Part shown: positions 1 to 64,000 of the stretch, piece after piece
How the letters are laid out: every line of letters starts with the position of its first letter
Numbering within the stretch: the first letter of the stretch is position 1
Assembly (NCBI RefSeq): GCF_023006325.1
Contig: NZ_JAINDF010000008.1
Location: 1-64,000 of the forward strand
Direction: 5' to 3'
Origin: Kordiimonas marina
GTDB lineage: Bacteria > Pseudomonadota > Alphaproteobacteria > Sphingomonadales > Kordiimonadaceae
DNA: 64,000 bases
Notes under the pieces: model-generated
Told to the model about the DNA's origin: nothing
Databases searched by the model: none
Seen by the model: the letters and a program-made list of their open reading frames with translations, nothing else
Position numbers and translations under genes: made by a program

Positions 1-67
1 GGGACGGTGAATGAAGCTGTGTTCGGCCGCAGCAACGCGGAGGCAACACGAGGAGCGCAAAGCGCCC

Positions 68-95
68 GCAGTGGTAAATCCTGCCCCCGCAACCA
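68..95 (+). other. tRNA 3'-end-like fragment ending in CCA
   Basis: Positions 73-95 read like a degraded T-arm followed by an acceptor end, CCCCCGCAACCA. The T-loop looks two bases too short, and no matching 5' acceptor strand (TGCGGGGG) is found in positions 1-67. It is therefore not a complete tRNA. It could be a relic, an attachment-site remnant, or a chance match. Confidence 0.25.
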
Positions 96-105
96 AAAAT
101 GTAGA

Positions 106-138
106 AGCCCAGCCTCGTGCTGGGCTTTCTCATTTTTT
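106..138 (+). terminator. Rho-independent terminator
   Basis: AGCCCAGC (106-113) pairs perfectly with GCTGGGCT (119-126) around a five-base loop, and is followed by a T-rich run ending in six Ts at 138. It would end a plus-strand transcript whose gene or RNA lies left of, or right at, the window edge. Confidence 0.75.
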
Positions 139-604
139 GCTGTCGGGGACCACGGACTTGAACCTCACAAGACGGGCCAAAGCCCGGGTTGCTCAAGGCT
201 CCCTACGGAGCAAAGCGGAGTGACGAGGTAGGCCAAAGGCCTGACGAGACTAATCCTGAACCCAAAATCATCTTCCTTTGCTCAGCAAGTGCACCAGATC
301 CTCCAAGTGCACGCTCGGGGGTTTTGCCGTTTTGGCGGCGGGTTTGCAGGCGCGGCACAGGCTGGGTATTGCAGCCAGGTCGCCGGTACCATCAATGTTT
401 TTGTTGCCTGGACCGGCCCCAAGTTGCTGGAGCAATTCTTTGACCCGACCGGCCGCTGCATCTTATCGTATGTGGCCGTTCGAATTGCAGTTCACCAGCA
501 GTAATCTGCGCGTACGGGCAGTTTTGCCTCCTCAAAATAGCAAGATCGGTCGAGCATTCTATAGATACGCATGCCACGTTGCGATTGCCACGGAGGAAGA
601 AGAT

Positions 605-1486
605 ATGACGACGACGCTCGACCAATACCACGCTAGAATGCTGAGGGTCCTGGACCATGTGGACCAGCACTTGGACGATGATCTGGACTTGGCAGAAGTG
701 AGCAGTGTCGCGGCATTTTCCAAATTCCATTTCCACCGGCAATTCAAGGCTATCTTCGGGATTTCCCTGCATCACTACGTCCAGCTGGCCCGTATGAGAC
801 GGGCCTCGCAGGACCTGGCAAATGGCAACGGGGAAAGCGTTACCGAGATTGCTCTGACGGCCGGCTATGAGGCACCCGACGCCTTCGCCCGCGCATTTCG
901 CAAGCGATTTGGCCAATCACCGTCGGGTTTCCGGAAATCTCCCGACTGGGAGCCGTGGCTCATGGCCTTCAGGCCCTTCAATGCTGCTAGGAGTATAATG
1001 ATGGAAACGACCTTTCTTCCTGACCAAGTGAACATCCGCGAAGTAGCCCCGACACGGGTTGCGATCTTTGAGCACCGGGGCGGTCCCGAAACACTCAACG
1101 CCACCATTGAGCGGTTTATCGAGTGGCGAAAAGCCGCAGGACTTTCGCCCCGGACCAATCCGACTTTCAACATCTGGTATTCGGAACGTCGCCCTGCCAA
1201 TCCTGACGACTACAGTATGGATCTCTGCATCGGCCTTGATGCTGATCAGCCAATTGAGGTCGCCGACGAGAATGTCAAAATCGGGGAGATCCCCGGCGGG
1301 CGCTGTGCCGTCCTGCGCGTAAACGGGGATACCCACAATCTGGAGCCGGCTGCGCTCTATCTATACCGTGACTGGTTACCCACCAGCGGTGAGGAGATGC
1401 GCGACTTTCCTATCTATTGTCGACGTTTCTTTTTGGATGAACCCGAGCTGGGCACGGCTGCTGAGCTGCACCTGCCCCTGAAATGA
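605..1486 (+). CDS. AraC-family regulator with GyrI-like effector domain
   Basis: This 293-residue protein has its DNA-binding domain first: two helix-turn-helix units at about residues 29-52 and 79-103, the second ending in the typical FGQSPSGFR signature. A GyrI/SbmC-like small-molecule domain follows (about 135-292). That order matches Rob-type regulators, which sense hydrophobic drugs or metabolites. The frame stays open upstream, but ATG 605 is preceded by GGAGGAAGAAG at good spacing and begins exactly at the domain, so the longer reading is unlikely. It stands alone and converges on an acetyltransferase; regulation of that gene is possible but unproven. Confidence 0.85.
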   Translation: MTTTLDQYHARMLRVLDHVDQHLDDDLDLAEVSSVAAFSKFHFHRQFKAIFGISLHHYVQLARMRRASQDLANGNGESVTEIALTAGYEAPDAFARAFRKRFGQSPSGFRKSPDWEPWLMAFRPFNAARSIMMETTFLPDQVNIREVAPTRVAIFEHRGGPETLNATIERFIEWRKAAGLSPRTNPTFNIWYSERRPANPDDYSMDLCIGLDADQPIEVADENVKIGEIPGGRCAVLRVNGDTHNLEPAALYLYRDWLPTSGEEMRDFPIYCRRFFLDEPELGTAAELHLPLK

Positions 1487-1522
1487 GGGTGCGGTCGCCC
1501 TTAAGCAATAGTTGCTCAATGG

Positions 1523-1550
1523 AGCCGCTTGCCCCTAGGGGCAGGCGGCT
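1523..1550. terminator. Strong GC inverted repeat between convergent genes
   Basis: AGCCGCTTGCCCC and GGGGCAGGCGGCT form a 12-13 bp near-perfect hairpin with almost no loop, placed between the convergent AraC and acetyltransferase genes. There is no clear T tract, so its role as a bidirectional terminator is inferred from position only. Confidence 0.4.
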
Positions 1551-1615
1551 ATGCACCCCGAGACCATCGATGAAAAGAGCAATGCAGTAGTCGGTTTGCA
1601 ATCCGGCGATATGCG

Positions 1616-2215
1616 CTAAATGCTGGGGCGAAACCGTTTCAGCAGGTCTTTCAACAGGGGAAGGGTTGGCGCTGTCGTCAAATCCTGAGCGATCGCCCCG
1701 ATCTCCTCGGTTTCCAGATCCCACCAGCGCAACTGGGTGAGCAAGGTTATCATGTCGTCATCGAAACGCCTGCGAACAGCGCGTGCCGGATTGCCGCCCA
1801 CCACCGTATAGGGGGCGACATCCCGCAACACCATGGCATTGGCGCCGATGACCGCACCGTCTCCCACAGTGACGCCGGACATGATGGTGGCACCGAAGCC
1901 GATCCAGACATCATTGCCTATCTTGATGTCGCCCCGTGTTGCAGGGTGCCCCAGGATCGGCGTGTCTGTCTGTCCCGGCATCTTGAGATGGGAAAAAGGG
2001 AAGGTGGCTATCCAGTCTGTGCGGTGGTTGCCGCCCAGGCAAAAGACCACGTCTTCCGCAATCGAGCAGAAAGCCCCGACTTCAAGAGCTGCCCCTTCGC
2101 CCCATTCCTTGATGACTGGCGGCCTGGCGGCATATGTGAAGCGGCCTACCGAAACAGGGCTATCACCGACGGTCCAGGACCGTGCTTTATCCTTGGGTCT
2201 CCAATCAGGGGGCAT
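1616..2215 (-). CDS. CatB/Vat-type xenobiotic O-acetyltransferase
   Basis: A 199-residue left-handed beta-helix acetyltransferase. The catalytic-loop signature GGNHRTDWIATFPF (about 58-71) matches the GNH...S/A-T-x-PF motif of CatB chloramphenicol and Vat streptogramin acetyltransferases. Hexapeptide repeats follow (IGNDVWIGFGATIMSGVTVG), then VVGGNPARAVRRRF, the usual family end of the coil. Members use acetyl-CoA to acetylate a hydroxyl on an antibiotic or a sugar. The substrate here cannot be read from sequence. It lies tail to tail with the AraC regulator and downstream of, on the same strand as, the LysR gene. The ribosome site is weak (TAAAGG). Confidence 0.8.
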   Translation of the reverse strand: MPPDWRPKDKARSWTVGDSPVSVGRFTYAARPPVIKEWGEGAALEVGAFCSIAEDVVFCLGGNHRTDWIATFPFSHLKMPGQTDTPILGHPATRGDIKIGNDVWIGFGATIMSGVTVGDGAVIGANAMVLRDVAPYTVVGGNPARAVRRRFDDDMITLLTQLRWWDLETEEIGAIAQDLTTAPTLPLLKDLLKRFRPSI

Positions 2216-2345
2216 ACAGTATGGCCTTTACAGATGGTATTGGGATCAGGTTACAAGATATCGCCGAGTTTTTGCCAGAGGGCCGATCGTCTCCGCCAGA
2301 CTTTTTTCTTTTTTAGACATTCAGGATGCCGCTATCGGGCAAGAC

Positions 2346-3257
2346 CTAATAGGCAGGAACGGTCTCCAGACAGGTCCTGAAGACAGATAGAAACTGTTTA
2401 GCATGGCTGTTGAGCGGGTGCTCATAGGAATAGACGGCGGTCACCGGTAATTCAGGCGCGGCTTCGATTGGTCTGATAGCAAAGTTGCCCGCGCCGAAAC
2501 AGGCGGCTGCGTAGGCGGCGGTCACGCTGTCAATTATGGCGGCGCCCACGCCCTTCGCGGCAAGGTTTGCTGCGACATTGTGATTGTGGACACGGACCAG
2601 ATAGCGCGGCGTGACCCCCGCCTCATCCATCAAGCGTTCCACGGCGTTTCCAAGCGGCTCTCCTGAGAAAGTCCCAACAAGGGGATGGGCCGTGAGGGCT
2701 TCTAAAGAGAGCTTTTCCTGTTCCAGCAATGGGGACCCGGTGGGAACAACAGCAACCAGCTGAACCTTGCCCACAGTCAGGGAGCCGACCCCTGGCGTCT
2801 CCTCCATCCCGAAGGTGAAGCCCAGGTAATTCTGGCCCGCTGAGGCGGTAAGGCCGTTCAATATTTGCGCATGGTGCTGTGTGGTGACATCGATCATACA
2901 GCTGTGGGGCCGGCCCAGGAACCGGGTGATGGCTTCCGGTATCAGTTCGTGGCTCAAGGCCGGTGGCGCGGCGATACGCAGATGAGAGGTCAGGTCGGTT
3001 TTAAGCCTCTCCGCCAACGATCTGAAGACGGTGAGGGAATCCTGAATGCGCTCAGCTTCACCATAGAGAAGTTTCGCTTCCGCGGTCGGGTGCAACCGTC
3101 CACCGGTCCGGTGAAACAGGTTAAAGCCAATGGTGGCCTCGATCTGTTTCAAGCTGGCAGTGACAGCTGGCTGTGTAATACCCAGGCGGTTCGCCGCCTC
3201 GGTGACAGTGCCGCTTTTCATGACGGCATGAAATATCTCAATTTGGCGCCCGTTCAT
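2346..3257 (-). CDS. LysR-family transcriptional regulator
   Basis: A 303-residue LysR protein: winged helix-turn-helix at residues 1-60 (MNGRQIEIFHAVMKSGTVTEAA, then TQPAVTASLKQIE), and a periplasmic-binding-like effector domain from about 88 to 300. It is transcribed away from the aminotransferase-DUF849 pair across a 103-bp AT-rich gap holding an 8-bp inverted repeat (3274-3304). That is the classical arrangement for a LysR activator of the divergent operon. The natural inducer is likely the aminotransferase substrate, but this is inference. Confidence 0.9.
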   Translation of the reverse strand: MNGRQIEIFHAVMKSGTVTEAANRLGITQPAVTASLKQIEATIGFNLFHRTGGRLHPTAEAKLLYGEAERIQDSLTVFRSLAERLKTDLTSHLRIAAPPALSHELIPEAITRFLGRPHSCMIDVTTQHHAQILNGLTASAGQNYLGFTFGMEETPGVGSLTVGKVQLVAVVPTGSPLLEQEKLSLEALTAHPLVGTFSGEPLGNAVERLMDEAGVTPRYLVRVHNHNVAANLAAKGVGAAIIDSVTAAYAAACFGAGNFAIRPIEAAPELPVTAVYSYEHPLNSHAKQFLSVFRTCLETVPAY

Positions 3258-3273
3258 GCTGTAACCATAAGCA

Positions 3274-3304
3274 TAATTTATAGATAAAGGTAAAACATAA
3301 ATTA
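3274..3304. promoter_or_regulatory. AT-rich inverted repeat, likely LysR operator
   Basis: TAATTTAT (3274-3281) and ATAAATTA (3297-3304) are perfect inverted 8-mers separated by 15 bases. They lie midway between the divergent LysR and aminotransferase starts. The site is markedly AT-rich against its surroundings. Confidence 0.5.
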
Positions 3305-3360
3305 GTGGCCGCCCTGCTGCCAGGCGACAATGTGGTCCTAACGACCAAGGGGACCAAAGG

Positions 3361-4686
3361 ATGACGTCTGTTTTCTATCGGGATATGGGCAAGGCATACC
3401 CTGTCGCGGTAAGCGCCTCGGGGATGCATATTTATGATGCGGACGGCAAGGCTTACCTCGATATGTGCGGCGGCGCGGCGGTGTCCTGTCTCGGGCATCA
3501 GCACCCTGACGTTATCAGGGCTGTGAAGGCACAGCTTGATCAGATGGCCTTTGCCCACACGGCTTTCTTTTCCAGCAGGCCCCAGGAACAGCTGGCGGAA
3601 AGGCTTGTCGCACGCTTCGGTGACCCTGGGGCAAGGGCCTATTTCACCGCAGGGGGCTCCGAGGCGAATGAAACCGCGCTCAAGCTGGCCTGGCAATATT
3701 GGAAGGCCTTGGGCAGGCCTGAAAAAGCAAAGATTATCAGCCGGGACCATAGTTATCACGGCAACACGTTTGGCACCTTGTCGGTAAGCGGCAACCCGGC
3801 CCGGCGGCGCCCGATGGATGGCCTGTTGATAGAATGGCCGCGGATCGTGCCCTGCTATGCCTATCGTCATCAGGAAGCCGGTGAAGGCCCGGAAGCCTAT
3901 GGCCTGCGTGCAGCCGGCGATCTGGAAGACGCGATCAAGGCTGCCGGGGCGGAAACGGTCGCGGCTTTTATCGTCGAGCCTGTGGTCGGCGCATCCTTGG
4001 GGGCCGTATCGGCGAGCCCCGGCTATTTCAAGAAAATACGCGAAATCTGCGACCGCTACGACATTCTGCTGATCGCGGATGAGGTCATGTGTGGCTCGGG
4101 GCGGACAGGCTCTTTCTTTGCGTTTGAGCAGGAAGGTTTCAGGCCCGACATCGTGACCCTGGCCAAGGGGATCGGCGGTGGCTACCAACCGCTGGCCGCA
4201 ACCATCGCTTCTTCGAGGATTGTTGAAGCTTTACAGGAATCCCCTGCGGGCTTTTCCCACGGCCATACCTATATTGGCCATGCCTGTGCGTGCGCGGCGG
4301 GGCTCGCGGTTCAGGAGGCCTTTGAGACGTACCAGCTGTTGGAGGCTGTCCGAACCAAGGGCGCGCAGCTTCAGGACGCACTCACGGAGCGGTTTTCCGA
4401 CCATCCGAACGTTGGGGATATTCGGGGACGTGGGCTTTTCAGGGCGATTGAATTTGTCGCAGACAAGGAAACGAAAGCCCCTATAGAAAATAGTGCGGCT
4501 GTGGCTGGCAGGATAAAGGCCACGGCGATGACGCATGGCCTGATGGTCTATCCCGGCGGCAATAACGAAGAGGGTGGCAGTAGTTGCCACATCCTGCTGG
4601 CACCGCCCTATATTCTTGAGGATGAGCATATTGGTATGCTGATCAGCAGGCTTGAAGCTGTCATTGGGGAGGTTTTCGGTGACTGA
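3361..4686 (+). CDS. Class III (acetylornithine/GABA/beta-alanine type) aminotransferase
   Basis: A 441-residue fold-type I PLP enzyme. Visible landmarks are FTAGGSEANETALKLA (PLP phosphate loop), HSYHGNTFGTLSVSG, the Asp of IADEVMCGSGRTG, and the Schiff-base lysine K269 in LAKGIGGGY. Class III enzymes move the amino group of an omega- or beta-amino acid (or diamine) to pyruvate or 2-oxoglutarate. The next gene, a DUF849 enzyme, overlaps by 8 bases and would act on a beta-keto acid, so a beta-amino acid substrate yielding a 3-oxo acid is the natural guess. ATG 3361 follows AAAGG. Likely controlled by the divergent LysR. Confidence 0.88.
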   Translation: MTSVFYRDMGKAYPVAVSASGMHIYDADGKAYLDMCGGAAVSCLGHQHPDVIRAVKAQLDQMAFAHTAFFSSRPQEQLAERLVARFGDPGARAYFTAGGSEANETALKLAWQYWKALGRPEKAKIISRDHSYHGNTFGTLSVSGNPARRRPMDGLLIEWPRIVPCYAYRHQEAGEGPEAYGLRAAGDLEDAIKAAGAETVAAFIVEPVVGASLGAVSASPGYFKKIREICDRYDILLIADEVMCGSGRTGSFFAFEQEGFRPDIVTLAKGIGGGYQPLAATIASSRIVEALQESPAGFSHGHTYIGHACACAAGLAVQEAFETYQLLEAVRTKGAQLQDALTERFSDHPNVGDIRGRGLFRAIEFVADKETKAPIENSAAVAGRIKATAMTHGLMVYPGGNNEEGGSSCHILLAPPYILEDEHIGMLISRLEAVIGEVFGD

Positions 4687-5503
4687 AACACCCTGCATCT
4701 TGATGGTGGCGCCCAACGGCGCCCGGCGGACAAAAGCCGATCATACGGCGCTTCCCATGGGGCCGGCCGAATTGGCCGCGTGCGCCAGGGAGGTGTTGGA
4801 TGCGGGCGCCAGCATATTTCATTTGCATGTGCGGGACGACAATGGCGCGCATACGCTTGACACGGGGCGATACCGGGAGGCGATCAACGCCATAAGGGGC
4901 GAAGTGGGGTCAGGCCTTATCCTTCAGGTGACATCTGAAGCGGTCGGCCAGTATGGCCCCGCGGCCCAGATGGCGATGGTGCGGGACTTGCGCCCGGAAG
5001 CCGTTTCGGTCGCGCTCCGGGAACTGGTGCCGGGCATAGACGCAACGGATGCACAGCGCGCCTTCTTCGACTGGATGCGCGAGGCGGGCATTTTCTATCA
5101 GGTTATCCTGTATGACGCGGTGGATTTGGCGCGGTTTGACGACCTTCTCGATGAGGGTTTCTTTGGAGACCTTACACCATTTGTCCTGTTTGTTGCTGGA
5201 CGGTATGGGCAGGAAGCTGCGGAACCAGGAAACAATTTCGAGTATTTCCGGGGGCGTGCCGGGGCCTTGTCCTTCCCCTGGGCGGTGTGCGCGTTTGGTG
5301 CACAGGAATATGACGCGGTCCTGTTCGCGGCCCGGCAGGGTGGTCATGTCCGGGTGGGGTTCGAAAATAACCTGTGGCGCCCGGATGGGGAGCCGGTTTC
5401 AAACAATGCCGAGCTGGTTCATGAAGCCCGGCGCCAAGTGGAACTTACGGGCCGCACAGTGGCAACGGCAGACGATGTCCGCGCCATATTTAATTTTGCA
5501 TGA
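4679..5503 (+). CDS. Beta-keto acid cleavage enzyme (BKACE, DUF849)
   Basis: A 274-residue TIM-barrel Zn enzyme of the Kce/BKACE family, which condenses a 3-oxo acid with acetyl-CoA to give acetoacetate plus a new acyl-CoA. The metal ligands are visible: H48 and H50 in IFHLHVRD, and E229 in VGFENNLW. The N-terminal PNGARRTKADH segment is also typical. I chose GTG 4679, giving VTETPCILMVAPNG, because the family begins just before this motif and the codon overlaps the aminotransferase end by 8 bases, implying translational coupling. A longer reading from 4652 is less likely. The acyl substrate is unknown. Confidence 0.87.
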   Translation: MTETPCILMVAPNGARRTKADHTALPMGPAELAACAREVLDAGASIFHLHVRDDNGAHTLDTGRYREAINAIRGEVGSGLILQVTSEAVGQYGPAAQMAMVRDLRPEAVSVALRELVPGIDATDAQRAFFDWMREAGIFYQVILYDAVDLARFDDLLDEGFFGDLTPFVLFVAGRYGQEAAEPGNNFEYFRGRAGALSFPWAVCAFGAQEYDAVLFAARQGGHVRVGFENNLWRPDGEPVSNNAELVHEARRQVELTGRTVATADDVRAIFNFA

Positions 5504-5543
5504 CTGGGGCATTCTTCTGCTGTCGGCCTAGGCGGACGCTTGT

Positions 5544-5990
5544 TTACTGCTCGAGCGAGATCATTGTTGTCGTGCCCTTCACCAGGGTATTGGTGTTCAA
5601 TGTTGTGGTACGGAACGCATTCAGGTCCGCCATATGACGCCCGACAAACTCCAGCATGAAATCGAACTCACCCGACAAGGAATGAAGCCTGATGACATGT
5701 TCCTGGTCGGAAAGGGATGTCCGGAAGGCATCCAGCACGTCGGCGCTTTGTCGCTTCAGTTTGATAAAAATAAAGGCGGTGATCCCCAAGCCTAGCGCCC
5801 TTCGGTCAACTTCAAGGCGCCAGCCTTTATAGGCGTGGTGTTTCTTGAGGCGCCTTACCAGCCGCTGGGCATCGCCATCATGCTGGTGTTCGGCGCCTTT
5901 GCCGACAAACATATGCTGTGTGGGCTCCCCCATCAGGGCGGACAGGAGCGTCCAATCCGGGGCTGCCATCCATTTCAAGGGCCGTATCAT
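5544..5990 (-). CDS. Lrp/AsnC-like regulator with degenerate N-terminus
   Basis: The 148-residue protein carries a clear AsnC/RAM ligand-binding domain from about residue 65 (ALGLGITAFIFIKL ... SGEFDFMLEFVGRHMADLNAF). The N-terminal 60 residues occupy the usual helix-turn-helix place, with a recognisable RLVRRLKKHHAYKGWRLEVD linker, but they match the standard Lrp helix-turn-helix poorly. It may bind DNA unusually or act as an effector-binding partner. ATG 5990 has CGGAAAG at good spacing. It converges on the DUF849 gene and could sense the amino acid handled by that operon (inference). Confidence 0.75.
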   Translation of the reverse strand: MIRPLKWMAAPDWTLLSALMGEPTQHMFVGKGAEHQHDGDAQRLVRRLKKHHAYKGWRLEVDRRALGLGITAFIFIKLKRQSADVLDAFRTSLSDQEHVIRLHSLSGEFDFMLEFVGRHMADLNAFRTTTLNTNTLVKGTTTMISLEQ

Positions 5991-6094
5991 ATGTTCTTTC
6001 CGTGGGAATAGTTGACGTCTTGACCCTAAAGATTCCTCCCCGCAGTCGCGGGAAGGAATAAGTTGGAGGTGTAGCTGAGGTGCTATTGCCGAGG

Positions 6095-8248
6095 TTAGAA
6101 TTTGATCTTGGCTTCCAATGCCCAGGTGCTGGGCTGAGCACGGAACCCAATCGCGGTATCGAGACCGGAGAACGCGGTCGGGTTGAAGTCGGTGTAATAT
6201 TGTTCGTTGAAGAGGTTCTTGCCGGTGAAATAGATACCCCAGCCTTCGGTCTCAACCCCGACCCGGACGCCGAGAAGATCAACCGGGCCTTGAACGTCGG
6301 CATTATCCACCTGCCAGTATTTCTTGCCGCGGTGCTCATAATCGACGCGCGTCATCAGGTTGAGCGTATCGGTGAGCGCTGTGTCATACTGGAAGCCGGC
6401 ATTGAGCGACCAGTTGGTGGTTTTGGGTGTCTTGTTGCCGACGGTGGACGGAAGGTCCTTATTCTCCTTGATGGTGCTGTCGGTGGTACCGAGGCCGGCA
6501 AACACTTGCAGACCGGGACCGACGAGTGCCTGGACTTCCAGTTCGACACCCCAGATGTCCACCTTGTCGATATTGCCGATAATCTGGGCGGCACTGGCGG
6601 CATCGACAAAGAAGAACTGGAAGTTATCGCTGCGGGCCCGATAGACGGCGCCGTTCAGGATCAGGCGGCGATCCAGCCACGAGGTTTTGAAGCCTGCCTC
6701 GAAGTTGTCCAGATTTTCGGCCTTGAAGACAGGAATACGGACATTCGGTGCGTTAAAGCCGCCTGAGCGGAAGCCGGTGCTGAAGGTGCCGTAAATCAGT
6801 TTGCTGTCATCGAACTTGTAGGTCAGCGTTGCCTTGGGCTGGACGGAATCAAAGTCAGCCTTCCTGACGTCACCAGTTGAAAGGTCGGTCTGTTTCCGTT
6901 TGTCCAGGTCATAGCGAAGGGCACCGGAGAGGGTCAGCTTTTCGCTGATGTCATAGTCGAAGCTGCCATAGACCGCATAAGCATTGTTGTTGTTGCTCTC
7001 ATTGTGGTCGATCAGCAGGAAGCCGGTGTCGATCTGGTCGAGCTGGCTGGTGGTGTCCAGGAAGGCGCGCGTGCGCAGGTCTTTCTTGGTATTCAGGTAA
7101 TAGACCCCGGCAATCCAGCGGAAGGGGCCGCTGTTATTGGAAACCAGGCGAAATTCCTGGCTGAACAAGTCTGTTCCAAGGTCCTGGCCCTGGCCAACCT
7201 GGATACCCAGCCCTAGGAACCCGCCCGGCTTGTCGACCGGGTTGGTGAAATCCAGGTCACCCCGGTAATTTTCGGTCAGCGACGTATATCCGGTGATGCT
7301 GGTCAAGGTTGCGCTGCCCAGCTCGGCGTCGAATTTTGCCGACGTGTCGAAGATATTGCCATAGGTCAGGCCCTGGATATTTTCGCTCGGCAGGACATAG
7401 TCGTCCGCGCGGCCCGAAAAGATGACCGAGTCATAAATGGCCCCGGCCTGGAAATCCCGGTAGGAGGCGCGAAGGTCCATCGAAAGCGTGTCGTTGAAAC
7501 GCTGGGTATATTTGCCTCGTGTCTCCCAGTCATGGTCGATGAAATCTACATTTTTGCCGGTGTAGCTGTTCTGGATGCGGCCACCATCGGACTTGTAACT
7601 CCCGGCGACGCGCAGACCGCCGTCCTGACCTACGGGGGTGGAGATAACGCCGGAGACATCGACGGCGTCACCGCGGCCATAGCTGGCATCCAACTTGCCT
7701 TCGAAATGGTCGCCGGCGTTTTTCGTGACGATATTGATCGCACCGCCGATCGCGTTACGGCCGTAAAGACCGCCTTGCGGCCCCTTGAGGACTTCGATCC
7801 GCTCGATATCGAACAGGTTCATCTTGAACTGTTTCTGGCTGTTCTGGGGTACACCGTCGACGATGATGGCGACAGGCGAGTCTGCATTGTTGATTTGAGT
7901 AACGCCGCGAACCACCACGAAGGTGTTCAGATAGGTGAAGCTGTCATCGAGCGACACGTTCGGCACCATGTTGACGAAATCCTGGGACGACTTGATGCCC
8001 GCGGCTTCTATCTTGGCGTCAGAGAAAGCGTCAACCTGCATGGGAACGTCCTGCAGGCGTTCGGACCGACGCTGAGCGGTGACGACAACTTCCTCAAGTG
8101 AGGTTTCCTGGGCCGGGTCTGCCTTGGCGCTCTTGCTGTCTTTGGTGTCTGCGGCGTGGGCAGACAGGGTGGCGAAGGACGCAAGCGCGAGCGCCATGGC
8201 GATATGACTAGGACTAGAACTTGAACTGGCTTTTACTGACGGTTTCAT
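6095..8248 (-). CDS. TonB-dependent receptor
   Basis: A 717-residue outer-membrane receptor: signal peptide ending near AHA-A (residue 32), a TonB-box-like segment SLEEVVVTAQRRSERLQDVP (50-69), a plug domain (about 70-180) with VVRGV and GPQGGLYGRNAIGGAINIVTK, then a 22-strand-type barrel ending in the aromatic-terminal ALEAKIKF. ATG 8248 is preceded by GGGAGGAAAG and is preferred over upstream in-frame codons. It is the last gene of a minus-strand unit with racemase, DUF917 and HyuA-like genes, starting 20 bases after the racemase stop. It most likely imports the compound those enzymes process. Confidence 0.93.
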   Translation of the reverse strand: MKPSVKASSSSSPSHIAMALALASFATLSAHAADTKDSKSAKADPAQETSLEEVVVTAQRRSERLQDVPMQVDAFSDAKIEAAGIKSSQDFVNMVPNVSLDDSFTYLNTFVVVRGVTQINNADSPVAIIVDGVPQNSQKQFKMNLFDIERIEVLKGPQGGLYGRNAIGGAINIVTKNAGDHFEGKLDASYGRGDAVDVSGVISTPVGQDGGLRVAGSYKSDGGRIQNSYTGKNVDFIDHDWETRGKYTQRFNDTLSMDLRASYRDFQAGAIYDSVIFSGRADDYVLPSENIQGLTYGNIFDTSAKFDAELGSATLTSITGYTSLTENYRGDLDFTNPVDKPGGFLGLGIQVGQGQDLGTDLFSQEFRLVSNNSGPFRWIAGVYYLNTKKDLRTRAFLDTTSQLDQIDTGFLLIDHNESNNNNAYAVYGSFDYDISEKLTLSGALRYDLDKRKQTDLSTGDVRKADFDSVQPKATLTYKFDDSKLIYGTFSTGFRSGGFNAPNVRIPVFKAENLDNFEAGFKTSWLDRRLILNGAVYRARSDNFQFFFVDAASAAQIIGNIDKVDIWGVELEVQALVGPGLQVFAGLGTTDSTIKENKDLPSTVGNKTPKTTNWSLNAGFQYDTALTDTLNLMTRVDYEHRGKKYWQVDNADVQGPVDLLGVRVGVETEGWGIYFTGKNLFNEQYYTDFNPTAFSGLDTAIGFRAQPSTWALEAKIKF

Positions 8249-8268
8249 AACTTTCCTCCCGATTTTTA

Positions 8269-8997
8269 TTAGAATGGGTATCCTGCGATGGGCTTGATAT
8301 TTGGCGTGGCGTAACTGTGTTTGCTGTGCGAAAGCCCGGCTCTCACGAAGGCCTCGGCCATGCAAACGGCTGCTGGGATGGGGTCGATAACGGGGACATC
8401 CAGTCCTTTGCTCTTGAGGGTCGTGCTGATAGCGCTTGCGCAGCCGAGGAAACCGGTGCAGCCGAGGATGATGGTGTCGGCATGGTCCTTCTCAACAGCC
8501 TCGACAGCCTGTTCGGCCAGCTTCTGCTGCACTTCCCCGAGGCGGGCCTCAAGCTCCAGTACCGGAATGTCGATCACTCGGAGCGAAGCCATCTTGCCGG
8601 CGACACCATAGAGGGTGGCGAGATTGTCCAGCATGGGACGTACGCTTTCGACTACCGTTACGATCGAGAAGCGGTGGCCCATCATGGCTGCCATATGCAT
8701 GGAAGCTTCGCCGGGGCCGATAATCGGAATCCGCACCAGTTCCCGCGCGGCAGGCACCCCGGGGTCTCCAAGACAGTCGACGATGAGGGCATCTGCGCCG
8801 TCCTTTTCGGCTTCAATGGCGCGGGCAGCAACCCCGGGCACAGCGAGGGCATGTTCGAACTCATTCTCGATCGAGGAGGGGCCTGCCTCCAGAAGAACGT
8901 GGCTGAATTCAAGGTCCGGCCGTTTGAGAAAGTCGATGTCGGCAAGGTCCCGCACGCCCTTGGTGATGATAGGGGTGACGATACGGATATGAACCAT
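8269..8997 (-). CDS. Aspartate/glutamate (hydantoin-type) racemase
   Basis: A 242-residue cofactor-independent racemase of the Asp/Glu/hydantoin family. Both catalytic cysteines are present: C75 in IVDCLGDPG and C180 in ILGCTGFLG, the two-base arrangement that inverts an alpha-carbon. Its ATG overlaps the DUF917 stop by one base (TAATG), so translation is coupled. With a HyuA-like protein upstream, a 5-substituted hydantoin or a related cyclic amide is a reasonable but unproven substrate. An acyclic amino acid derivative is the alternative. Confidence 0.85.
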   Translation of the reverse strand: MVHIRIVTPIITKGVRDLADIDFLKRPDLEFSHVLLEAGPSSIENEFEHALAVPGVAARAIEAEKDGADALIVDCLGDPGVPAARELVRIPIIGPGEASMHMAAMMGHRFSIVTVVESVRPMLDNLATLYGVAGKMASLRVIDIPVLELEARLGEVQQKLAEQAVEAVEKDHADTIILGCTGFLGCASAISTTLKSKGLDVPVIDPIPAAVCMAEAFVRAGLSHSKHSYATPNIKPIAGYPF

Positions 8998-10100
8998 TAG
9001 TGCTTCTCCATCAGTTGGCGGATGGGAACATAGGTTTCCCCGAGGCCGAATTCCTGCGGCCCCATGACCTTAAGCGCGGCTTCTGTCTTGAGGGGCGGCG
9101 GGGCGCTGCAGCCGATTACCGCCACGCGTTGGCCGTATGCCAGCCGCTCTGTCGGGATGGCGTGGCCGGTTTCCTGGTCGACAACGGTAATGAGGTCGGG
9201 GACGACACAGCGCAGCTGGCCGTCCACATACATCACCAGGTTTTCGTTCCGGAAAATAAGTTCCGCTTCACCCTGTCCGAAGAGAGCTGAGATCATACAC
9301 CGGCCCGTAACCCAGCCCTTGCTGGTATTCCGTTCGATTTCCGTAATTTTTCCGTCGAAAAGACGGTAGGCATCCCGGTAGTAATTATGGCCTTGGAGGG
9401 CGCCGACAAGCCGTTCGATGGCAGAGCTTGCATTATCGCCCGAGTTACGGACGGCCTTGCCAATGGAGAGGGCCGCGCTGATGGTGTCGCGCACGACGCC
9501 GGTCCGGGCTTCGGTGCCGGTCATCGGATAACAGGACATGCAGAGGCTGGCCCCCATTTCTGCGACGACCGGGCGGGCGAGACGCTCTGCCTTTTTGGCG
9601 TCTTTTGTCTGGATCAACAGGCTGTTGCCATGTTCATCGGCCAGCGTCATGGGGGCGACACTGATGCCGTTTACGGCCATGGCAGTCATCTGCAGTTCCG
9701 GGAAGGCCCGGCCCATGCCATCGCCATCGACCAGCGGCAGGCCACGCATGGCGGCGTAGGCGACGGGCATCATGGAATTGCATCCGCCAATTTCGGCGGA
9801 GATGATGGCATTGGCAGACCGTCCTAGATACTGCTCGAGCAGGTTGACCGCATAATGCTGGTCCTCAACCGAAAACAGCTTTTCGATCATGACCGTCGGG
9901 GCGCCGATGGCGGCGGCCACGAAAACATTGTCCGCATCAGCCAGGTCATCGACAGAGACAAGCTTCACCGGCCCATATTTCGTAAGCGCTTCACGGCACA
10001 GCAGCATCCCCAGATAGGGATCACCACCGCCGCCGGTGCCCAGAAAGGCCGACCCGATGGCAAGGTCTTCGATATTGTCCAAAGTAATTTCGGTGGTCAT
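8997..10100 (-). CDS. DUF917 family protein
   Basis: A 367-residue DUF917 protein, recognised from the N-terminal IEDLAIGSAFLGTGGGGDPYLG loop and the conserved SAEIGGCNSMMPVAYAAMRGLPLVDGDGMGRAFPELQM block (written in parts: SAEIGGCNSM, then DGDGMGRAFPE). The family's biochemistry is largely unassigned, but members commonly sit beside hydantoinase/oxoprolinase-like genes, as here. Its start follows the HyuA stop by one base and its stop overlaps the racemase start, so the three proteins are probably made in step. No signal peptide is seen; it should be cytoplasmic. Confidence 0.88.
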   Translation of the reverse strand: MTTEITLDNIEDLAIGSAFLGTGGGGDPYLGMLLCREALTKYGPVKLVSVDDLADADNVFVAAAIGAPTVMIEKLFSVEDQHYAVNLLEQYLGRSANAIISAEIGGCNSMMPVAYAAMRGLPLVDGDGMGRAFPELQMTAMAVNGISVAPMTLADEHGNSLLIQTKDAKKAERLARPVVAEMGASLCMSCYPMTGTEARTGVVRDTISAALSIGKAVRNSGDNASSAIERLVGALQGHNYYRDAYRLFDGKITEIERNTSKGWVTGRCMISALFGQGEAELIFRNENLVMYVDGQLRCVVPDLITVVDQETGHAIPTERLAYGQRVAVIGCSAPPPLKTEAALKVMGPQEFGLGETYVPIRQLMEKH

Positions 10101-10101
10101 G

Positions 10102-11655
10102 TTACGCTTTCTCCATCACCAGATCGCCGACGGCACGGCAAACGACGCGCGTGGCACCTCCAGGCAAATATTGAAGGGGAACGGCTTCCAGGTTGACTAT
10201 TTCGATGGTGTCCGGGTTTGCCCCGGCGGCAATGGCAGCTTCCGAGGCCCGCGTTTTCGCGTCCTGAAGTGCTTCGTCCCGCGTGTCTTCTGCGATGTGG
10301 TAAATCCGGTCGACTTCACCGCTGATCTGGCCGATCGCAGCGCCGACGGCGTTTGCGACCCCGGCATGGTCAGGAGCATGGGCTTCGGATACGCCTTCAA
10401 GCGGCCGGCTGATCAGGACATGGCCGCCGCCCACCAGGATCATCGGAATATCATCTTTGGACGTCTTCATCCGGTCGATGCCGTCCTCGGCCAACCGGTG
10501 GATTGCATCTTGGGCCGCGAAGACCAGTCCGGGGTCCAACGTTTCCACGAGGCTCTTGTCCCCAAAATCAGCATTGCCGGACGCGACCGCGATATCGCTT
10601 GCGGTCAGTGTCTGGCCACCGAATATTTTGGCTTCTTCGAGAAGGCGGAACGCCACGGAGTCCGGCCCCACGGTTACTTTCCCGCCATCTGCGCGGATAC
10701 GACTGCCGCCGCCAAGACCGATGGATAGAATATCGGGCATCCGGAAATTGGTGCGGACCCCACCCACATCCACATGGACGCTGGACTGACGTGGGAACCC
10801 GTTGACCAGCACGCCCACATCGGTGGTGGTGCCGCCAATGTCGACGACGATGGCGTTCTTGAGCCCGGTAAGCCACGCCGCGCCCCGGAGGCTGTTGGTC
10901 GGGCCGGCCGCGAACGTAAGAACGGGATATTGCCGCAGTAGGCTGGTCGGCATCAGGGTGCCATCGTTCTGGCTGACAAAGAATGGCGCCGTGATGCCAA
11001 GGCTTTCCAGGGCCCGGCCGAAGGCATCCGCCACATGGTCCGCGAGGGCACGGAGGCTGGCGTTCATGATCGCGGCATTTTCCCGCTCCAGTAGGCCTAC
11101 ACGCCCCAGTTGGGACGACAGCGAAATGCTGGCGGAGGGGACAACCATCTTGATGAGCTCGGCAGCCCGTATCTCCTGCTCAGCATTGAGCTGGCTGAAG
11201 ATACCGGCGATTGCCACCTGCTCGATGCCCTTGGCCTTGATCTCTTCCGCGGCGGCTGTGATTGCCGCTTCGTCGAGGGGCGCTATCAACCGGCCATCAA
11301 ACTCATAGCCACCGCCGATCATGGCAAAGCCGCCGAAAACGGCATTCTTCATGGCGTCCGGCCAGGTGGAGAAGGGAGGGATACCGCGCCCGGCCGGAGC
11401 GCCAATACGCAGGGCAAAGACCTGAGAGAGGCCCTTGGCCTGCACGAAGGCGTTGGTGAAATGTGTCGTGCCGATCATGACGCAATCAATGGCATCACCC
11501 GTGGTTCCCGTCTCTTCAAGGATGGCGCCGATGGCCGCCTCAATCCCGTCGCTGACGTTAGCCGTGGTCGGCATCTTTCGAGAGGCAAGGACCAAGTCGC
11601 CGTCCATCAGGACTGCGTCGGTATTTGTCCCGCCTACATCTACACCAATACGCAT
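10102..11655 (-). CDS. Hydantoinase/oxoprolinase (HyuA-like) family protein
   Basis: A 517-residue ATPase-fold protein of the HyuA/OplA group. Two phosphate-binding loops are visible, MRIGVDVGGTNTDAVL at the N-terminus and VVDIGGTTTDVGVLVNG in the middle, both of the actin/HSP70/sugar-kinase type. It is shorter than the roughly 690-residue HyuA of ATP-dependent N-methylhydantoinases, and no HyuB gene is nearby, so hydantoin opening cannot simply be assumed. I start at ATG 11655, with GAGGTG just upstream, rather than TTG 11667. It is the first gene of the racemase/DUF917/TonB unit, 166 bases after the MalT-like regulator. Confidence 0.87.
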   Translation of the reverse strand: MRIGVDVGGTNTDAVLMDGDLVLASRKMPTTANVSDGIEAAIGAILEETGTTGDAIDCVMIGTTHFTNAFVQAKGLSQVFALRIGAPAGRGIPPFSTWPDAMKNAVFGGFAMIGGGYEFDGRLIAPLDEAAITAAAEEIKAKGIEQVAIAGIFSQLNAEQEIRAAELIKMVVPSASISLSSQLGRVGLLERENAAIMNASLRALADHVADAFGRALESLGITAPFFVSQNDGTLMPTSLLRQYPVLTFAAGPTNSLRGAAWLTGLKNAIVVDIGGTTTDVGVLVNGFPRQSSVHVDVGGVRTNFRMPDILSIGLGGGSRIRADGGKVTVGPDSVAFRLLEEAKIFGGQTLTASDIAVASGNADFGDKSLVETLDPGLVFAAQDAIHRLAEDGIDRMKTSKDDIPMILVGGGHVLISRPLEGVSEAHAPDHAGVANAVGAAIGQISGEVDRIYHIAEDTRDEALQDAKTRASEAAIAAGANPDTIEIVNLEAVPLQYLPGGATRVVCRAVGDLVMEKA

Positions 11656-11680
11656 AATGCACCTCAATGCTGGAAAACCT

Positions 11681-11700
11681 ACCCTGAGATTAGTCAGGGT
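11681..11700. promoter_or_regulatory. Perfect palindrome upstream of hyuA-like operon
   Basis: ACCCTGA and TCAGGGT form perfect 7-bp arms around a 6-base spacer (GATTAG), 25 bases before the HyuA start. It could be an operator (possibly for the adjacent LuxR-type regulator, whose family favours dyads of this size) or a leader hairpin. A second, smaller CCGG...CCGG dyad lies at 11737-11750. Confidence 0.45.
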
Positions 11701-11821
11701 AAGGCCAATGTTTGAAGGCGTAATACTGGTAGATTTCCGGCTAAAACCGGCAGGTTACGGACGAGCCACCGGAAAGGGAGGGGCTACTAATCATAGTAGG
11801 TGAGGAGATGATCGCTGAAGT

Positions 11822-14500
11822 TTAACCCAGCGGCAGTTTCATCTTACGGATGTGGGCGACGGCTTCATGCCGTCCGGACACATGGACCTTGGCATATATA
11901 TTTTTCAGATGATAGCGCACGGCATGTTCCGTGACGCCAAGTTCCCGGGCGATAACCTTATCCTGTTTGCCTTCCGCCAGATGGGCCAACACATCCATCT
12001 CGCGCGGGCTGAACAGCGGCTTTTCCGGAGTGGCCGCCTCGTGTGTTATCTCCTGCAGCCAGTCCTTGAGGTTTTCACCGATCAAGCGGGTCGCGGGATC
12101 CGAAGCGATCATGTCGGAAATGATCGGCCCGTTTTGTTTCAAGGGGCCGACGCCGCCGCTGGATTTGATCAGGTCCAGCCCCCGCTTTAGGAGGTCAAGC
12201 GCGTGGGATGCGTTCCCGACAACCCACTCGGAACAGGCCGCTGTGACCAACGTCCGGCATGCGGGGGCATGGAGCCCTTTCTTCAGAAAGACATCGACAA
12301 CGGTTTCCGCCAGGCCGTCGAGGTCAGCGGCTTTGCCGCGATATTGTTGCAGCAGGAAATGCGCCTTGGTCATGCTTTCCAGATCGCGCCACGCGATCGT
12401 GTCGGGCGGGCTGGCCAGGATAGCGGTTTTGTCCGGGAGGGCGGCGTCGGCCTGCGGTCCGGGGTCTTCCCCTTTGGCGGCCTGCAGCACAAGCTCCAGC
12501 CGTTTCAGCTTGGGCTGGAGGGAGGTTACCTGCTCCTGATCGACATAGTGCTGCATACTGGTGACGAGGCTGAGGGCTTCATCCAATTGCTGGCGGGCCA
12601 GATAATAGTCGATGGCGGTCGCGATCGCGGTGGCATGAAGGTCGCACCAGGCGTCATAAGCGATAAGGCGTTTGGGCAGGCCCGGCGCTATGCGGCCCAC
12701 GCTGTCGAGGTCTCCCTGGAAAAGCCGCAGTTCCGCTAGCATGACGTCGCAGGCGAGGCGGGCGCCTTCATCTTCCCGGAATGACCGGCGCTGCTTTGCC
12801 TTGGCGGCATCAAACAGCTGGGCGGCGCGGTCCTGATCGCCGATATTGAACGCGATGGCACCTTCATGCAGGTCGATATATAGCTGGCCATAGACAGAGG
12901 AGGCTTCCTCAAACCAGCGCCTGGCAAGGTCGGCCCGCCGGCTCGCTTCGTCCAGTTCTCCGGTTACAAAATTGGAGACGCACAGCGAATTATTGTAGGC
13001 ACCATCGACCAGGGCCGACATCCCGGTGCCTTCAGGCATGTGATAAAGGTCGTTCTGGTTCAGATACTCATCGGGCAGGGCGCCATACAGGACCATGAAG
13101 GGCAAGCTGATATGATGGTCCATCTCCAGCACCCCATCCGTCCCGCCCGGCCGGTCTATCTTGAAGCCTTTGGTGTGTTTCGCGATTTTGGTATAGACGT
13201 CGCGTGCTTCGGTCAGGAGGCCGCGCTTGGTCTGGATCACGCAGTGCATCAGGGCCACGCGGGGAAACGCCTGCAAGATATAATCGTTCAGGTAAACCTG
13301 TGAACTGAAAGCCCGCGATACGCCTTCCTGAATGAAGAGGCGCACGCCGCCGAAGTCTTCTATTAGCGTTCCGATCAGGTCCTCATCCTCGGACTGGTAG
13401 GCGTGTGAAAGCGCCAGGCGGAACCGGTTCTTCTGTGCCATCCATACCGCTGTTGCCCGGTGCAGGGCCCGGTATTTTTCAGGGTCCTGGCGCCTCAGGC
13501 TGTCGCGCAGGAATTCACGCAGCAGCGGGTGGATGCGGTAGGTGTCCGGCCCGTCACCGATCGGGCTGATGAGATATCCGATCTCGCCAAGGTCGTTCAG
13601 GCGGGTCAGAAGATTGTCAGTGCCTTGGGTGGCTCTTAGGGCATCGGCTTCCAACCAGTCGAGTACTGACGCCTCAAGGAGAGTGGTGCGGATTGTGTCG
13701 GTCAGCCTGCCGTCGATCTGTTCCCGGATATATTGGGAGGCAATCTCGGACGGGTCCCCGAGCCGTTTCAGGGATTCTTCCAGCGGGCAGCCGGCTTTCA
13801 TATCCATTCTGACCAGTTGGACGGCCATGGGCCAGCCAAGTGTGGCCTCCTGGATTCGGGCTGCATCCTCAAGTGAGATGCGGTCCCCGAACAGGGCCAG
13901 GATATGATGGGCGGTGAAAGCCAGTTCATCGGCGCGGACATGTAGTAGCTGCCCCTGCATGGCAAAATGGGACAGCGACAGGCCGGGATTCATCCGCCCC
14001 GCGATCAGGAAATGGACGTTGGGCGGCGCGATGCTGATCAGATGTTCAAGCGCGGCGCAGACATCCTCATTGACGACTTCCAGGTCGTCAAAAATCAGCA
14101 GCCATTTTCCGGCCTCATGCTCGAACGTGTTGGCGAGAATATTAAGGTGTTTCGTCAGGGTGACATTTTCCGGAAGCTCGTCAAAAAAGTCGGCGGAAAG
14201 GCGATTGCCGTTTCTGATAAGCGCATACGCCAGATATTCGACAAAGCTCCGGCCTGTTTCATCGGCCGAGAAAGTGAGCCAAAGCGCGGTTGCGCCTTCA
14301 TGGGCGGTCCAGGCTTCATAATGCTGGTTCAGAAGTGTTGTCTTTCCATACCCTGCAGGCGCTTCGATATGGGTGATGAAATGCAGCTTGCTGTCATGGA
14401 AAGGTGAGAAGCGGGAAAGGGTTTCACTTCCCGTGCGGGGCGGTTGAACCTTCGCGCTGACCAGCCACTCAGGAATATCCTTGGTGTGGGTGGCTGTCAT
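11822..14500 (-). CDS. MalT-like LuxR-family ATPase regulator
   Basis: An 892-residue STAND/MalT-type activator. The N-terminal NTPase has Walker A PAGYGKTT (48-55) and a Walker B-like WLLIFDDLEVV (about 132-142). A long helical, TPR-like sensor region follows. The last 65 residues are a LuxR helix-turn-helix (SPREMDVLAHLAEGKQDKVIARELGVTEHAVRYHLKNIYAK). MalT-type proteins bind inducer and ATP, oligomerise and activate transcription. It is encoded directly upstream of, and on the same strand as, the hyuA-DUF917-racemase-TonB unit, so it is the obvious candidate activator. The inducer would be the imported compound or an early product. Confidence 0.9.
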   Translation of the reverse strand: MTATHTKDIPEWLVSAKVQPPRTGSETLSRFSPFHDSKLHFITHIEAPAGYGKTTLLNQHYEAWTAHEGATALWLTFSADETGRSFVEYLAYALIRNGNRLSADFFDELPENVTLTKHLNILANTFEHEAGKWLLIFDDLEVVNEDVCAALEHLISIAPPNVHFLIAGRMNPGLSLSHFAMQGQLLHVRADELAFTAHHILALFGDRISLEDAARIQEATLGWPMAVQLVRMDMKAGCPLEESLKRLGDPSEIASQYIREQIDGRLTDTIRTTLLEASVLDWLEADALRATQGTDNLLTRLNDLGEIGYLISPIGDGPDTYRIHPLLREFLRDSLRRQDPEKYRALHRATAVWMAQKNRFRLALSHAYQSEDEDLIGTLIEDFGGVRLFIQEGVSRAFSSQVYLNDYILQAFPRVALMHCVIQTKRGLLTEARDVYTKIAKHTKGFKIDRPGGTDGVLEMDHHISLPFMVLYGALPDEYLNQNDLYHMPEGTGMSALVDGAYNNSLCVSNFVTGELDEASRRADLARRWFEEASSVYGQLYIDLHEGAIAFNIGDQDRAAQLFDAAKAKQRRSFREDEGARLACDVMLAELRLFQGDLDSVGRIAPGLPKRLIAYDAWCDLHATAIATAIDYYLARQQLDEALSLVTSMQHYVDQEQVTSLQPKLKRLELVLQAAKGEDPGPQADAALPDKTAILASPPDTIAWRDLESMTKAHFLLQQYRGKAADLDGLAETVVDVFLKKGLHAPACRTLVTAACSEWVVGNASHALDLLKRGLDLIKSSGGVGPLKQNGPIISDMIASDPATRLIGENLKDWLQEITHEAATPEKPLFSPREMDVLAHLAEGKQDKVIARELGVTEHAVRYHLKNIYAKVHVSGRHEAVAHIRKMKLPLG

Positions 14501-14711
14501 TTATCGCTCTCCATGAGAAAGGGGTGAAATCGACGTTCATTCTAGAAGTGGGTTTCAAGAGAAGGCAATAGCCCTGCATATATCCGGGGGAATGACTGGG
14601 GTTTCAGTCCCAAAAGACGTGTCGGGACGGGGTAAGATTAGCGATATTGATGTTACGACTGTGGGCGACTAGGCTACCCTCTGTGGGGGCTACCATGGGA
14701 AGGGTCAGCAC

Positions 14712-15311
14712 ATGAAATATCTTTGGGTGCTTGTGTTCGCAGCAGGCTTGGGCTGGTCAGGCCTCAACCCCAAGGACCAGTTGACCTGGTTCCTGGAAGT
14801 GTTTCCCGCGATGATTGGGGCGCTGGTCCTTCTTCTCACCTATGCCCGGTTCAGGCTCACGCCGATCCTTTACTTTTTTATCCTGCTCCACTGTCTCGTC
14901 CTTATGGTGGGTGGGCACTATACTTACGCGGAAGTGCCCTTCTTCGACCATCTGTTCGGGATGACACGCAATAATTACGATAAGCTGGGTCATTTCTTTC
15001 AGGGGGTTGTCCCCGCGCTTTTGGCGAGGGAGATATTTATCCGCAAGCAGGTGATAAACGGCCCGGCCTGGCGGAATGTCCTGACTGTGTCGGTGTGTCT
15101 GGCCTTCAGCGCCTTTTATGAACTGATCGAATGGTGGGTTGCCGCAGCGTCCGGTACCGCGGCGGATGCTTTCCTGGGCACCCAGGGCTACAGCTGGGAT
15201 ACCCAGTCCGACATGCTGTTCGCCCTTATCGGCGCAATATGTTCTTTGATGGTTTTGTCCGGCCTGCATGATAGGCAACTGAAGGCGCTCGCGGAAAAGA
15301 CAGGCTCTTAA
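14712..15311 (+). CDS. DUF2238 (YjdF-like) inner-membrane protein
   Basis: A 199-residue polytopic membrane protein with about five or six hydrophobic helices. Family landmarks are HYTYAEVPFFDHLFG, NNYDKLGHFFQGVVPALLARE and the acidic FYELIEWWVAAASG ... FLGTQGYSWDTQSDMLFALIGA. These match E. coli YjdF (DUF2238), whose function is unknown. ATG 14712 follows AAGGGTCAGC. It is a single-gene unit between the divergent MalT-like gene and the convergent AraC gene; neither neighbour suggests a role. Confidence 0.85.
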   Translation: MKYLWVLVFAAGLGWSGLNPKDQLTWFLEVFPAMIGALVLLLTYARFRLTPILYFFILLHCLVLMVGGHYTYAEVPFFDHLFGMTRNNYDKLGHFFQGVVPALLAREIFIRKQVINGPAWRNVLTVSVCLAFSAFYELIEWWVAAASGTAADAFLGTQGYSWDTQSDMLFALIGAICSLMVLSGLHDRQLKALAEKTGS

Positions 15312-15325
15312 CCGAGGCCGTGCCG

Positions 15326-16426
15326 TTAATTGCGGGCGCGGCAGGACTGACGGAAATCGCGGGCGGAGATGTCGTAGGTGCGGTGGAAGGCCCGGCTGAA
15401 GGTTTCCAGGTTTTCATAGCCAACCAGTACCGCCACTTCCGTGATGCTGATGGCGGGGTTTGTGGCGATCATCTTTTTCGCCCGCCGCATCCGGTGCTGT
15501 TGCACAAGCCCCATGGGGCTGCCGAACGGCTGGCATACCCTGAAAAGCTTGGCTCGTGATACCCCAACCGTTCTGGCAATGAAATCCGGGCTCAGCGCCG
15601 GATTATGGAGATTGCGGTCGATACAGAAACGGATCGCCTCATGGAGTGCGTTTTCCATCGTTTCTGATGAGAGGATATCGGCGTGCTTCGTGCTGAGGAG
15701 CGCAGACGTGAGCACTTCCATCGTCACGGACGAAAGCATTTCCGCCTCTGCCTTTGTGGCATGTTCCAGCACTTTCATTGCCGTGACCATATGGTCCTTG
15801 AGAAGCGTGGTCATGGGGCTGTCTGGGAACAGGCAACCGTCGAGATGGTCCAGACCGGGCGCGCGTTCTTCCAATTGCTGGCGGTGGATGACAAGCGCGA
15901 TATTGTCATAGTTTTCATAGCTTGTGGAAAACGGCCGGCGCATGTCGTGGAATCGGATTCTTCCGGGCTGGATCAGCTCCCCGCATTTGAAGGTATTGTG
16001 GAGTTCTGTCCCCGCCAGCCGGTACTGAATGGCCACGCCATCGAAGTCGCCGAGGGCAATGGCTTTTTCATCCCGGGTCATGGTTGCCGGGTGGTGCACC
16101 GTGTGGCGGGCATAGCCGAAGCTCGAGGTCAGGTAGCTGTCCAGCTTGGCATGGAAGGGGGCATTATGCGGGGCGTCCCGTTCGACGGTGCCGTAGGAGG
16201 CCGCGGCGACAGAGCGCCACAGTTCATACTGGTCCTGCTCAGGAATGGCTCGGCTGTCGAAACTGTTGAGCTTGGTTTTTGCCGGGCGACTTTCATAGAC
16301 GGAGGTTTCCAGCAAGGTGGGAAGCGCGCGCGGCGCTCCCTGTGGTCTTCCGTGGCTTTCCGGAACCTGTGTCAAACCTGCCCCCCAAAAGAGACGCTCC
16401 GTCAAATGATTGAGACGTGGCGTCAA
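15326..16426 (-). CDS. AraC-family regulator (AraC-binding-like N-terminus)
   Basis: A protein of about 366 residues whose C-terminal 100 residues form the AraC DNA-binding domain (SPDFIARTVGVSRAKLFRVCQPFG, then ISITEVAVLVGYENLETFSRAFHRTYD). The N-terminal part resembles the AraC-binding-like domain found in regulators of aromatic or alkane catabolism. There is no ATG before the conserved domain, so the start must be a rare codon. I chose TTG 16426 because TAGGAAA sits at correct spacing; TTG 16315 or an upstream TTG at 16480 are alternatives. Target unknown; the ABM-domain gene is divergent from it. Confidence 0.8.
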   Translation of the reverse strand: MTPRLNHLTERLFWGAGLTQVPESHGRPQGAPRALPTLLETSVYESRPAKTKLNSFDSRAIPEQDQYELWRSVAAASYGTVERDAPHNAPFHAKLDSYLTSSFGYARHTVHHPATMTRDEKAIALGDFDGVAIQYRLAGTELHNTFKCGELIQPGRIRFHDMRRPFSTSYENYDNIALVIHRQQLEERAPGLDHLDGCLFPDSPMTTLLKDHMVTAMKVLEHATKAEAEMLSSVTMEVLTSALLSTKHADILSSETMENALHEAIRFCIDRNLHNPALSPDFIARTVGVSRAKLFRVCQPFGSPMGLVQQHRMRRAKKMIATNPAISITEVAVLVGYENLETFSRAFHRTYDISARDFRQSCRARN

Positions 16427-16757
16427 GCAGCGTTTCCTACAAATTGATATAAATTTTCCTGATCCGGGAGGCAATGGCAATTTGAAGGGGCGCCGGGCTT
16501 GCTCTTATTGGTCGACCCCCAACGTGTAGTGATGTCCGCGGGTCTTTCTTCTTCAGTGCCATTTGCCGCCCGGAGGCTTACTGCGGCTGCCAGAAAACTC
16601 TGCTGGCAGGGTTTCTCGTGATGTTCATTAAGGCTCCCTATGGCGACGACCCCTGTTATGATCAGCAATGTCGGCATTCCGCGTATGGCTGTAGGGGCGG
16701 ATGGTCGGAGACGGGCCGCGCCCTTTTGTGGGTTCGGGATCTATTGGAGCGCCTGAT
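16427..16757. other. Intergenic region between divergent AraC and ABM genes
   Basis: About 330 bases without a supportable gene. It must contain the two divergent promoters. One hairpin, CTGCCAG (16587-16593) with CTGGCAG (16603-16609), is visible and could be an operator. No consensus promoter stands out. Confidence 0.5.
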
Positions 16758-17051
16758 GTGATTATCGTTTCCGGGAAGATAGAAGTCTCGCCGCTCTACC
16801 GCATGGAGCTTCTCTCCATCATTGAGCCCTATGTCAGGGCGGCGCGGAAGGCGTTTGGCAATCTTCGTTTCCATATCAGTGAAGATTGCGACCATTCGGG
16901 CAATTTCTATGTCTATGAGGAATGGGACGCCGTCACGGCCCGTGGCCTGCATATGCGTACGGAAACGGCCCGTTATTTCCGCAGGATGCTGAAAGCGATG
17001 CATGTGCTCGCCATCGAGCTGAACCAATATGAGGTCAGCAAGGTTATCTAG
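16758..17051 (+). CDS. ABM-domain (putative quinol) monooxygenase
   Basis: A 97-residue antibiotic-biosynthesis-monooxygenase (ABM) ferredoxin-like fold: VIIVSGKIEVSPLYR, then FHISEDCDHSGNFYVYEEWDA and HMRTETARYFRRML, the usual strand-helix pattern with the FxFYExW-like signature. Such dimeric enzymes oxidise quinols or polyketides without cofactors, though many homologues have no known activity. I start at GTG 16758, preceded by GGAGCGCC at good spacing and at the typical family N-terminus; an ATG at 16701 would add an atypical tail. Confidence 0.78.
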   Translation: MIIVSGKIEVSPLYRMELLSIIEPYVRAARKAFGNLRFHISEDCDHSGNFYVYEEWDAVTARGLHMRTETARYFRRMLKAMHVLAIELNQYEVSKVI

Positions 17052-17447
17052 AGCGGCCTCCTCCCCCCAAAAAAATATCGTGATGTGCAGGCGCCAAGAG
17101 TGAGGGAAGTTGCTAATCTCGGTTTGGACAATCGACTAAAGCGATTAATTTATGTATTATGGATAAAATTTCGTGTGTGGCGGCGTGGGTTTTACAGTCG
17201 AAATCATAAATATTTTAGGAAAATTTATCGGTTTACGATAGTTCCGTGCACTCTATGGTATTTTGATGCAAATCAAATCAAAATAAGAAGAATCCACAGT
17301 ATTGATTAGCAGAGATTAGTTCTTACTTTTTATAGTGAGAGCGTTGTTCTTGGGGTTAAGGGGTGCGCATGTTGACACTTTCTTAATGGCCTCAGGATAC
17401 ATTGGAGCAAAGCACGGCTTTGGGGGCCGTAATGTAGGAGAACAAAC
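17052..17447. other. AT-rich leader region of the pilus operon
   Basis: About 395 bases, clearly richer in A+T (especially 17080-17300) than the flanks. No gene is supported: a 74-codon open frame at 17085 has no ribosome site or recognisable features. A promoter candidate lies at 17372-17401. AT-rich leaders before pilus operons are commonly silenced by nucleoid proteins, which is a possible reason for the composition. Confidence 0.55.
17372..17401 (+). promoter_or_regulatory. Candidate sigma-70-type promoter of pilus operon
   Basis: A perfect TTGACA at 17372 is followed after 18 bases by GATACA (17396-17401), giving a leader of about 40 bases before the pilin ATG at 17448. The -10 match is only fair. 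Confidence 0.4.
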
Positions 17448-17969
17448 ATGTTCGCCACTGGTAATAAGAGTGTTGTCAGCCCTCGTCGCCTGTTGGGGCG
17501 TGCCGGTATGGTTGCCGGCATTGCTATGCTGGCCGCTGTTTCGGCATCGGCTCAGACCGACACCTTTCAAGTAACGGCAAACGTCAATGCAGCCTGCACG
17601 GTTGCGGCCAATGATTTGGCTTTCGGCGTGTATGACCCCTTCTCGGCAACGCCGACGGACGGGTCTTCGACCATGGACGTGCTGTGTACCAACACCACCC
17701 CTTATGACGTCGGCCTCGATGCAGGCGTAGGGACCGGTGCGACCGTCGCTTCGCGTAAGATGACGTCGGGTGCAAACCTCCTTAACTATTCTCTGTACCA
17801 GGACTCGGGACACGCCACTGTGTGGGGCGAAACCGTCGGGACCGATACTGTATCGGGTACCGGAACGGGTACGGCTCAGACCGTTACGGTCTATGGTCGG
17901 ATTTTTGCGCTACAAAATGCCGTCCCGGGCGCTTATAGTGATACAGTGACTGTAACGGTCACATTTTAA
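17448..17969 (+). CDS. Spore coat U (SCPU) domain major pilin-like subunit
   Basis: A 173-residue secreted protein: signal peptide ending near SASA-Q (residue 35), then one SCPU beta-sandwich with the two cysteines of NAACTV and MDVLCTNTTPYDVGLD, and the C-terminal QNAVPGAYSDTVTVTVTF donor/acceptor-like strand. This matches CsuA/B-type major subunits of archaic chaperone-usher pili, which mediate surface attachment and biofilm. It is first in the operon, with AGGAGA before ATG, followed by a minor subunit, a chaperone, an usher and a further subunit. Confidence 0.9.
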   Translation: MFATGNKSVVSPRRLLGRAGMVAGIAMLAAVSASAQTDTFQVTANVNAACTVAANDLAFGVYDPFSATPTDGSSTMDVLCTNTTPYDVGLDAGVGTGATVASRKMTSGANLLNYSLYQDSGHATVWGETVGTDTVSGTGTGTAQTVTVYGRIFALQNAVPGAYSDTVTVTVTF

Positions 17970-18036
17970 GCGCCTGCGTGTACAGTGCGGGTAATGTTGG
18001 GGGTGCGGCGGATGCCGGGGAGCCGGAGGGTGGCTT

Positions 18037-18501
18037 ATGCTTATCATTTCGGATGGACAATGGCAGTGGGTGCCGAAGCGATCGGTCACCTATACTGCCA
18101 TCTGTCTGACGATTTGTACGCAGCTCATCGTTTCGGCTCCGGTTTCAGCCGCAAACATCCCTTCGAAAGATAAATCTCCCGCCCGTGCATCGTGGGGTAA
18201 GTCCCGCATGGGAATCACTGCCGTGGTGGAGCCGCGTTGCGCCATCCGTGTTAGTATTGAAACGGCAAGTTTCTCCACCCAGCCGGTGGAGGTTCGCTGT
18301 ACACAGAATACGGAGTATGGTTTGTCGGTGGCTGCGGCCTCCGGGCCGGAGGTAACGCTTCGAACGGCCATCCAGACGGTTGCGGCAGATACTGTTGTGC
18401 CGGGTGGGGCGGGGACCAGCCGTTACCTTGTCGAGAGCAAGCAGGTAAAAGCTGCTGTGAAGGACAAGCCCGTGCAAACCATTCTCGCTATTGATTTTTG
18501 A
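18037..18501 (+). CDS. Secreted SCPU-like minor subunit
   Basis: A 154-residue exported protein with a signal peptide (about 1-38, ending VSA-A) and a short immunoglobulin-like region: MGITAVVEPRCAIRV ... PVEVRCTQNTEYGLSV ... KPVQTILAIDF. The two cysteines and terminal strand resemble the SCPU pilin pattern, but similarity is weak and the domain is shorter. Position between major pilin and chaperone suggests a minor pilus subunit (CsuA- or CsuB-like role). ATG 18037 has GGAGGGTGGC upstream. Its end overlaps the region just before the chaperone start. Confidence 0.7.
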   Translation: MLIISDGQWQWVPKRSVTYTAICLTICTQLIVSAPVSAANIPSKDKSPARASWGKSRMGITAVVEPRCAIRVSIETASFSTQPVEVRCTQNTEYGLSVAAASGPEVTLRTAIQTVAADTVVPGGAGTSRYLVESKQVKAAVKDKPVQTILAIDF

Positions 18502-18518
18502 CCTGGACCGAGAAACAT

Positions 18519-19259
18519 ATGTTGGCTCTGAAACGATCTGCCTTTATGGCCCTTTATGCGCTTTTGGCGCTCATCCCGGCCACGGCCGCCCATGCCGCCG
18601 CGACCCTGGAGGTCAGTCCAATCCGCATTGTTCTGACCAAGGGCACGCCGGTTGCTGTGGTTCATGTCCATAACCAGGGCCGGGCGAAGGCTGTGGTTCA
18701 ATTGAGGACACTGTCCTGGGACCAGAAAAATGGTGAGGATGTCTATGGTGACGGCAATTCCCTGATCGCTTGCCCGCCGGTTTTCTCGCTGGAGCCGGGG
18801 CAGGATCAAGTCGTCCGGATCGGCCTTGTCGAACAGCCTGAGAGCTGGAATATCGAGCGCGCGTTCCGCCTGTTCGTCCAGGAAGTGCCGCCGCCGCCCG
18901 AAGGTGGTGGGCGCCAGGTTCAGCTGACCATCCGTATCAGCGTTCCGGTGTTCCTGCAGCCGATGAAACCGCATCGCCCCGATCTTACCTGGAAGCTTGA
19001 TGACCGCGGCAAGGACGGGATGTGGATGACGGTTCAGAACAACGGCAACATGCACGCGCTTCTGACCGGTGTCCGGCTTCATACCAATGAAGCGCTGATC
19101 TTTGAGGCGGCAATGCATAAATATGTGTTGCCTGGGTCAACCATGTCCTGGCGTCTTGATGAGATCAAGCCGATGCTGCAGGCCGTGCCTTCCCGCGTTG
19201 CAATGACGGTTGCGACCGACCAAGGCTCATACCAGGAAACTCTTCCGGTTAATAAATGA
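18519..19259 (+). CDS. Periplasmic pilus chaperone (CsuC-like)
   Basis: A 246-residue PapD-type chaperone with signal peptide (ending HAA-A) and two immunoglobulin-like domains. The G1-strand region (VQLTIRISVPVFLQP) and the domain-1 opening LEVSPIRIVLTKG are typical. It caps pilin subunits by donor-strand complementation and hands them to the usher. ATG 18519, with GAGAAA before it, is preferred to TTG 18498. Its stop overlaps the usher ATG (ATGA), so the two are translationally coupled. Confidence 0.9.
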   Translation: MLALKRSAFMALYALLALIPATAAHAAATLEVSPIRIVLTKGTPVAVVHVHNQGRAKAVVQLRTLSWDQKNGEDVYGDGNSLIACPPVFSLEPGQDQVVRIGLVEQPESWNIERAFRLFVQEVPPPPEGGGRQVQLTIRISVPVFLQPMKPHRPDLTWKLDDRGKDGMWMTVQNNGNMHALLTGVRLHTNEALIFEAAMHKYVLPGSTMSWRLDEIKPMLQAVPSRVAMTVATDQGSYQETLPVNK

Positions 19260-21568
19260 TACGCTGGGGCAAGGGCCTGCCAATATTATTGGCGGTGGGC
19301 CTTCTTGCCTGGGTGGGGATAACTGCACCCGGCGCCCGGGCTGCTGAAGCCCCGATCCTTTACTTCGTGACCATCACCGTCAACGATGTGGACCGGAGCG
19401 GCGTCTACCCGGCGCTTGCTCGTGGTGACGAGTTTGCGCTGGGGGTTGAAGCCTTCCGGACGCTCGGGTTTTTGGTGCCGGAAGTTACGCCGGAAGATTA
19501 TCACGGTCAGCAGTATCTGCCCCTGTCGGCGCTCAAGGGGGCATCCTACATATTCGACAGCCAGCACCTCAGCCTCAAAATAACCTGCAAGGCAGTCTGT
19601 TTTCCAGGCTCCGGTGTGACAGGTGTCTGGCAACCGCCCAAGGTAGACCCGACCCCGTTTGGCGCATTCCTGAATTATGACCTGGTGGCGGAGAAGAACA
19701 CGAGCGCAAATTATATCGGCGCGCTTACGGAACTGGGTGTCTTTTCCGAGCATGGCACCGGCATCATGACGGCGGCGGCCAGCCATCAGAGTTCCGATAC
19801 CAGCCTCACCCGCCTGGAAACCAGCTGGACCATCGACCGCGCGGAAAAGCGTCAGCGCTGGCGCTTTGGTGACAGCATCACGGAGCCGGGCGGCTGGGGT
19901 CGGGCCTCGCGGTTCGGCGGTATCCAGTTCGGCACGGATTTCAGCCTTCAGCCGGGCTTTGTCACCTTCCCGACACCGACGATCCTGGGGGAGGCGTCCC
20001 TCCCGTCCACGGCGGACATTTATGTCAATGGTGTCCAGCGGTCGAGTGTTCAGGTGGAACCTGGGCCCTTCACCATCGAACAGCCGCCGGTCATTACCGG
20101 GTCGGGGGACCTCAAGGTCGTGGTCCGGGACCTTCTGGGCCGTGAAACAGTGCTTATCCAGCCTTTCTATGCCAGCCGCAACCTGCTCCGGCGCGGGCTT
20201 GCCAGCTTTTCGGTCGAAGCCGGTGCCTTGCGCCAGAATTACGGTATCGGCAGTTTCGATTATGGAGATGTCTTTGTCTCCGGCAGTTTCCGCAAAGGGT
20301 TTAGCGACCATCTGACAGCGGGTCTTCATGTTGAAGCATCCGGAAAACGTGCGGGGATCGGCCCCAATATCGATTGGCAGATGCCCTTTGGCGGTATCCT
20401 CTCCGCGGCGACAGCCGTGAGCGTCAATCACGGGCGTTTCGGTGCGATCCTGCAAACCAATTTCAATTGGACGTCACATAATTTTGGGGTTCAGGTCTCG
20501 CACGAGATGACGACAAAAGACTTCGCCCGTCTGGGGACGGCTGAGGGCGTGCGGGAAGCGCGGATGCGCACGAGCGCGAACGCCGGGCTGGATCTGTCCC
20601 GCTATGGTGCCGTTTCGCTCAACTATACCCGTGTGGATGAGCGCGACAGTGACGATTTCGAAATCGTTAGCGCCAACTATTCCAAGCGGGTGGGTAATTT
20701 GGGGACGCTGGGGGTCAATGCCTCCAAAAGTTTCGGCGCCTTTGCCGACACCATGCTCTATATCAGTTTCACCACCCGGCTTGGGGACAGGACCACCGGT
20801 AGCGCCAGTCTGGATAGGAGTGCAGGTCAATGGACCGGCACGGCGCGCGTGACGAACAGCGCCCCCTATGAGGGCGGGTTCGGCTACCGGGCGGAGGCAA
20901 GCCGTGACCAGACACAGCGCGGCCGTGCCGGTGTTACCTACGAAGGCAGCCATGGCCGCCTTGACCTGGATGTCAGCAAGACACAAAGCGGCGAAGCGGC
21001 CCGGCTGGGTGCGCGCGGTGGCGTTATCTTCATCGGCGGGGACACCTATATGACCCGCACGGTCGATGAAAGCTTTGCGCTTGTGGAAGTGGGGGATTTC
21101 GAAGGCATCGGTGTCCTCAAGGAAAACCGCCGGGTAACCGAGACCAATGACAAAGGCCGGGCGCTGATCACCGGCCTTCGGGCCTTTGAGGAAAACCGCA
21201 TCAGCATCGACCCGCTTGACCTGCCGCTGTCCGCCGATATCGGCACGTCGGCCATGGTCCGGGTGCCCCGGCGCCGGAGCGGGGTCGTCGCCGCGTTCCC
21301 GATCGGCCGTGTCCGGTCCGCCGTTGCCCGGATTGTCGATGTGTCGGGAACCCCCCTCAAGCCGGGAACAATGATGCATGCCCTGGATGGCGGCAGTGAT
21401 TTTCCTGTCGGATTCGGGGGCGAAGTCTATATGATGGGACTGACGAAACCGATGCGGTTCGAGGCCCGCCTGAAAACGGGTGCATGCCGGATCACCATTC
21501 CGGCGGTTGCGGCCTCGCCCGTGCCGATCCGATTGGGGGTGATTGTCTGTAAAGGAGACAGTCGATGA
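19256..21568 (+). CDS. Outer-membrane pilus usher (CsuD-like)
   Basis: A 770-residue usher: signal peptide (to about residue 28), N-terminal chaperone-binding domain (EAPILYFVTITVND ... FRTLGF), the beta-barrel and plug segment with STADIYVNGVQRSSVQVEPGPF, and a C-terminal domain (MRFEARLKTGACRI). It forms the secretion channel through which Csu-type pilus subunits are assembled. ATGA overlaps at both ends, with chaperone upstream and pilin downstream, show a tightly coupled operon. Confidence 0.92.
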   Translation: MIRWGKGLPILLAVGLLAWVGITAPGARAAEAPILYFVTITVNDVDRSGVYPALARGDEFALGVEAFRTLGFLVPEVTPEDYHGQQYLPLSALKGASYIFDSQHLSLKITCKAVCFPGSGVTGVWQPPKVDPTPFGAFLNYDLVAEKNTSANYIGALTELGVFSEHGTGIMTAAASHQSSDTSLTRLETSWTIDRAEKRQRWRFGDSITEPGGWGRASRFGGIQFGTDFSLQPGFVTFPTPTILGEASLPSTADIYVNGVQRSSVQVEPGPFTIEQPPVITGSGDLKVVVRDLLGRETVLIQPFYASRNLLRRGLASFSVEAGALRQNYGIGSFDYGDVFVSGSFRKGFSDHLTAGLHVEASGKRAGIGPNIDWQMPFGGILSAATAVSVNHGRFGAILQTNFNWTSHNFGVQVSHEMTTKDFARLGTAEGVREARMRTSANAGLDLSRYGAVSLNYTRVDERDSDDFEIVSANYSKRVGNLGTLGVNASKSFGAFADTMLYISFTTRLGDRTTGSASLDRSAGQWTGTARVTNSAPYEGGFGYRAEASRDQTQRGRAGVTYEGSHGRLDLDVSKTQSGEAARLGARGGVIFIGGDTYMTRTVDESFALVEVGDFEGIGVLKENRRVTETNDKGRALITGLRAFEENRISIDPLDLPLSADIGTSAMVRVPRRRSGVVAAFPIGRVRSAVARIVDVSGTPLKPGTMMHALDGGSDFPVGFGGEVYMMGLTKPMRFEARLKTGACRITIPAVAASPVPIRLGVIVCKGDSR

Positions 21569-22080
21569 TGATCAAACGTCTAGTTCCTGCCGTTTTGCTG
21601 ATAAGCCTTACGGTTAGTCCCGCTATTGCCCAGGGGGGGCATGGTCATGGCGGGCCGCCCTCCTGCACAGGGTGTTATTGTTCTGTGAGTGCTACGAATG
21701 TCAACTTCGGCACCTATGACACCCTGCTCAAGCCCACTCTCTACAGCACGGGCTCTATCTCGGTTACTTGCGGGACCGATACGATCGGTGATGTTATGTC
21801 CTATGATATCGAGCTCAGTTGGGGCAAGTCAGGTAGTCTACCGCGAGAGATGGAAAGCGGTACGAACGTTCTGACCTACAATCTGTATACTGATGCCAGC
21901 CATGCCAGTGTATGGGGTGATGGCAAGAAATTTGGCAGTTCAGTGGTATCCGACAGCTATACCTTCACCTCTCTTTGCTGCGAGGTACGTAATTATACGG
22001 ATTATGGCCGTCTGGACGGTGGGCAGAACGCCGTTCCTGGTGTCTATGTAGATGACATTGTGGTCACGGTTTCCTGGTAA
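21565..22080 (+). CDS. Cysteine-rich SCPU pilus subunit
   Basis: A 171-residue secreted SCPU protein, last in the pilus operon. After the signal peptide (cut near AIA-Q) comes an unusual GGHGHGGPPSCTGCYCSV segment with three close cysteines, and later SLCCEVRNYTDYGR with a cysteine pair, six or more cysteines in all instead of the usual two. The C-terminal QNAVPGVYVDDIVVTVSW is a normal SCPU end. Being last, it may be the tip subunit (CsuE position), though it is shorter than typical two-domain CsuE. A close paralogue lies at 24183. The His/Cys-rich start could bind metal (inference). Confidence 0.85.
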   Translation: MMIKRLVPAVLLISLTVSPAIAQGGHGHGGPPSCTGCYCSVSATNVNFGTYDTLLKPTLYSTGSISVTCGTDTIGDVMSYDIELSWGKSGSLPREMESGTNVLTYNLYTDASHASVWGDGKKFGSSVVSDSYTFTSLCCEVRNYTDYGRLDGGQNAVPGVYVDDIVVTVSW

Positions 22081-22260
22081 CTGGTCTCTTCCCATCTGGC
22101 AGAAGCGATATCGGCCCGGCTGCTTCACATTTCCATTGGGTAGTTCGTATTATAGGTGTATTTTTGCACCTATGGACGATTTGCCGTGTCTGAGGCGCCG
22201 TTTCCGGTTGTTTACAGATAGACGTCTCGGGTGCGTGCCCTTTTTGGGAAGGACCCACCG

Positions 22261-23340
22261 ATGGAACCCTATTTCGCACATACAGACCTGCTTGATCCCC
22301 CCACCAGGCGCGCGGCCTACAGCGACCGCACGAGTTACCTGATGGCGGAAATGTCGCGCCTCGCCTATTTCCGGTTTGAGGGCGGCAGCAACATCAAAGA
22401 CATCTTGGAAGAAGCCAAACAGTTCGTGCCGGATGAGGAAAAATGGCAGGCGCTGGCGGCGTTGATTGAAAACCACATCCCCAGAAGCGGGCCGGAGGAA
22501 GGCAAACGCCTGCTGGACGGCATCCTGCAGGAGCGGGGATTCGCGCTTGTCGATACATTCGATGAGCCGGCAACCGGCGCGCAGGCCTTCCTCTGTGCAA
22601 GCGACAGCCGTGAGATGGCGGTACTGGCTTTCCGCGGCACCGAAGCGACACTCAAGGACATCAAGACCGATGTGCGCGCCCAGCTGACCACTGCCGACGT
22701 GAATGGTGAAAAGGTGCTGATCCACAGCGGCTATTATGACCAGTTCAGCTCGGTCAAAGCCAAAATCGAGACAGCGCTTCAGGATGAGCGGGTCAAGGGC
22801 AAACAGATTTTCATCACCGGCCACTCGCTTGGCGGGGCACTGGCGATCACGGCAGTTCGTTTCCTGCCGGAGGACGGCATCGGGGCCTGCTACACTTTCG
22901 GGTCACCGCCCGTGGGTACCAAGGAGTTCGACTATGACATCCGCACGCCCATTTACCGTATCGTCAACCATGTCGACATCGTGCCAAGGCTTCCGAACCC
23001 GGTGATGGTTTATATCATCCGCGGGATCGGCATGGGGGTCAGCTTCCTGCTGACGCCGGTTACCGGTCTCAACGCCCGTATTCAGGAAAGCCGCTGGTAC
23101 AAGCGCCTGAGCCGCCTGCTCCTCGATGCCCAGCAGTACCGGCAGTCCGGCTATGGCAGCTATCTGGTCGGGCAGGGCAATGGGGTCAGGCTGCGCTATT
23201 CCGTCAGCGTGGTTGACAAGCTGCGCTGGTGGGCGCGGCAAATCCCCAACCTGTTCAAGGGCGACTTTCAGCTGCTTACGGACCATAGCATCGAAACCTA
23301 TTCCCAGAAGCTGGCAACCTGGGCGGAGAAGCGGCATTAG
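22261..23340 (+). CDS. Class 3 lipase family alpha/beta hydrolase
   Basis: A 359-residue fungal-lipase-like (Lipase_3) hydrolase. The nucleophile elbow is ITGHSLGGALA with S189; D239 in VNHVDIVPRLP and the histidine of LLTDHSIETYS near the C-terminus complete the expected triad. An AVLAFRGTEA strand, typical of the family, precedes. No signal peptide is seen, so substrate access (membrane lipid or acylglycerol) is uncertain; a hydrophobic segment near 249-268 could associate with membrane. ATG 22261 has GGAAGGA at good spacing. It sits between pilus genes and a methyltransferase. Confidence 0.87.
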   Translation: MEPYFAHTDLLDPPTRRAAYSDRTSYLMAEMSRLAYFRFEGGSNIKDILEEAKQFVPDEEKWQALAALIENHIPRSGPEEGKRLLDGILQERGFALVDTFDEPATGAQAFLCASDSREMAVLAFRGTEATLKDIKTDVRAQLTTADVNGEKVLIHSGYYDQFSSVKAKIETALQDERVKGKQIFITGHSLGGALAITAVRFLPEDGIGACYTFGSPPVGTKEFDYDIRTPIYRIVNHVDIVPRLPNPVMVYIIRGIGMGVSFLLTPVTGLNARIQESRWYKRLSRLLLDAQQYRQSGYGSYLVGQGNGVRLRYSVSVVDKLRWWARQIPNLFKGDFQLLTDHSIETYSQKLATWAEKRH

Positions 23341-23398
23341 GCTGAAGCTGTCGCTTGTAAGGGGCCTATGGTATGATGGCGCCGCAAGGAGGCAGGCC

Positions 23399-24067
23399 AT
23401 GCCAGACCAGGCAACGCTCAAGCGCAGCTTCGACCCGGATACAGTCCGGCGTCAGTATGCTCATGTCGCCTGGTTCTATGATGCCTGGGGGCGCCTGACC
23501 GAAGACAAGGCGCTTGGCCTCCTGCTTGAGAAGGCGATCATCCGGGACGGGAGCGATATTCTGGAGGTGGCGGTCGGCACAGGCCGCCTGTTCGCGCGCA
23601 TGGCCGCGCTCAATCTATCCGGTCACATGACCGGCGTCGACCTGTCGTCCGACATGCTGGCCTATGCCCGTCGCCGGATGGCGCGGCAGAAAAACGTGGG
23701 CAGCTATGACCTCCGGGAAGCCAGCGCCTATGACCTGCCTTTTGAGGACGCCAGTTTCGACCTTGTCGCCAACAGCTATATGCTGGACCTGCTGCCGGTT
23801 GCCGACCATCCGCGCCTATTGGCAGAATTCGCCCGCGTGCTGCGTCCGGGCGGACGTCTGATGCTCGCCTGGTTTTCAGAAGGAACGCATTGGTATAACC
23901 GTTTGTGGCTGTGGCTCGCCAAGCATTTCCCGGCGCTATTGACCGATTGCCGCCCGGTGCGGCTTGAAGACGCGGTTACCGCGGCCGGGTTCCATATCCT
24001 CGACCGGCAGGACGTGAGCCAGATGACCTTCCCGTCAACGATCCTCGTCGCCGAGAAAAAGGTGTAA
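23399..24067 (+). CDS. Class I SAM-dependent methyltransferase
   Basis: A 222-residue methyltransferase: motif I DILEVAVGTGRLFARMA (about 47-63), the acidic GVDLSSDML after beta-2, LREASAYDLPFEDASFD and the post-motif RVLRPGGRLMLAWFSE. It resembles UbiE/phospholipid N-methyltransferase-like proteins, so a lipid or quinone substrate is possible, and the upstream lipase gene fits a lipid link; both are inference. ATG 23399 follows AAGGAGG closely and is clearly preferred over the long upstream open frame that overlaps the lipase. Confidence 0.87.
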   Translation: MPDQATLKRSFDPDTVRRQYAHVAWFYDAWGRLTEDKALGLLLEKAIIRDGSDILEVAVGTGRLFARMAALNLSGHMTGVDLSSDMLAYARRRMARQKNVGSYDLREASAYDLPFEDASFDLVANSYMLDLLPVADHPRLLAEFARVLRPGGRLMLAWFSEGTHWYNRLWLWLAKHFPALLTDCRPVRLEDAVTAAGFHILDRQDVSQMTFPSTILVAEKKV

Positions 24068-24182
24068 CGACAAGGTCTGGTATTTGTCACTGGCCGCCAA
24101 AGCAACTGGCGGTTGGAACATGCGGTATCAACGATTTCATGATATATTAGAATGGTCCTGAATATGGGGGCATAGGAGTGAA

Positions 24183-24725
24183 GTGTCTTTGCGGAAGATA
24201 TTCATCGCCGCCAATATTGTGGCCGCTTCAGCGGTTGTCTTCTTCCTGCTGGAGAGGGGCACCGACAGGCACCCTCATGTCGATGCCCAAGGCGGGCCGC
24301 CTACCTGTCAGGGCTGCCACTGCACGGTCACGGCGACGGACGTCAATTTCGGCCTCTATGATGGCCTGCTTAGAAGTGCGGTGAACAGTACCGGTAATAT
24401 AGAGGTAAGCTGCAGCACCCAGAACGTGGGGGACACCATTTCCTACGATGTGGAGCTGAGCAAGGGCCATGGGAATTATTCCGCGCGGGAGATGACAGGC
24501 CCACCGCAGAATGCCCTGTTGACCTATAACCTCTACACGAGTGCCAGCTACACGGTTGTTTGGGGCGATGGCCACAGTGGCAGCAGCGTGGTGAGCGACA
24601 GTTATGTCTTCACGGTGCTGTGCTGCGAGATACGGAACTATACCATGTATGGCCGTATCGACGCCGGCCAGAATGCTGTTCCCGGCGCCTATGCCGATAG
24701 CCTGATGGTCTCGGTTTCCTATTAG
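24183..24725 (+). CDS. Orphan cysteine-rich SCPU pilin paralogue
   Basis: A 180-residue paralogue of the protein at 21565. Shared features are GGPPTCQGCHCTV, VNFGLYDGLL, the LTYNLYT..Y..VWGDG block, GSSVVSDSYVFTVLCCEIRNY and QNAVPGAYADSLMVSVSY. The N-terminus is a longer hydrophobic signal or anchor (residues 4-22). GTG 24183 is used, with AGGAGTGAA before it. It lies 2.1 kb from the pilus operon, after the lipase and methyltransferase, and probably depends on that operon's chaperone and usher. It may be an alternative tip subunit. Confidence 0.82.
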   Translation: MSLRKIFIAANIVAASAVVFFLLERGTDRHPHVDAQGGPPTCQGCHCTVTATDVNFGLYDGLLRSAVNSTGNIEVSCSTQNVGDTISYDVELSKGHGNYSAREMTGPPQNALLTYNLYTSASYTVVWGDGHSGSSVVSDSYVFTVLCCEIRNYTMYGRIDAGQNAVPGAYADSLMVSVSY

Positions 24726-24862
24726 CCGCTAGTCTAGCGCTGGCATGTCTGCCATGGTGATGTGGATATGCCGGACGAGGGGCTGGTTGTCCAATGTCAA
24801 GGCGCGGCGGGGAGTGAGCTGCTTTCGTCGTGGGCATCCGGTATGATGCGTGGGAGACCCTT

Positions 24863-25888
24863 ATGAAACTGGTGGTGTTTGAAGCCGAGCCGCGGGAGGC
24901 GCCCGCTTTCGATGCCCTCAAACCTATGATCGACGTTCAGTGGGTCGATGAGCCGCTGACAGCGGACAATGCCGCGGATTATGCTGATGCCGATGTCATC
25001 TCGCCTTTTATCTATTCGAAGATCGATGCCCAAGCGCTTGAAAAGCTGACGGCCCTCAAGCTCATCGCCACGCGCTCCACCGGCTACGATCATATCGATA
25101 CCGCCTGGTGCGCGGACCATGGGGTCATGGTCTCGAATGTGCCGTCCTACGGCGAAAACACCGTGGCAGAACATGTGTTCGCGCTTCTTCTCGCGCTCAG
25201 CCACCGCCTGCTGGAAGGGGTACAGAAGGCGCGGTCGGACGGCTTTTCGCCGGACGGTCTCGAAGGTTTCGATCTCGCTGGCAAGACGCTCGGCGTTGTC
25301 GGCACCGGCAATATCGGCCGCCATGTCATCCGCATCGCGAAGGGGTTCGAGATGGAAGTGGTGGCGACGGACCTCTATCCCGACAGCGCGGTGGCCGAAA
25401 CCCTCGGCTTCCGCTATGTGCCGTTGGACGAGCTTCTGGCGTGCGCCGATATCATCACGCTCCATACCCCCGCCACCCCGGGGACCGAGCATCTTCTGGA
25501 TGCTGCCGCGTTCGCGCGCATGAAGGAGGGTGTGGTCCTCATCAACACCGCGCGCGGCAGCCTGATCGACAGCAGGGCGCTGGTCGGTGGGCTCAAGTCC
25601 GGCAAGGTGGCGGCGGCCGGGCTCGATGTGCTGTCGGGCGAACCGTTGATCCGGGAGGAGGCTGAGCTCGTCAGTTCCGCCTTCATAAGCCAGCATGACC
25701 TTAGTGACCTGTTGGCTGACCATGTCCTCTTGCGGATGCCCAATGTCATCATCACGCCGCACAGCGCTTTCAACACGCGGGAGGCGGTGGGCCGCATCGC
25801 CGCTACGACGGTTGCCAATATCCGCACCTTCCATGAAGGCAAACCTCAAAACCTGGTAGCCGCCCCCAAGGGCGAAGGAGACCGCTAG
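24863..25888 (+). CDS. D-2-hydroxyacid dehydrogenase (NAD-dependent)
   Basis: A 341-residue D-isomer-specific 2-hydroxyacid dehydrogenase. The Rossmann motif GVVGTGNIGRHV followed by the acidic ATDLYP gives NAD preference. The catalytic Arg lies in NTARGSLID, and the His in ITPHSAFNT. Closest in style to D-lactate dehydrogenase-like proteins that interconvert pyruvate-type 2-oxo acids and D-hydroxy acids. ATG 24863 follows GGGAG. The PPK2 gene starts 3 bases after its stop, suggesting one transcript; the link between them is not obvious. Confidence 0.88.
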   Translation: MKLVVFEAEPREAPAFDALKPMIDVQWVDEPLTADNAADYADADVISPFIYSKIDAQALEKLTALKLIATRSTGYDHIDTAWCADHGVMVSNVPSYGENTVAEHVFALLLALSHRLLEGVQKARSDGFSPDGLEGFDLAGKTLGVVGTGNIGRHVIRIAKGFEMEVVATDLYPDSAVAETLGFRYVPLDELLACADIITLHTPATPGTEHLLDAAAFARMKEGVVLINTARGSLIDSRALVGGLKSGKVAAAGLDVLSGEPLIREEAELVSSAFISQHDLSDLLADHVLLRMPNVIITPHSAFNTREAVGRIAATTVANIRTFHEGKPQNLVAAPKGEGDR

Positions 25889-25891
25889 GCC

Positions 25892-26674
25892 ATGAAAACG
25901 CCACCGCTGCCTGAAATCAGCAAGAAGCAATATAAGCATGACCTCCATGCACTGCAGATAGAGCTGGTGAAGCTCCAGAAGCATTTTATCGGCTGCAACG
26001 ACAAGATCCTCGTCATCCTTGAAGGCCGGGACGCGGCGGGCAAGGACGGCACCATCAAGCGTATCGTCGCGCACCTGAGCCCACGGGAAACCCGCGTGGT
26101 CGCGCTTGGCAAGCCGTCGGACCGCGACCGCACGGCCTGGTATTTCCAGCGTTATGTGCCGCACCTGCCCGCGGCGCAGGAATTCGTGCTGTTTAACCGT
26201 AGCTGGTACAACCGGGCGGGGGTCGAACGCGCCATGGGCTTCTGCACGGAAGAGGAACATGAGGAATTCATGGCCACCGTGCTGGATTTCGAACATATGC
26301 TGGTGCGTTCGGGCGTGAAGCTGTTCAAATATTATCTGGATATCAGCCGGGAAGAACAGGCACAGCGCCTGAAGGAGCGGCAGACCGACCCGCTGAAGCA
26401 GTGGAAGATCAGCCCCATCGACGCCGAAGCCCTGAAACACTGGGACGACTATAGCTGCGCCCGCAATGAAATGTTCGCCCGGACCCATAACCCGGTCACG
26501 CCCTGGACCGTGGTCCGCGCCGGCAACAAGAAGGTGGCGCGGCTCAATCTGATCCGCGACCTGCTGTCCCGGCTGCATTATGAAAAGAAGGACGAGCGGC
26601 TGTTGTTGACCAACCCCGATGTGGTGTTTCCCTATGACGAAACCTATCTCGGCAACGGCATGATTGCGCCCTGA
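25892..26674 (+). CDS. ppk2: Polyphosphate kinase 2
   Basis: A 260-residue single-domain PPK2. Walker A is EGRDAAGKDG (about 44-53). The lid and substrate motifs FQRYVPHLP, LFNRSWYNRAGVE and KQWKISPIDAEAL are all visible. Such enzymes transfer phosphate from polyphosphate to GDP/ADP (class I) or reverse; the single-domain length fits class I or III, and I cannot separate these here. Cytoplasmic. It shares a transcript with the upstream dehydrogenase (3-base gap). Confidence 0.93.
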   Translation: MKTPPLPEISKKQYKHDLHALQIELVKLQKHFIGCNDKILVILEGRDAAGKDGTIKRIVAHLSPRETRVVALGKPSDRDRTAWYFQRYVPHLPAAQEFVLFNRSWYNRAGVERAMGFCTEEEHEEFMATVLDFEHMLVRSGVKLFKYYLDISREEQAQRLKERQTDPLKQWKISPIDAEALKHWDDYSCARNEMFARTHNPVTPWTVVRAGNKKVARLNLIRDLLSRLHYEKKDERLLLTNPDVVFPYDETYLGNGMIAP

Positions 26675-26798
26675 ATGCAGGTGCCCGCGCCGCCCGGACG
26701 GGAGCGTATTGCGGAAAAGCATTTGCAGGGGCGACGATTTCTTGATAGCGGTTCTGGATCGGTACCGGAGCCTGAACCCGGATCAACGAGGAAATCAA

Positions 26799-27830
26799 AT
26801 GCGCAAGCGCCCGATAGCATTGGCGGTCATGATGGCCCTGATCCTGCCTGGCTCCACAGCCTATGCAGGCGGGAAGCACTCCATTGGCAGGCTGCGGACT
26901 CTTGAGGCAGCGAAGAACCGGGCCATGTCCTTCGAGCAACAACAGGCCCGTCAGGATGAGGCGTATCTTCAAAAGCGGAATGTAGCACCCAAGGCGAAGA
27001 AGGCCGCTCCGAAGAAGGAGGAGCATAAAATCCCGTACATCCCGGGGTTTGGTCCGAAAAAAGACCGGCTTGAGGTCGCCTATGCCGATACGACGTATCA
27101 GGCCGCGGTCAAATCCAACGATTTCAGGACGCTCTACAATATCCTCGCGCCGGCGGTTTCGGTCGTGCTTGGCAACGGCAAAACCGTGACACGCCGGGAG
27201 ATCCTGGCTGAAGCCCAGTCGAACACCGTGCATTATAAACAGCAGGATGAAGTCCCGGGCACGAGGAGTGTTCGTGTCTTTGGCGACATGGCGGTGGTGA
27301 CCGCGCTCCTGTGGGTGAAGGGTGAGGGCCTCCAGGGCCAGTTTGATGATCACCTCTGGTTCAGCAGCACCTATTTGAGGACGCCGAAAGGCTGGCTTTA
27401 CTGTTTCGGGCAGGTATCTCTGCCCCTGGCACCCGATGCCGTCGACGAAGCGGTGAAGCAAGCGAAACTGGCCATGCAAGTGAACCTTGCGGCCGAAAAA
27501 TCGAGCGACCCAAGCGGTCCTTATGCGCAAGCCAGCCCCTACGATCAGACCGGAGGGGATATCCAGACCTTCAAATATGGCCGAAGCGGCCGATTGAGCC
27601 GAAGCAGCCGAAGCAGTCAATATGGCCAGGACAGCCAGTACGGCCAAGCCGACCAGTCCGGGACCAACCAGTATGGTACCGACCAGTCCTCCGGTACCGA
27701 CCCTTACGGCAATGACCCGTATGGCACGGGAAGCCAGACCGACCAGGGCTATCAGACCGATCAAACCGGCCAGGACGGTCAGGACAACCAGGACAATCAG
27801 AACACCGATCCGTCGTCACCTTACCACTGA
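26799..27830 (+). CDS. Secreted NTF2-like protein with Q/Y/G/D-rich tail
   Basis: A 343-residue exported protein: signal peptide (to about residue 24, TAYA-G), a basic linker with KKAAPKKEEHK (about 66-78), an SnoaL/NTF2-like fold at about 90-220 (YADTTYQAAVKSNDFRTLY ... GWLYCFGQVS), and from about 245 a low-complexity tail of repeated QYGQ, YGTDQ, DPYGNDPYG, QTDQ and DNQDNQ units. The tail looks prion-like or disordered and could mediate assembly or surface attachment. ATG 26799 has GAGGAAATCAA upstream. Function unknown. Confidence 0.75.
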   Translation: MRKRPIALAVMMALILPGSTAYAGGKHSIGRLRTLEAAKNRAMSFEQQQARQDEAYLQKRNVAPKAKKAAPKKEEHKIPYIPGFGPKKDRLEVAYADTTYQAAVKSNDFRTLYNILAPAVSVVLGNGKTVTRREILAEAQSNTVHYKQQDEVPGTRSVRVFGDMAVVTALLWVKGEGLQGQFDDHLWFSSTYLRTPKGWLYCFGQVSLPLAPDAVDEAVKQAKLAMQVNLAAEKSSDPSGPYAQASPYDQTGGDIQTFKYGRSGRLSRSSRSSQYGQDSQYGQADQSGTNQYGTDQSSGTDPYGNDPYGTGSQTDQGYQTDQTGQDGQDNQDNQNTDPSSPYH

Positions 27831-27880
27831 GCAGTCAGCTGGGAGGATGAGGAGTGTCCAGTCTCGCGGGCGGTTCAGGT

Positions 27881-28837
27881 TCAGGCGTCTGCCGGGGCTT
27901 TGTCGAGCGGCTTTGACGCCCGCTTGTGGCCTTCGAAGCTTTGGGCCTCGATAAAGACGCGGTAGACCTCCGGGTGGACGGCCTTGAGGCGGGCCTCTAA
28001 CCGGCTGACGGTTTTCTCGACGTCCGACGCCTTGAGGTTATCCTTGAAATCGAGGCTGACGGCCACCAGCACTTCATCGGGGCCGAAATGCATGGTCAGG
28101 AATTCGTTGATCCGCTCCACACCGTCTTCCTCGACAATCAGCGCGCGCATGGACTCCCGCGCCTCCGGTGCAACGCCTTCCCCTGTCAGCAGGCTTTGGC
28201 ATTCGTAAGCCAGGAACATGGCGGTCACCGCCAGGATCAGGCCGATGACCAGGGAGGCAACGCCGTCGAGCACGGGCATATGCAGTGTTTCGGATAGATA
28301 GACGCCGATGAGCGCGACGACGAGGCCGAGCAGGGCGGCGGTGTCCTCAAACAGAACGGTGAAGATGGTCGGGTCCTTGCTGGACCGGACGGCGGCAAAC
28401 CAGCTGCGATGGCCTTTCTCGGCTTTGAATTCTCTAAGTGCGACCAGCCAGGAACCGGTTTCGAACAGGATGGCGAGGCCGAGGATCAGATAGTTGACCC
28501 AGGCATTTTCCACCGGGGACGGATCGTGGATCTTGCTGATGCCATGCAGGATGGAAACCCCGGCGCCGAGCCCGAAGATCAGCACGGCAACGACGAAGGC
28601 CCAGAAATAAAGCTGCAAACCGTGGCCGAACGGATGGTCGGTCGTCGCCGGTTTGGATGCGCGCTTCATGCCGTACAGAATCAGGCCCTGGTTGCCGGTG
28701 TCGACGAGCGAGTGGATCGCCTCGCTCAGCATGGCGGCGCTGCCCGTATAGGCGGCAGCAATAAATTTGGTGACCGCGATGGCGCTGTTGCCTGCGAGCG
28801 CCGCAAAAATCACCGTTTTCGACCCGTGTGCCGACAT
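27881..28837 (-). CDS. Cation diffusion facilitator (CDF) family transporter
   Basis: A 318-residue CDF protein with about five or six membrane helices. The metal-site motifs are SEAIHSLVDTGNQ in helix 2 and FEDTAALLGLVVALIGV in helix 5, followed by a cytoplasmic ferredoxin-like domain (about 215-300). It resembles the ZnT9-like (SLC30A9) branch, which carries Zn or Mn/Fe/Co out of the cytoplasm in exchange for protons; the metal is not certain. I start at ATG 28837 rather than TTG 28846. Confidence 0.87.
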   Translation of the reverse strand: MSAHGSKTVIFAALAGNSAIAVTKFIAAAYTGSAAMLSEAIHSLVDTGNQGLILYGMKRASKPATTDHPFGHGLQLYFWAFVVAVLIFGLGAGVSILHGISKIHDPSPVENAWVNYLILGLAILFETGSWLVALREFKAEKGHRSWFAAVRSSKDPTIFTVLFEDTAALLGLVVALIGVYLSETLHMPVLDGVASLVIGLILAVTAMFLAYECQSLLTGEGVAPEARESMRALIVEEDGVERINEFLTMHFGPDEVLVAVSLDFKDNLKASDVEKTVSRLEARLKAVHPEVYRVFIEAQSFEGHKRASKPLDKAPADA

Positions 28838-28992
28838 ATGGCTCAATCCCCTCTGTGTCCTGGCGGGTATGCCGGGGCATCCGTCTTCATTGCCTGCCTC
28901 TTGTCGCCGCTTGGGCGGGCGAATGCAAGCCCCGGCTTGATCGAAAAGGGGGCCGCCGGAATGGAGAATGGTTCAGCAGGAAGCAAGCAGGG

Positions 28993-30145
28993 CTATTGCC
29001 CGCCCTTGCCTCCGCTGTTGTCTTCAACCTCTTCGACATCCACATGGCCTTTGCGCGCGGCCTTGCGTTTCTGAATCTTGATCAGATAGTGCATCACCAG
29101 GTTGGGCACACGTACCCCGGCCAGGTGGCCATTCTTCTGAATTAGCCAGTCTTCCATCTGTTGGGCGTTGATTGATTTGAGAGACCCTATAAGCGCCGCG
29201 GGGTTGCCCGCGTTGGGGTTGCTGTCATTGCGAATACCCTGCATGAGGTCGGCGATATAATAATCGTGGGTCGTGGCCTTGACTGCGTCCGCGTTCCGGA
29301 AGCGCGAGGCATAATAAGTGTCGGCATATTTGGCCAGATGGGCCTTAAGATCATCGGGCCAGGCCGGGAACAGCGCGCGGTTTTCTCCGTAGAACTCGGA
29401 CACGCGCAGCAGGGTGCCGTCCATCCGGGCGCCGCGGTTCGAGTTGATGAACTCCACGGCATTCTGCTTCAGCATGTCCCACACAGTATGGGCGGTGAAG
29501 GCGACCTTGGTAATATTGGGTGATCCCACATAGCCCTTGAACAGGCCATACATGACAAGCGGGTCCCGCCAGCCGGGCATCAGGATACGGTATTGAATGT
29601 CATTGAGCGACAGCCTGACCCCCGCGACCTTGAGGAGCTTCTTGTCCAGAAGGCCGTGGTGGCCGTCCGGCCCATAAAGAAGCGTTCGGATCTGCTGTTC
29701 CGGATAGGCCCGCCCCAGCGCTTCGACGAGCGTGATATTATAGAGATTAAGCCAGTAGGCCAGCTGCTGGTTTTTCGTCCATTCCTTCATGGGGATAGCG
29801 CCGGGCATGGCTTCCAGTTCCCGCCGGATACGGAGCAGTTTTTTCAGGTTTTCGTTCACTTCCAGCGTCTGGAAATAGAAACGGTTGCCCTCATAACGCA
29901 GGTTGGATGTGTTGCCGATGACGAAATGTTGGCCGATGCCGGGGCGGGGGCGCGAACGCCCGGTCGGACGGCCCGGCATCGAACACGGATGCGTTCAGGA
30001 TGTAGGACCAGTCGGCATAGGAAATGGCGACGGTTTCTTGTGCGTTGTGTGCCGCGAACGGCTTGGGCAGCGATTGACCGGCAAGCACCGGGCTGCTGAT
30101 GACAAGTGCAGCGGCCATGACGACAGCTTTGATGGTAACGGTCAT
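28993..30145 (-). pseudogene. DUF547 family secreted protein, frameshifted
   Basis: The gene starts at ATG 30145 (GAGGGGGGA upstream) with a signal peptide (VISSPVLAGQ) and reads to FDAGPSDRAFAPP. The matching continuation RPGIGQHFVIGNTSNLRYEG and the full DUF547 domain (EWTKNQQLAYWLNLYNITLVE ... HTVWDMLKQNAVEFIN) lie in another frame. Removing one base from a run of five G (29946-29950, plus strand) fuses the frames seamlessly to about 384 residues. So this is either a recent single-base insertion or a sequencing error in a homopolymer. DUF547 function is unknown. The 28993-29979 part alone would lack its signal peptide. Confidence 0.8.
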
Positions 30146-30708
30146 GTGAAGTCCCCCCTCTGAGACAGGACGGCATGCTGCATCAGCGAACCTAAACCTA
30201 GGATTAATCAAATATGACGCGATAATTAATCGGCATAGGAGTTTTTATGCCTGTGTAGTGGGGGATGAGCTACATAAAAATATAATCATTTGCATTAATA
30301 TAGAATCGCTGAGTGTAATCGTTTGCATAAAACAATGACCATTTTACTCTTTGTTAAACATTTCCCGTCTAAAGCGAATAACCGCGGAAACAAAGTAAAC
30401 GCGAAAATAAAATGCATCAGGCATTTGAAATGTCTGAATGCCTTCTTTTCCTTCTCCTTTGGTGCCATCGCGGGGGATTGTGCCAAAGGATCGTTATGAG
30501 TGACCGAGGAGCGGGTGACCCTGTCCGGTTCAACCTCTGGAATACCTGGGTGGCCCTTTGGCCGCTGACACATCTTGCGCTTGGCAGCCTGCGCCCAGCG
30601 GCCTGCGTATCAAGATGATTCCAGCCGTTTGATCGGCCCTCTCCGGAGAACTGTGCATGTCCCAAATCGAAATGCCTCATCGCAGGCGGCTATTCAGGTA
30701 AGAGAAAG
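30146..30708. other. AT-rich intergenic region before chemoreceptor
   Basis: No gene is supported in these 560 bases. The left part (30200-30420) is AT-rich. It contains the inverted repeat GGCATA...TATGCC (30232-30251) and two 16-bp direct repeats described separately. It must hold the promoters of the DUF547 gene (leftward) and the chemoreceptor (rightward). Confidence 0.55.
30283..30331. repeat. Pair of 16-bp direct repeats, 33 bp apart
   Basis: TAATCATTTGCATTAA (30283-30298) and TAATCGTTTGCATAAA (30316-30331) match at 13 of 16 or more positions. The start-to-start distance is 33 bp, about three helical turns, as expected for two protein sites on one DNA face. The bound factor is unknown. 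Confidence 0.5.
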
Positions 30709-32472
30709 ATGATGTTGAACAAGAATGCAGAGTTAAGGGTCCAATTCTCACGAAGCGCCTTCATCAATATCAGCATGATCGTGATGATCAGTGTGCTGGC
30801 GGCTTTCGGGATTATGACGCTCAAAAGCGCGCTCGGCCGGTCAGAGCTCATCACCAAGGCCATGCGCCATCATATGTATGCCGACATGATGCATGACAGC
30901 GTTCGGGCTGACATTTTCGCCATGTATCATGCCGCGTCGGTCGGCGACCGGGCCGAGATGGCGAAAGTGGACGAAACCTTCAAGGAAGATGCGCAAGGCT
31001 TCCGCGATGCGATCGAGAAAAACAAGCAACTGAAACTGCCGAAGGAAATGCGCAGTGACCTCAATGAGGTGGATGCGCCGCTTGAGGCCTATCTCGTCAA
31101 GGCTGCCCATCTGGTGCAGGCGATCCGCAAGAATTACCATTCGCTGACAACCGATGAAGTCGTTGATTTCACCAATAATTTCGATGCTCTCGGTGAGAAA
31201 ATGGACAGGGTGTCCCACCGGGTTGAGAAGATGGAGATCAGCGAGGACAACAGTCATCTTTTCTGGTCTTATCTGGTGCTGGTGCTGACGGTGCTTGCCG
31301 GGGTGGCGAGCGCGGGATTTTCGCTTTATCTGCGCAAGCATAACTTCGCCCATATTGTGGGGCCTGTGACCAATGTTTCCGGGGTGATGGAGCAGCTGTC
31401 ACACGCGACCGATGACGAGGATATCGTCATTCCCTATACCGATCGCGGCAACGAAATCGGCCGCATGGCCAAGGCGCTTCTGGTCTTCAAGGAAGCAGGC
31501 GAGGAACGGCGTCGCCTCGAAGCCCAGCGGCTGGAGGCCGAGAAACGCCAGATTGAGGAAGCCCGCGAACGTGAGGCCCTGGAAGAGAAGCGCCAGCGGG
31601 AACTGGAAGAACAAGCGCTCAGGACCCAGGAACGCGTGCGCCGGGAAATGGCGGATTCGTTCGAAGGCAAGATTGCTGGTGTCGTGCGCGAGCTGATGGC
31701 CAAGGCCGATGTGCTCAAACAGTCGGCCCAGGCAGTCGGCCGCTCGGCCAAGGAAACGGCTGCAAAATCCGGACAATGTGTCTCCGATTCCCAATCGGCG
31801 GGGGAAAGTGTCCAATCGGTCGCCGCAGGGGCTGAGGAAATGGCGGCATCGATTTCGGAAATCAGCGCCAGGGTGCAGGAAGCCTCGACCACCACGCGCT
31901 CGGCGACCGATGCCGCCGCGGGCGCTGTGGAGCAGGTCGACTTGCTCGATGGTGTTGCCCAGCGGGTCGGGGAAGTGGTCAAGCTGATCAACGATATTGC
32001 CGAACAAACCAACCTGCTCGCGCTCAATGCGACCATCGAGGCGGCGCGCGCGGGTGACGCCGGCAAAGGCTTTGCCGTGGTTGCCAGCGAGGTCAAAAGC
32101 CTGGCGAACCAGACCGCCAAGGCAACGCAGGAGATCGAAAGCCAGATCGAGGAAATGCAGGGCGCAACCCGCACCGCCATCAGTGCCGTGCGGGACGTGA
32201 CCGACCGGATCGGCAATATCGACCAGATCTCCAGCAGCATCGCCTCGGCGGTTGAGGAGCAGTCGGGCGCGACGAGCGAGATCGGCCGGTCCGCCGCGAT
32301 GGCCTCGGACATGACAGGCAATGTCATCGACAGTATCCAGATTGTCGGCCATGCCGCGGAGGACAATGTGCGCACCATGGCAACCGTGGAAGACGCGGCG
32401 GAGCAGCTGCTCGCCATGTCGGAAGACCTGGAGCGCCAGGTTGCCGATTTTGTCGAGGAAATGCGCCGCTGA
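30709..32472 (+). CDS. Methyl-accepting chemotaxis protein
   Basis: A 587-residue chemoreceptor: TM1 at about 18-40, a four-helix-bundle-type periplasmic sensor (about 41-182), TM2 at about 185-207, HAMP (about 215-268), a highly charged coiled coil rich in E/R (about 263-310), and the signalling tip with [20 protein letters not shown] and [16 protein letters not shown]. It would control CheA and flagellar or twitching motility; the ligand is unknown. The start may be ATG 30709 or 30712. No C-terminal pentapeptide (NWETF) tether is seen. A terminator follows. Confidence 0.92.
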
Positions 32473-32494
32473 CGCAGCCGCTGAAGCATATAAC

Positions 32495-32533
32495 AGGCGG
32501 GTGGGGCCATGCTGCCACCTGCCTTTCTTTTTG
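32495..32533 (+). terminator. Rho-independent terminator after chemoreceptor
   Basis: AGGCGGGTGG (32495-32504) pairs with CCACCTGCCT (32515-32524), one G-T wobble, loop of ten, followed by TTTCTTTTT. Confidence 0.75.
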
Positions 32534-32541
32534 ATAATTGA

Positions 32542-32553
32542 GTTGACATCAAC
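32542..32553. promoter_or_regulatory. GTTGACATCAAC palindrome upstream of GST
   Basis: Arms GTTGA/TCAAC around CA, 54 bases before the GST start at 32608, followed by ATATAC. A nearly identical motif precedes the second GST at 36697 (site 36601-36612). TTGACA inside it could also serve as a -35 element. Confidence 0.45.
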
Positions 32554-32607
32554 ATATACATGGTCCTGACTAGGCTGGTTTCATAAAACACATGCTAGGA
32601 AAGTTTC

Positions 32608-33279
32608 ATGGCCCTGGTGCTTCATTATCATCCACTCTCGTCCTTCTGCCATAAGGTGCTGATCGCGCTTTATGAGAAGGAGATTGATTTCGACCTCCAT
32701 CATCTTGACCTTGCGGCCCCCGGCGTGCGGGAACGGTTCAATGCCCTGTGGCCGGTCGGCAAGATGCCTGTGCTCGAGGACAGTGGCCGTGGCCAGGTGA
32801 TGGGAGAGGCCAGCATCATTATCGAGTATCTCGATCTGCATTATCCGGGCGCGCGGCAGATGCTCCCGGCTGACGCGGACGCGGCACTGGAAGTGCGCCT
32901 GTGGGGCCAGATCATGGATAATTATGTCCAGCACCAGATGCAGAAATGCGTCACCGACGGCATGCGCCCCGAAGGAAAGGGCGACCCTTTCGGTGTCACG
33001 GAGGCGGCAGCCTGCATCAAGAACTGCTTCAGGCTCATCAATGACCGGATGAAGGACCGTGCCTGGCTTGCCGGCGAGGACTTCAGCCTCGCCGACTGCG
33101 CGGCCGAGCCGGCGCTTTTCTATGGCCGCTTGGTCGTGCCGATGGAGGATTTCCCGCACCTGAGCGCTTATTTCGAGCGTCTGATCGCGCGGCCGACCGT
33201 CGCCCGCGTGCTTGAGGAAGCCAGGCCCTGGTTCCACCTGCTTCCGGTGGCGGACCGGCTGGAGGCGCGCTTCTGCTAG
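32608..33279 (+). CDS. Glutathione S-transferase family protein
   Basis: A 223-residue GST: thioredoxin-fold N-domain with LHYHPLSSFCHKVLIALYE (possible catalytic Ser/Cys at 11-14), the cis-Pro GKMPVLED and the glutathione gamma-Glu motif GEASIIIEYLD, then an all-helical C-domain with DFSLADCAAEPAL. Likely detoxifies electrophiles or acts as an isomerase or dehalogenase. ATG 32608 has AGGAAAG. It shares an upstream palindrome with the GST at 36697, so the two may be co-regulated. Confidence 0.9.
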   Translation: MALVLHYHPLSSFCHKVLIALYEKEIDFDLHHLDLAAPGVRERFNALWPVGKMPVLEDSGRGQVMGEASIIIEYLDLHYPGARQMLPADADAALEVRLWGQIMDNYVQHQMQKCVTDGMRPEGKGDPFGVTEAAACIKNCFRLINDRMKDRAWLAGEDFSLADCAAEPALFYGRLVVPMEDFPHLSAYFERLIARPTVARVLEEARPWFHLLPVADRLEARFC

Positions 33280-33284
33280 GCCCT

Positions 33285-33321
33285 TGACTCGAGTCACTTG
33301 AAAAATTTGCAAATATTTGCA
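33285..33321. promoter_or_regulatory. Two palindromes upstream of pullulanase
   Basis: TGACTCGAGTCA (33285-33296, perfect 12-mer) and TGCAAATATTTGCA (33308-33321, perfect 14-mer) lie 80-120 bases before the secreted pullulanase. The second has the size and TGCAAA half-site of LacI-family sugar operators, though it lacks the central CG. Carbohydrate control of the gene is inferred. Confidence 0.5.
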
Positions 33322-33401
33322 TCGTTTTGGGGTACCCGTCGCTTAAGGCCTTTGATAGGCTGCATCCCGCGCTAATCATGGCGTGGGAATAGGGGAAAGT
33401 C

Positions 33402-35801
33402 ATGCCATCGGCCACATGGACCAGTCTTGCCACTCGTTTGTTTTTGACAATAGTTCCTGTTTTTGCAGGCCTGCCCGTGCAAGCGGTGGACCTGCCGGTG
33501 GTTACGGCGGAAGCCGCGCCGGTGACGGCTCTGCGCGCGGAAATCCGCGGCGAGAAAGCGATCTGGGTGCGGGAGGTCGGCGGCAAGCGGCTTGATCCGG
33601 CCCTGTGGCAGCTGACCGATGCCAAGGGCGGGGTGATCCCCATCACGGCAGTGCTGCCGCAACAGGCCGATACCGTCCTCATCGTGCCGAAGCAGCCGAT
33701 CAACATCCGCCGCGTTTATTATGTCGCGCTTCCCGCTGACAAGCTCCGTGTCCGGGCCCGTTTTGATGGCTGGTTCCGCACACTTTATTCCGACAAGCCT
33801 TTGGGTGCCAACGTGGCCCCGGATCATAAGTCCACCACCTTCCGGGTGTTTGCGCCGCGCGCGACGGCGGTCAGCCTTTACCTCTATGACAAGCCGGATG
33901 AAAAGCCGAACAGCCTTATGGAGCCGCTTGCGCTGGTACGGGACGAGAATGGCGTGTTCGAAGTCACGCTGCCGGGCGACCTCAAGGGCAAATATTATGA
34001 TTTCACCGTCCACGGGCCCGATGACCCCGGCAACCAGTTTTACGAACAGGCACCGGTGCATGTGAGCGACCCCTATGCCCGTGTGCAGGTGGAGGAATAT
34101 AACAAAAGCCGGGTCTGGTATCCGGAGAAGCCAGCTACGCCTTTGAAGGCCGGGCGGCCGAAAATGGAAGACGTGGTCGCTTATGAGCTCCACGTCCGCG
34201 ATTTCACGAACCGCCTGCCGGTCAAGGCGGCGATCAAGGGCCGCATTCCGGCGATGACGGTGAAGGGGCTCACCAACAGCCACGGCCAGCCGATCGGGTT
34301 CGATTATCTCACCCGTCTCGGCATCAATGTGGTGCATCTGATGCCGATGCAACAGTTCATGAGCTACCCGACCAAGGAGTGGCGGGCCATCTTCCATAAT
34401 GACCCGGACATGAAGGCGGTCGGCATTAATGACGAGAATTACCAGTGGGGTTATTCGACGACCCACGCCTTCGCGATTGAGGGACGTTACCGCGCGCGCA
34501 ATGCCGAGCCGGGGGCCGAGCGCGATGAGTTCCGGGACCTGATCCAGGCGTTCCATGACCACGGCATTGCGGTCGTCGTCGATATCGTGCCGAACCATAC
34601 GGGCGAGAATATGCGCGGCGGCAAGCTGCCGGTGAACCTCAATGCCTTCGGCCACTATTATTATTACCGCACCGATGATGAGGGCCGGGAAATCGGTCCT
34701 TACGGCAATGAGGTCAAAACCGAGGACCGGCCGATGGTGCAGCGCTGGCTGATCGACCAGGCCAAGATGCTGGTGGATGAGTTCGGGGTCGACGGCTTTC
34801 GCATCGATCTCGCCGGTCAGCTGGACCGCCAGACGCTGCTGAAGCTCCGACAGGCTGTGGGGCCGGATGTGCTGATCTATGGTGAGCCGTGGATTCCGGT
34901 CTCCGACCCCTATGTGAAGGCCAATAAAAGCTGGCACTGGTACAAGGAAAACGCCCCCATCACCTTCTTCCAGGATGATGCCCGCAACGCTTTCAAGGGC
35001 TCGCCTTTTGTGCTGAAGAACAAGAGGACAGACCGGGGCTATGCCGGGGGCAATGCCTCCCTGCGCGATGCCGCGATGAAGGGTCTTTCGAACGACCTGG
35101 TGGGCGAGGAGAAAACCGCGAACGGCGGCATCAATTATCTCGATATCCACGATAACTGGGCGCTCGCCGACCGCTTCGCGCTCCATGACTGGGACGGCCG
35201 AAAAGGCGTTGATGTCGGGCCGTACCGCATCGCCGCTACGCTGCTTCTGACGTCCCAGGGGCCTGTGGTTATGCAGGGTGGGACGGAGATGATGCGCTCC
35301 AAGGGTGCCGCCACACTGCACGGGGTTGCCAAACAGACGAAAGAATTCGGGGAAGTGCGGCTGAAGGGCCGGGATGACACCTATAACCAGCGCATCCCCA
35401 ACGAGTTCGTGTGGGAGAATGTCGGCGTCACCAAGGGGCCGAACAACTATAAGGCCATGGAAGCCTTCTGGCATGGCCTCATCGCGCTGCGCATGTCTGA
35501 CTGGGGCACGGTATTCCGCCACGCGGTCAAAACGCCGGGCTGGTACCAGTGGATCACGCCCAAGGACAAGGCGCTCCTGGGTTATGTCACCGGCAGCCGG
35601 GTCATGGTGCTGATGAATGTCGGCGACACGAAGGGAGTGTTCTCTGACGTTACCCCGCCTGCAGGCAACTGGCGTCTGGTCTCAGTGGACGGCAAGGTCG
35701 ACCTGAAAGGCCTCACGGGCGAGGGTGCCCACCTCACCGGCGGTCAGGCCCACACACTCACCGTCCCCGCCACGGGTGTTAAAATCTGGGTCAGGGAATA
35801 G
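33402..35801 (+). CDS. Secreted pullulanase-type GH13 glycosidase
   Basis: A 799-residue exported enzyme (signal peptide to about residue 27). A CBM48-like N-terminal domain (FRVFAPRATAVSLYLYD, about 147-163) precedes the GH13 barrel. Conserved regions: I DIVPNHTGEN; II DGFRIDLAG with nucleophile D469; III LIYGEPW with acid/base E495; IV LDIHDN with D584. Region II resembles type I pullulanases, while the hallmark YNWGYDP appears here as YQWGYSTTHAF, so specificity for alpha-1,6 bonds is probable but not certain. It would debranch starch, glycogen or pullulan outside the cytoplasm. ATG 33402 follows GGGGAAAG. Confidence 0.87.
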   Translation: MPSATWTSLATRLFLTIVPVFAGLPVQAVDLPVVTAEAAPVTALRAEIRGEKAIWVREVGGKRLDPALWQLTDAKGGVIPITAVLPQQADTVLIVPKQPINIRRVYYVALPADKLRVRARFDGWFRTLYSDKPLGANVAPDHKSTTFRVFAPRATAVSLYLYDKPDEKPNSLMEPLALVRDENGVFEVTLPGDLKGKYYDFTVHGPDDPGNQFYEQAPVHVSDPYARVQVEEYNKSRVWYPEKPATPLKAGRPKMEDVVAYELHVRDFTNRLPVKAAIKGRIPAMTVKGLTNSHGQPIGFDYLTRLGINVVHLMPMQQFMSYPTKEWRAIFHNDPDMKAVGINDENYQWGYSTTHAFAIEGRYRARNAEPGAERDEFRDLIQAFHDHGIAVVVDIVPNHTGENMRGGKLPVNLNAFGHYYYYRTDDEGREIGPYGNEVKTEDRPMVQRWLIDQAKMLVDEFGVDGFRIDLAGQLDRQTLLKLRQAVGPDVLIYGEPWIPVSDPYVKANKSWHWYKENAPITFFQDDARNAFKGSPFVLKNKRTDRGYAGGNASLRDAAMKGLSNDLVGEEKTANGGINYLDIHDNWALADRFALHDWDGRKGVDVGPYRIAATLLLTSQGPVVMQGGTEMMRSKGAATLHGVAKQTKEFGEVRLKGRDDTYNQRIPNEFVWENVGVTKGPNNYKAMEAFWHGLIALRMSDWGTVFRHAVKTPGWYQWITPKDKALLGYVTGSRVMVLMNVGDTKGVFSDVTPPAGNWRLVSVDGKVDLKGLTGEGAHLTGGQAHTLTVPATGVKIWVRE

Positions 35802-35833
35802 GCTTTAGTCGCACGCCTTGAAATAGCGGTCAG

Positions 35834-36454
35834 TTAGCCCCCGGCTTTTGCACTCACGGCCAGAAGCTTTTTCACGCGGGCAAGCTGATGGGCATGGGCT
35901 TCGGGCGCTGTCAGCGGGTTGAAGATGTTGGGCGCGGTCAGCATGGCGACAAGCCCGAGAAACTGATCGTCTGAAAGCTCTTTGAGTGGTTTGCCGTAAT
36001 AGACCCGCGCGCCCGCGCCGAAGCCATAAACCGGCCCCTTGGGGCCTTCCCCCAGATAGGCGTGGCTCAGGAACAGGGACAGCAGCACATTTTTCGGCAT
36101 TGAGGCATCAAGCGCGAAGCGTGCGATCAGGCTTTGGCGGATTTTGGCGAGGCCCGGTTTGAACGGGTGGAAATACAGCTGTTTGGTCAGGGCCTGCGGG
36201 ATTGTGGTCATGATGCCGTGGCTGAAGTCGGTCCCGCCGTGGCGATAGAAATTGGGGTCATCGACCTTGATGAGCGCTTCTACCCAGCGGGCAGGCAACT
36301 CCCCGGGTTCGATCCGCTCCGGGCTTTCTGCGAAGGCGCGGGCAACCAGATCAGGTGTTGCGGTTCGCGCCGGAATGACGATGGCTGCGGCGTAAACCCC
36401 GAAACTTACCAGGGCCAGAAGGGCGATAAGCCCCACAGTTTTCGTTTTGCGCAT
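35834..36454 (-). CDS. Degenerate GT51 peptidoglycan transglycosylase-like protein
   Basis: A 206-residue protein with an N-terminal membrane anchor (about 8-27) and a GT51 domain like MtgA. The usual EDxxFxxHxG motif reads VDDPNFYRHGG, so the catalytic Glu position is Asp (D65). The GaSTITQQ motif reads GIMTTIPQALTKQ. The later KIRQ and YGKPLKELSDDQ segments are family-like. It may be catalytically weak or inactive; family assignment is reasonably firm, activity is not. ATG 36454 follows GGGAGA. Confidence 0.75.
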   Translation of the reverse strand: MRKTKTVGLIALLALVSFGVYAAAIVIPARTATPDLVARAFAESPERIEPGELPARWVEALIKVDDPNFYRHGGTDFSHGIMTTIPQALTKQLYFHPFKPGLAKIRQSLIARFALDASMPKNVLLSLFLSHAYLGEGPKGPVYGFGAGARVYYGKPLKELSDDQFLGLVAMLTAPNIFNPLTAPEAHAHQLARVKKLLAVSAKAGG

Positions 36455-36600
36455 CCTGCGTCTCTCCCACTTTAGAGGGGATCATGCTCTTTCCTCACCG
36501 TGGCGGAAAAGGGACGCCAATATGGCAGATGTCTGAAATGCCGTCCGGGGTGAAAACAGCGCGGTCTGCCTCTGCGTGTAGTGTCGTTCGTCACATATAG

Positions 36601-36612
36601 GTTGATATCAAT
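36601..36612. promoter_or_regulatory. GTTGATATCAAT palindrome upstream of GST
   Basis: TTGATATCAA is a perfect 10-bp palindrome, followed by ACATATG, about 85 bases before the GST at 36697. Compare 32542-32553. Confidence 0.45.
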
Positions 36613-36696
36613 ACATATGTGTCTTAGCATCCGTTTCCACGGTTTGCCGGGCGGGGGTGCCCGGGGTAGGACCGGCGGAGAGGAAGGGATAAAACC

Positions 36697-37356
36697 ATGA
36701 TCACAGTTACTGCTTATGAATGGGTGCCTGCATTCGCCCGCGGCCATGTGCGCGATATGCGCGTGCGCTGGGCGCTTGAAGAAGAAGGGCTCGACCATCA
36801 GATCAAGCTGATCTCCCATGCGGACAGGCGTGCGCCTGACAATTTGGCGCGGCAGCCGTTCGGCCAGGTGCCGTCGTATGAGGATGAAGAGGTCACCTTG
36901 TTCGAGTCTGGGGCCATCGTGCTCCATATCGCCGGCAAGGGCACGGCGCTGATGCCCTCGGATGCGGCCGAGCGCTCGCAGGTGACATCCTGGGTGGTGG
37001 CGGCCCTCAATTCGCTTGAACCCATGATCGGTCAGTTGGCTGAAATCGATATTTTCGCGGCGGGGGAAGACTGGGCTGTGGCGCGGCGTCCCGCAGTTGA
37101 AGACATGGTGCGCGCTCGCCTGGCGGACCTGGCGGCTTATCTGGATGGTCGTACGTGGTTGGTGGGGGACAGCTTCACCGCCGCTGACCTGGTGATGGCC
37201 TGCGTCCTCCGGACCCTTGGCCATACCGATCTGATTAGCGCCACCCCTGTCCTGGCGGATTACCTGGCTAGGTGCGAGGCACGCCCGGCCTTCCAGAAAG
37301 CGCTGGCAGCCCAGCTTGCCGATTTCGATGACAGCAAAGCAGTGGCTATGGCTTGA
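36697..37356 (+). CDS. Glutathione S-transferase family protein
   Basis: A 219-residue GST with N-domain MRVRWALEEEGLDHQIKLIS, cis-Pro GQVPSYEDEEVTLFESGAI (gamma-Glu-binding ES), and C-domain DSFTAADLVMACVLRTLGHTD. No obvious catalytic Tyr/Ser early, as in many bacterial beta/theta-like GSTs. AGGAAGGG lies upstream of the ATG. It converges with DUF502 and carries the same upstream palindrome as the GST at 32608. The two proteins are only distantly similar, so they are not a recent duplication. Confidence 0.9.
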   Translation: MITVTAYEWVPAFARGHVRDMRVRWALEEEGLDHQIKLISHADRRAPDNLARQPFGQVPSYEDEEVTLFESGAIVLHIAGKGTALMPSDAAERSQVTSWVVAALNSLEPMIGQLAEIDIFAAGEDWAVARRPAVEDMVRARLADLAAYLDGRTWLVGDSFTAADLVMACVLRTLGHTDLISATPVLADYLARCEARPAFQKALAAQLADFDDSKAVAMA

Positions 37357-37369
37357 TCCTGACGGTCGG

Positions 37370-38089
37370 TCAGTCGACCTGTTTTTCCACTGGAATGTCC
37401 GGCGCCTCTTTCGGCGTCGGACGGTCCCAGACAAAGCGGTTGGGCACATCGGCGCCGCCTGAAATGATGAAGGACATCGCCTCATCCAGCTTCCAGTTGG
37501 TGACGACCAGCTTTTCCACCGGCACGATTTCCAGATAGCCCGAGGTTGGGTTCGGCGTCGTCGGCACATAAACCGCCGCCAGTTCCTTGCCGGTATCACT
37601 GTCCTTGAAGGTCTGGGTGACAAGACCGACGGTCTTCATGTCGGGGGACGGAAACTCGATCAGCACCACACGCTGAATGTCCGCCGGTTCCTTCTGCATG
37701 ACGTCGGTCAGGCGCTTGATGGTTTTGTAGATCGACTTGGCGACCGGAATGCGGTCGATAATATAATCCAGCAAATCCAACAGCTTCTTGCCCGCCCAGC
37801 GCGACGCCAGCCAGCCGACGACATAGAACAGCAGCAGCATGACGATAAGCGCGAGTGAGGTCTGCAGCCACGGATGGGTGATGACGGTATAAAGCGGCCC
37901 GGCATCCGGTTTCACCCCGGCGGTCAGCCATTTGAGAAGCGGTGACGCCAGGTCGCGGATAAAGTCCAGCACCACGGACAAGAGCAGAAGTGTCAGCCAC
38001 AAGGGCACCAGCGTGAAAATGCCGACAAGGACATTCCGGCGGATATTGGCGGCGAGGGACGGCTTTGTGGTCATGCTTCTGGTGTCCAT
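37370..38089 (-). CDS. DUF502 family membrane protein
   Basis: A 239-residue DUF502 protein: two membrane segments (VGIFTLVPLWLTLLLLSVVL at about 22-41 and LALIVMLLLFYVVGWLAS at about 75-92), then the conserved IDRIPVAKSIYKTIKRLTD and PTTPNPTSGYLEIVP motifs. Widespread in Proteobacteria, function unassigned. The start at ATG 38089 lacks a clear ribosome site; ATG 38074 is possible. Confidence 0.85.
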   Translation of the reverse strand: MDTRSMTTKPSLAANIRRNVLVGIFTLVPLWLTLLLLSVVLDFIRDLASPLLKWLTAGVKPDAGPLYTVITHPWLQTSLALIVMLLLFYVVGWLASRWAGKKLLDLLDYIIDRIPVAKSIYKTIKRLTDVMQKEPADIQRVVLIEFPSPDMKTVGLVTQTFKDSDTGKELAAVYVPTTPNPTSGYLEIVPVEKLVVTNWKLDEAMSFIISGGADVPNRFVWDRPTPKEAPDIPVEKQVD

Positions 38090-38337
38090 AGTGTGGAGAC
38101 TCGTTGGACCTTACGGGATAATCGCGCTGCCGCCAAGCGGGCTTCTGGTAACGTTTCAGGCAGGGGCCATGACCTTTGGGGCTATGACGTATGGCGGTAA
38201 AATGTATCAAAATCGCACCATGTGTTCGCTATACGCCCCAATGTTACAATTTCTCGACAAACATTTTCGCCAGTGCTTAAGCTTCGTGTTTGTGATCACG
38301 GTGCCAGACAGTTCTGGGGGATGGCTCGTCGATCGGA

Positions 38338-40416
38338 GTGTGTTCAGACGGATCGGAATCAAATTTGGCAAGCACTGCACAGGCACCTGTAGGGACGCTC
38401 GCGACGGCATTTGCTCACACCGCGCGCCTGCTTGGCGTCGATCCTGCGCTTGCCGAAGAACAGGCCCGTGAGATCCTGAAAGCTGTGCCCGGCCACCCGG
38501 AGGGCGAGATGCTGCTCGGCGCGGCGCTCCGTCTTCGGGGTGATGCGCGTGCTGCCTTGGCCGTCCTTGGGCCGCTTGCGCAGGCCCAGCCGCGCTATGC
38601 TGCCGCCCATTATGAACTGGGCCTGACCCTGGCCGCGCTTGGCCGCGGTGCCGAGGCTATCCAGGCGCTTCGTCATGCCCTCGGTTTGCGGCCCGATTTG
38701 ATCAATGCCTGGCGCGCACTTGGCGACGCGCTGACGCTTGCAGGGGATGAAAAGGGCGCGGATGAGGCTTATGCGCGCCATATCCAGGCCTCGGTCAAGG
38801 ACCCGCAGCTGATGGAAGCCGCAGTGGCGCTGTTGGACAACAAGCTCGCGGTCGCCGAACATACGCTGCGCGATTATCTCAAAGGGGCGCCGACCGACGT
38901 GGCAGCCCTCCGCATGCTGGCGGAAGTTGGCAGCCGGCTTGGCCGCTATGAAGACGCCGCCAACCTGCTGGCGCGCAGCCTTGAACTGGCACCCAGTTTT
39001 ATCGCGGCCCGGCACAATTATGCCACCGTTCTGCACCGTCTGAACCGGATACCGGAGGCGCTTGACCAGATCGATACGCTCCTGAAGACCGACCCGAACA
39101 ACCCCGGCTACCGCATCCTGCGGGCGTCTGCGCTGGTGCGGATCGGCAATTATGACGAGGCGATCGAGGTTTATGAAGCCGTGCTCGAGACATTCGGCGG
39201 CCAGCCCAAGGCCTGGATGAGCTATGGCCATGCGCTCAAGACCGTTGGCCGCCAGGCCGATGCGATCGCGGCTTATGAAAAGTCGGTCACGATGCAGCCT
39301 TCGCTTGGGGAAGCTTATTGGAGCCTTGCCAACCTCAAGACCTTCCGCTTCAGCGACGCGCAGCTCGCGGCCATGGAGCAGGCGCTTACGGACGAAGGCC
39401 TTGAGAAGGAAGATCGCTTCCACCTGCATTTCGCGCTTGGCAAGGCCTATGAGGATGTGGGCGCCTACGAACAATCCTTCGCGCATTATGAAAAAGGCAA
39501 CGCCAGCCGGCGAGACCTCATCGATTATGACGCCGACGACAACAGCGCCCATGTGGCGCGCTCCCGCGCGCTGTTCGACAAGGGCTTTTTCGCGGCGCGG
39601 GCGGGGCAGGGTTCGGACGCGCCGGACCCTATCTTCATTGTCGGCCTGCCGCGCGCGGGGTCTACGCTGGTGGAGCAGATCCTTTCCAGCCATTCGATGG
39701 TTGAAGGCACCATGGAGCTGCCGGACATCATCACCATGGCCAAGCGCCTGGGCGGCAAGAAGAAGCGTAACGAAAGCTCGGTCTACCCCGAGGTGCTCGG
39801 GGACCTGAGCGCGGATGACTTGAAAGCGCTGGGCGAGGAATATCTGGAGCGCACGCGCATCCAGCGCAAGCTCGGGCGGCCCTTCTTCATCGACAAGATG
39901 CCGAACAATTTCGCCCACACCGGTTTCATCCATCTGATCCTGCCGAATGCCAAGATCATCGACGCGCGCCGACACCCCCTCGGCTGCTGCTTCTCGGCGT
40001 TCAAACAGCATTTTGCGCGGGGGCAGAACTTTACCTACGCCCAGGAAGACGTGGCGCGCTACTACCGCGACTATGTGGCGCTGATGGCGCATTTCGACGC
40101 TGTGCTGCCGGGCCGTGTCCACCGGGTGATCTACGAGAATATGGTGGCGGACACCGAAGCGGAAATCCGCCGGCTCCTGGACTATTGCGGCCTGCCGTTC
40201 GAGGAGGGTGTGCTGCGCTATTATGAAAACGACCGTGCCGTCCGGACTGCGAGCTCGGAGCAGGTGCGTAAACCCATCTTTACCGACGCCGTCGAGCACT
40301 GGCGTCATTTCGAACCCTGGATCGGGCCGATGAAGGACACGCTTGGCCCGATCCTGGAAACCTATCCTGAAGTCCCGGATATGACCGGGAACGGGGGGAT
40401 CCACTGTACTGAGTAA
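38338..40416 (+). CDS. TPR-repeat sulfotransferase family protein
   Basis: About 690 residues. The first 360 or so form consecutive TPR repeats (VLGPLAQAQPRYAAAHYELG and similar). The C-terminal half is a PAPS-dependent sulfotransferase: 5'-phosphosulfate loop IFIVGLPRAGSTLVEQIL, and HPLGCCFSAFKQHF as the 3'-phosphate region. This TPR-sulfotransferase layout is common in alphaproteobacteria; tyrosine or polysaccharide sulfation has been suggested for relatives, but the acceptor is unknown. The start is uncertain: GTG 38338 has no spacer for a ribosome site, while TTG 38365 has GGA at usable spacing. Confidence 0.82.
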   Translation: MCSDGSESNLASTAQAPVGTLATAFAHTARLLGVDPALAEEQAREILKAVPGHPEGEMLLGAALRLRGDARAALAVLGPLAQAQPRYAAAHYELGLTLAALGRGAEAIQALRHALGLRPDLINAWRALGDALTLAGDEKGADEAYARHIQASVKDPQLMEAAVALLDNKLAVAEHTLRDYLKGAPTDVAALRMLAEVGSRLGRYEDAANLLARSLELAPSFIAARHNYATVLHRLNRIPEALDQIDTLLKTDPNNPGYRILRASALVRIGNYDEAIEVYEAVLETFGGQPKAWMSYGHALKTVGRQADAIAAYEKSVTMQPSLGEAYWSLANLKTFRFSDAQLAAMEQALTDEGLEKEDRFHLHFALGKAYEDVGAYEQSFAHYEKGNASRRDLIDYDADDNSAHVARSRALFDKGFFAARAGQGSDAPDPIFIVGLPRAGSTLVEQILSSHSMVEGTMELPDIITMAKRLGGKKKRNESSVYPEVLGDLSADDLKALGEEYLERTRIQRKLGRPFFIDKMPNNFAHTGFIHLILPNAKIIDARRHPLGCCFSAFKQHFARGQNFTYAQEDVARYYRDYVALMAHFDAVLPGRVHRVIYENMVADTEAEIRRLLDYCGLPFEEGVLRYYENDRAVRTASSEQVRKPIFTDAVEHWRHFEPWIGPMKDTLGPILETYPEVPDMTGNGGIHCTE

Positions 40417-40426
40417 CCTGAGCCGG

Positions 40427-40460
40427 GCGATCCCCCAGGGTCGCTCATTCTAAGTTTTCC
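40427..40460 (+). terminator. Weak terminator-like hairpin after sulfotransferase
   Basis: GCGATCC and GGGTCGC form a 7-bp stem with a four-base loop, followed by a modest T-rich stretch ending in GTTTTC. Confidence 0.35.
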
Positions 40461-40490
40461 ACGCCGCTAACAGTTATCAGGGAGGATAGC

Positions 40491-42920
40491 ATGGCATCGG
40501 ACAAACGAATAACAACCGGCCGTTATCGCCGGGCATATGTGCCCATGCTGCTTGCATCGACCATGCTGGCAGCAGGGGCTCCTGCGCTCGCCCAGGACCA
40601 GAATCAAGACAAGAAGTCTTCCTCGGGTATGGCGCTTGAAGAAATCGTCGTTACCGCACAGAAGCGGGCCGAAAACCTGCAGGACGTGCCGGTCAGCATT
40701 CTGGCTTACAATACCGAGAAGCTGGAAAAACTGCACATCACCGACTTCTTTGACTATGCGAAATTCCTGCCGAGCGTCTCTTACCAGACCTACGGCCCAG
40801 GGGCGAGCATGGTCTATATGCGCGGTGTTGCCAGCGGTGGCGACGGCAACCACTCCGGTTCGCTGCCGTCGGTCGGTATCTATCTCGACGAACAGCCGAT
40901 CACGACGATCCAGGGCGCGCTTGATATCCATATCTATGATATCGCCCGCGTCGAGGCACTTTCCGGACCACAGGGCACGCTGTATGGCGCCAGCTCGCAG
41001 GCCGGTACGCTTCGGATCATCACCAACAAGCCTGACCCGAGCAAATTCTCGGCCGCCTATGATTTTGAGGTCAACAATGTCGCCCATGGTGACTTTGGCT
41101 ACACGGGCGAAGGCTATGTCAACGCACCGATCAACGAACATGCCGCCGTCCGCCTTGTCGGTTGGTATGAGCGTGACGCCGGTTTCATCGACAACGTCCA
41201 TAAGCTTCGGACGTACCCGACCTCAGGCGCGGTTGATGACAACGCGGCTCAGGTGAAGAACAACTATAATGATGTCGAAACCTACGGTGGCCGCGCGGCC
41301 CTCAAGGTCGACCTCAATGATAGCTGGACGATCACACCGCAGATCATGGGGCAGGAACAGCGCAGCCATGGTGTCTATGCGTATGACAGCACGGTCGGTG
41401 ACCTGCAGGTCGCGCATATCCATCCGGAATTCGCGAAAGACCGGTGGTTCCAGGCTGGCCTGACCGTCGAAGGCAAGATCGGCAACTTCGATCTCGTCTA
41501 TGCCGGTACATACCTCAAGCGCGACATCGATAGCGCGGCGGACTATGCCGACTATGCCTATTTCTATGATGTGCTCTATGGCTATGGTGCTTATTTCTAT
41601 GACGATAACGGCACGCTCGTTAACCCGTCGCAATATATCCAGGGCCGTGACCGTTTCACCAAGGAATCCCACGAGCTGAGGATTTCATCCCCGTCGGATG
41701 AAAAGCTCCGTTTCGTCGGTGGTCTTTTCTATCAGCGCCAGACCCACAATATCCAGCAGCGTTATATGGTCGATAATATCGGCACGGATATCTCTGTTCC
41801 GGGCTGGCCGGACACTATCTGGCTTACGAAACAGGAGCGGATCGACCGTGACTATGCAGCCTTCGGTGAACTGACCTACGATGTCACCGACAAGCTGACC
41901 GTCACGGGCGGCCTGCGTATATTCCGCTATAACAACTCGCTTGCCGGCTTCTTCGGCTATAGCGACAATGTGTCGAGCAAGACCGGTGTCGCGAAATGTA
42001 TTGGCGGGGTGGATGGGCCGGTTCTTGTCGCGGGTGGGCCATGTACCAACCTGTATGACGAGAATATCTCGACTGTTGACCATGTGTATCCGCGTTCGGC
42101 CAAGAAGACGGACTTCACCTACAAGCTGAACGCATCCTACCATATCAACGACGATGCCATGGTCTATGCCACATGGTCGCGCGGTTTCCGTCCGGGCGGT
42201 ATCAACCGTCGCGGATCGTTGCCGCCGTATCTGCCGGACTTCCTGACCAACTATGAGGTTGGTTGGAAAACCACGCTGGCAGACGGCCGTGTCCGCTTCA
42301 ACGGTGACTTCTACGTACAGGACTGGAAAGGCGTTCAGTTCGCGGTGCTCGGTCAGAACGGCCTTACCGAAATCACCAACGCCACCAAGGCCCGCATCAA
42401 GGGTGTTGAAGGTGACGTGACGATTGCGGTGTCTGAAGGCTTCACGCTGAACGGCAACGCGGCCTACACCAGCGGCAAGCTGGTCGAGAACTATTGCGGT
42501 ACAGTTCTGCCGGACGGCACACCGATAACCGATTGTGCGCGTCCGGAAGCACCAAATGGCACCCGCCTGCCGGTGACACCGAAGTTCAAAACCAGTTGGA
42601 CCGCACGCTATGAGTTCCCGATGGGCGAAATGAATGGTGCCTTGCAGGGTAGTCTGGCGTATCAGACCATGGCCTATTCCGACCTTCGGGTGAAGGTGCG
42701 CCGGATCATCGGCAACCAGGCTGGCTATGCCCTGGCGGACTTCAGCTTCGAGGTCTCAGAGGACAACTGGAAAATCACGGCTTATGTCCAGAACGCCTTC
42801 GACAAGCGGGCCAGCCTGACCCGCTATACCGAATGCGCCGAGGAAGTCTGTGGTGGCGAGGTTTACCTCGTGCCGGCCAGGCCGCGGACCTTCGGGATCA
42901 AGTTCGGTCAGAAATTCTGA
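40491..42920 (+). CDS. TonB-dependent receptor
   Basis: An 809-residue outer-membrane receptor: signal peptide (cut near ALA-Q, about residue 35), TonB box LEEIVVTAQKRAENLQDVP, plug with VYMRGV and GPQGTLYGASSQAGTLRIIT, a barrel with aromatic-rich strands (FAYADYAYFYD type) and a terminal FGIKFGQKF. ATG 40491 follows GGGAGGATAGC. It immediately precedes the aminotransferase/CoA-transferase catabolic block, so it may bring in that substrate, perhaps a peptide or amine conjugate (inference). Confidence 0.93.
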   Translation: MASDKRITTGRYRRAYVPMLLASTMLAAGAPALAQDQNQDKKSSSGMALEEIVVTAQKRAENLQDVPVSILAYNTEKLEKLHITDFFDYAKFLPSVSYQTYGPGASMVYMRGVASGGDGNHSGSLPSVGIYLDEQPITTIQGALDIHIYDIARVEALSGPQGTLYGASSQAGTLRIITNKPDPSKFSAAYDFEVNNVAHGDFGYTGEGYVNAPINEHAAVRLVGWYERDAGFIDNVHKLRTYPTSGAVDDNAAQVKNNYNDVETYGGRAALKVDLNDSWTITPQIMGQEQRSHGVYAYDSTVGDLQVAHIHPEFAKDRWFQAGLTVEGKIGNFDLVYAGTYLKRDIDSAADYADYAYFYDVLYGYGAYFYDDNGTLVNPSQYIQGRDRFTKESHELRISSPSDEKLRFVGGLFYQRQTHNIQQRYMVDNIGTDISVPGWPDTIWLTKQERIDRDYAAFGELTYDVTDKLTVTGGLRIFRYNNSLAGFFGYSDNVSSKTGVAKCIGGVDGPVLVAGGPCTNLYDENISTVDHVYPRSAKKTDFTYKLNASYHINDDAMVYATWSRGFRPGGINRRGSLPPYLPDFLTNYEVGWKTTLADGRVRFNGDFYVQDWKGVQFAVLGQNGLTEITNATKARIKGVEGDVTIAVSEGFTLNGNAAYTSGKLVENYCGTVLPDGTPITDCARPEAPNGTRLPVTPKFKTSWTARYEFPMGEMNGALQGSLAYQTMAYSDLRVKVRRIIGNQAGYALADFSFEVSEDNWKITAYVQNAFDKRASLTRYTECAEEVCGGEVYLVPARPRTFGIKFGQKF

Positions 42921-42955
42921 TCCGGGCTCTAGCCTGAAGGCTTGAAAAATGTTTG

Positions 42956-42979
42956 GGGCGGTACTTTCGGGTGCCGCCC
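42956..42979. other. Inverted repeat after TonB receptor gene
   Basis: GGGCGGTAC (42956-42964) pairs with GTGCCGCCC (42971-42979) with one wobble; no T tract follows. It may be a weak terminator or a leader element of the next gene. Confidence 0.35.
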
Positions 42980-43018
42980 TCCTAACACGGGCGCCATGCC
43001 CTAATGTTGTGTGCCGTC

Positions 43019-44431
43019 ATGACTCTCCCCAATAACGACCCCAAGACCGTCATTTCATCCCTCCGCAAGAACCTGGGGTGCCCCCAGGACCTGTTCTACA
43101 GCGCCGCCAACAAGGTGCCGCTTCCTATCATCGAGCGCGCCGAGGGCGTGTATCTATTTGGTGAGGACGGCAAGCGCTATATCGACGTCTCTTCAGGCCC
43201 CGTGGTTTCCAATATCGGCCATGGCAACGCCCATGTGGCGGATGCGATGGCGGCCCAGGCCAAGCGCATGGACTTCGCCTACAGCCGCACCTCGCGCCAC
43301 CGGCCGAACATGGAGCTGACCGCGCGCATTGCCGCGCTCGCGGGGCCGGGGTATGAGCGCGTGTGCCTGGCCTCCGGCGGATCCGAGGCGATGGAAGCCG
43401 CGCTCAAGTTCCTGCGCCAGTATGCGGTTGCCAAAGGGCAGGGGAGCAAACGGACCATCATCAGCTGCAACCCGTCCTATCATGGCGGCACCATTGGTAC
43501 GCTCTCGATCACCGGCGACGATGCCTTGAGGCCGTTCCTGGACGGCTTCTCGATCCCATCCGAAAAGATCCCGGCCGCGCTCACCTACCGCACACCGGCC
43601 GGGACGGACGCCGAGGCTTACGCCCGCCAGTGCGCCGACGCACTCGATGCCAAAATCCGCGAATTGGGCGCGGAGAACATACTTTGTTTCGTTGTCGAAC
43701 CGGTTGGCGGCCTGTCGACCGGCTGCAACGTGCCGCCCGATATCTTCTTCAACCGCGTGCGCGACATCTGCACCACACATGGCGTGTATCTTGTCTATGA
43801 TGAGGTGCTGTGCGGCACCGGCCGCACCGGCAAGTTCCTGGCTTCCCACCATTATCCGGAGGCGCGGCCGGATATCGTCGTGCTCGCCAAGGGCTTGGGC
43901 TCCGGCTACACGCCGCTTGGCGCCATGCTGGCACCTGCCGCCATGGTGGATGAGCTCGCGGACCTCACCGGCTTCAACTTCAGCCATACCTATAACGCCA
44001 ACCCGGTCACCTGCGCGGCGGGTCTGGCGGTTCTGGATGTCTATGAGAAGGAAGGTCTGGTCAAGCAGGCGGAGACACGTGGCGCTTATCTGCGTGCGGG
44101 CCTCGAAGCTTTGCAGAAGCGTGAGCCGATCATTGGCGATATCCGAGGCCGCGGCATGCTGATGGCGCTTGAGTTCGTGGCCGATCCGGCGACGAAGGCG
44201 ATCCTGCCCGCTGAAACCAACGCGGTCGAACGCATCCGCACGCTTGGTCTGGCACATGGGCTGATGATCTACAGCCGCCGCACAGCAGGCGGCAAAAACG
44301 GCGACTGGATCATGGTGTCGCCGCCGATGACCATCACAGAGGCCGAGTGCGATGATCTCGTGGCGAGGCTGGAGGAAACGCTGGTTGCTTTCCGGGGCGA
44401 GGTGAAGGACCGGCTCGGGCTTGTGCTCTGA
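43019..44431 (+). CDS. Class III aminotransferase
   Basis: A 470-residue PLP aminotransferase: SGGSEAMEAALKFLRQY, NPSYHGGTIGTLSITG, YDEVLCGTGRTG, and Schiff-base K291 in LAKGLGSGYTPLG. A CXXDLFYSAANK-like N-terminus and DIRGRGMLMALEFVAD are typical of aspartate/omega-amino acid aminotransferases. Either ATG 43019 or ATG 43004 could start it; neither has a strong ribosome site, and I prefer the shorter. It lies just after the TonB receptor and converges with the IclR gene. The amino donor is unknown. It differs from the aminotransferases at 3361 and 48732, so three such enzymes act in this window. Confidence 0.87.
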   Translation: MTLPNNDPKTVISSLRKNLGCPQDLFYSAANKVPLPIIERAEGVYLFGEDGKRYIDVSSGPVVSNIGHGNAHVADAMAAQAKRMDFAYSRTSRHRPNMELTARIAALAGPGYERVCLASGGSEAMEAALKFLRQYAVAKGQGSKRTIISCNPSYHGGTIGTLSITGDDALRPFLDGFSIPSEKIPAALTYRTPAGTDAEAYARQCADALDAKIRELGAENILCFVVEPVGGLSTGCNVPPDIFFNRVRDICTTHGVYLVYDEVLCGTGRTGKFLASHHYPEARPDIVVLAKGLGSGYTPLGAMLAPAAMVDELADLTGFNFSHTYNANPVTCAAGLAVLDVYEKEGLVKQAETRGAYLRAGLEALQKREPIIGDIRGRGMLMALEFVADPATKAILPAETNAVERIRTLGLAHGLMIYSRRTAGGKNGDWIMVSPPMTITEAECDDLVARLEETLVAFRGEVKDRLGLVL

Positions 44432-44434
44432 GGT

Positions 44435-45223
44435 TTAGCGGGTCAGCAGGCTGCGGTCGATCTGGGTCGCGGCCTCGCGGAGCACAGGAACGAGCTCCTT
44501 GACGGCGCGGGTCCGGGCCCCTTCGGAATAGGGCATGCCGATATTGAGTGCGGCGCACACGCGGCGGGTACGGTCGCGCACCGGGACGGCAACAGAACAC
44601 AGGCCAAGCTCCAGCTCCTGCTCTACATAAGCAAAACCCTGCGCGCCAACCTTCATGATTTCCTGGCGAAGAAGTGTCCTGTCCGTCAGCGTCCGTCCCG
44701 TCAATTGTTGCGGTGTGAGGTCATCAAGCCAGCTATCGAGCTCCTGCTCGCCCAGGCCGCCCAGCAGGACCCGGCCCATTGAGGCGCAGAAGGCGGGCAG
44801 CCGGGCGCCGACACCCAGGGTAACCGCCATGATCTTCTTGGCCGCCACGCGCTGGACATAAACAATCTCATGCCCGTCGAGAACCGACATGGAACAGCTT
44901 TCCCCTGTCTTCCGGACCACATCCTCCATGATCGGCAATGCGAACTCGGTCACCGACAGGGACGATAGATAGCTGAAGCCAAGGTCGAGGATGCGTGGGG
45001 TCAAACTAAACTGGCGGCCGCTCTGGCTGACATAGCCCAGATACTTGAGGGTCAGGAGCATACGCCGGACCACGGCACGCGAAAGACCGGTGATTTCGGC
45101 TAGCTCGGACTGGCTCATGGCGCCGCGCTGGTTGAAGGCCAGAATGACCGTCAACGCCCGGTCAAGCGACTGCACATAGTCCGATCCTTCCTTGAAGGCG
45201 TCGCGCGGTTCAGGGCTGGTCAT
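44435..45223 (-). CDS. IclR-family transcriptional regulator
   Basis: A 262-residue IclR protein with an N-terminal winged helix-turn-helix (MSQSELAEITGLSRAVVRRMLLTL at about 37-60) and a GAF-like effector domain (about 85-255; FAYVEQELELGLCSVAVPV is the family signature). It is closest in style to PcaR/PobR aromatic-pathway regulators. It is divergent from the ALDH/CoA-transferase genes, with an inverted repeat between, and is the likely controller of them. ATG 45223 or GTG 45232 could start it. Confidence 0.88.
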   Translation of the reverse strand: MTSPEPRDAFKEGSDYVQSLDRALTVILAFNQRGAMSQSELAEITGLSRAVVRRMLLTLKYLGYVSQSGRQFSLTPRILDLGFSYLSSLSVTEFALPIMEDVVRKTGESCSMSVLDGHEIVYVQRVAAKKIMAVTLGVGARLPAFCASMGRVLLGGLGEQELDSWLDDLTPQQLTGRTLTDRTLLRQEIMKVGAQGFAYVEQELELGLCSVAVPVRDRTRRVCAALNIGMPYSEGARTRAVKELVPVLREAATQIDRSLLTR

Positions 45224-45284
45224 TTGGTGCACTGTTTTTCCCCAGAAAAAGATCTGTTTAGGCGTGTCTCAGCATAGATTGCTG

Positions 45285-45314
45285 TTGACAGCTACCGTGG
45301 CACAGACCTACATA
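45285..45314 (+). promoter_or_regulatory. Candidate promoter for ALDH operon
   Basis: TTGACA (45285-45290), an 18-base spacer, then TACATA (45309-45314). The -35 is perfect and the -10 fair. The IclR-type dyad at 45327 lies just downstream, a repressor-like position. Confidence 0.35.
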
Positions 45315-45326
45315 TTTATGCAATAT

Positions 45327-45342
45327 GTGAATTATTGTTCAC
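45327..45342. promoter_or_regulatory. Inverted repeat, likely IclR operator
   Basis: GTGAA and TTCAC arms around a 6-base spacer, inside the AT-rich divergent region between iclR-type and ALDH genes. Confidence 0.45.
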
Positions 45343-45461
45343 TATTCGCACAAAATGCAAGCCTAAAATGCACCACACGCCATTTTGGCTGCGGGCATGG
45401 GCTGGGGGACCAGTGTGCGGACCGGCGACCGGCCGCCCTGAAGGGAAGGGTGACAGGGATC

Positions 45462-47030
45462 ATGAGCTTCAGTTTGACCTATTCGACCATGTTCAATCCG
45501 CCGGAGGAGATGCATGAGCGTTTCGATGCGGCCGCCACGCGTGTGCGCGCGTCGCTCGGCAAGCGGCATGGCCTTTCGATCGGCGGTGAAGAGGTCATGA
45601 CCGCGACATTCGAGCCAGTCTTTAGCCCCATCGATCATGCTTGCCGGTTGGGGGACTTTGCTGTTGCAGATGCAACACATGTGGACGCAGCTGTTGCGGC
45701 GGCCCGCGCCGCCTTCGACGGCTGGCGCCATAGGACGATGGCGGACCGCCTCGCCATCCTGCGCCGCGCGGCCGACATCATCGAGGAGCGCGTCTATGAC
45801 ATGGGTGCGGCCGTCGCGCTTGAGGTTGGCAAGAACCGCATGGAAGCGCTGGGTGAGGTTCAGGAAACCGCCGACTTTTTCCGCCACTATTGCGACGATT
45901 TCGAAAAGAACGAAGGCTTCGACCGCCGCCTGCCGAACGACCCGCTCGACGGTTGGACGTCCACCAACCGCAGCGTAATGAAGCCCCACGGCGTATGGGC
46001 CGTCATCGTGCCCTTCAACTTCCCGTTCGCGCTTGCGGGCGGTCCGATCGCGGCCGCGCTCGTGACCGGCAACACGGTGGTCATGAAGGGCGCGCCGACC
46101 ACGCCCTGGTCCGGCCGCATGCTGGCCGAATGCCTGAAGGATGCGGGCCTGCCCGCCGGCGTGTTCAACGACCTGGGCGGCGGCAGCGATGAAGTCGGCC
46201 GCGCGCTCGTGAGCCACCGCCATGTTGCAGGTGTGACCTTCACTGGCTCGCATGAGGTCGGCATGGCGATCCAGCGCCAGATGCTGAACGGCCCGTGGCC
46301 CAAGCCGGTGATCGCCGAAATGGGCGGCAAGAACGCCTGCTACGTTTCAAAGCACGCGGACCTTGAGCGCGCCGTCCTCGGCATCAGCCGCTCGGCCTTC
46401 GGTCTCAGCGGCCAGAAATGCTCGGCGCTGTCCCGGGTTTATGTTGATGAAGAGGTGGCGGCTGAGCTGCTTGATCGTCTTGCCAAACAAACGGACTCGC
46501 TCGCTGTGGGTGATCCGCTCGACCGCGCGGTCTATATGGGGCCGGTGGCGACCCGCGAAGCCTATGAGCGCTATCAGGCTGTGGTGCCGGAACTTGCGGC
46601 TGATGGCGGCAATATCCTCGCGGGCGGTCATACGCTGACCGACGGTGCGCTGGCGAACGGCTATTTCGTGGCGCCGACGCTGGTGGCGGCGCCCAAGGAG
46701 CATCCGCTCTATGCCCGCGAACTGTTCCTGCCGATCCTGATGGTCGCCACCGTCAAGGACCGTGACGAAGCCATGGCGGAAATCAACGCCTCACCGCTTG
46801 GCCTCACTGCGGGCGTCTACGGTAATCAGGAGGAGGTGGACTGGTTCCTTGATCAGGTCGAGGCGGGTGTGACCTACGTCAACCGTCCGCAGGGTGCCAC
46901 TACCGGTGCCTGGCCTGGGTACCAGCCGTTCGGCGGCTGGAAGGGTTCGGGCTGCACCGGCTGCGCCATCGCGTCCTTCTATTATCTGGCCCGGTATATG
47001 CGCGAGCAGTCGCAAACGGTTGTGGAGTAG
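45462..47030 (+). CDS. Aldehyde dehydrogenase (P5C-dehydrogenase-like)
   Basis: A 522-residue NAD(P) aldehyde dehydrogenase. Catalytic C320 lies in LSGQKCSALSRVY and general base E286 in IAEMGGKNACYV; the PFNFPFALAGG segment resembles the 1-pyrroline-5-carboxylate dehydrogenase branch. Aminotransferase neighbours make an amino-acid-derived semialdehyde a good candidate substrate. The open frame extends upstream to 45192, but that would cross the promoter and operator; ATG 45462, with AGGGATC before it, fits the family N-terminus. First gene of the unit with the CoA-transferase (8-base gap). Confidence 0.88.
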   Translation: MSFSLTYSTMFNPPEEMHERFDAAATRVRASLGKRHGLSIGGEEVMTATFEPVFSPIDHACRLGDFAVADATHVDAAVAAARAAFDGWRHRTMADRLAILRRAADIIEERVYDMGAAVALEVGKNRMEALGEVQETADFFRHYCDDFEKNEGFDRRLPNDPLDGWTSTNRSVMKPHGVWAVIVPFNFPFALAGGPIAAALVTGNTVVMKGAPTTPWSGRMLAECLKDAGLPAGVFNDLGGGSDEVGRALVSHRHVAGVTFTGSHEVGMAIQRQMLNGPWPKPVIAEMGGKNACYVSKHADLERAVLGISRSAFGLSGQKCSALSRVYVDEEVAAELLDRLAKQTDSLAVGDPLDRAVYMGPVATREAYERYQAVVPELAADGGNILAGGHTLTDGALANGYFVAPTLVAAPKEHPLYARELFLPILMVATVKDRDEAMAEINASPLGLTAGVYGNQEEVDWFLDQVEAGVTYVNRPQGATTGAWPGYQPFGGWKGSGCTGCAIASFYYLARYMREQSQTVVE

Positions 47031-47038
47031 GGGACATC

Positions 47039-47890
47039 ATGGCGGCTTTTCTGTCGTTAGAGGATGCCATCGCCACCCATGTCAAACCCGGCATGTGTGT
47101 GGCGCTTGAAGGCTTCACTCACCTCATTCCGTTCGCGGCCGGGCATGAGATCATCCGTCAGGGGATCACGGGCCTCCACCTTATGCGCATGACGCCGGAC
47201 CTCCTGTACGATCAGATGATCGGCATGGGCGTGGCGGACACGCTGACCTTTTCCTGGGGCGGCAACCCGGGTGTGGGCTCGCTGCACCGGCTTCGGGACG
47301 CGGTCGAGAAGGGCTGGCCCAACAAGCTCGTCCTCAACGAACACAGCCACGGTGAAATGTCGGTCGCCTATTCGGCGGGGGCTGCCGGGCTGCCACACGG
47401 CCTGATGAAAGGCCATTCGGACACTGACCTCAGGCCCCTGCAAACGGGCCGGACGGCGGAGGTCGAATGCGTCTTCACCGGTGCGCCGCTCACCGCCGTG
47501 CGTGCAGTAAACCCGGATGTCACCATCCTCCATGCCCAGAAGGCGGACCGGGCCGGTAACGTGCTCCTCGAAGGCATCACGGGCGCCGCGCGGGATGCCG
47601 CTTTCGCCGCCAAAGCGGTGATCGTGACGGTGGAGGAGATTGTCGATGACCTTGGGGCCCCGATGAATGCCGTGGTGCTGCCGCGCTTTGTTGTCACCGC
47701 TATCGCCGAGGTGCCAGGTGGTGCCTACCCGAGCTATACCCACGGCTATTATGGCCGGGACAATAGCTTCTATATCGCCTGGGATGAGGTCGCGCGTGAC
47801 CGTGACCGTTTCCGCGACTGGATGGACCGCCATGTGGTGAAGGCCGCCAGCCACGGCGCCCACCTCGAAGCTTTGGGAGTGCTGGCATGA
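47039..47890 (+). CDS. CoA-transferase subunit A (GctA-like)
   Basis: A 283-residue class I CoA-transferase alpha subunit, with GFTHLIPFAAGHEIIRQG near the N-terminus, FSWGGNPGVGSLHRLRDAVEKG and a Rossmann-like fold. It resembles glutaconate/3-oxoadipate CoA-transferase A. It binds CoA and pairs with the next protein to move CoA from a donor (succinyl- or acetyl-CoA) to a carboxylic acid. The product of the upstream aldehyde dehydrogenase is the natural acceptor. Stop overlaps the next start by 4 bases. Confidence 0.87.
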   Translation: MAAFLSLEDAIATHVKPGMCVALEGFTHLIPFAAGHEIIRQGITGLHLMRMTPDLLYDQMIGMGVADTLTFSWGGNPGVGSLHRLRDAVEKGWPNKLVLNEHSHGEMSVAYSAGAAGLPHGLMKGHSDTDLRPLQTGRTAEVECVFTGAPLTAVRAVNPDVTILHAQKADRAGNVLLEGITGAARDAAFAAKAVIVTVEEIVDDLGAPMNAVVLPRFVVTAIAEVPGGAYPSYTHGYYGRDNSFYIAWDEVARDRDRFRDWMDRHVVKAASHGAHLEALGVLA

Positions 47891-48690
47891 CCGGGAAGAC
47901 CTACACAAGCGGCGAGATGATGACGGTGGCTGCCGCGCGCCTTTTGCCGGACGGCGCCGTCTGCTTCGTTGGTATCGGCAAGCCGAGCGCGGCCTGTGTG
48001 CTTGCGAGCATGATCCATGCGCCTAACCTGGTGCTGATCTACGAATCCGGCACCGTGGGCACGCGGCCATCTGTGCTGCCGCTCTCCATCGGTGACGGTG
48101 AGTTGGCCGACACTGCGGACGCCGTGGTGCCCCTGACTGAAATCTTCAGCCATTACCTGCAGGGCGGGCGCATCGACGTCGGCTTCCTGGGGGCGGCGCA
48201 GATCGACCGGTTCGGCAACCTCAACAGCACGGTGATCGGCCCCTATGACGCGCCTTCGACCCGCCTGCCGGGGGCAGGTGGCGCGCCGGAGATCATCACC
48301 CATGCCCGCGATATTTTCGTGATCATGAACCAGACCAAGCGCGGCTTCGTCGACAAGCTTGATTTCCGCACGAGCGCCGGCCTCCTGAACGGCGGTGGCG
48401 AGCGGCGGCGCAAGAATTATCCCGGCCGTGGCCCCAGCGTGGTGGTGACCGATTTCGGTCTTCTCCGTCCGGACGCAGAAACCGATGAACTGACGCTCGT
48501 GAGCCTGTTCGACGGCGCGAAGGCGGAGGACGCGGTGGCCGCAACCGGCTGGCCGCTCCGGGTTGCCGGAAAGCTCGACGTGATCGCGCCGCCCACCACG
48601 GAAGAACTCGAGGCGCTTCGCGACCTAAACGCCCGAACCGAGGCTGCGCATCGGACCCCGGTGAAGCTTCATCTCAAGAAAACAGCCTGA
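47887..48690 (+). CDS. CoA-transferase subunit B (GctB-like)
   Basis: A 267-residue beta subunit of the same enzyme, starting with ATGA overlap. The catalytic glutamate is E53 in LIYESGTVGTRP; a glutaconate-CoA-transferase B-like ESG motif, rather than the SENG motif of the succinyl-CoA:3-oxoacid type, points to a dicarboxylate or similar acid as acceptor. Other landmarks are GAAQIDRFGNLNSTVIG and the Gly-rich loop near 87-95. Confidence 0.88.
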   Translation: MTGKTYTSGEMMTVAAARLLPDGAVCFVGIGKPSAACVLASMIHAPNLVLIYESGTVGTRPSVLPLSIGDGELADTADAVVPLTEIFSHYLQGGRIDVGFLGAAQIDRFGNLNSTVIGPYDAPSTRLPGAGGAPEIITHARDIFVIMNQTKRGFVDKLDFRTSAGLLNGGGERRRKNYPGRGPSVVVTDFGLLRPDAETDELTLVSLFDGAKAEDAVAATGWPLRVAGKLDVIAPPTTEELEALRDLNARTEAAHRTPVKLHLKKTA

Positions 48691-48731
48691 CATCTAGTAT
48701 CGCCAATACCCAGTACCTGAGGAATTAAGAC

Positions 48732-50057
48732 ATGAAAAACCATCATATCAAAACCGCACTGCCCGGCCCCAAGGCAATCGAACTCATGGCGCGTGACAAG
48801 GCGGTGATTTCGCCGTCCTACCCGCGCGACTACCCCTTCGTGATGTCTCACGGCAAGGGTGCGGAAGTGTGGGACGTGGACGGCAACCGCTTTCTTGATT
48901 TCATGTCCGGCATCGCGGTTTGCTCGACCGGCCACAGCCACCCGGAAGTGGTGGCCGCGATCACCGAAGCCGCGCAGAATTTCCTCCATATCTCCAGCGA
49001 CTATTGGCACGGCTATCAGGTGCGCCTGGGCGAGAAACTCAATGAAGTGGCGCCGATGGGCGAGCCGGTCCTGAGTTTCATGTGCCAAAGCGGCACAGAA
49101 GCCGTTGAAGGCGCGCTCAAGCTCGCCCGTTATGTCACCGGCCGCCAGCGCGTCATTGCCTTTCTGGGCGCCTTCCATGGCCGCACCATGGGGTCGCTCG
49201 CCTGCACCGCCAGCAAATACACCCAGCAGAAGGGCTTCTTCCCGACCATGCCGGGCGTGACCCACGTGCCGTACCCGAACCCCTATCGGCCGCTGTTCTC
49301 GGGCGAGGATCAGGGCCAGGCCGTGTTGGATTACATGGAAAAAATGCTCTTCCAGGCCAACGTGCCGGCAAGCGAAGTCGCTGCCGTGCTTATCGAGCCC
49401 CTGCAGGGCGAAGGCGGCTATCTGGTGCCGCCGGCGGGCTTCCTTGAGGGCCTGCGCGCGCTGTGTGACCGTCACGGTATTCTGCTGATTTTCGATGAGG
49501 TCCAGTCAGGTGTCGGCCGCACCGGTAAGATGTTCGCGTGCCAGCACACGGGCGTGAAGCCGGACATCATGACGCTCGCCAAGGGCCTCGGCTCCGGTAT
49601 GCCGGTGGGCGCGGTCGTCGCCAAAAAGACCATTATGGAACAGTGGGCGCGCGGCGCACATGGCAACACCTATGGCGGCAACCCGGTCTGCTGCGCCGCG
49701 GCGCTGGCGACCCTCGACCTAGTCGAACGTGAATATGCCGCGAACGCCGCCGACGTCGGTGCCTATTTCATGGACCGCCTCCGCGATATGGCGACGCGTT
49801 ATGACGTGATCGGCGAGGTCCGCGGCCACGGCCTGATGATCGGCATGGAGCTGGTGGAGGACCGCGAAAGCAAAACACCCGCGGTGGACTTCTGCGACAA
49901 GCTTCTGACCAAAGCCTATCATAACGGGCTTCTGCTGCTGTCGTGCGGCATCAGCACCGTGCGGTTTATCCCGCCCTTGATGATCACCAAGGCGGATGTG
50001 GACGAAGCCATGGAAATGCTGGAAGCCAGCTTCAAGGAACTTCTGGCGGAAGCCTGA
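48732..50057 (+). CDS. Class III aminotransferase (4-aminobutyrate/acetylornithine type)
   Basis: A 441-residue PLP enzyme: SGTEAVEGALKLARYVTGR, FLGAFHGRTMGSLACT, FDEVQSGVGRTGKMF, and K284 in LAKGLGSGMPVGAVV. The family suits GABA, 2-aminoadipate-like or other omega-amino acids. Third aminotransferase in the window, in the same orientation as, and 41 bases after, the CoA-transferase. A route of amine or omega-amino acid to semialdehyde, then acid, then acyl-CoA is complete within 43-50 kb. The start is preceded only by an A-rich GGAATTAAGAC. Confidence 0.88.
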   Translation: MKNHHIKTALPGPKAIELMARDKAVISPSYPRDYPFVMSHGKGAEVWDVDGNRFLDFMSGIAVCSTGHSHPEVVAAITEAAQNFLHISSDYWHGYQVRLGEKLNEVAPMGEPVLSFMCQSGTEAVEGALKLARYVTGRQRVIAFLGAFHGRTMGSLACTASKYTQQKGFFPTMPGVTHVPYPNPYRPLFSGEDQGQAVLDYMEKMLFQANVPASEVAAVLIEPLQGEGGYLVPPAGFLEGLRALCDRHGILLIFDEVQSGVGRTGKMFACQHTGVKPDIMTLAKGLGSGMPVGAVVAKKTIMEQWARGAHGNTYGGNPVCCAAALATLDLVEREYAANAADVGAYFMDRLRDMATRYDVIGEVRGHGLMIGMELVEDRESKTPAVDFCDKLLTKAYHNGLLLLSCGISTVRFIPPLMITKADVDEAMEMLEASFKELLAEA

Positions 50058-50077
50058 GAATAAACGGGGAGGATGCG

Positions 50078-52609
50078 ATGAAACGGCTGTCGGCGGCAAT
50101 AATAGGGGGGCTGCTTGTGACAGCCGCCCTCACGCCAGTTCAGAACGCATGGGCCGAAAGCGGCCGCGTGCCGGCCATGGGGAAGGTTGACCATCCCCAC
50201 AGCTACTACTGGCGGGAAATGTATCTTCCCCAACTGACGGCGGGGCCTTCCGCCGTCGCCTTCAGCCCGGACGGCAAGAGCGTCATCTATTCGATGGCGG
50301 GCTCGCTGTGGCGGCAGGAAGTCGGCTCAGGACGCGCGGTCGAACTGACCGCAGGTCATGGTTATGACCTCCAGCCCGACTGGGCGCCCGATGGCCGCAC
50401 GGTCTATTTCTCCCGGAAGGACGGCGATGCCTACAACCTGATGCGGCTTGACCTTGCAAGTGGCAAGGTCACTGCGCTCACGACCGGTGACGGCGTGAAT
50501 GTAGAGCCGCGTCTGTCGCCCGACGGCAAGCACATCGCCTATGTTTCCAGCGCCGTTACCCACCATTTCAATCTCTATGTCGCCGATGTGACGGACGCGG
50601 GAATCGCCAACGCCCGCTTCGCCGTCACGCCGCGCGAAAGCAAGATCGACCGCTACTATTACGGCAAGGCCGACCATGCGGTGAACCCGAGCTGGAGCCC
50701 GGATGGCAAGCGCATTTACTATGTCAGCAACCGTGAGGTGGCGATGGGCAGTGGTGACATCTGGTCGGTCGCGGCCGATAACCCGGCTGACATGAAGAAG
50801 GTCCTGAATGAGGAGACCACCTGGGCCGCGCGGCCCGAGTTGGCGCCCGACGGCAAGCGGCTGCTTTATTCCAGCTACCACGGCCGCCAGTGGAACCAGC
50901 TGTGGCTGACCACGCCCGAAGGCCTGTCACCCCTGCCGCTCACGTTCGGGGACTATGACCTCCATGCCGCGCGCTGGTCGCCGGACGGTAAGCGCGTTGC
51001 CTACACCAGCAACGAAACCGGCGGCCTGACCCTGTGGGTGCAGGAAGTGGTCGGCGGCGCCCGGACCGAGATCGTCGCCAAGGAGAAGGTGTGGAAGCGG
51101 CCGATGCATGCGCTCACGCTGACGGCGGCGGATGATGCGGGCAAGACCCTGTCCGCGCGCATGAGCGTGCTGTCTGCCGACGGCCGCTATTATGCGCCCT
51201 CTGATGTGCGCATCCATGCCGATGACGCCTTCGACCCTAAAACGCAGACACAGGAAACCCACTATTTCCATTGTCCTGCAAGCTGCACGATCATGGTGCC
51301 GGAGGGTGCGGTGACGGTATCCGCCATGGCCGGGTTCGCGCGGGTGCCGGTTACGGAAAAGCTGATAGTTAAGCAAGGCGACCTTCAGGAAAAGCTGACC
51401 CTCAAGGCTGATGCTCTGCCAGCGCGGTTTGGTAGCTTCCTGTCTGCCGACCAGCATGTGCATATGAATTATGCCGGCCAGTATAAGCAGACCCGCGAAA
51501 GGTTGGCCCTCGAAGCCAAGGCCGAAGGACTGGATATCATCTATAACCTCGCCGTCAACAAGGAGGAGCGCATTCCGGACATCACGGAATTCGCGCGCGG
51601 AACCTATCAGGCGGATGGTGTCACCATTTTCCAGGGGCAGGAATATCATTCCAGCTTCTGGGGGCACCTGGGTCTTCTGAACCTCGAGGACCATTACCTG
51701 ACGCCCGATTTCACCAGCTACCGCCATACGGCGATGGCGTCGCCTTACCCGCATAATGGTGTGGTGATCGACCTTGCGCATAAGCAGCACGCGATCGCGG
51801 GCTATGTGCACCCGTTCGACAGTGTGCCGGATGTCACCAAGCCGATCAGCCACATGCTGCCTGCGGATGTGGCGATGGGCCGGGCCGACTATCTGGAGAT
51901 CGTCTCGTTTGCCGACCACAAGTCCACCGCGGCTGTCTGGTACAAGTTCCTGAACCTTGGCTACCATCTGGCCGCGGGCGCGGGCACGGACGCCATGACC
52001 AACTATGCCTGGCTTCGGGGGCCGGTGGGCCTCAACCGGCTTTATATCAGCGGTACCGACCGCACGCCGCGCACGCTGACTGCCGCGATCAAGGCCGGGC
52101 ATTCCTTCGCCACCGACGGGCCGCTCCTCGGGCTGCTGGTCAATGGCCAGGCCCCGGGGTCGACCATTGATCTGAAGGCGCCGGGCAAGGTGCGGGTCGA
52201 TGCCGCCGTGCGCTCGCTCACGCCGCTGTCCGACATGGAAGTGGTGTTCAACGGCAAGGTGATCGCGCACCTCAAGAAAAGTGAGCATGGCCGCCATGGA
52301 AATCTGCTGAAGGATGTGCGCATCACCGGCTCCGGCTGGCTACTCCTGCGCGCCAGCGACCCGAACCCTTCGCCCTACGTGCAGGACCTTTACCCCTACG
52401 GCACCACCAACCCCGTGTGGATCAATGTGAAGGGCCGCCCGCACAAGGCACCGAAGGACGCCCAGTATTTTGCCGACTGGCTGGCCCAGACGATCAAGGT
52501 GGTTGAAGGCCGCACGGACGATTTCAATACGGCGGAAGAAAAAGCCGCCACGATCAATTATCTGAAAGACGCACGGGCGCGGTATCTCGCACGCGCCAAG
52601 GGGGAATAA
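50078..52609 (+). CDS. Beta-propeller/CehA-McbA metallohydrolase fusion
   Basis: An 843-residue exported protein: signal peptide (to about 32), a TolB/PD40-type beta-propeller (about 50-360, repeats such as AFSPDGKSVIYS, SPDGKHIAYVS, SWSPDGKRIYYVS), then a CehA/McbA metallohydrolase domain of the PHP-like group with H460/H462 in ADQHVHMN, GQEYHSSFWGH, GYVHPFDS and the Asp of GAGTDAM. CehA and McbA hydrolyse carbaryl-type carbamates or amides; here the natural substrate is unknown, though the S9 peptidase starts 2 bases later and suggests peptides or amides. ATG 50078 follows GGGGAGGATG. Confidence 0.85.
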   Translation: MKRLSAAIIGGLLVTAALTPVQNAWAESGRVPAMGKVDHPHSYYWREMYLPQLTAGPSAVAFSPDGKSVIYSMAGSLWRQEVGSGRAVELTAGHGYDLQPDWAPDGRTVYFSRKDGDAYNLMRLDLASGKVTALTTGDGVNVEPRLSPDGKHIAYVSSAVTHHFNLYVADVTDAGIANARFAVTPRESKIDRYYYGKADHAVNPSWSPDGKRIYYVSNREVAMGSGDIWSVAADNPADMKKVLNEETTWAARPELAPDGKRLLYSSYHGRQWNQLWLTTPEGLSPLPLTFGDYDLHAARWSPDGKRVAYTSNETGGLTLWVQEVVGGARTEIVAKEKVWKRPMHALTLTAADDAGKTLSARMSVLSADGRYYAPSDVRIHADDAFDPKTQTQETHYFHCPASCTIMVPEGAVTVSAMAGFARVPVTEKLIVKQGDLQEKLTLKADALPARFGSFLSADQHVHMNYAGQYKQTRERLALEAKAEGLDIIYNLAVNKEERIPDITEFARGTYQADGVTIFQGQEYHSSFWGHLGLLNLEDHYLTPDFTSYRHTAMASPYPHNGVVIDLAHKQHAIAGYVHPFDSVPDVTKPISHMLPADVAMGRADYLEIVSFADHKSTAAVWYKFLNLGYHLAAGAGTDAMTNYAWLRGPVGLNRLYISGTDRTPRTLTAAIKAGHSFATDGPLLGLLVNGQAPGSTIDLKAPGKVRVDAAVRSLTPLSDMEVVFNGKVIAHLKKSEHGRHGNLLKDVRITGSGWLLLRASDPNPSPYVQDLYPYGTTNPVWINVKGRPHKAPKDAQYFADWLAQTIKVVEGRTDDFNTAEEKAATINYLKDARARYLARAKGE

Positions 52610-52611
52610 CC

Positions 52612-54612
52612 ATGACTGTATCTTTTTGGAAGGCTGCCGCAGCGGCCCTGGTCCTGACAACGCCAACATGGGGGGCGGATCATCAGCCGTTTTCGATGGC
52701 GGATTTCCATAAGCTTGCCGATCTTTCAGGCCCTGAGCTGTCACCGGATGGTAGCCGTGTCGTTTATGCGGCATCCACTCACAATCTGGATTCCGATGCG
52801 CCGGAGAGTGACCTTTATGTGGTGCCTTATAAGGGCGGCAAGGTCGAGAAGCTGACCGACACACCGTTCGTCAGCGAATGGGCACCCAAATGGGCGCCGG
52901 ATGGCTCAGGCATCGCTTTTCTGTCGGACAGCGGCAAAGCTAAAACGACCCAGATATGGCTGATGTCCGCGAAGGGTGAGGGCGCACACCAAGTCACCAG
53001 CGTGCCGAATGGAGTCACCGATTTTGACTGGTCGCCGGACAGCACCCATATCGTGTTCATCAGCGAGCCTGCAGGCCCGACCGCGGGCAAGGACAGCCGC
53101 GGCGAAGACAAACCGCCGCTCCCGATCGAAATCCACCGTTTCCAGTTCAAGGAAGACTATCGCGGGTTTCTGACCAATAACCGGCAGCAGTTGTTCCTGG
53201 CTGACGTGAAGACCGGCACCAGCGTGCAGCTCACCACCGGCGACTATGACAACTGGTTGCCGTCCTTCGCGCCCGACGGCAAGCATATCGCCTTCGTCTC
53301 CAAGCGCGATGGTGATGCCGACCGCAACCTGAACTTCGACATCTTCGTGATGGAGCCGAAACCGGGCGCGCCGGTCAAGCAGATCAGCCATTTCAAGGGC
53401 ACGGATATCGACCCTTACTGGGAAAGCCGCCCCATGTGGTCACCCGACAGCAAGAAGCTGGTGTGGCTGCGCTCGGGCGAAAGCAAGTGGATCTATTATA
53501 AGCCGTGGGACCTTGTGGTCGCGGATGTTGAGACCGGCAAGGAAAGCTACCCGGCGCCGCGGGATCACTTCGTCTACAAGCCGCGTTTCAGTCCGGACGG
53601 CAAGTCGATCCTCGCGCTCATCGAGAATCCGGAAAACACCTGGCTCGCCCGTGTCGACCTGAAGTCTGACAAGGTGACTTACCTCACCAAGGGCAAGCGC
53701 TTCGGCTATGATTTCGATGTCGCCAAGGACGGCCATATCGTCATCCTCGATGGCGACGACAAGACGCCCTATGCGGTCTCGGCGGTTGAGAAGACGCAGC
53801 GCCCGCTCTCGAACAACAACGACTTCCTCAAGAATGTCGCGCTTCAGGGCACCGAGGATTTCAAGTTCATGAGCGATGGTGTCGAAATCCACGGCATGAT
53901 CATGAAGCCGGTCGGCTATGTGCCGGGCAAGCGCTACCCGACTATCGTGCGCGTGCATGGCGGGCCGGTTTACCAGTTCAGCCATGAGTTCGAGTATGAC
54001 TGGCAATATTACGCCGCGCATGGCTTCGCCATCGTCGCCATCAACCCGCGCGGGTCCTCAGGCCGTGGCTTCAAGTTCGCAAGTGCTATCTATGCCGACT
54101 GGGGCAATGTGGATGTGAAGGACGTGCTCCGCGGGGTCGACAAGGTGGTCGAGATGGGCATCGCCGACCCGAACCGGCTGGGCGTCGGCGGCTGGAGCTA
54201 CGGTTCCATCCTCACGGACTATCTGATTGCCTCCACCACCCGCTTTAAGGCGGCGGTGTCGGGCGCGGGCGCGGGCAATATGTTCGGCATGTACGGCAAC
54301 GACCAATATAGCCGCGAATATGAGCTGGAGCTCGGCACGCCCTGGAAGAACTTCAAGACCTATGTGCGCCTGAGCTACCCCTTCCTGCATGCGGACCGGA
54401 TCAAGACGCCGACCCTGTTCCAGTGCTCAGAAAAGGATTTCAACGTGCCGTGCCTTGGGGCCGAGCAGATGTATCAGGCGCTCCGGTCGAACAATATCGA
54501 CACGCGGCTCGTGATCTATCCGGGCCAGAACCACGGCATTATCGTGCCGAGCTATCTGGAACACCGCCTGAGGCAGACCCTCGGCTGGTATGAGCGTTTC
54601 CTGAAGCATTGA
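52612..54612 (+). CDS. S9 family (acylaminoacyl/dipeptidyl) peptidase
   Basis: A 666-residue serine peptidase with signal peptide (cut near WGA-D), an N-terminal seven-blade propeller, and a catalytic alpha/beta-hydrolase domain: nucleophile S529 in GGWSYGSILTDYL, HGGP oxyanion region VRVHGGPVYQF, and His in PGQNHGIIVP. Family members remove dipeptides or acylated residues from oligopeptides in the periplasm. Only 2 bases separate it from the propeller-CehA gene, so they are one transcript. A strong terminator follows. Confidence 0.92.
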   Translation: MTVSFWKAAAAALVLTTPTWGADHQPFSMADFHKLADLSGPELSPDGSRVVYAASTHNLDSDAPESDLYVVPYKGGKVEKLTDTPFVSEWAPKWAPDGSGIAFLSDSGKAKTTQIWLMSAKGEGAHQVTSVPNGVTDFDWSPDSTHIVFISEPAGPTAGKDSRGEDKPPLPIEIHRFQFKEDYRGFLTNNRQQLFLADVKTGTSVQLTTGDYDNWLPSFAPDGKHIAFVSKRDGDADRNLNFDIFVMEPKPGAPVKQISHFKGTDIDPYWESRPMWSPDSKKLVWLRSGESKWIYYKPWDLVVADVETGKESYPAPRDHFVYKPRFSPDGKSILALIENPENTWLARVDLKSDKVTYLTKGKRFGYDFDVAKDGHIVILDGDDKTPYAVSAVEKTQRPLSNNNDFLKNVALQGTEDFKFMSDGVEIHGMIMKPVGYVPGKRYPTIVRVHGGPVYQFSHEFEYDWQYYAAHGFAIVAINPRGSSGRGFKFASAIYADWGNVDVKDVLRGVDKVVEMGIADPNRLGVGGWSYGSILTDYLIASTTRFKAAVSGAGAGNMFGMYGNDQYSREYELELGTPWKNFKTYVRLSYPFLHADRIKTPTLFQCSEKDFNVPCLGAEQMYQALRSNNIDTRLVIYPGQNHGIIVPSYLEHRLRQTLGWYERFLKH

Positions 54613-54622
54613 CCAAAAGACG

Positions 54623-54661
54623 AAGGGCGCGGGAGGTGTTCGCTCCTCCCGCGCCCTTTTT
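54623..54661 (+). terminator. Strong Rho-independent terminator
   Basis: GGGCGCGGGAGG (54625-54636) and CCTCCCGCGCCC (54645-54656) form a perfect 12-bp stem with an 8-base loop and five Ts; preceding A's pair with the first Ts, so it may act in both directions between convergent genes. Confidence 0.85.
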
Positions 54662-54679
54662 GTTACCCGGATCGCCGGT

Positions 54680-55852
54680 TCATTTTTTAGCGGGAAGCAA
54701 CCGACCGTGTTTTTTGAGAATGGCCAGAAGTTTCGCCTGCGGGATGCCCTTGACGTAAGAGCCCATGTTGCCCTGCATGTCGCGCCCGGCGATCAGCGCA
54801 TTGACGATGGCTTCCTCTGTCGCCTCGACGGTGCCGAGGAACAGCGGGTCCATGTCATCGTTTGCCAGCATGGTCACGGTCATGGGGGCGCCGTCCTGCC
54901 CTGCGTTCGCGTTGGCGGTGGAGAAGGCGGCGAAAATGTCGCCCGAGCCATTGCCGGCGTAGGAGCCGACGCGGGCGAGCCCCATCCCCGCGCGCTTGGC
55001 CATGCGCTTCAGCTGGTGCGGCAGCAAAGGCGCGTCGGTCGCCACCAGAATGATGATCGAGCCGGTGTCACCGTTCGGGCCACCGGGCTTATGGTAGATC
55101 ATGTCGTCGGTGAGCTCCTGGCCCACGGGGATGCCTGCGATGGTCAGCGTTTCGCGCACACCATAGTTGGCCTGGACGAGCACGCCGACCGTATAGCTTT
55201 TATCCCGTACCTTGACGACGCGGGACGCGGTGCCGATGCCGCCCTTGAATTCGTGGCAGATCATTCCGGTGCCGCCCCCGACGCCACCTTCGGCAACGGG
55301 TCCGCCCTTGGCGGCGCGGATCGCCTCGAACACATGCTCGGGCTTCACATGGAAGCCGTTGATGTCATTGAGCTCGCCGTCCCAGGTTTCGGCGACCACC
55401 GGCAGCGACCACCAATATCCGCTCGAATCTGCGCCGCCCTGCATCACACGCCACTTGATCGCCGCGTCGCGGACGACGCCGACCGAATGAGTGTTGGTCA
55501 GCAAAATCGGCCCCTCGATGAAGCCGGATTCGTCGATCCACTGAGTGCCGGTCATCTCGCCGTTGCCATTGAGGGCGAAGCTGGCGCCGAACACCGGGAT
55601 GTCCTTGGTCCTGGCCCCGCGCGGCAACACGGCGGTCACGCCCGTGCGCACCGCCTTGCCGCCCGCCAGGTCTTGCTTCAGGGTCACCTGGCCCACGGTC
55701 ACGCCGCCCACGTCGGTGATGGCGTTCAAGGGGCCCGGCATGCCCATGAAGGGAATGCCCAGGTCTCGCGCGCGCGGCGTGGCGTCCGCGGTAGCGGTGG
55801 TTGTCATCAGGACCCCGGCCAACAGGGCCAAAAACGGCGCACGAAGTTTCAT
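54680..55852 (-). CDS. P1 (DmpA/BapA-type) N-terminal-nucleophile peptidase
   Basis: A 390-residue exported peptidase of family P1: signal peptide to about residue 23, ARDLGIPFMGMPGPLNAITDV, the LLTNTHSVGVVRDA segment and the Gly-rich EGGVGGGTGMICHEFKGGIG (188-207) typical of this autoprocessing family. Known members are D-/L-aminopeptidase DmpA and beta-peptidyl aminopeptidase BapA, which release N-terminal D- or beta-amino acids. I start at ATG 55852, with GGGGGAAC upstream; upstream frame extension is not needed. It converges on the S9 gene and is divergent from the TMADH-like gene. Confidence 0.87.
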   Translation of the reverse strand: MKLRAPFLALLAGVLMTTTATADATPRARDLGIPFMGMPGPLNAITDVGGVTVGQVTLKQDLAGGKAVRTGVTAVLPRGARTKDIPVFGASFALNGNGEMTGTQWIDESGFIEGPILLTNTHSVGVVRDAAIKWRVMQGGADSSGYWWSLPVVAETWDGELNDINGFHVKPEHVFEAIRAAKGGPVAEGGVGGGTGMICHEFKGGIGTASRVVKVRDKSYTVGVLVQANYGVRETLTIAGIPVGQELTDDMIYHKPGGPNGDTGSIIILVATDAPLLPHQLKRMAKRAGMGLARVGSYAGNGSGDIFAAFSTANANAGQDGAPMTVTMLANDDMDPLFLGTVEATEEAIVNALIAGRDMQGNMGSYVKGIPQAKLLAILKKHGRLLPAKK

Positions 55853-55968
55853 AAGGCTGTTCCCCCGGAAAGTGGTTTCGGCTAACAGCATCCACTCTAT
55901 AAGCCCGAAACGGGCAGCAAAGCGAAATAGACAAGAAAACACGATGCGAACAGGGAGAGGGACCCCAA

Positions 55969-58035
55969 ATGACGCGCGACTCACGCTACGATATTCTGTT
56001 CGAGCCGGTCAAAATCGGCCCGGTAACCGCCAGGAACCGGTTCTATCAGGTGCCGCACTGCAACGGCATGGGCCACGCCATGCCGGAAGCGCATGCCGCC
56101 ATGCGCGCCGTGAAGGCCGAAGGCGGCTGGGCGGTGGTGACGACGGAGGAGTGCGAAATCCACCCCTCCGGCGATGTGTCGCCCTATGTGGAGGCGCGGC
56201 TTTGGGATGACCATGACATCCCCGCGCTCAGGCTCATGTGCGACAAGGTCCATGCCCATGGCAGCCTGGCTGCGGTGGAACTTGTCCACAATGGCCCCAC
56301 GGCCTCGAACCTCTTCAGCCGCGAGGTGCTGTTAGCCCCCTCGCATCAACCCAGCAAATACGGCACGCCCCACCAGGCGCGCGCGATGGACCTTGAAGAC
56401 ATCCGTGAATACCGCCGCTGGCACAAGGAGGCCGCGCTCCGTGCCAAACGCGCCGGGTTTGACATTGTTTATGTCTACGCAGGTCACGACCTCAGCCTGC
56501 CCATGCACTTCCTGCAAACGCGCCGCAATCACCGCTCGGACCAGTATGGCGGCAGCCTTGAGAACCGCATGCGCCTGTTCCGCGAGGTGATCGAGGACAC
56601 TAAGGACGCGGTGGGGGATACCTGCGCCGTCGCGGTGCGCTTCGCGGTTGATGAAATGATCGGTGCGGGCGGCATGACGGTGTCTGAAGCCAAGGATGTC
56701 GTCGGCGCCCTTGGCGATCTGCCGGACCTTTGGGATGTCAACGTCGCCGCCTGGTATAACGACAGCATGACCAGCCGTTTCGCGAATGAGGGTGCGCAGG
56801 AACCCTTCATCGCCTGGGTCAAGAGCTGTACCCGCAAGCCTGTGGTCGGCGTCGGCCGCTTCACGTCGCCGGATACCATGGTCTCGCAGATCAAGCGCGG
56901 CGTGCTCGATATGATCGGCGCGGCGCGGCCGTCGATCGCCGATCCGTTCCTGCCGAAGAAGATCGAGGAAGGCCGGATTGAGGACATCCGCGAATGCATC
57001 GGCTGCAACATCTGCGTGACCGGTGACATGACCATCACGCCGATCCGCTGCACCCAGAACCCGACCATGGGCGAAGAGTGGCGCAAGGGCTGGCACCCGG
57101 AGCGGGTTGCCGAAAAGGCAAGCGACGCCCGCGTGCTAGTGGTCGGCGCTGGCCCCGCGGGGCTCGAAGCCGCCCGCACGCTCGGCGCGCGCGGCTATGA
57201 GGTGCATCTCGCTGAAGCCAGCCGTGTGCTTGGCGGGCGGGTCGACCGCGAAGCCAAACTGCCGGGCCTGGCTGAATGGGGCCGCGTGCGCGACTGGCGC
57301 GTCGGCCAGATAGACAAGCTCTCCAATATCTCGGTCTACCGGGAATCGCCCTTAAGCGCCGACGACGTGTTCGAATTCGGTGCCGAGCATGTGGTGGTGG
57401 CGACCGGCAGCCGGTGGCGCGCGGACGGTTTCGGCCGCTCGGCCGACGGCCCGGTTATCGCGGACGGCACGCCTGCGGTACTCACGCCCGATGACATCAT
57501 GGACGGCGTCACGCCCAAGGGCCATGTGGTGGTCTATGACGACGACGGCTTCTATATGGCCAGCGTGATGGCGGAAAAGCTGATCGCGCTCGGCTGCCGC
57601 GTGACTGTCGTGACGCCCGAAGAGATGGTGGCGAGCTGGAGCGAAAACACGCTCGAATACCGCCATATCCAGAAGCGCCTCCATGCGCTTGGGGTCACGC
57701 AGGTCACCAGCCAGTCGCTGCTGTCGTGGGACGGCGCGGTGGCACGGTTTGGCCACAGCTGGACCGATGCGGAGATGACGCTGGCCGCTGATGCCTTCAT
57801 GCCGGTGACTATGCGCCTGCCGGTCGATGGTCTCTACCGGGACCTCAAGGCACGGGCGGAAGGCTGGGCCGACGCGGGTATCCGCTCGGTCAAGCTGATC
57901 GGGGACGCGCTCGCACCGGGGCTCATCGCCCACGCGGTCTATGCCGGCCACCGCTACGCGCGGGAGCTGGAGGCCGGACCTATCGCTGACGTGCCATTCC
58001 GCCGCCACCTGCACACGGCGGTGACGGACATTTAA
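55969..58035 (+). CDS. Trimethylamine-dehydrogenase-family iron-sulfur flavoprotein
   Basis: A 688-residue amine-dehydrogenase-like protein, opening DILFEPVKIGPVTARNRFYQ as in trimethylamine and dimethylamine dehydrogenases. C31 in VPHCNGMG fits the cysteine that bonds FMN; Y170, H173 and D265 match the catalytic Tyr-His-Asp; C343, C346, C349 and C361 form the 4Fe-4S set; GPAGLEAARTLG starts the ADP-binding half. Of the aromatic bowl holding trimethylamine, W262 is kept, but the Tyr is E61 and a second Trp is D353, so the substrate is probably another amine. Electrons would go to an electron-transfer flavoprotein. ATG follows GGGAGAGGG. Confidence 0.88.
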   Translation: MTRDSRYDILFEPVKIGPVTARNRFYQVPHCNGMGHAMPEAHAAMRAVKAEGGWAVVTTEECEIHPSGDVSPYVEARLWDDHDIPALRLMCDKVHAHGSLAAVELVHNGPTASNLFSREVLLAPSHQPSKYGTPHQARAMDLEDIREYRRWHKEAALRAKRAGFDIVYVYAGHDLSLPMHFLQTRRNHRSDQYGGSLENRMRLFREVIEDTKDAVGDTCAVAVRFAVDEMIGAGGMTVSEAKDVVGALGDLPDLWDVNVAAWYNDSMTSRFANEGAQEPFIAWVKSCTRKPVVGVGRFTSPDTMVSQIKRGVLDMIGAARPSIADPFLPKKIEEGRIEDIRECIGCNICVTGDMTITPIRCTQNPTMGEEWRKGWHPERVAEKASDARVLVVGAGPAGLEAARTLGARGYEVHLAEASRVLGGRVDREAKLPGLAEWGRVRDWRVGQIDKLSNISVYRESPLSADDVFEFGAEHVVVATGSRWRADGFGRSADGPVIADGTPAVLTPDDIMDGVTPKGHVVVYDDDGFYMASVMAEKLIALGCRVTVVTPEEMVASWSENTLEYRHIQKRLHALGVTQVTSQSLLSWDGAVARFGHSWTDAEMTLAADAFMPVTMRLPVDGLYRDLKARAEGWADAGIRSVKLIGDALAPGLIAHAVYAGHRYARELEAGPIADVPFRRHLHTAVTDI

Positions 58036-59357
58036 TCGTGGCGGATGCCAGCCTCGATGGTTGGCTTGCCGTCTTCCTTATAGAGCACGCCGCCCTTCAT
58101 CACGGCGGCGACATGCTCGACGAGGCGCACGTTCTTCATCAGGTCACCATCGACCGCGATGATATCGGCATATTTGCCGGGTGCGATGGAGCCGACTTTC
58201 TTCTCCCAACCGAGGAGCTCGGCCGCTGAAAGCGTGGCGGAACGGATCGCCTGCATCGGCGTCATGCCCCACTTGACCATATAGGCCATCTGGCGGCCGT
58301 TGAGCCCATGCGGATAGACGCCGGCATCGGTGCCGTAGGCGATCTTGACACCCGCCTTCACCGCCTTGCGGAAGCCTTCGCGCTGGGCCTCGGTGGTTTC
58401 GTCATTCTTGCGGAGCTGCTCTTCCGGCCAATGTTCGGCGCGGCCAACGGTGCCAATATAGTCGCCGTTATAAATGTCAGCCACGAGCCACGTGCCATGC
58501 TTTTTCATGAGCGCGATGCCTTCGTCGTCGATCAAGGAGCCATGCTCGATCGAGCGCACACCGGCGCGGACAGCATTCTTGATGCCCTCGGCGCCGTGGG
58601 CATGGCTCGCGACATAGATGCCGTAGTGGCTGGCCTCGACCACGGCGGCATGAAGCTCTTCCTCGCTCAGTTCCGGGGCGCCGGGTTCGGTGCCGTTGGT
58701 GAGCACGGCACCGGTTGCCAGCGTCTTGATGAAGGTGGCGCCGTGTTGGATCAGCGTGCGCACCTTCTCCCGGACTTCGTCGGCGTTGCGGACGACACCG
58801 AAGCGCATGTCCGCCGGGATGCCGACATCCGGGATCTGCCCGGTGATGGCGCCTGCGCCGCCGGGGACGGTGATATAGGCGCCGACCACCGACATACGCG
58901 GGCCGATGATGGTGCCATTGTTGATAGCGTTCTTGATTGCCACATCGGTGAAGGCGTGCCAGGGGCCGACATCGCGGATAGTGGTGAAACCGGCCAACAG
59001 CGTGTTGCGGGCATTCTTCACGCCCGACAGCGCCGATTCAGCCGCCGAATGCATCAGGGGTTCGAGTGGATTGTTGGACTCGCTATCGCCATAGTCCGAG
59101 ATGTGCGTATGCATATCCATGAGGCCGGGCAGCACGGTCCGGGAAGACCAGTCCAGTATCTTTGCGCCTGCGGGGGCCCCGTGCCAGGGGGCGACCGCGG
59201 TGATACGGTCGCCTTCGACCGTGATCATCTGGTCCTTGAGGACTTGCCCTTTCTCCACATCGATAAGCTTTCCGGCGTGGATGACGGTTACGTCTGCGGC
59301 GCGGACCGGCAGGGCCGCCAGCATCGCGGCGAACAGGGTGGCAAGGATAAGGCGCAT
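58032..59357 (-). CDS. Exported amidohydrolase (imidazolonepropionase/Xaa-Pro-type)
   Basis: A 441-residue metal-dependent amidohydrolase with signal peptide (cut near VRA-A). The metal motifs are DMHTHISDYG early, SHAHGAEGIKNAV in the middle and AYGTDAGVYPHG late. This branch includes imidazolonepropionase-like enzymes and bacterial carboxypeptidases for Xaa-Arg/Lys and Xaa-Pro dipeptides; the exact substrate is unknown. Its stop overlaps the TMADH-like gene's stop by 4 bases (convergent). The M20 peptidase is divergent from it. Confidence 0.88.
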   Translation of the reverse strand: MRLILATLFAAMLAALPVRAADVTVIHAGKLIDVEKGQVLKDQMITVEGDRITAVAPWHGAPAGAKILDWSSRTVLPGLMDMHTHISDYGDSESNNPLEPLMHSAAESALSGVKNARNTLLAGFTTIRDVGPWHAFTDVAIKNAINNGTIIGPRMSVVGAYITVPGGAGAITGQIPDVGIPADMRFGVVRNADEVREKVRTLIQHGATFIKTLATGAVLTNGTEPGAPELSEEELHAAVVEASHYGIYVASHAHGAEGIKNAVRAGVRSIEHGSLIDDEGIALMKKHGTWLVADIYNGDYIGTVGRAEHWPEEQLRKNDETTEAQREGFRKAVKAGVKIAYGTDAGVYPHGLNGRQMAYMVKWGMTPMQAIRSATLSAAELLGWEKKVGSIAPGKYADIIAVDGDLMKNVRLVEHVAAVMKGGVLYKEDGKPTIEAGIRHD

Positions 59358-59531
59358 GGTTTGTGGCTCCCCGATGATTGATCGTTAACAGCCTAAGAAC
59401 GAGCGCGCGCCTTTTGCAAGGCTCCAAAGACACTGGGCGCAAAGCGAACATCACAAATATGTGCTTGGGGGCCCAAGCGATTTCTGTGTAGCGTTTCCGG
59501 CGAAACATCTGATTTTCTGATGGGGAGTAGC

Positions 59532-60935
59532 ATGAGAAGTTTGTTGAAAACGGTTGCCGTGGCCGCGCTTGTGGTGCCGATGTTGGCACAGGGTGCGGTT
59601 GCGACCGACACGGTGCCATTTATGGCGAAGGCCCGCGAAATCCTGGAGCATACGGTCAGCATCCGCTCGGCCAAGGGGCAGGGGCTTGTGCCCAAGGTTG
59701 CTGAATATCTCGCGGCCCAGTTCAAGGCCGGTGGTTTTGACGCGAAGGACATCCATATCCTGCCCGTCGGCAAGACCGCGGCGCTTGTGGTCCGCTATCA
59801 TGGCGATGGCAGCTCGGGCAAGAAGCCGATCCTGCTGTCCGGCCACATGGATGTGGTCGATGCGCTTCGGAAAGACTGGGAGCGCGATCCGTTCAAACTG
59901 ATTGAGGAAAACGGCTATTTCTATGGCCGTGGCGCCGAGGACGACAAATGGGCGGTTGCCGTGCTTACGGCCACCTTCCTGCGTCTGAAGGCGGAAGGTT
60001 TTGTGCCCAACCGTGACCTGATCATCGCCTTCTCGGGTGATGAAGAAACAGACATGGCGACCACGAAGGCACTGGCGCATCAGTACCGGAATCTGATTGA
60101 TGCCGATTTCGCCCTGATCGCCGATGGCGGCGGCGGGGTGCTGGCGGAAGACGGCACGCCCCAATCCTACAATCTGCAGGCTGCGGAGAAAACCTACGCC
60201 ACCTTTGAGGCGACGGTTCATAACCCCGGTGGCCATAGCTCGCGCCCGCGCAAGGACAACGCCATCTATGAGCTGGCAACCGCGCTCAAGAATATCCAGG
60301 CCTATCAGTTCCCGGCAGAGCTCAGCGAGCTGACGAAAGCCTATTTCCTGGAGGTTGCCAAGCGTACCGAGGGCCCGATGGGTGACGCCATGCGCCGCTA
60401 CGCCGAAAACCCGAAGGACACAGACGCACTGATGATGCTCAGGAGCGATCCTGAATATATCGGCACCACCGGCACCACCTGTGTGGCGACCATGCTGCGC
60501 GGCGGGCACGCCGAAAACGCGTTGCCGCAATCGGCCACCGCCACCATCAACTGCCGTATCTTCCCGGGCACCGGCGTCCAGAACACGCTGGATCAGCTCA
60601 AGAAGGCAGCAGGCAATGACAAGATCGAATGGAAGCGGATCGGCGATGCGACCGAAAGCCCCGGTTCGCCGCTTCGGAAGGATGTGGTTGATGCCGTGAC
60701 CCACGCCGTCCACGCCACCTATCCGAATGTGCCGATCGTGCCTGAAATGTCGTCGGGCGCCAGTGATGGCATGTATTTCCGCGCGGTCGGCATTCCGTCC
60801 TATGGTGTCACAGGTGCCTTCATGAAGGCCTCGGACGAATTCGCCCATGGTCTCAACGAGCGTATGCCGGTGGCGTCGCTGCCGATCTCGATGCGGCACT
60901 GGTACATCATCCTGCATGATCTCGCCGGCAAGTAG
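59532..60935 (+). CDS. M20 family metallopeptidase
   Basis: A 467-residue exported di-zinc peptidase: signal peptide (cut near AVA-T), metal motifs LSGHMDVVD, GRGAEDDKWAVAV and AFSGDEETDM, a dimerisation lid domain, and a late SSGASDGMYFRAVGIPSYG. Relatives include CPG2, carnosinase-type and ArgE-type enzymes that cleave dipeptides or N-acyl amino acids. I start at ATG 59532, with GGGGAG upstream, rather than 59520. It fits the peptide-breakdown theme of 50-61 kb. Confidence 0.9.
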   Translation: MRSLLKTVAVAALVVPMLAQGAVATDTVPFMAKAREILEHTVSIRSAKGQGLVPKVAEYLAAQFKAGGFDAKDIHILPVGKTAALVVRYHGDGSSGKKPILLSGHMDVVDALRKDWERDPFKLIEENGYFYGRGAEDDKWAVAVLTATFLRLKAEGFVPNRDLIIAFSGDEETDMATTKALAHQYRNLIDADFALIADGGGGVLAEDGTPQSYNLQAAEKTYATFEATVHNPGGHSSRPRKDNAIYELATALKNIQAYQFPAELSELTKAYFLEVAKRTEGPMGDAMRRYAENPKDTDALMMLRSDPEYIGTTGTTCVATMLRGGHAENALPQSATATINCRIFPGTGVQNTLDQLKKAAGNDKIEWKRIGDATESPGSPLRKDVVDAVTHAVHATYPNVPIVPEMSSGASDGMYFRAVGIPSYGVTGAFMKASDEFAHGLNERMPVASLPISMRHWYIILHDLAGK

Positions 60936-60971
60936 CGGCTGATCGCTATAGCGATCAATCAAACACAAGGT

Positions 60972-60997
60972 CGTGCCCTTCGGGGCGCGGCTTTTTT
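60972..60997 (+). terminator. Rho-independent terminator after M20 peptidase
   Basis: A 7-bp stem (CGTGCCC, GGGCGCG, one G-T pair) with TTCG tetraloop and then six Ts. Confidence 0.8.
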
Positions 60998-61036
60998 CAT
61001 TGGCGCTTGTCGGCGTGCCAATCCCCCGTTAGGCTG

Positions 61037-61049
61037 TGCAACAGTTGCA
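61037..61049. promoter_or_regulatory. LacI-type operator upstream of lacI-family gene
   Basis: TGCAAC-A-GTTGCA, 15 bases before the LacI start. Half-sites match those of the 63790 and 63814 operators, with one central base instead of CG. It suggests autoregulation. Confidence 0.5.
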
Positions 61050-61064
61050 TAGAAGGGTGTTTGG

Positions 61065-62111
61065 ATGACGGAAAAAGAGCAGGCAGGGCCGAAGCCAGTG
61101 GTCAAGATGATCGATTTGGCGCGGCTTGCAGGGGTGTCCAAATCCACCGTTTCGCGTGCGCTGGCGGACAGCCCGCTGATTCCCAAAGAGACCCGGGAAC
61201 GCATTCAGGCCCTTGCGCGGGATCATAATTACCGGCTCAACAAGAAGGCGCGTAACTTCCGGACCAAGGAAACGCTGACCATCGCCGTGCTGATCCCCGA
61301 CACGCAGGAAAAGGACTGGCGGCTTTCCGACCCCTTCTTCCTGGAACTTCTTGGCAGCATTGCTGATACCCTCAATGACCAGAACCATGAACTGCTGCTC
61401 GCGAAGACCTCAATGCGGTCCGAGGATTGGGTGGTCGACCATGTCCAGCGCGGGACGTGTGACGGTGTGATTCTGGTCGGCCAGGGCACCCAGCACGCGG
61501 AAATCAATGCCATGGCGGACGGCTCCACGCCCTTTGTGGTGTGGGGTGGTCTGTTGCCGGGTCAGCGCTATTGCACGGTCGGCAGCGACAACCGCTTGGG
61601 CGGCGAGAAAGCGACCGGACACCTGATTGAGCGCGGCCGTTGTCGCATCGCTTTCTTCGGGGATAGGCGGCTCCCGGAGGTGGAGCTCCGCTATGAGGGC
61701 TATGTCGCGGCGCACAAGGCTGCGGGGCTTGAGGTTCTGCCAGAGCTCGAAGTCACGGCGCCCTTCTCCGGCAGCTCGGCTTTCGATGCGATTGCGGCTT
61801 TCCTGAAAAGCGGCGTCGAGCTTGATGCCATTTTCGCCTGTTCGGACGTAATTGCGATGGCTACCGTGCGCGCGCTGGGCGAACAGGGCCTTTCCATCCC
61901 GAAAGATGTCGCTGTGGTCGGGTACGATGATATCTCTCTGGCGGCTTACTATAGCCCGCCGCTGACCACTGTCCGGCAGGATACCCGCAAGGGTGGGGAA
62001 GAGCTGGTCAAGCGGCTTCTGAGCCTTATCCAGGGGGGCGAAGCCACCCCCCTGATGCTGGAGACGGACCTGATCGTCCGAGCTTCCACCGGCGGTGTCA
62101 GCGGAAGCTGA
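61065..62111 (+). CDS. LacI-family transcriptional regulator
   Basis: A 348-residue LacI/GalR protein: helix-turn-helix at about residues 12-31 (IDLARLAGVSKSTVSRALAD), hinge helix (RNFRTKETLTIAVLIPD region), and a sugar-binding-like effector domain to residue 340. It is convergent with, and overlaps by 14 bases, the sugar-type symporter gene. The shared TGCAAC half-sites before its own start and between the symporter and the next secreted gene make it the probable repressor of both. ATG 61065 follows AAGGG. Confidence 0.92.
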   Translation: MTEKEQAGPKPVVKMIDLARLAGVSKSTVSRALADSPLIPKETRERIQALARDHNYRLNKKARNFRTKETLTIAVLIPDTQEKDWRLSDPFFLELLGSIADTLNDQNHELLLAKTSMRSEDWVVDHVQRGTCDGVILVGQGTQHAEINAMADGSTPFVVWGGLLPGQRYCTVGSDNRLGGEKATGHLIERGRCRIAFFGDRRLPEVELRYEGYVAAHKAAGLEVLPELEVTAPFSGSSAFDAIAAFLKSGVELDAIFACSDVIAMATVRALGEQGLSIPKDVAVVGYDDISLAAYYSPPLTTVRQDTRKGGEELVKRLLSLIQGGEATPLMLETDLIVRASTGGVSGS

Positions 62112-63687
62112 ACACCAGGATGGCCGTTGCGGTCAAAAGCAATACCGACAGGATGCGGTAGTTACCGTACCAGGGCACGGATTTGAGCGCCGCGGTCTCG
62201 GCATCGAAATCCTGCCGTGACCAGATATAGGGCAGGATGGCGCTTTCCTCTGGCGCCGGGGTCATCAGGCTGACCACAACCAGGATCACGGTGCACAGCA
62301 CGAACAGCATCGGGCCAGTGTAGAGGAACTGATAGTGGGTGATGTCCAGAACCTCGTTCATGAGGAACAGGGCGACCCCGGCGATGGTGCCCAGCACCAG
62401 TGTCCAGAAAGCCCCTGAGGCGTTGGCGCGGCGCCAGAAGGTGCCCACGAGGAACAGCACCACCACAGGCGGGATGGTGTAGGACAATACCTTCTGCAGA
62501 TATTTGAACAGCGATGCGAAATGTTCGATCTGCGGCGCCCACAGAACCGACAGCACCATGAAGACGAAGGTCAGCCAGCGGCCGATTTTCATCAGGTGGT
62601 CGCTGTCTATCTCCGGCTTCCATTTGCGCACGAAGTCCATGGTCAGAAGCGTGGAGGCGGAGTTGAGGGTCGAGTCGATCTGCGACATCAGCGCCGCGAT
62701 AAAGCCTGCGAGCACGAGGCCGAGAAGGCCAGCCGGTAGCATCTCGAACATCAGGGTCGGGAACACCAGGTCTGCGCGCGGCAGGTTCGGATACAGGAGG
62801 ATCGCAAACGTCCCCGGCAGGACCATGATGAACAGAACTGGCAGTTTCAGAGCGCCCGCAAACAGGCTGCCGAGTTGGCCGTGCGTGGTGGATTTGGCAC
62901 TCAGGACCCGCTGCACCATGAACTGGTTGGTACACCAGAAATAGAAGCCCAGAAGCGGCACGCCGGTCACGAGCCCAAGCCATGGCATGCTGGGGTCGCT
63001 GAGCGGCCGGATGAGGCTCAGCTTGTTGGCGGAAACGGCGGCGGTTACCGCCTCCCAGCTGCCGATCTTGTCGAAGGCGACGACGGTGATGACCACAGCG
63101 CCGATCAGCAGCAGGATCGCCTGCACAGCATCCGTATACATCACGGCGGCGAGGCCCCCCATCATGGTGTAGAAACCGGCGACGACCGCGAGGATCGCGA
63201 TAATCTCCCACACCGGCACACCAGGGAACACCATGGTGAGCAAAAGCCCGCCCGCGAACAGGCTGCCTGCTGTATCCACCACAATATTGAGGAAGATGGT
63301 GAGCGCGGAGAAATACAGCCGCGCCCGGCCGTCAAAGCGCCGCTCCAGAAATTCCGGCATGGTGAAAACCTGCGCACGCAGGATGAAGGGCAGCATGAAA
63401 AGCGCGAAGAAGACGAGAACGACAGCGGCCATCCATTCATAGTTGAAGACCGATATGCCGCTTGAGTAGGCATCCCCCGCCAGGCCAATGATGGTCGTGC
63501 TGGAGATATTGGAGGCGAACAGCGACAGGCCGATGAAAGGCCAGGTCATGCTGCGGCCCGCGAGGAAATAATCCTTCGCGTCCTGGTGTTTGCGGCCGAG
63601 GACGACCCCCAGCACCAGTACGAAAATGAAATAGACCGCCAGAATCACCAGATCGGCAGTATGTAAGGTAACGCCAAATTTCGGCAT
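62098..63687 (-). CDS. SSS family sodium:solute (sugar-type) symporter
   Basis: A 529-residue polytopic protein, about 13-14 helices, of the SLC5/SSS family. Landmarks: ADLVILAVYFIFVLVLGVVLG (TM1), FIGLSLFASNISSTTIIGLAGDAY, the unwound TM1 of this fold, and the FIAALMSQIDSTLNSASTLLTMDF Na2-site segment. Style is that of SglT-type Na+/sugar symporters. I start at ATG 63687, with GGGAGGG upstream; ATG 63720 adds an atypical tail. Convergent with the LacI gene; divergent from a secreted protein across two LacI-type operators. Confidence 0.92.
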   Translation of the reverse strand: MPKFGVTLHTADLVILAVYFIFVLVLGVVLGRKHQDAKDYFLAGRSMTWPFIGLSLFASNISSTTIIGLAGDAYSSGISVFNYEWMAAVVLVFFALFMLPFILRAQVFTMPEFLERRFDGRARLYFSALTIFLNIVVDTAGSLFAGGLLLTMVFPGVPVWEIIAILAVVAGFYTMMGGLAAVMYTDAVQAILLLIGAVVITVVAFDKIGSWEAVTAAVSANKLSLIRPLSDPSMPWLGLVTGVPLLGFYFWCTNQFMVQRVLSAKSTTHGQLGSLFAGALKLPVLFIMVLPGTFAILLYPNLPRADLVFPTLMFEMLPAGLLGLVLAGFIAALMSQIDSTLNSASTLLTMDFVRKWKPEIDSDHLMKIGRWLTFVFMVLSVLWAPQIEHFASLFKYLQKVLSYTIPPVVVLFLVGTFWRRANASGAFWTLVLGTIAGVALFLMNEVLDITHYQFLYTGPMLFVLCTVILVVVSLMTPAPEESAILPYIWSRQDFDAETAALKSVPWYGNYRILSVLLLTATAILVFSFR

Positions 63688-63789
63688 TGATAGCCCTCCC
63701 CATGTCTTCCCGTCCCTCATCCTACCCGATTGACCTTATGGGCGCGAGGGACGCATTGACGGGCACCATATGGTGTTTTTATCGATTAC

Positions 63790-63825
63790 GCAACCGGTTG
63801 CATAATATTCCTTGCAACCGGTTGC
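63790..63825. promoter_or_regulatory. Tandem LacI-type operators
   Basis: Two perfect copies of GCAACCGGTTGC, at 63790-63801 and 63814-63825, centre to centre 24 bp, in the divergent region between the symporter and the gene at 63920. The central CG and TGCAACC-type arms are typical of LacI/GalR sites. A related site precedes the lacI-family gene. Confidence 0.7.
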
Positions 63826-63919
63826 GTAAGGGTGTAGGTCGATGAGACCGGGAAGGTGGAGCGACGGGACGCTCCCGAGATTATCCAATTCATGTATGTT
63901 GAACCTGGGGAGGTTACTA

Positions 63920-64000
63920 ATGATGAAATCCAGACTTGGCGCCCTGATGGCGTCCGTTTCCCTATCACTGATGGCTACGGCCGCCGCGCACGCTGCGGAT
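63920..64000 (+). CDS. N-terminus of secreted protein (partial)
   Basis: Only the first 27 codons are in the window. They form a clear signal peptide (MMKSRLGALMASVSLSLMAT, then AAAHAAD, cut probably after AHA). GGGGAGGTTACTA precedes ATG 63920 (ATG 63923 also possible). A hairpin GGAGCG/CGCTCC (63858-63875) lies in the leader. Sharing operators with a sugar symporter suggests a TonB receptor or glycosidase, but this cannot be decided from what is visible. Confidence 0.7.
   Translation, partial: MMKSRLGALMASVSLSLMATAAAHAAD

Follow-up and report, generated by a model that had tools for sequence, protein, structure and literature searches.

A recurring HyuA-DUF917-racemase-TonB receptor cassette in Kordiimonas marina with a LAL regulator and a likely palindromic operator

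Introduction

What does an operon do in which a hydantoinase-type ATPase subunit (HyuA) is followed by a DUF917 protein in the place of HyuB, together with a racemase, a TonB-dependent outer-membrane receptor (TBDR) and a large regulator? We address this for a 64-kb stretch of the Kordiimonas marina genome, called the window here, for which a first-pass annotation had proposed uptake and breakdown of an unassigned cyclic amide or D-amino acid derivative. For the HyuAB family it has been proposed that the HyuA-type subunit phosphorylates the amide and that HyuB, with an Asp-His-Asp-His metal site, completes hydrolysis (PMC8453981). A 2024 study (PMC11055893) still described DUF917 as lacking experimental characterisation, and a 2013 study described it as unclear which enzymes hydrolyse diketopiperazines (PMC3852281). 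Our literature search found no paper on thiohydantoin desulfurase, none on an ATP-dependent diketopiperazine hydrolase, and nothing on a hydantoinase, a racemase, a LuxR regulator and a TonB receptor together.

Results

Gene layout

All five genes lie on the minus strand at the coordinates first annotated, and the tight packing described for them is present. The regulator gene (11822-14500; 892 aa) is followed by hyuA, whose open reading frame spans 11667-10102 with the ATG at 11655 being a more likely start than 11667 (gene 10102-11655; 517 aa). The DUF917 gene (8997-10100; 367 aa) starts one base past hyuA and overlaps the racemase gene (8269-8997; 242 aa) by one base (TAATG). The TBDR frame runs from 8365 to 6095, and its start is almost surely the ATG at 8248 and not 8365, as this ATG stands behind GGGAGGAAAG, a good ribosome-binding site, 20 bases past the racemase stop, and yields a protein of 717 aa (6095-8248) with a signal peptide, a TonB box (LEEVVVTAQRR), and plug and beta-barrel domains (PF07715 and PF00593). 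The four genes from hyuA to the TBDR look like one transcription unit. Recurrence of the set across numerous genomes shows that it is not a chance arrangement.

Several other features were seen around the operon. Adjoining the TBDR end, positions 2346-5990 hold a LysR regulator, a class-III aminotransferase, a BKACE protein and an AsnC-type regulator (PF01037, 5544-5990). We considered the aminotransferase, BKACE and LysR genes as members of the unit and rejected them, since the family's related loci gave no matches to them except in L039, where BKACE and LysR each had a single weak match. The stretch as a whole, the AsnC-type gene included, is not conserved alongside the operon. An outer-membrane usher protein (PF00577) is encoded on the plus strand at 19256-21568. 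Roughly 25 bases upstream of the hyuA start codon, at 11680-11701, is a perfect inverted repeat, TACCCTGA-CTAATC-TCAGGGTA, that could be a weak second regulatory site or an RNA hairpin and that was not seen in the corresponding gap of locus L036.

A short HyuA paired with DUF917

The HyuA model (pLDDT 90.4) matched the caprolactamase subunit CapA (6yra) with a Z score of 29.8 over 501 residues, followed by acetophenone and acetone carboxylase subunits and N-methylhydantoinase, which places it with the ASKHA ATPase subunits of ATP-dependent lactamases and hydantoinases. The full-length matches to CapA, Apc and acetone carboxylase range from Z 25 to 30, with activase-type ASKHA proteins reaching 16-17. 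Both phosphate-binding motifs are conserved in 30 relatives, with phosphate-1 (DxGGTxTD) reading DVGGTNTD and phosphate-2 (DxGGT) reading DIGGTTTD in place of DIGGTTAK. The adenosine motif GxxPGP (as defined in PMC8453981) is absent, the short HyuA family having an SVxxRL-like sequence at that place, and the C-terminal domain (Hydant_A_C) is missing. Relative to CapAB, N-methylhydantoinase, HyuAB and 5-oxoprolinase, the window protein therefore shares the CapA fold over nearly its whole length and both phosphate-binding motifs, but differs in lacking Hydant_A_C, GxxPGP and a HyuB. As the first-pass annotation had observed, the operon encodes no HyuB, and the only other HyuA domain of the genome is in a 1222-aa reading frame on contig C20, which is as long as a 5-oxoprolinase in which HyuA and HyuB are fused. 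With this separate protein encoded elsewhere, we consider 5-oxoproline unlikely as the substrate and set it aside.

DUF917, the putative HyuA partner, carries PF06032 and PF20906, and its model (pLDDT 93) gave one clear structural match, 2o3i (Z 40.7, 25% identity). Across 33 relatives the invariant polar residues include Asp27, Glu73, Glu103, Asn108, Asp127, Arg131, Glu172, Arg176, Lys251, Asn285, Glu286, Asp302, Glu318, Tyr322 and Arg325; no histidine is invariant among them, on which ground we rejected a HyuB-like metal enzyme. The set of structures used for comparison yielded no HyuB-like match either, a result that leaves room for one. The first-pass statement that DUF917 has no firm reaction stands for this protein and needs amending for its family, for which the Pfam name "S-Me-THD" and two NCBIfam models of S-methyl-thiohydantoin and thiohydantoin desulfurases (NF058532 and NF058529) exist. 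The window protein has the same two domains, but it is coupled to HyuA and falls far below both equivalog cut-offs (95.5 against 450 bits and 80.6 against 440 bits), such that a true thiohydantoin desulfurase was rejected. Because GxxPGP and the C-terminal domain are absent from HyuA and DUF917 has no invariant histidine, the HyuAB mechanism is not simply transferable to this pair.

The third enzyme belongs to the Asp/Glu/hydantoin racemase family (PF01177), with its catalytic-type Cys75 and Cys180 aligning with the two positions that are replaced in 3qvk.

The regulator and its linkage to the enzymes

The regulator is of the LAL (MalT) type, being about 900 aa long with an N-terminal STAND NTPase region (P-loop APAGYGKTT from residue 47), a helical sensor region and a C-terminal LuxR/GerE helix-turn-helix (HTH) domain, and in structure comparison it matched MalT (8bob), with its HTH matching NarL. 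It is not MalT proper, as it scored 195 bits against the MalT model NF003420, whose equivalog cut-off is 537.

DUF917 is present in 17 of 29 genomes of the same GTDB family, in most cases adjoining a short HyuA, and seven family loci (L036-L041 and L043) link LAL, HyuA, DUF917 and TBDR. In a wider scan of named genomes 74 of 80 loci had HyuA no more than 6 kb from DUF917, and 26 of 39 Pseudomonadota loci versus 0 of 41 others had an LAL within 6 kb of the pair, the latter count being subject to the caveat that proteobacterial sequences were the basis of the LAL profile. A lack of linkage in other genomes, which the first-pass annotation had named as refuting its proposal, is thus not what we observed. 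The regulator is thus linked to these enzymes well beyond Kordiimonas, with the linked taxa including Sphingopyxis, Novosphingobium, Hephaestia, Hyphomonas, Henriciella, Parvularcula, Martelella, Agrobacterium and gammaproteobacterial MAGs. The non-proteobacterial core consists of an NCS1 permease, HyuA and DUF917 (Actinobacteria 12/12, Firmicutes 11/14). On a tree of 51 LALs the label "linked to HyuA/DUF917" required 5 changes, compared with 13.3 in shuffles, and one supported set held 28 rows of which 27 were linked; the remaining row (L188, genome G392) comes from a genome with HyuA-DUF917 on another contig.

Comparison with Sphingopyxis, Novosphingobium and Hephaestia (L102-L105) revealed enzymes that are 56-69% identical to those of the window and LALs that are 23% identical, with HTH domains at 38-53% and TBDRs at either 66-69% or about 27%. 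The sensor and the receptor therefore change, and the enzymes and the recognition element stay. The window enzymes are closer to those of the sphingomonads than to most Kordiimonas copies, and the pattern suggests transfer with either replacement or fast divergence of regulator and receptor. Other family members of these proteins occur in further settings: at L232 (G004:C1 ~1646185-1654000), in the vicinity of a HyuA-DUF917 operon, a second, divergent LAL adjoins a TBDR, a histone-deacetylase-like protein and an amidase, and Kordiimonas and relatives also have distant DUF917 proteins with N-terminal extensions and no HyuA neighbour (L052-L055).

A palindrome upstream of hyuA

Reading the LAL-hyuA gaps side by side, we noticed a palindrome, CTAC-N8-GTAG. 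In the window it lies between the LAL stop codon and hyuA as CTACTATGATTAGTAG (11784-11799), 129 bp upstream of hyuA, and is the sole exact match in the 64 kb (0.22 expected). In the 3.68-Mb genome the stricter pattern CTACYN6RGTAG is found twice, at the window site and at C11:312775, with the latter being inside an open reading frame and taken as chance. Read backwards, the same pattern occurs at 84 places in this genome (G000), and the imbalance is similar in other searched genomes of the family.

Exact sites were found in 14 of 36 LAL-linked loci (17 sites), nearly all before hyuA, LAL, TBDR or racemase genes. The 67 loci classed as unlinked held six, one of which (L164) lies behind an LAL fragment and before a racemase gene, with none of the others being close upstream of hyuA or DUF917. 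When sites were scored with a matrix trained without the locus being scored, 17 of the 37 LAL-linked loci had a best site of at least 15, a score attained by none of the 66 others, whose best was 13.9 (Fisher p = 1.4e-9, which is optimistic, as are p-values on these loci generally, since they were sampled by DUF917 similarity and are related to each other). The window site scored 16.0, with the runner-up at 9.3. As 20 of the 37 LAL-linked loci have no strong palindrome, the motif covers part of the family.

These sequence comparisons indicate that CTAC-N8-GTAG is likely the LAL operator. NarL-type HTHs typically recognise inverted TAC...GTA half-sites, and the predicted palindrome is NarL-like in this respect and not a MalT box. 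The palindrome might instead be a weak LAL terminator or another regulator's site, with the adjacency of LAL and operon reflecting co-transfer and not regulation, and its position directly past the LAL stop codon in several loci would fit this. We regard that account as very improbable, however, because the palindrome has no T-run, tracks LALs even where the operon is of the HyuAB type (see below), and also precedes LAL, TBDR and racemase genes that are transcribed separately. Where the transcription unit is split, sites precede both hyuA and LAL (L039) or both hyuA and TBDR (L040), and L104 has sites both in the LAL-hyuA gap and in a divergent LAL/racemase gap; a near-match lies upstream of the TBDR in L038. 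Recurrent linkage, clustering of the LALs and the conserved palindrome together support a tie between regulator and operon, as the first-pass annotation had supposed.

Sister islands with HyuB

A palindrome search across 15 family genomes revealed sites also behind unlinked LALs. At three loci in other Kordiimonas genomes (L220, L222, L223) the order is LAL, cyclophilin (PF00160), palindrome, TBDR, full HyuA, HyuB and an M38 amidohydrolase resembling Xaa-Pro dipeptidase; another Kordiimonas island (L221) has this layout with HyuAB twice and an exact palindrome, and two more (L227, L228) have the gene order with no exact palindrome. The layout of LAL, palindrome and TBDR thus also occurs with a classical HyuB, and therefore the control layout is common to the HyuB and DUF917 versions. 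By analogy, these islands are the best argument that DUF917 may substitute for HyuB and that the product may be a dipeptide.

Neighbouring functions that bear on the substrate

Dipeptidases recur beside the module: LAL-linked loci hold six M19 dipeptidases against 0.53 expected at Kordiimonas-family density, Xaa-Pro-dipeptidase-like M38 enzymes occur in L043, L107 and L169, and a PepQ-like M24 gene in L103. Near L105 there are amino-acid catabolism genes, namely a biopterin-dependent aromatic amino acid hydroxylase, an aminotransferase and a fumarylacetoacetase. The operon of the window itself has no dipeptidase. Some 45 kb away, at 58032-59357 on the minus strand, is an amidohydrolase above the cut-off of the Xaa-Pro dipeptidase model NF051886 (539 against 500 bits), which is a candidate for the next step in a prolyl-dipeptide pathway. 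No N-carbamoylase passed the TIGR01879 cut-off, either in the genome itself or in those of the four sphingomonads that have the closest enzymes (L102-L105), and none was found within 10 kb of the operon in our G-numbered genomes.

With its CapA-like HyuA and two-cysteine racemase, and with NCS1 permeases and dipeptidases beside its relatives, the operon supports the catabolic, cyclic-amide half of the role first proposed for it. The uptake half is incomplete, as the operon encodes no inner-membrane importer, no inner-membrane transporter was identified, and the NCS1 permease found beside many relatives was not found in the genome.

Discussion

We interpret the locus as an inducible cassette for the uptake and opening of a small cyclic amide derived from amino acids, with a 2,5-diketopiperazine (cyclic dipeptide) as the most likely substrate, a reading to which we give about an even chance. 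The TBDR would carry the cyclic amide across the outer membrane, and inside the cell, which it would have to reach through the inner membrane by some further route, the two-cysteine racemase would epimerise it where needed. HyuA with ATP would then phosphorylate, and so activate, a cis-amide of the ring, and DUF917, standing in the place of HyuB, would finish the hydrolysis, and dipeptidases of the cell could split the resulting linear dipeptide. The LAL would sense substrate or product, multimerise with ATP and bind the palindrome upstream of hyuA, which may activate hyuA-DUF917-racemase-TBDR as a whole.

The same regulation and enzymes could also serve a 5-substituted hydantoin or allantoin-like ring, with the racemase equilibrating its enantiomers and HyuA plus DUF917 yielding an N-carbamoyl amino acid. 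The racemase is closest in the PDB to hydantoin/allantoin racemases, the NCS1-type permeases beside relatives would suit such a ring, and (thio)hydantoins are the substrates of the two DUF917 subfamilies that have been named. We nonetheless favour it less and think it rather unlikely, because dipeptidases, not carbamoylases, recur beside the module and no carbamoylase passed the cut-off in the genome; we infer that a cyclic dipeptide is the more likely substrate. More distant still is an account in which HyuA is no amide kinase and acts as an ASKHA-type activase or chaperone for DUF917, which would itself perform a desulfuration, lyase or hydration reaction on a thio- or imino-heterocycle. The loss of GxxPGP, the replacement of DIGGTTAK, the match of activase-type proteins to the HyuA model and the desulfurases among DUF917 relatives all speak for this, but the activase matches are far weaker than the full-length ones to the CapA group, and the shared regulatory layout also occurs with true HyuAB and a dipeptidase, which makes it improbable.

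The locus has partial likenesses to known systems. Its parts and layout are of known kinds, and what is new is their combination with an LAL lineage of their own and a conserved palindrome, and a DUF917 protein where HyuB would stand. The hydantoin genes of Pseudomonas sp. NS671 include a racemase and a permease. With the hyuABC genes of that strain (PMC8453981) the window shares the HyuA-type ATPase and the hydantoin-type racemase, and its relatives carry an NCS1 permease, but the window operon has neither HyuB nor the HyuC carbamoylase and does have a TBDR and an LAL. In clusters around cyclodipeptide-oxidase-like enzymes, DUF917, hydantoin racemase and transporters are enriched together as in the window, whereas no LAL, TBDR or operator is described in the available text of that study (PMC11055893) and the window operon has no such oxidase. 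The nitroreductase of rhizobial loci was considered as a proven cyclodipeptide oxidase and rejected, its PDB matches being general nitroreductases only.

More broadly, and tentatively, HyuA-DUF917 may be a second form of ATP-dependent cyclic-amide hydrolase, distributed in bacteria and archaea, whose main job would be the opening of cyclic dipeptides, with a dedicated proteobacterial LAL lineage using CTAC-N8-GTAG to control the DUF917 and the HyuB versions alike, along with TonB receptors matched to them. The recognition and breakdown of diketopiperazines and similar cyclic amides by bacteria are poorly defined, and a cassette that recurs and brings its sensor, palindrome, receptor and enzymes with it is a directly testable system in which the palindrome could be used as a reporter for the true inducer and HyuA and DUF917 could be assayed together.

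What the first reader, a model, noticed from the sequence alone, without database searches (positions are those of the whole stretch)
50078..52609. Propeller fused to a CehA/McbA metallohydrolase
A TolB-like propeller precedes a domain related to carbamate hydrolases, exported and in one transcript with an S9 peptidase. The propeller may gate or present substrate, as it does in S9 enzymes, implying convergent design for peptides or amides.
Basis: partly seen in the sequence, partly recalled or inferred. Interest (0 to 1): 0.55.

Follow-up and report, generated by a model that had tools for sequence, protein, structure and literature searches.

The report
Two-metal PHP hydrolase with TolB propeller
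A secreted bacterial enzyme joins a TolB-like beta-propeller to a relative of carbamate-pesticide hydrolases whose metal site seems to have dropped one of the usual three metals, which may explain how a phosphate-cutting fold came to cut amide or carbamate bonds.

Summary
Window 50078-52609 (+) encodes an 843-aa protein with a signal-like N-terminus, a six-bladed TolB-type propeller (about 54-337), a transthyretin/CnaB-like domain (340-447), a PHP metallohydrolase domain (452-682), a C-terminal beta domain and a helical hairpin. NCBIfam CehA/McbA scores 217.8 bits (cut-off 80). The alpha and beta metal ligands of PHP enzymes are complete (H460, H462, D638; bridge E522; H530, H578), and H530/H539/H578 match the three histidines reported crucial in McbA. 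The three gamma-metal ligands are lost. The two gamma histidines are lost throughout the clade that holds McbA and all fused proteins (kept in 1/31 and 0/31 rows) and kept in other family members (25/25 and 25/25). I propose a two-metal PHP enzyme acting on carbonyl C-N or C-O bonds. The fusion is old (Pseudomonadota, Acidobacteriota, probably Gemmatimonadota) and a minority form. Eleven of 12 ortholog loci hold class-III aminotransferase genes, pointing to amine or amino-acid release. The S9 gene is adjacent in 6 of 10 testable loci. That the propeller gates substrate is untested; 'convergent design' with S9 is not shown. Substrate unknown.

The parts
50078..52609 (+). gene for the propeller-PHP hydrolase (843 aa)
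50078..50155 (+). signal-peptide-like N-terminus, residues 1-26
   Evidence: sequence and hydropathy; pLDDT under 50 for residues 1-31
50237..51088 (+). six-bladed TolB-type propeller, residues 54-337
   Evidence: PD40; model and fold match Z 28.4
51095..51418 (+). transthyretin/CnaB-like domain, residues 340-447
   Evidence: Z 8.6, rmsd 1.7, 76 aligned to the carboxypeptidase D TTL domain 5aq0
51431..52123 (+). PHP metallohydrolase domain, residues 452-682
   Evidence: NF038032; Z 15.8 to 3e38 (match spans TTL to C-beta) and 14.4 to 2anu
51455..51463 (+). alpha-metal ligands H460 and H462
51641..51643 (+). bridging ligand E522
51665..51667 (+). beta-metal ligand H530 (= McbA H467)
51692..51694 (+). 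H539 (= McbA H477, reported crucial), in 11 of 12 orthologs
51809..51811 (+). beta-metal ligand H578 (= McbA H504)
51989..51991 (+). alpha-metal ligand D638
51995..51997 (+). M640 where trinuclear PHP enzymes have the gamma-metal His of the DxH motif
51467..51469 (+). N464, invariant in 21 of 21 fused rows, near the lost gamma Asp
51557..51571 (+). N494-R498 segment where the TDH motif stood; N494 and R498 invariant in 21 of 21 fused rows
52124..52597 (+). C-terminal beta domain (683-788) and helical hairpin (789-840)
52612..54612 (+). S9 peptidase with its own PD40 propeller, GWSYG nucleophile motif
48732..50057 (+). class-III aminotransferase (over the PRK05769 cut-off)
47039..48690 (+). CoA-transferase, two subunits (47039-47890, 47887-48690)
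45192..47030 (+). aldehyde dehydrogenase (listed start may be too far upstream)
44435..45232 (-). IclR-type regulator
43004..44431 (+). second class-III aminotransferase
54680..55984 (-). S58 (DmpA-type) peptidase
55969..58035 (+). OYE-type flavoprotein

Best explanation
It is an exported hydrolase of the McbA-like branch of the PHP superfamily that works with two metals, not three. Shown by sequence and model: alpha ligands H460, H462, D638, bridge E522 and beta ligands H530, H578 are all kept, while the gamma-metal Asp/His/His are gone. Inferred: the alpha/beta pair activates the water; the leaving group, an amine or alcohol on a carbonyl carbon, needs no metal Lewis acid of the kind phosphate esters use; and invariant N464, N494 and R498 take over the emptied gamma pocket to hold the carbonyl or the leaving group. 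Inferred: the substrate is an amide- or carbamate-linked amine or amino-acid derivative met in the periplasm. The released amine is taken up and catabolised by the neighbouring aminotransferase, aldehyde dehydrogenase and CoA-transferase. The six-bladed propeller, fixed to the catalytic half in the model, selects or docks substrate; this step is the weakest.
For: NF038032 217.8 bits. Nine-position ligand table: alpha/beta positions in 12 of 12 orthologs; gamma His positions 4 and 9 kept in 25/25 and 25/25 family rows outside the clade against 1/31 and 0/31 inside it; ten further rows first left out also keep position 4 in 10 of 10 and position 9 in 9 of 10. Roles of alpha, beta and gamma metals from passages of PMC11656708, which uses 3E38, the top VIA-align fold match of the C-terminal half here. 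Independent profile alignment of the two groups, 99.5% and E 5.3e-23, lines up the same motifs, and 3e38's own sequence aligns to the outside group. McbA histidines 467, 477, 504, reported crucial in a review passage (PMC8292978), equal H530, H539, H578; McbA is periplasmic. N464, N494, R498 in 21 of 21 fused rows. Class-III aminotransferase in 11 of 12 ortholog loci, none of 6 loci of other fused relatives; the twelfth, L026, has an amine oxidase and an amino-acid permease. Full-length model pTM 0.85.
Against: No metal content, activity or structure exists for this protein in anything I saw. The second fused clade has an Asp at or next to the first gamma position in 9 of 11 rows, and Gemmatirosa keeps one gamma-position His, so a third metal with other ligands is possible. 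The column of the TDH motif is the least certain in the alignment. CehA's four reported histidines (313, 315, 453, 495) could not be mapped on any sequence held. The aminotransferase link comes in two cluster types (CoA-transferase or BKACE) and does not name a substrate; the linkage test used my own rough gene calls.
Confidence: 0.5

Rival explanations
1. It is a canonical three-metal PHP phosphoesterase whose gamma metal is held by other residues.
For: The fold matches PHP phosphoesterases (Z 15.8 to 3e38, 14.4 to 2anu); 9 of 11 rows of the second fused clade have an Asp near the first gamma position.
Against: Gamma positions 4 and 9 are Val and Met in 12 of 12 orthologs; the nearest studied relative with the same loss, McbA, is a carbamate hydrolase.
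Confidence: 0.15
2. The propeller gates or presents peptides to the PHP site as in S9 enzymes, and the protein is a peptidase acting together with the S9 enzyme.
For: The S9 gene is adjacent in 6 of 10 testable ortholog loci and within the fetched locus in 7 of 10; S58, M20 and amidohydrolase genes lie nearby; a conserved HSYYWREMY-type segment precedes the propeller in the ortholog consensus.
Against: S9 adjacency is absent in L025, L026, L028 and L029; the propeller is a six-bladed TolB type; propeller face loops are not unusually conserved (BC 0.60, DA 0.58, CD 0.54, against AB 0.74, which holds the repeat's own PDG motif).
Confidence: 0.25
3. The propeller is only a docking module (for an envelope protein) and plays no part in catalysis.
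For: Active McbA lacks it (no Pfam hit; no hit to a profile of this propeller); only 2 of 39 other family loci carry it; TolB itself is a binding platform (recalled).
Against: It is kept full length in all 12 orthologs and in the second fused clade; the model places both halves with pTM 0.85.
Confidence: 0.35

Closest known systems
McbA, carbaryl hydrolase of Pseudomonas (XWY-1, C5pp)
   Same: Same family by alignment; same kept alpha/beta ligands and same lost gamma ligands; transthyretin-like region before the PHP domain; exported
   Different: No propeller; about 23% identity over half the query; different N-terminal part; no equivalents of N464 and R498 in the alignment
BVU_3505 (PDB 3e38) and the PHP diesterases Sb-PDE/No-PDE
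   Same: PHP fold, Z 15.8 over 228 residues; alpha/beta ligands
   Different: They are trinuclear with gamma ligands Asp, His, His (passage of PMC11656708); these are lost here
TolB
   Same: Six-bladed propeller, Z 28.4
   Different: TIGR02800 only 108.9 bits against 343.15; fused to an enzyme
S9 peptidases with PD40 propellers (neighbouring gene)
   Same: N-terminal propeller before a hydrolase
   Different: Catalytic domain is alpha/beta hydrolase there, PHP here

Membership tests
CehA/McbA family metallohydrolase (NF038032) | score over the curated cut-off of 80 bits | tested here: met
   217.8 bits
McbA-type carbamate hydrolase | histidines 467, 477, 504 of McbA present | tested here: met
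   H530, H539, H578
McbA-type carbamate hydrolase | hydrolysis of N-methylcarbamates | not testable with these tools
   needs an assay
trinuclear PHP phosphoesterase | PHP fold | tested here: met
   Z 15.8 and 14.4
trinuclear PHP phosphoesterase | alpha and beta ligands with bridging Glu | tested here: met
   six of six, 12 of 12 orthologs
trinuclear PHP phosphoesterase | gamma ligands Asp, His, His | tested here: not met
   Ala/Gly, Val, Met in 12 of 12 orthologs
TolB (Tol-Pal) | score over the TIGR02800 cut-off | tested here: not met
   108.9 against 343.15 bits
S9 peptidase | Peptidase_S9 catalytic domain | tested here: not met
   absent from the protein's Pfam list at E 0.01, present in the next gene

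The most novel reading that the evidence does not exclude
A whole clade inside the CehA/McbA family discarded the third (gamma) metal of the PHP superfamily once and thereby turned a phosphoesterase into a two-metal carbonyl (amide/carbamate) hydrolase. In the propeller-bearing branch an invariant Asn-Asn-Arg set fills the empty site and the TolB propeller forms part of the substrate entrance. NCBIfam NF038032 mixes the two-metal and three-metal kinds under one name.
Probability: 0.35. Interest if true: 0.65.

Novelty: new variant of a known kind. Interest (0 to 1): 0.5.

Why it matters
Carbamate hydrolases of the CehA/McbA type break down widely used pesticides, yet a profile of these orthologs found no relative among solved structures by sequence and where such enzymes come from is unclear. 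If losing one metal is what separates carbonyl hydrolases from phosphoesterases in this fold, that is a simple rule that can be tested by metal analysis and used to sort a large, mixed annotation class. The propeller-bearing clade offers apparently native relatives, in amine-catabolism gene clusters, of the plasmid-borne pesticide enzymes.

Tried and rejected
Canonical phosphoesterase reading: weakened by the loss of the gamma ligands. Inactive-domain reading: rejected, since all alpha/beta ligands are invariant in the orthologs and McbA with the same set is active. S9 convergence: not supported (six blades, linkage not general). A test of propeller faces by loop conservation gave nothing beyond the repeat's own PDG motif. 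Mapping the four histidines reported for CehA (CFD-1) on any sequence held found no fitting offset; the record I first labelled CehA (CFD-2, L041) is nearly identical to McbA and is treated as McbA. Whole-model fold search was filled by propellers, so the C-terminal half was folded alone. phmmer of one family member against the PDB found nothing; a profile of ten did. Ortholog profile A2 against PDB sequences: only a chance hit at E 0.37. An endonuclease Q row leads Foldseek, read as the shared PHP fold. A beta-amino-acid or acetyl-polyamine pathway was considered from S58, BKACE and HDAC-like neighbours and left as a lead only. Literature: searches in the open library showed in their listings no paper on a propeller-CehA fusion or a two-metal CehA/McbA enzyme; passages were read in five papers (PMC8292978, PMC3666897, PMC11656708, PMC5636811, PMC11302072), none in full. 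Subscription papers, including the original McbA and CehA mutant studies, were not seen.

Full report
Observation. Window 50078-52609 (+) is an open frame of 843 aa. Pfam finds PD40 propeller repeats (E 2.5e-38) and NCBIfam finds CehA/McbA metallohydrolase (NF038032, 217.8 bits, cut-off 80, residues 454-783). The next gene, an S9 peptidase, starts 2 nt after the stop; the aminotransferase gene upstream ends 20 nt before the start.

Anatomy. AlphaFold2 on an 11-row alignment gave pLDDT 84.4 and pTM 0.85 for the whole protein, and 88.1 and 0.90 for residues 340-843 alone. Residues 54-337 form a propeller that I read as six sheets from the listed strands; it matches TolB (3iax, Z 28.4, rmsd 2.1, 247 aligned). 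Residues 340-447 match transthyretin-like and CnaB domains (Z 8.6, rmsd 1.7, 76 aligned to 5aq0). The PHP domain follows; the best matches of this half are 3e38 (Z 15.8, rmsd 3.4, 228 aligned, a match that spans from the transthyretin-like part to the C-terminal beta domain) and 2anu (Z 14.4, rmsd 3.1, 193 aligned). A beta domain and a two-helix hairpin close the protein. The N-terminus looks like a signal peptide. McbA, the studied relative, is periplasmic (passages of PMC11302072 and PMC8292978).

Metal site. Passages of PMC11656708 give, for the 3E38 group, alpha metal: His, His, Asp; beta metal: two His; bridge: Glu and water; gamma metal: Asp, His, His; [quoted passage not shown] PMC3666897 passages list nine such ligands for PHP domains in general. 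I aligned 56 PHP regions and read the nine positions. In 12 orthologs positions 1, 2, 5, 6, 7, 8 are H H E H H D in 12 of 12, while the gamma positions are Ala/Gly, Val and Met. In the whole clade of 31 rows (12 orthologs, 11 of a second fused clade, 8 others including McbA) gamma position 4 is His in 1 (Gemmatirosa) and position 9 in 0. In the 25 remaining family rows both are His in 25 of 25. Position 3 is less clean: an Asp is aligned there in 9 of 11 second-clade rows and in 2 of the 8 others, and 3 of the 25 outside rows have Glu or Lys. Ten rows left out at first keep position 4 in 10 of 10 and position 9 in 9 of 10. Two rows of the clade have damaged alpha/beta sites: Croceicoccus (Arg at position 1) and L031. 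An independent profile-profile alignment of 11 ortholog-side rows with 10 outside rows (99.5%, E 5.3e-23) pairs the same motifs, and the outside profile aligns to the 3e38 sequence through its own motifs. The three McbA histidines that a review passage calls crucial (467, 477, 504; PMC8292978) fall without any offset on H530, H539 and H578 of the window protein.

What may fill the gamma pocket. N464, N494 and R498 are invariant in 21 of 21 fused rows; N464 lies two residues after the HxH motif, and N494/R498 where the TDH motif stood. That they replace the gamma metal is inference. PMC3666897 passages note that Arg often replaces lost ligands in degenerate PHP domains.

Distribution and origin. 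In 59 relative genomes, the window's own included, full-length fused proteins occur in 15 (6 orthologs, 9 of the second clade). The genome-contig scan gave 10 loci, 8 of them full-length fused orthologs at 44-73% identity, among them an Acidobacteriaceae assembly (L026). A Gemmatirosa plasmid carries a 31.9% relative covering 89% of the query, with the propeller by profile. Of 39 loci (L046-L084) brought by family searches in 190 class and 398 phylum genomes, 2 carry the propeller; one of these repeats a genome already counted. In a tree of 41 PHP regions the 24 fused rows need two changes (gain or loss), and the gamma-less 31 rows are separated from 10 three-metal rows by a branch with support 100/99. 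Long branches make the position of L046, L070, L031, L030 and Gemmatirosa unsure, as the program warned.

Neighbourhood. I compared 12 ortholog loci (window, L022-L029, L032-L034) by my own gene calls and BLAST. Class-III aminotransferase: 11 of 12; the exception L026 has a flavin amine oxidase and an amino-acid permease. Six loci of other fused relatives had none (L035, L037-L039, L043, L044; gene calls on L043 are poor). The S9 gene is directly downstream in 6 of 10 testable loci and within the fetched locus in a seventh (L028); two loci (L024, L027) end too soon. Two cluster types exist: one with aldehyde dehydrogenase and CoA-transferase (window, L022, L023, L032; L025 in part) and one with a BKACE gene (L024, L027, L028, L033, L034 by BLAST), with HDAC-like genes identified in L028 and L033 and a GNAT gene in L028. 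Both look like amine or amino-acid catabolism.

Mechanism and rivals. My best reading is a two-metal PHP hydrolase for amide or carbamate bonds that feeds an amine to the neighbouring pathway. The metal-site part is well supported by comparison; the substrate class and the propeller's role are inference. A three-metal phosphoesterase, an S9-like peptide gate, and a mere docking propeller remain open at lower odds.

Verdict. The fusion itself is a minority architecture of a named family, already named CehA/McbA in public records. The point worth following is the consistent split of that family by the gamma-metal ligands.

Noticed in passing
window 2346-5503: A LysR gene, a class-III aminotransferase and a BKACE (beta-keto acid cleavage) gene: relatives of the partners that accompany the ortholog in the other cluster type.
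   Followed up: partly
window 6095-11667: Reverse-strand set of TonB receptor, Asp/Glu racemase-like, S-methyl-thiohydantoin desulfurase-like and hydantoinase/oxoprolinase-like genes; related hydantoinase and desulfurase genes also lie near fused relatives in L033 and L039, and the hydantoinase alone in L037.
   Followed up: no
L040 1691-4000 and L041 1430-4000: The N-terminal part of McbA before its own signal peptide (Met at 74) continues in L041 into a stretch that looks by eye like the start of a class-I glutamine amidotransferase, so the reported 73-residue 'transmembrane domain' may be a leftover of a gene fusion.
   Followed up: no
L025: The record is titled Klebsiella pneumoniae but carries a 51% identical ortholog with neighbours like those of the alphaproteobacterial loci; probably a mislabelled assembly.
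   Followed up: no
L044 5899-8376: The Croceicoccus relative has Arg in place of the first metal histidine.
   Followed up: no
window 38338-40416: TPR repeats fused to a sulfotransferase domain, next to a TonB receptor gene.
   Followed up: no
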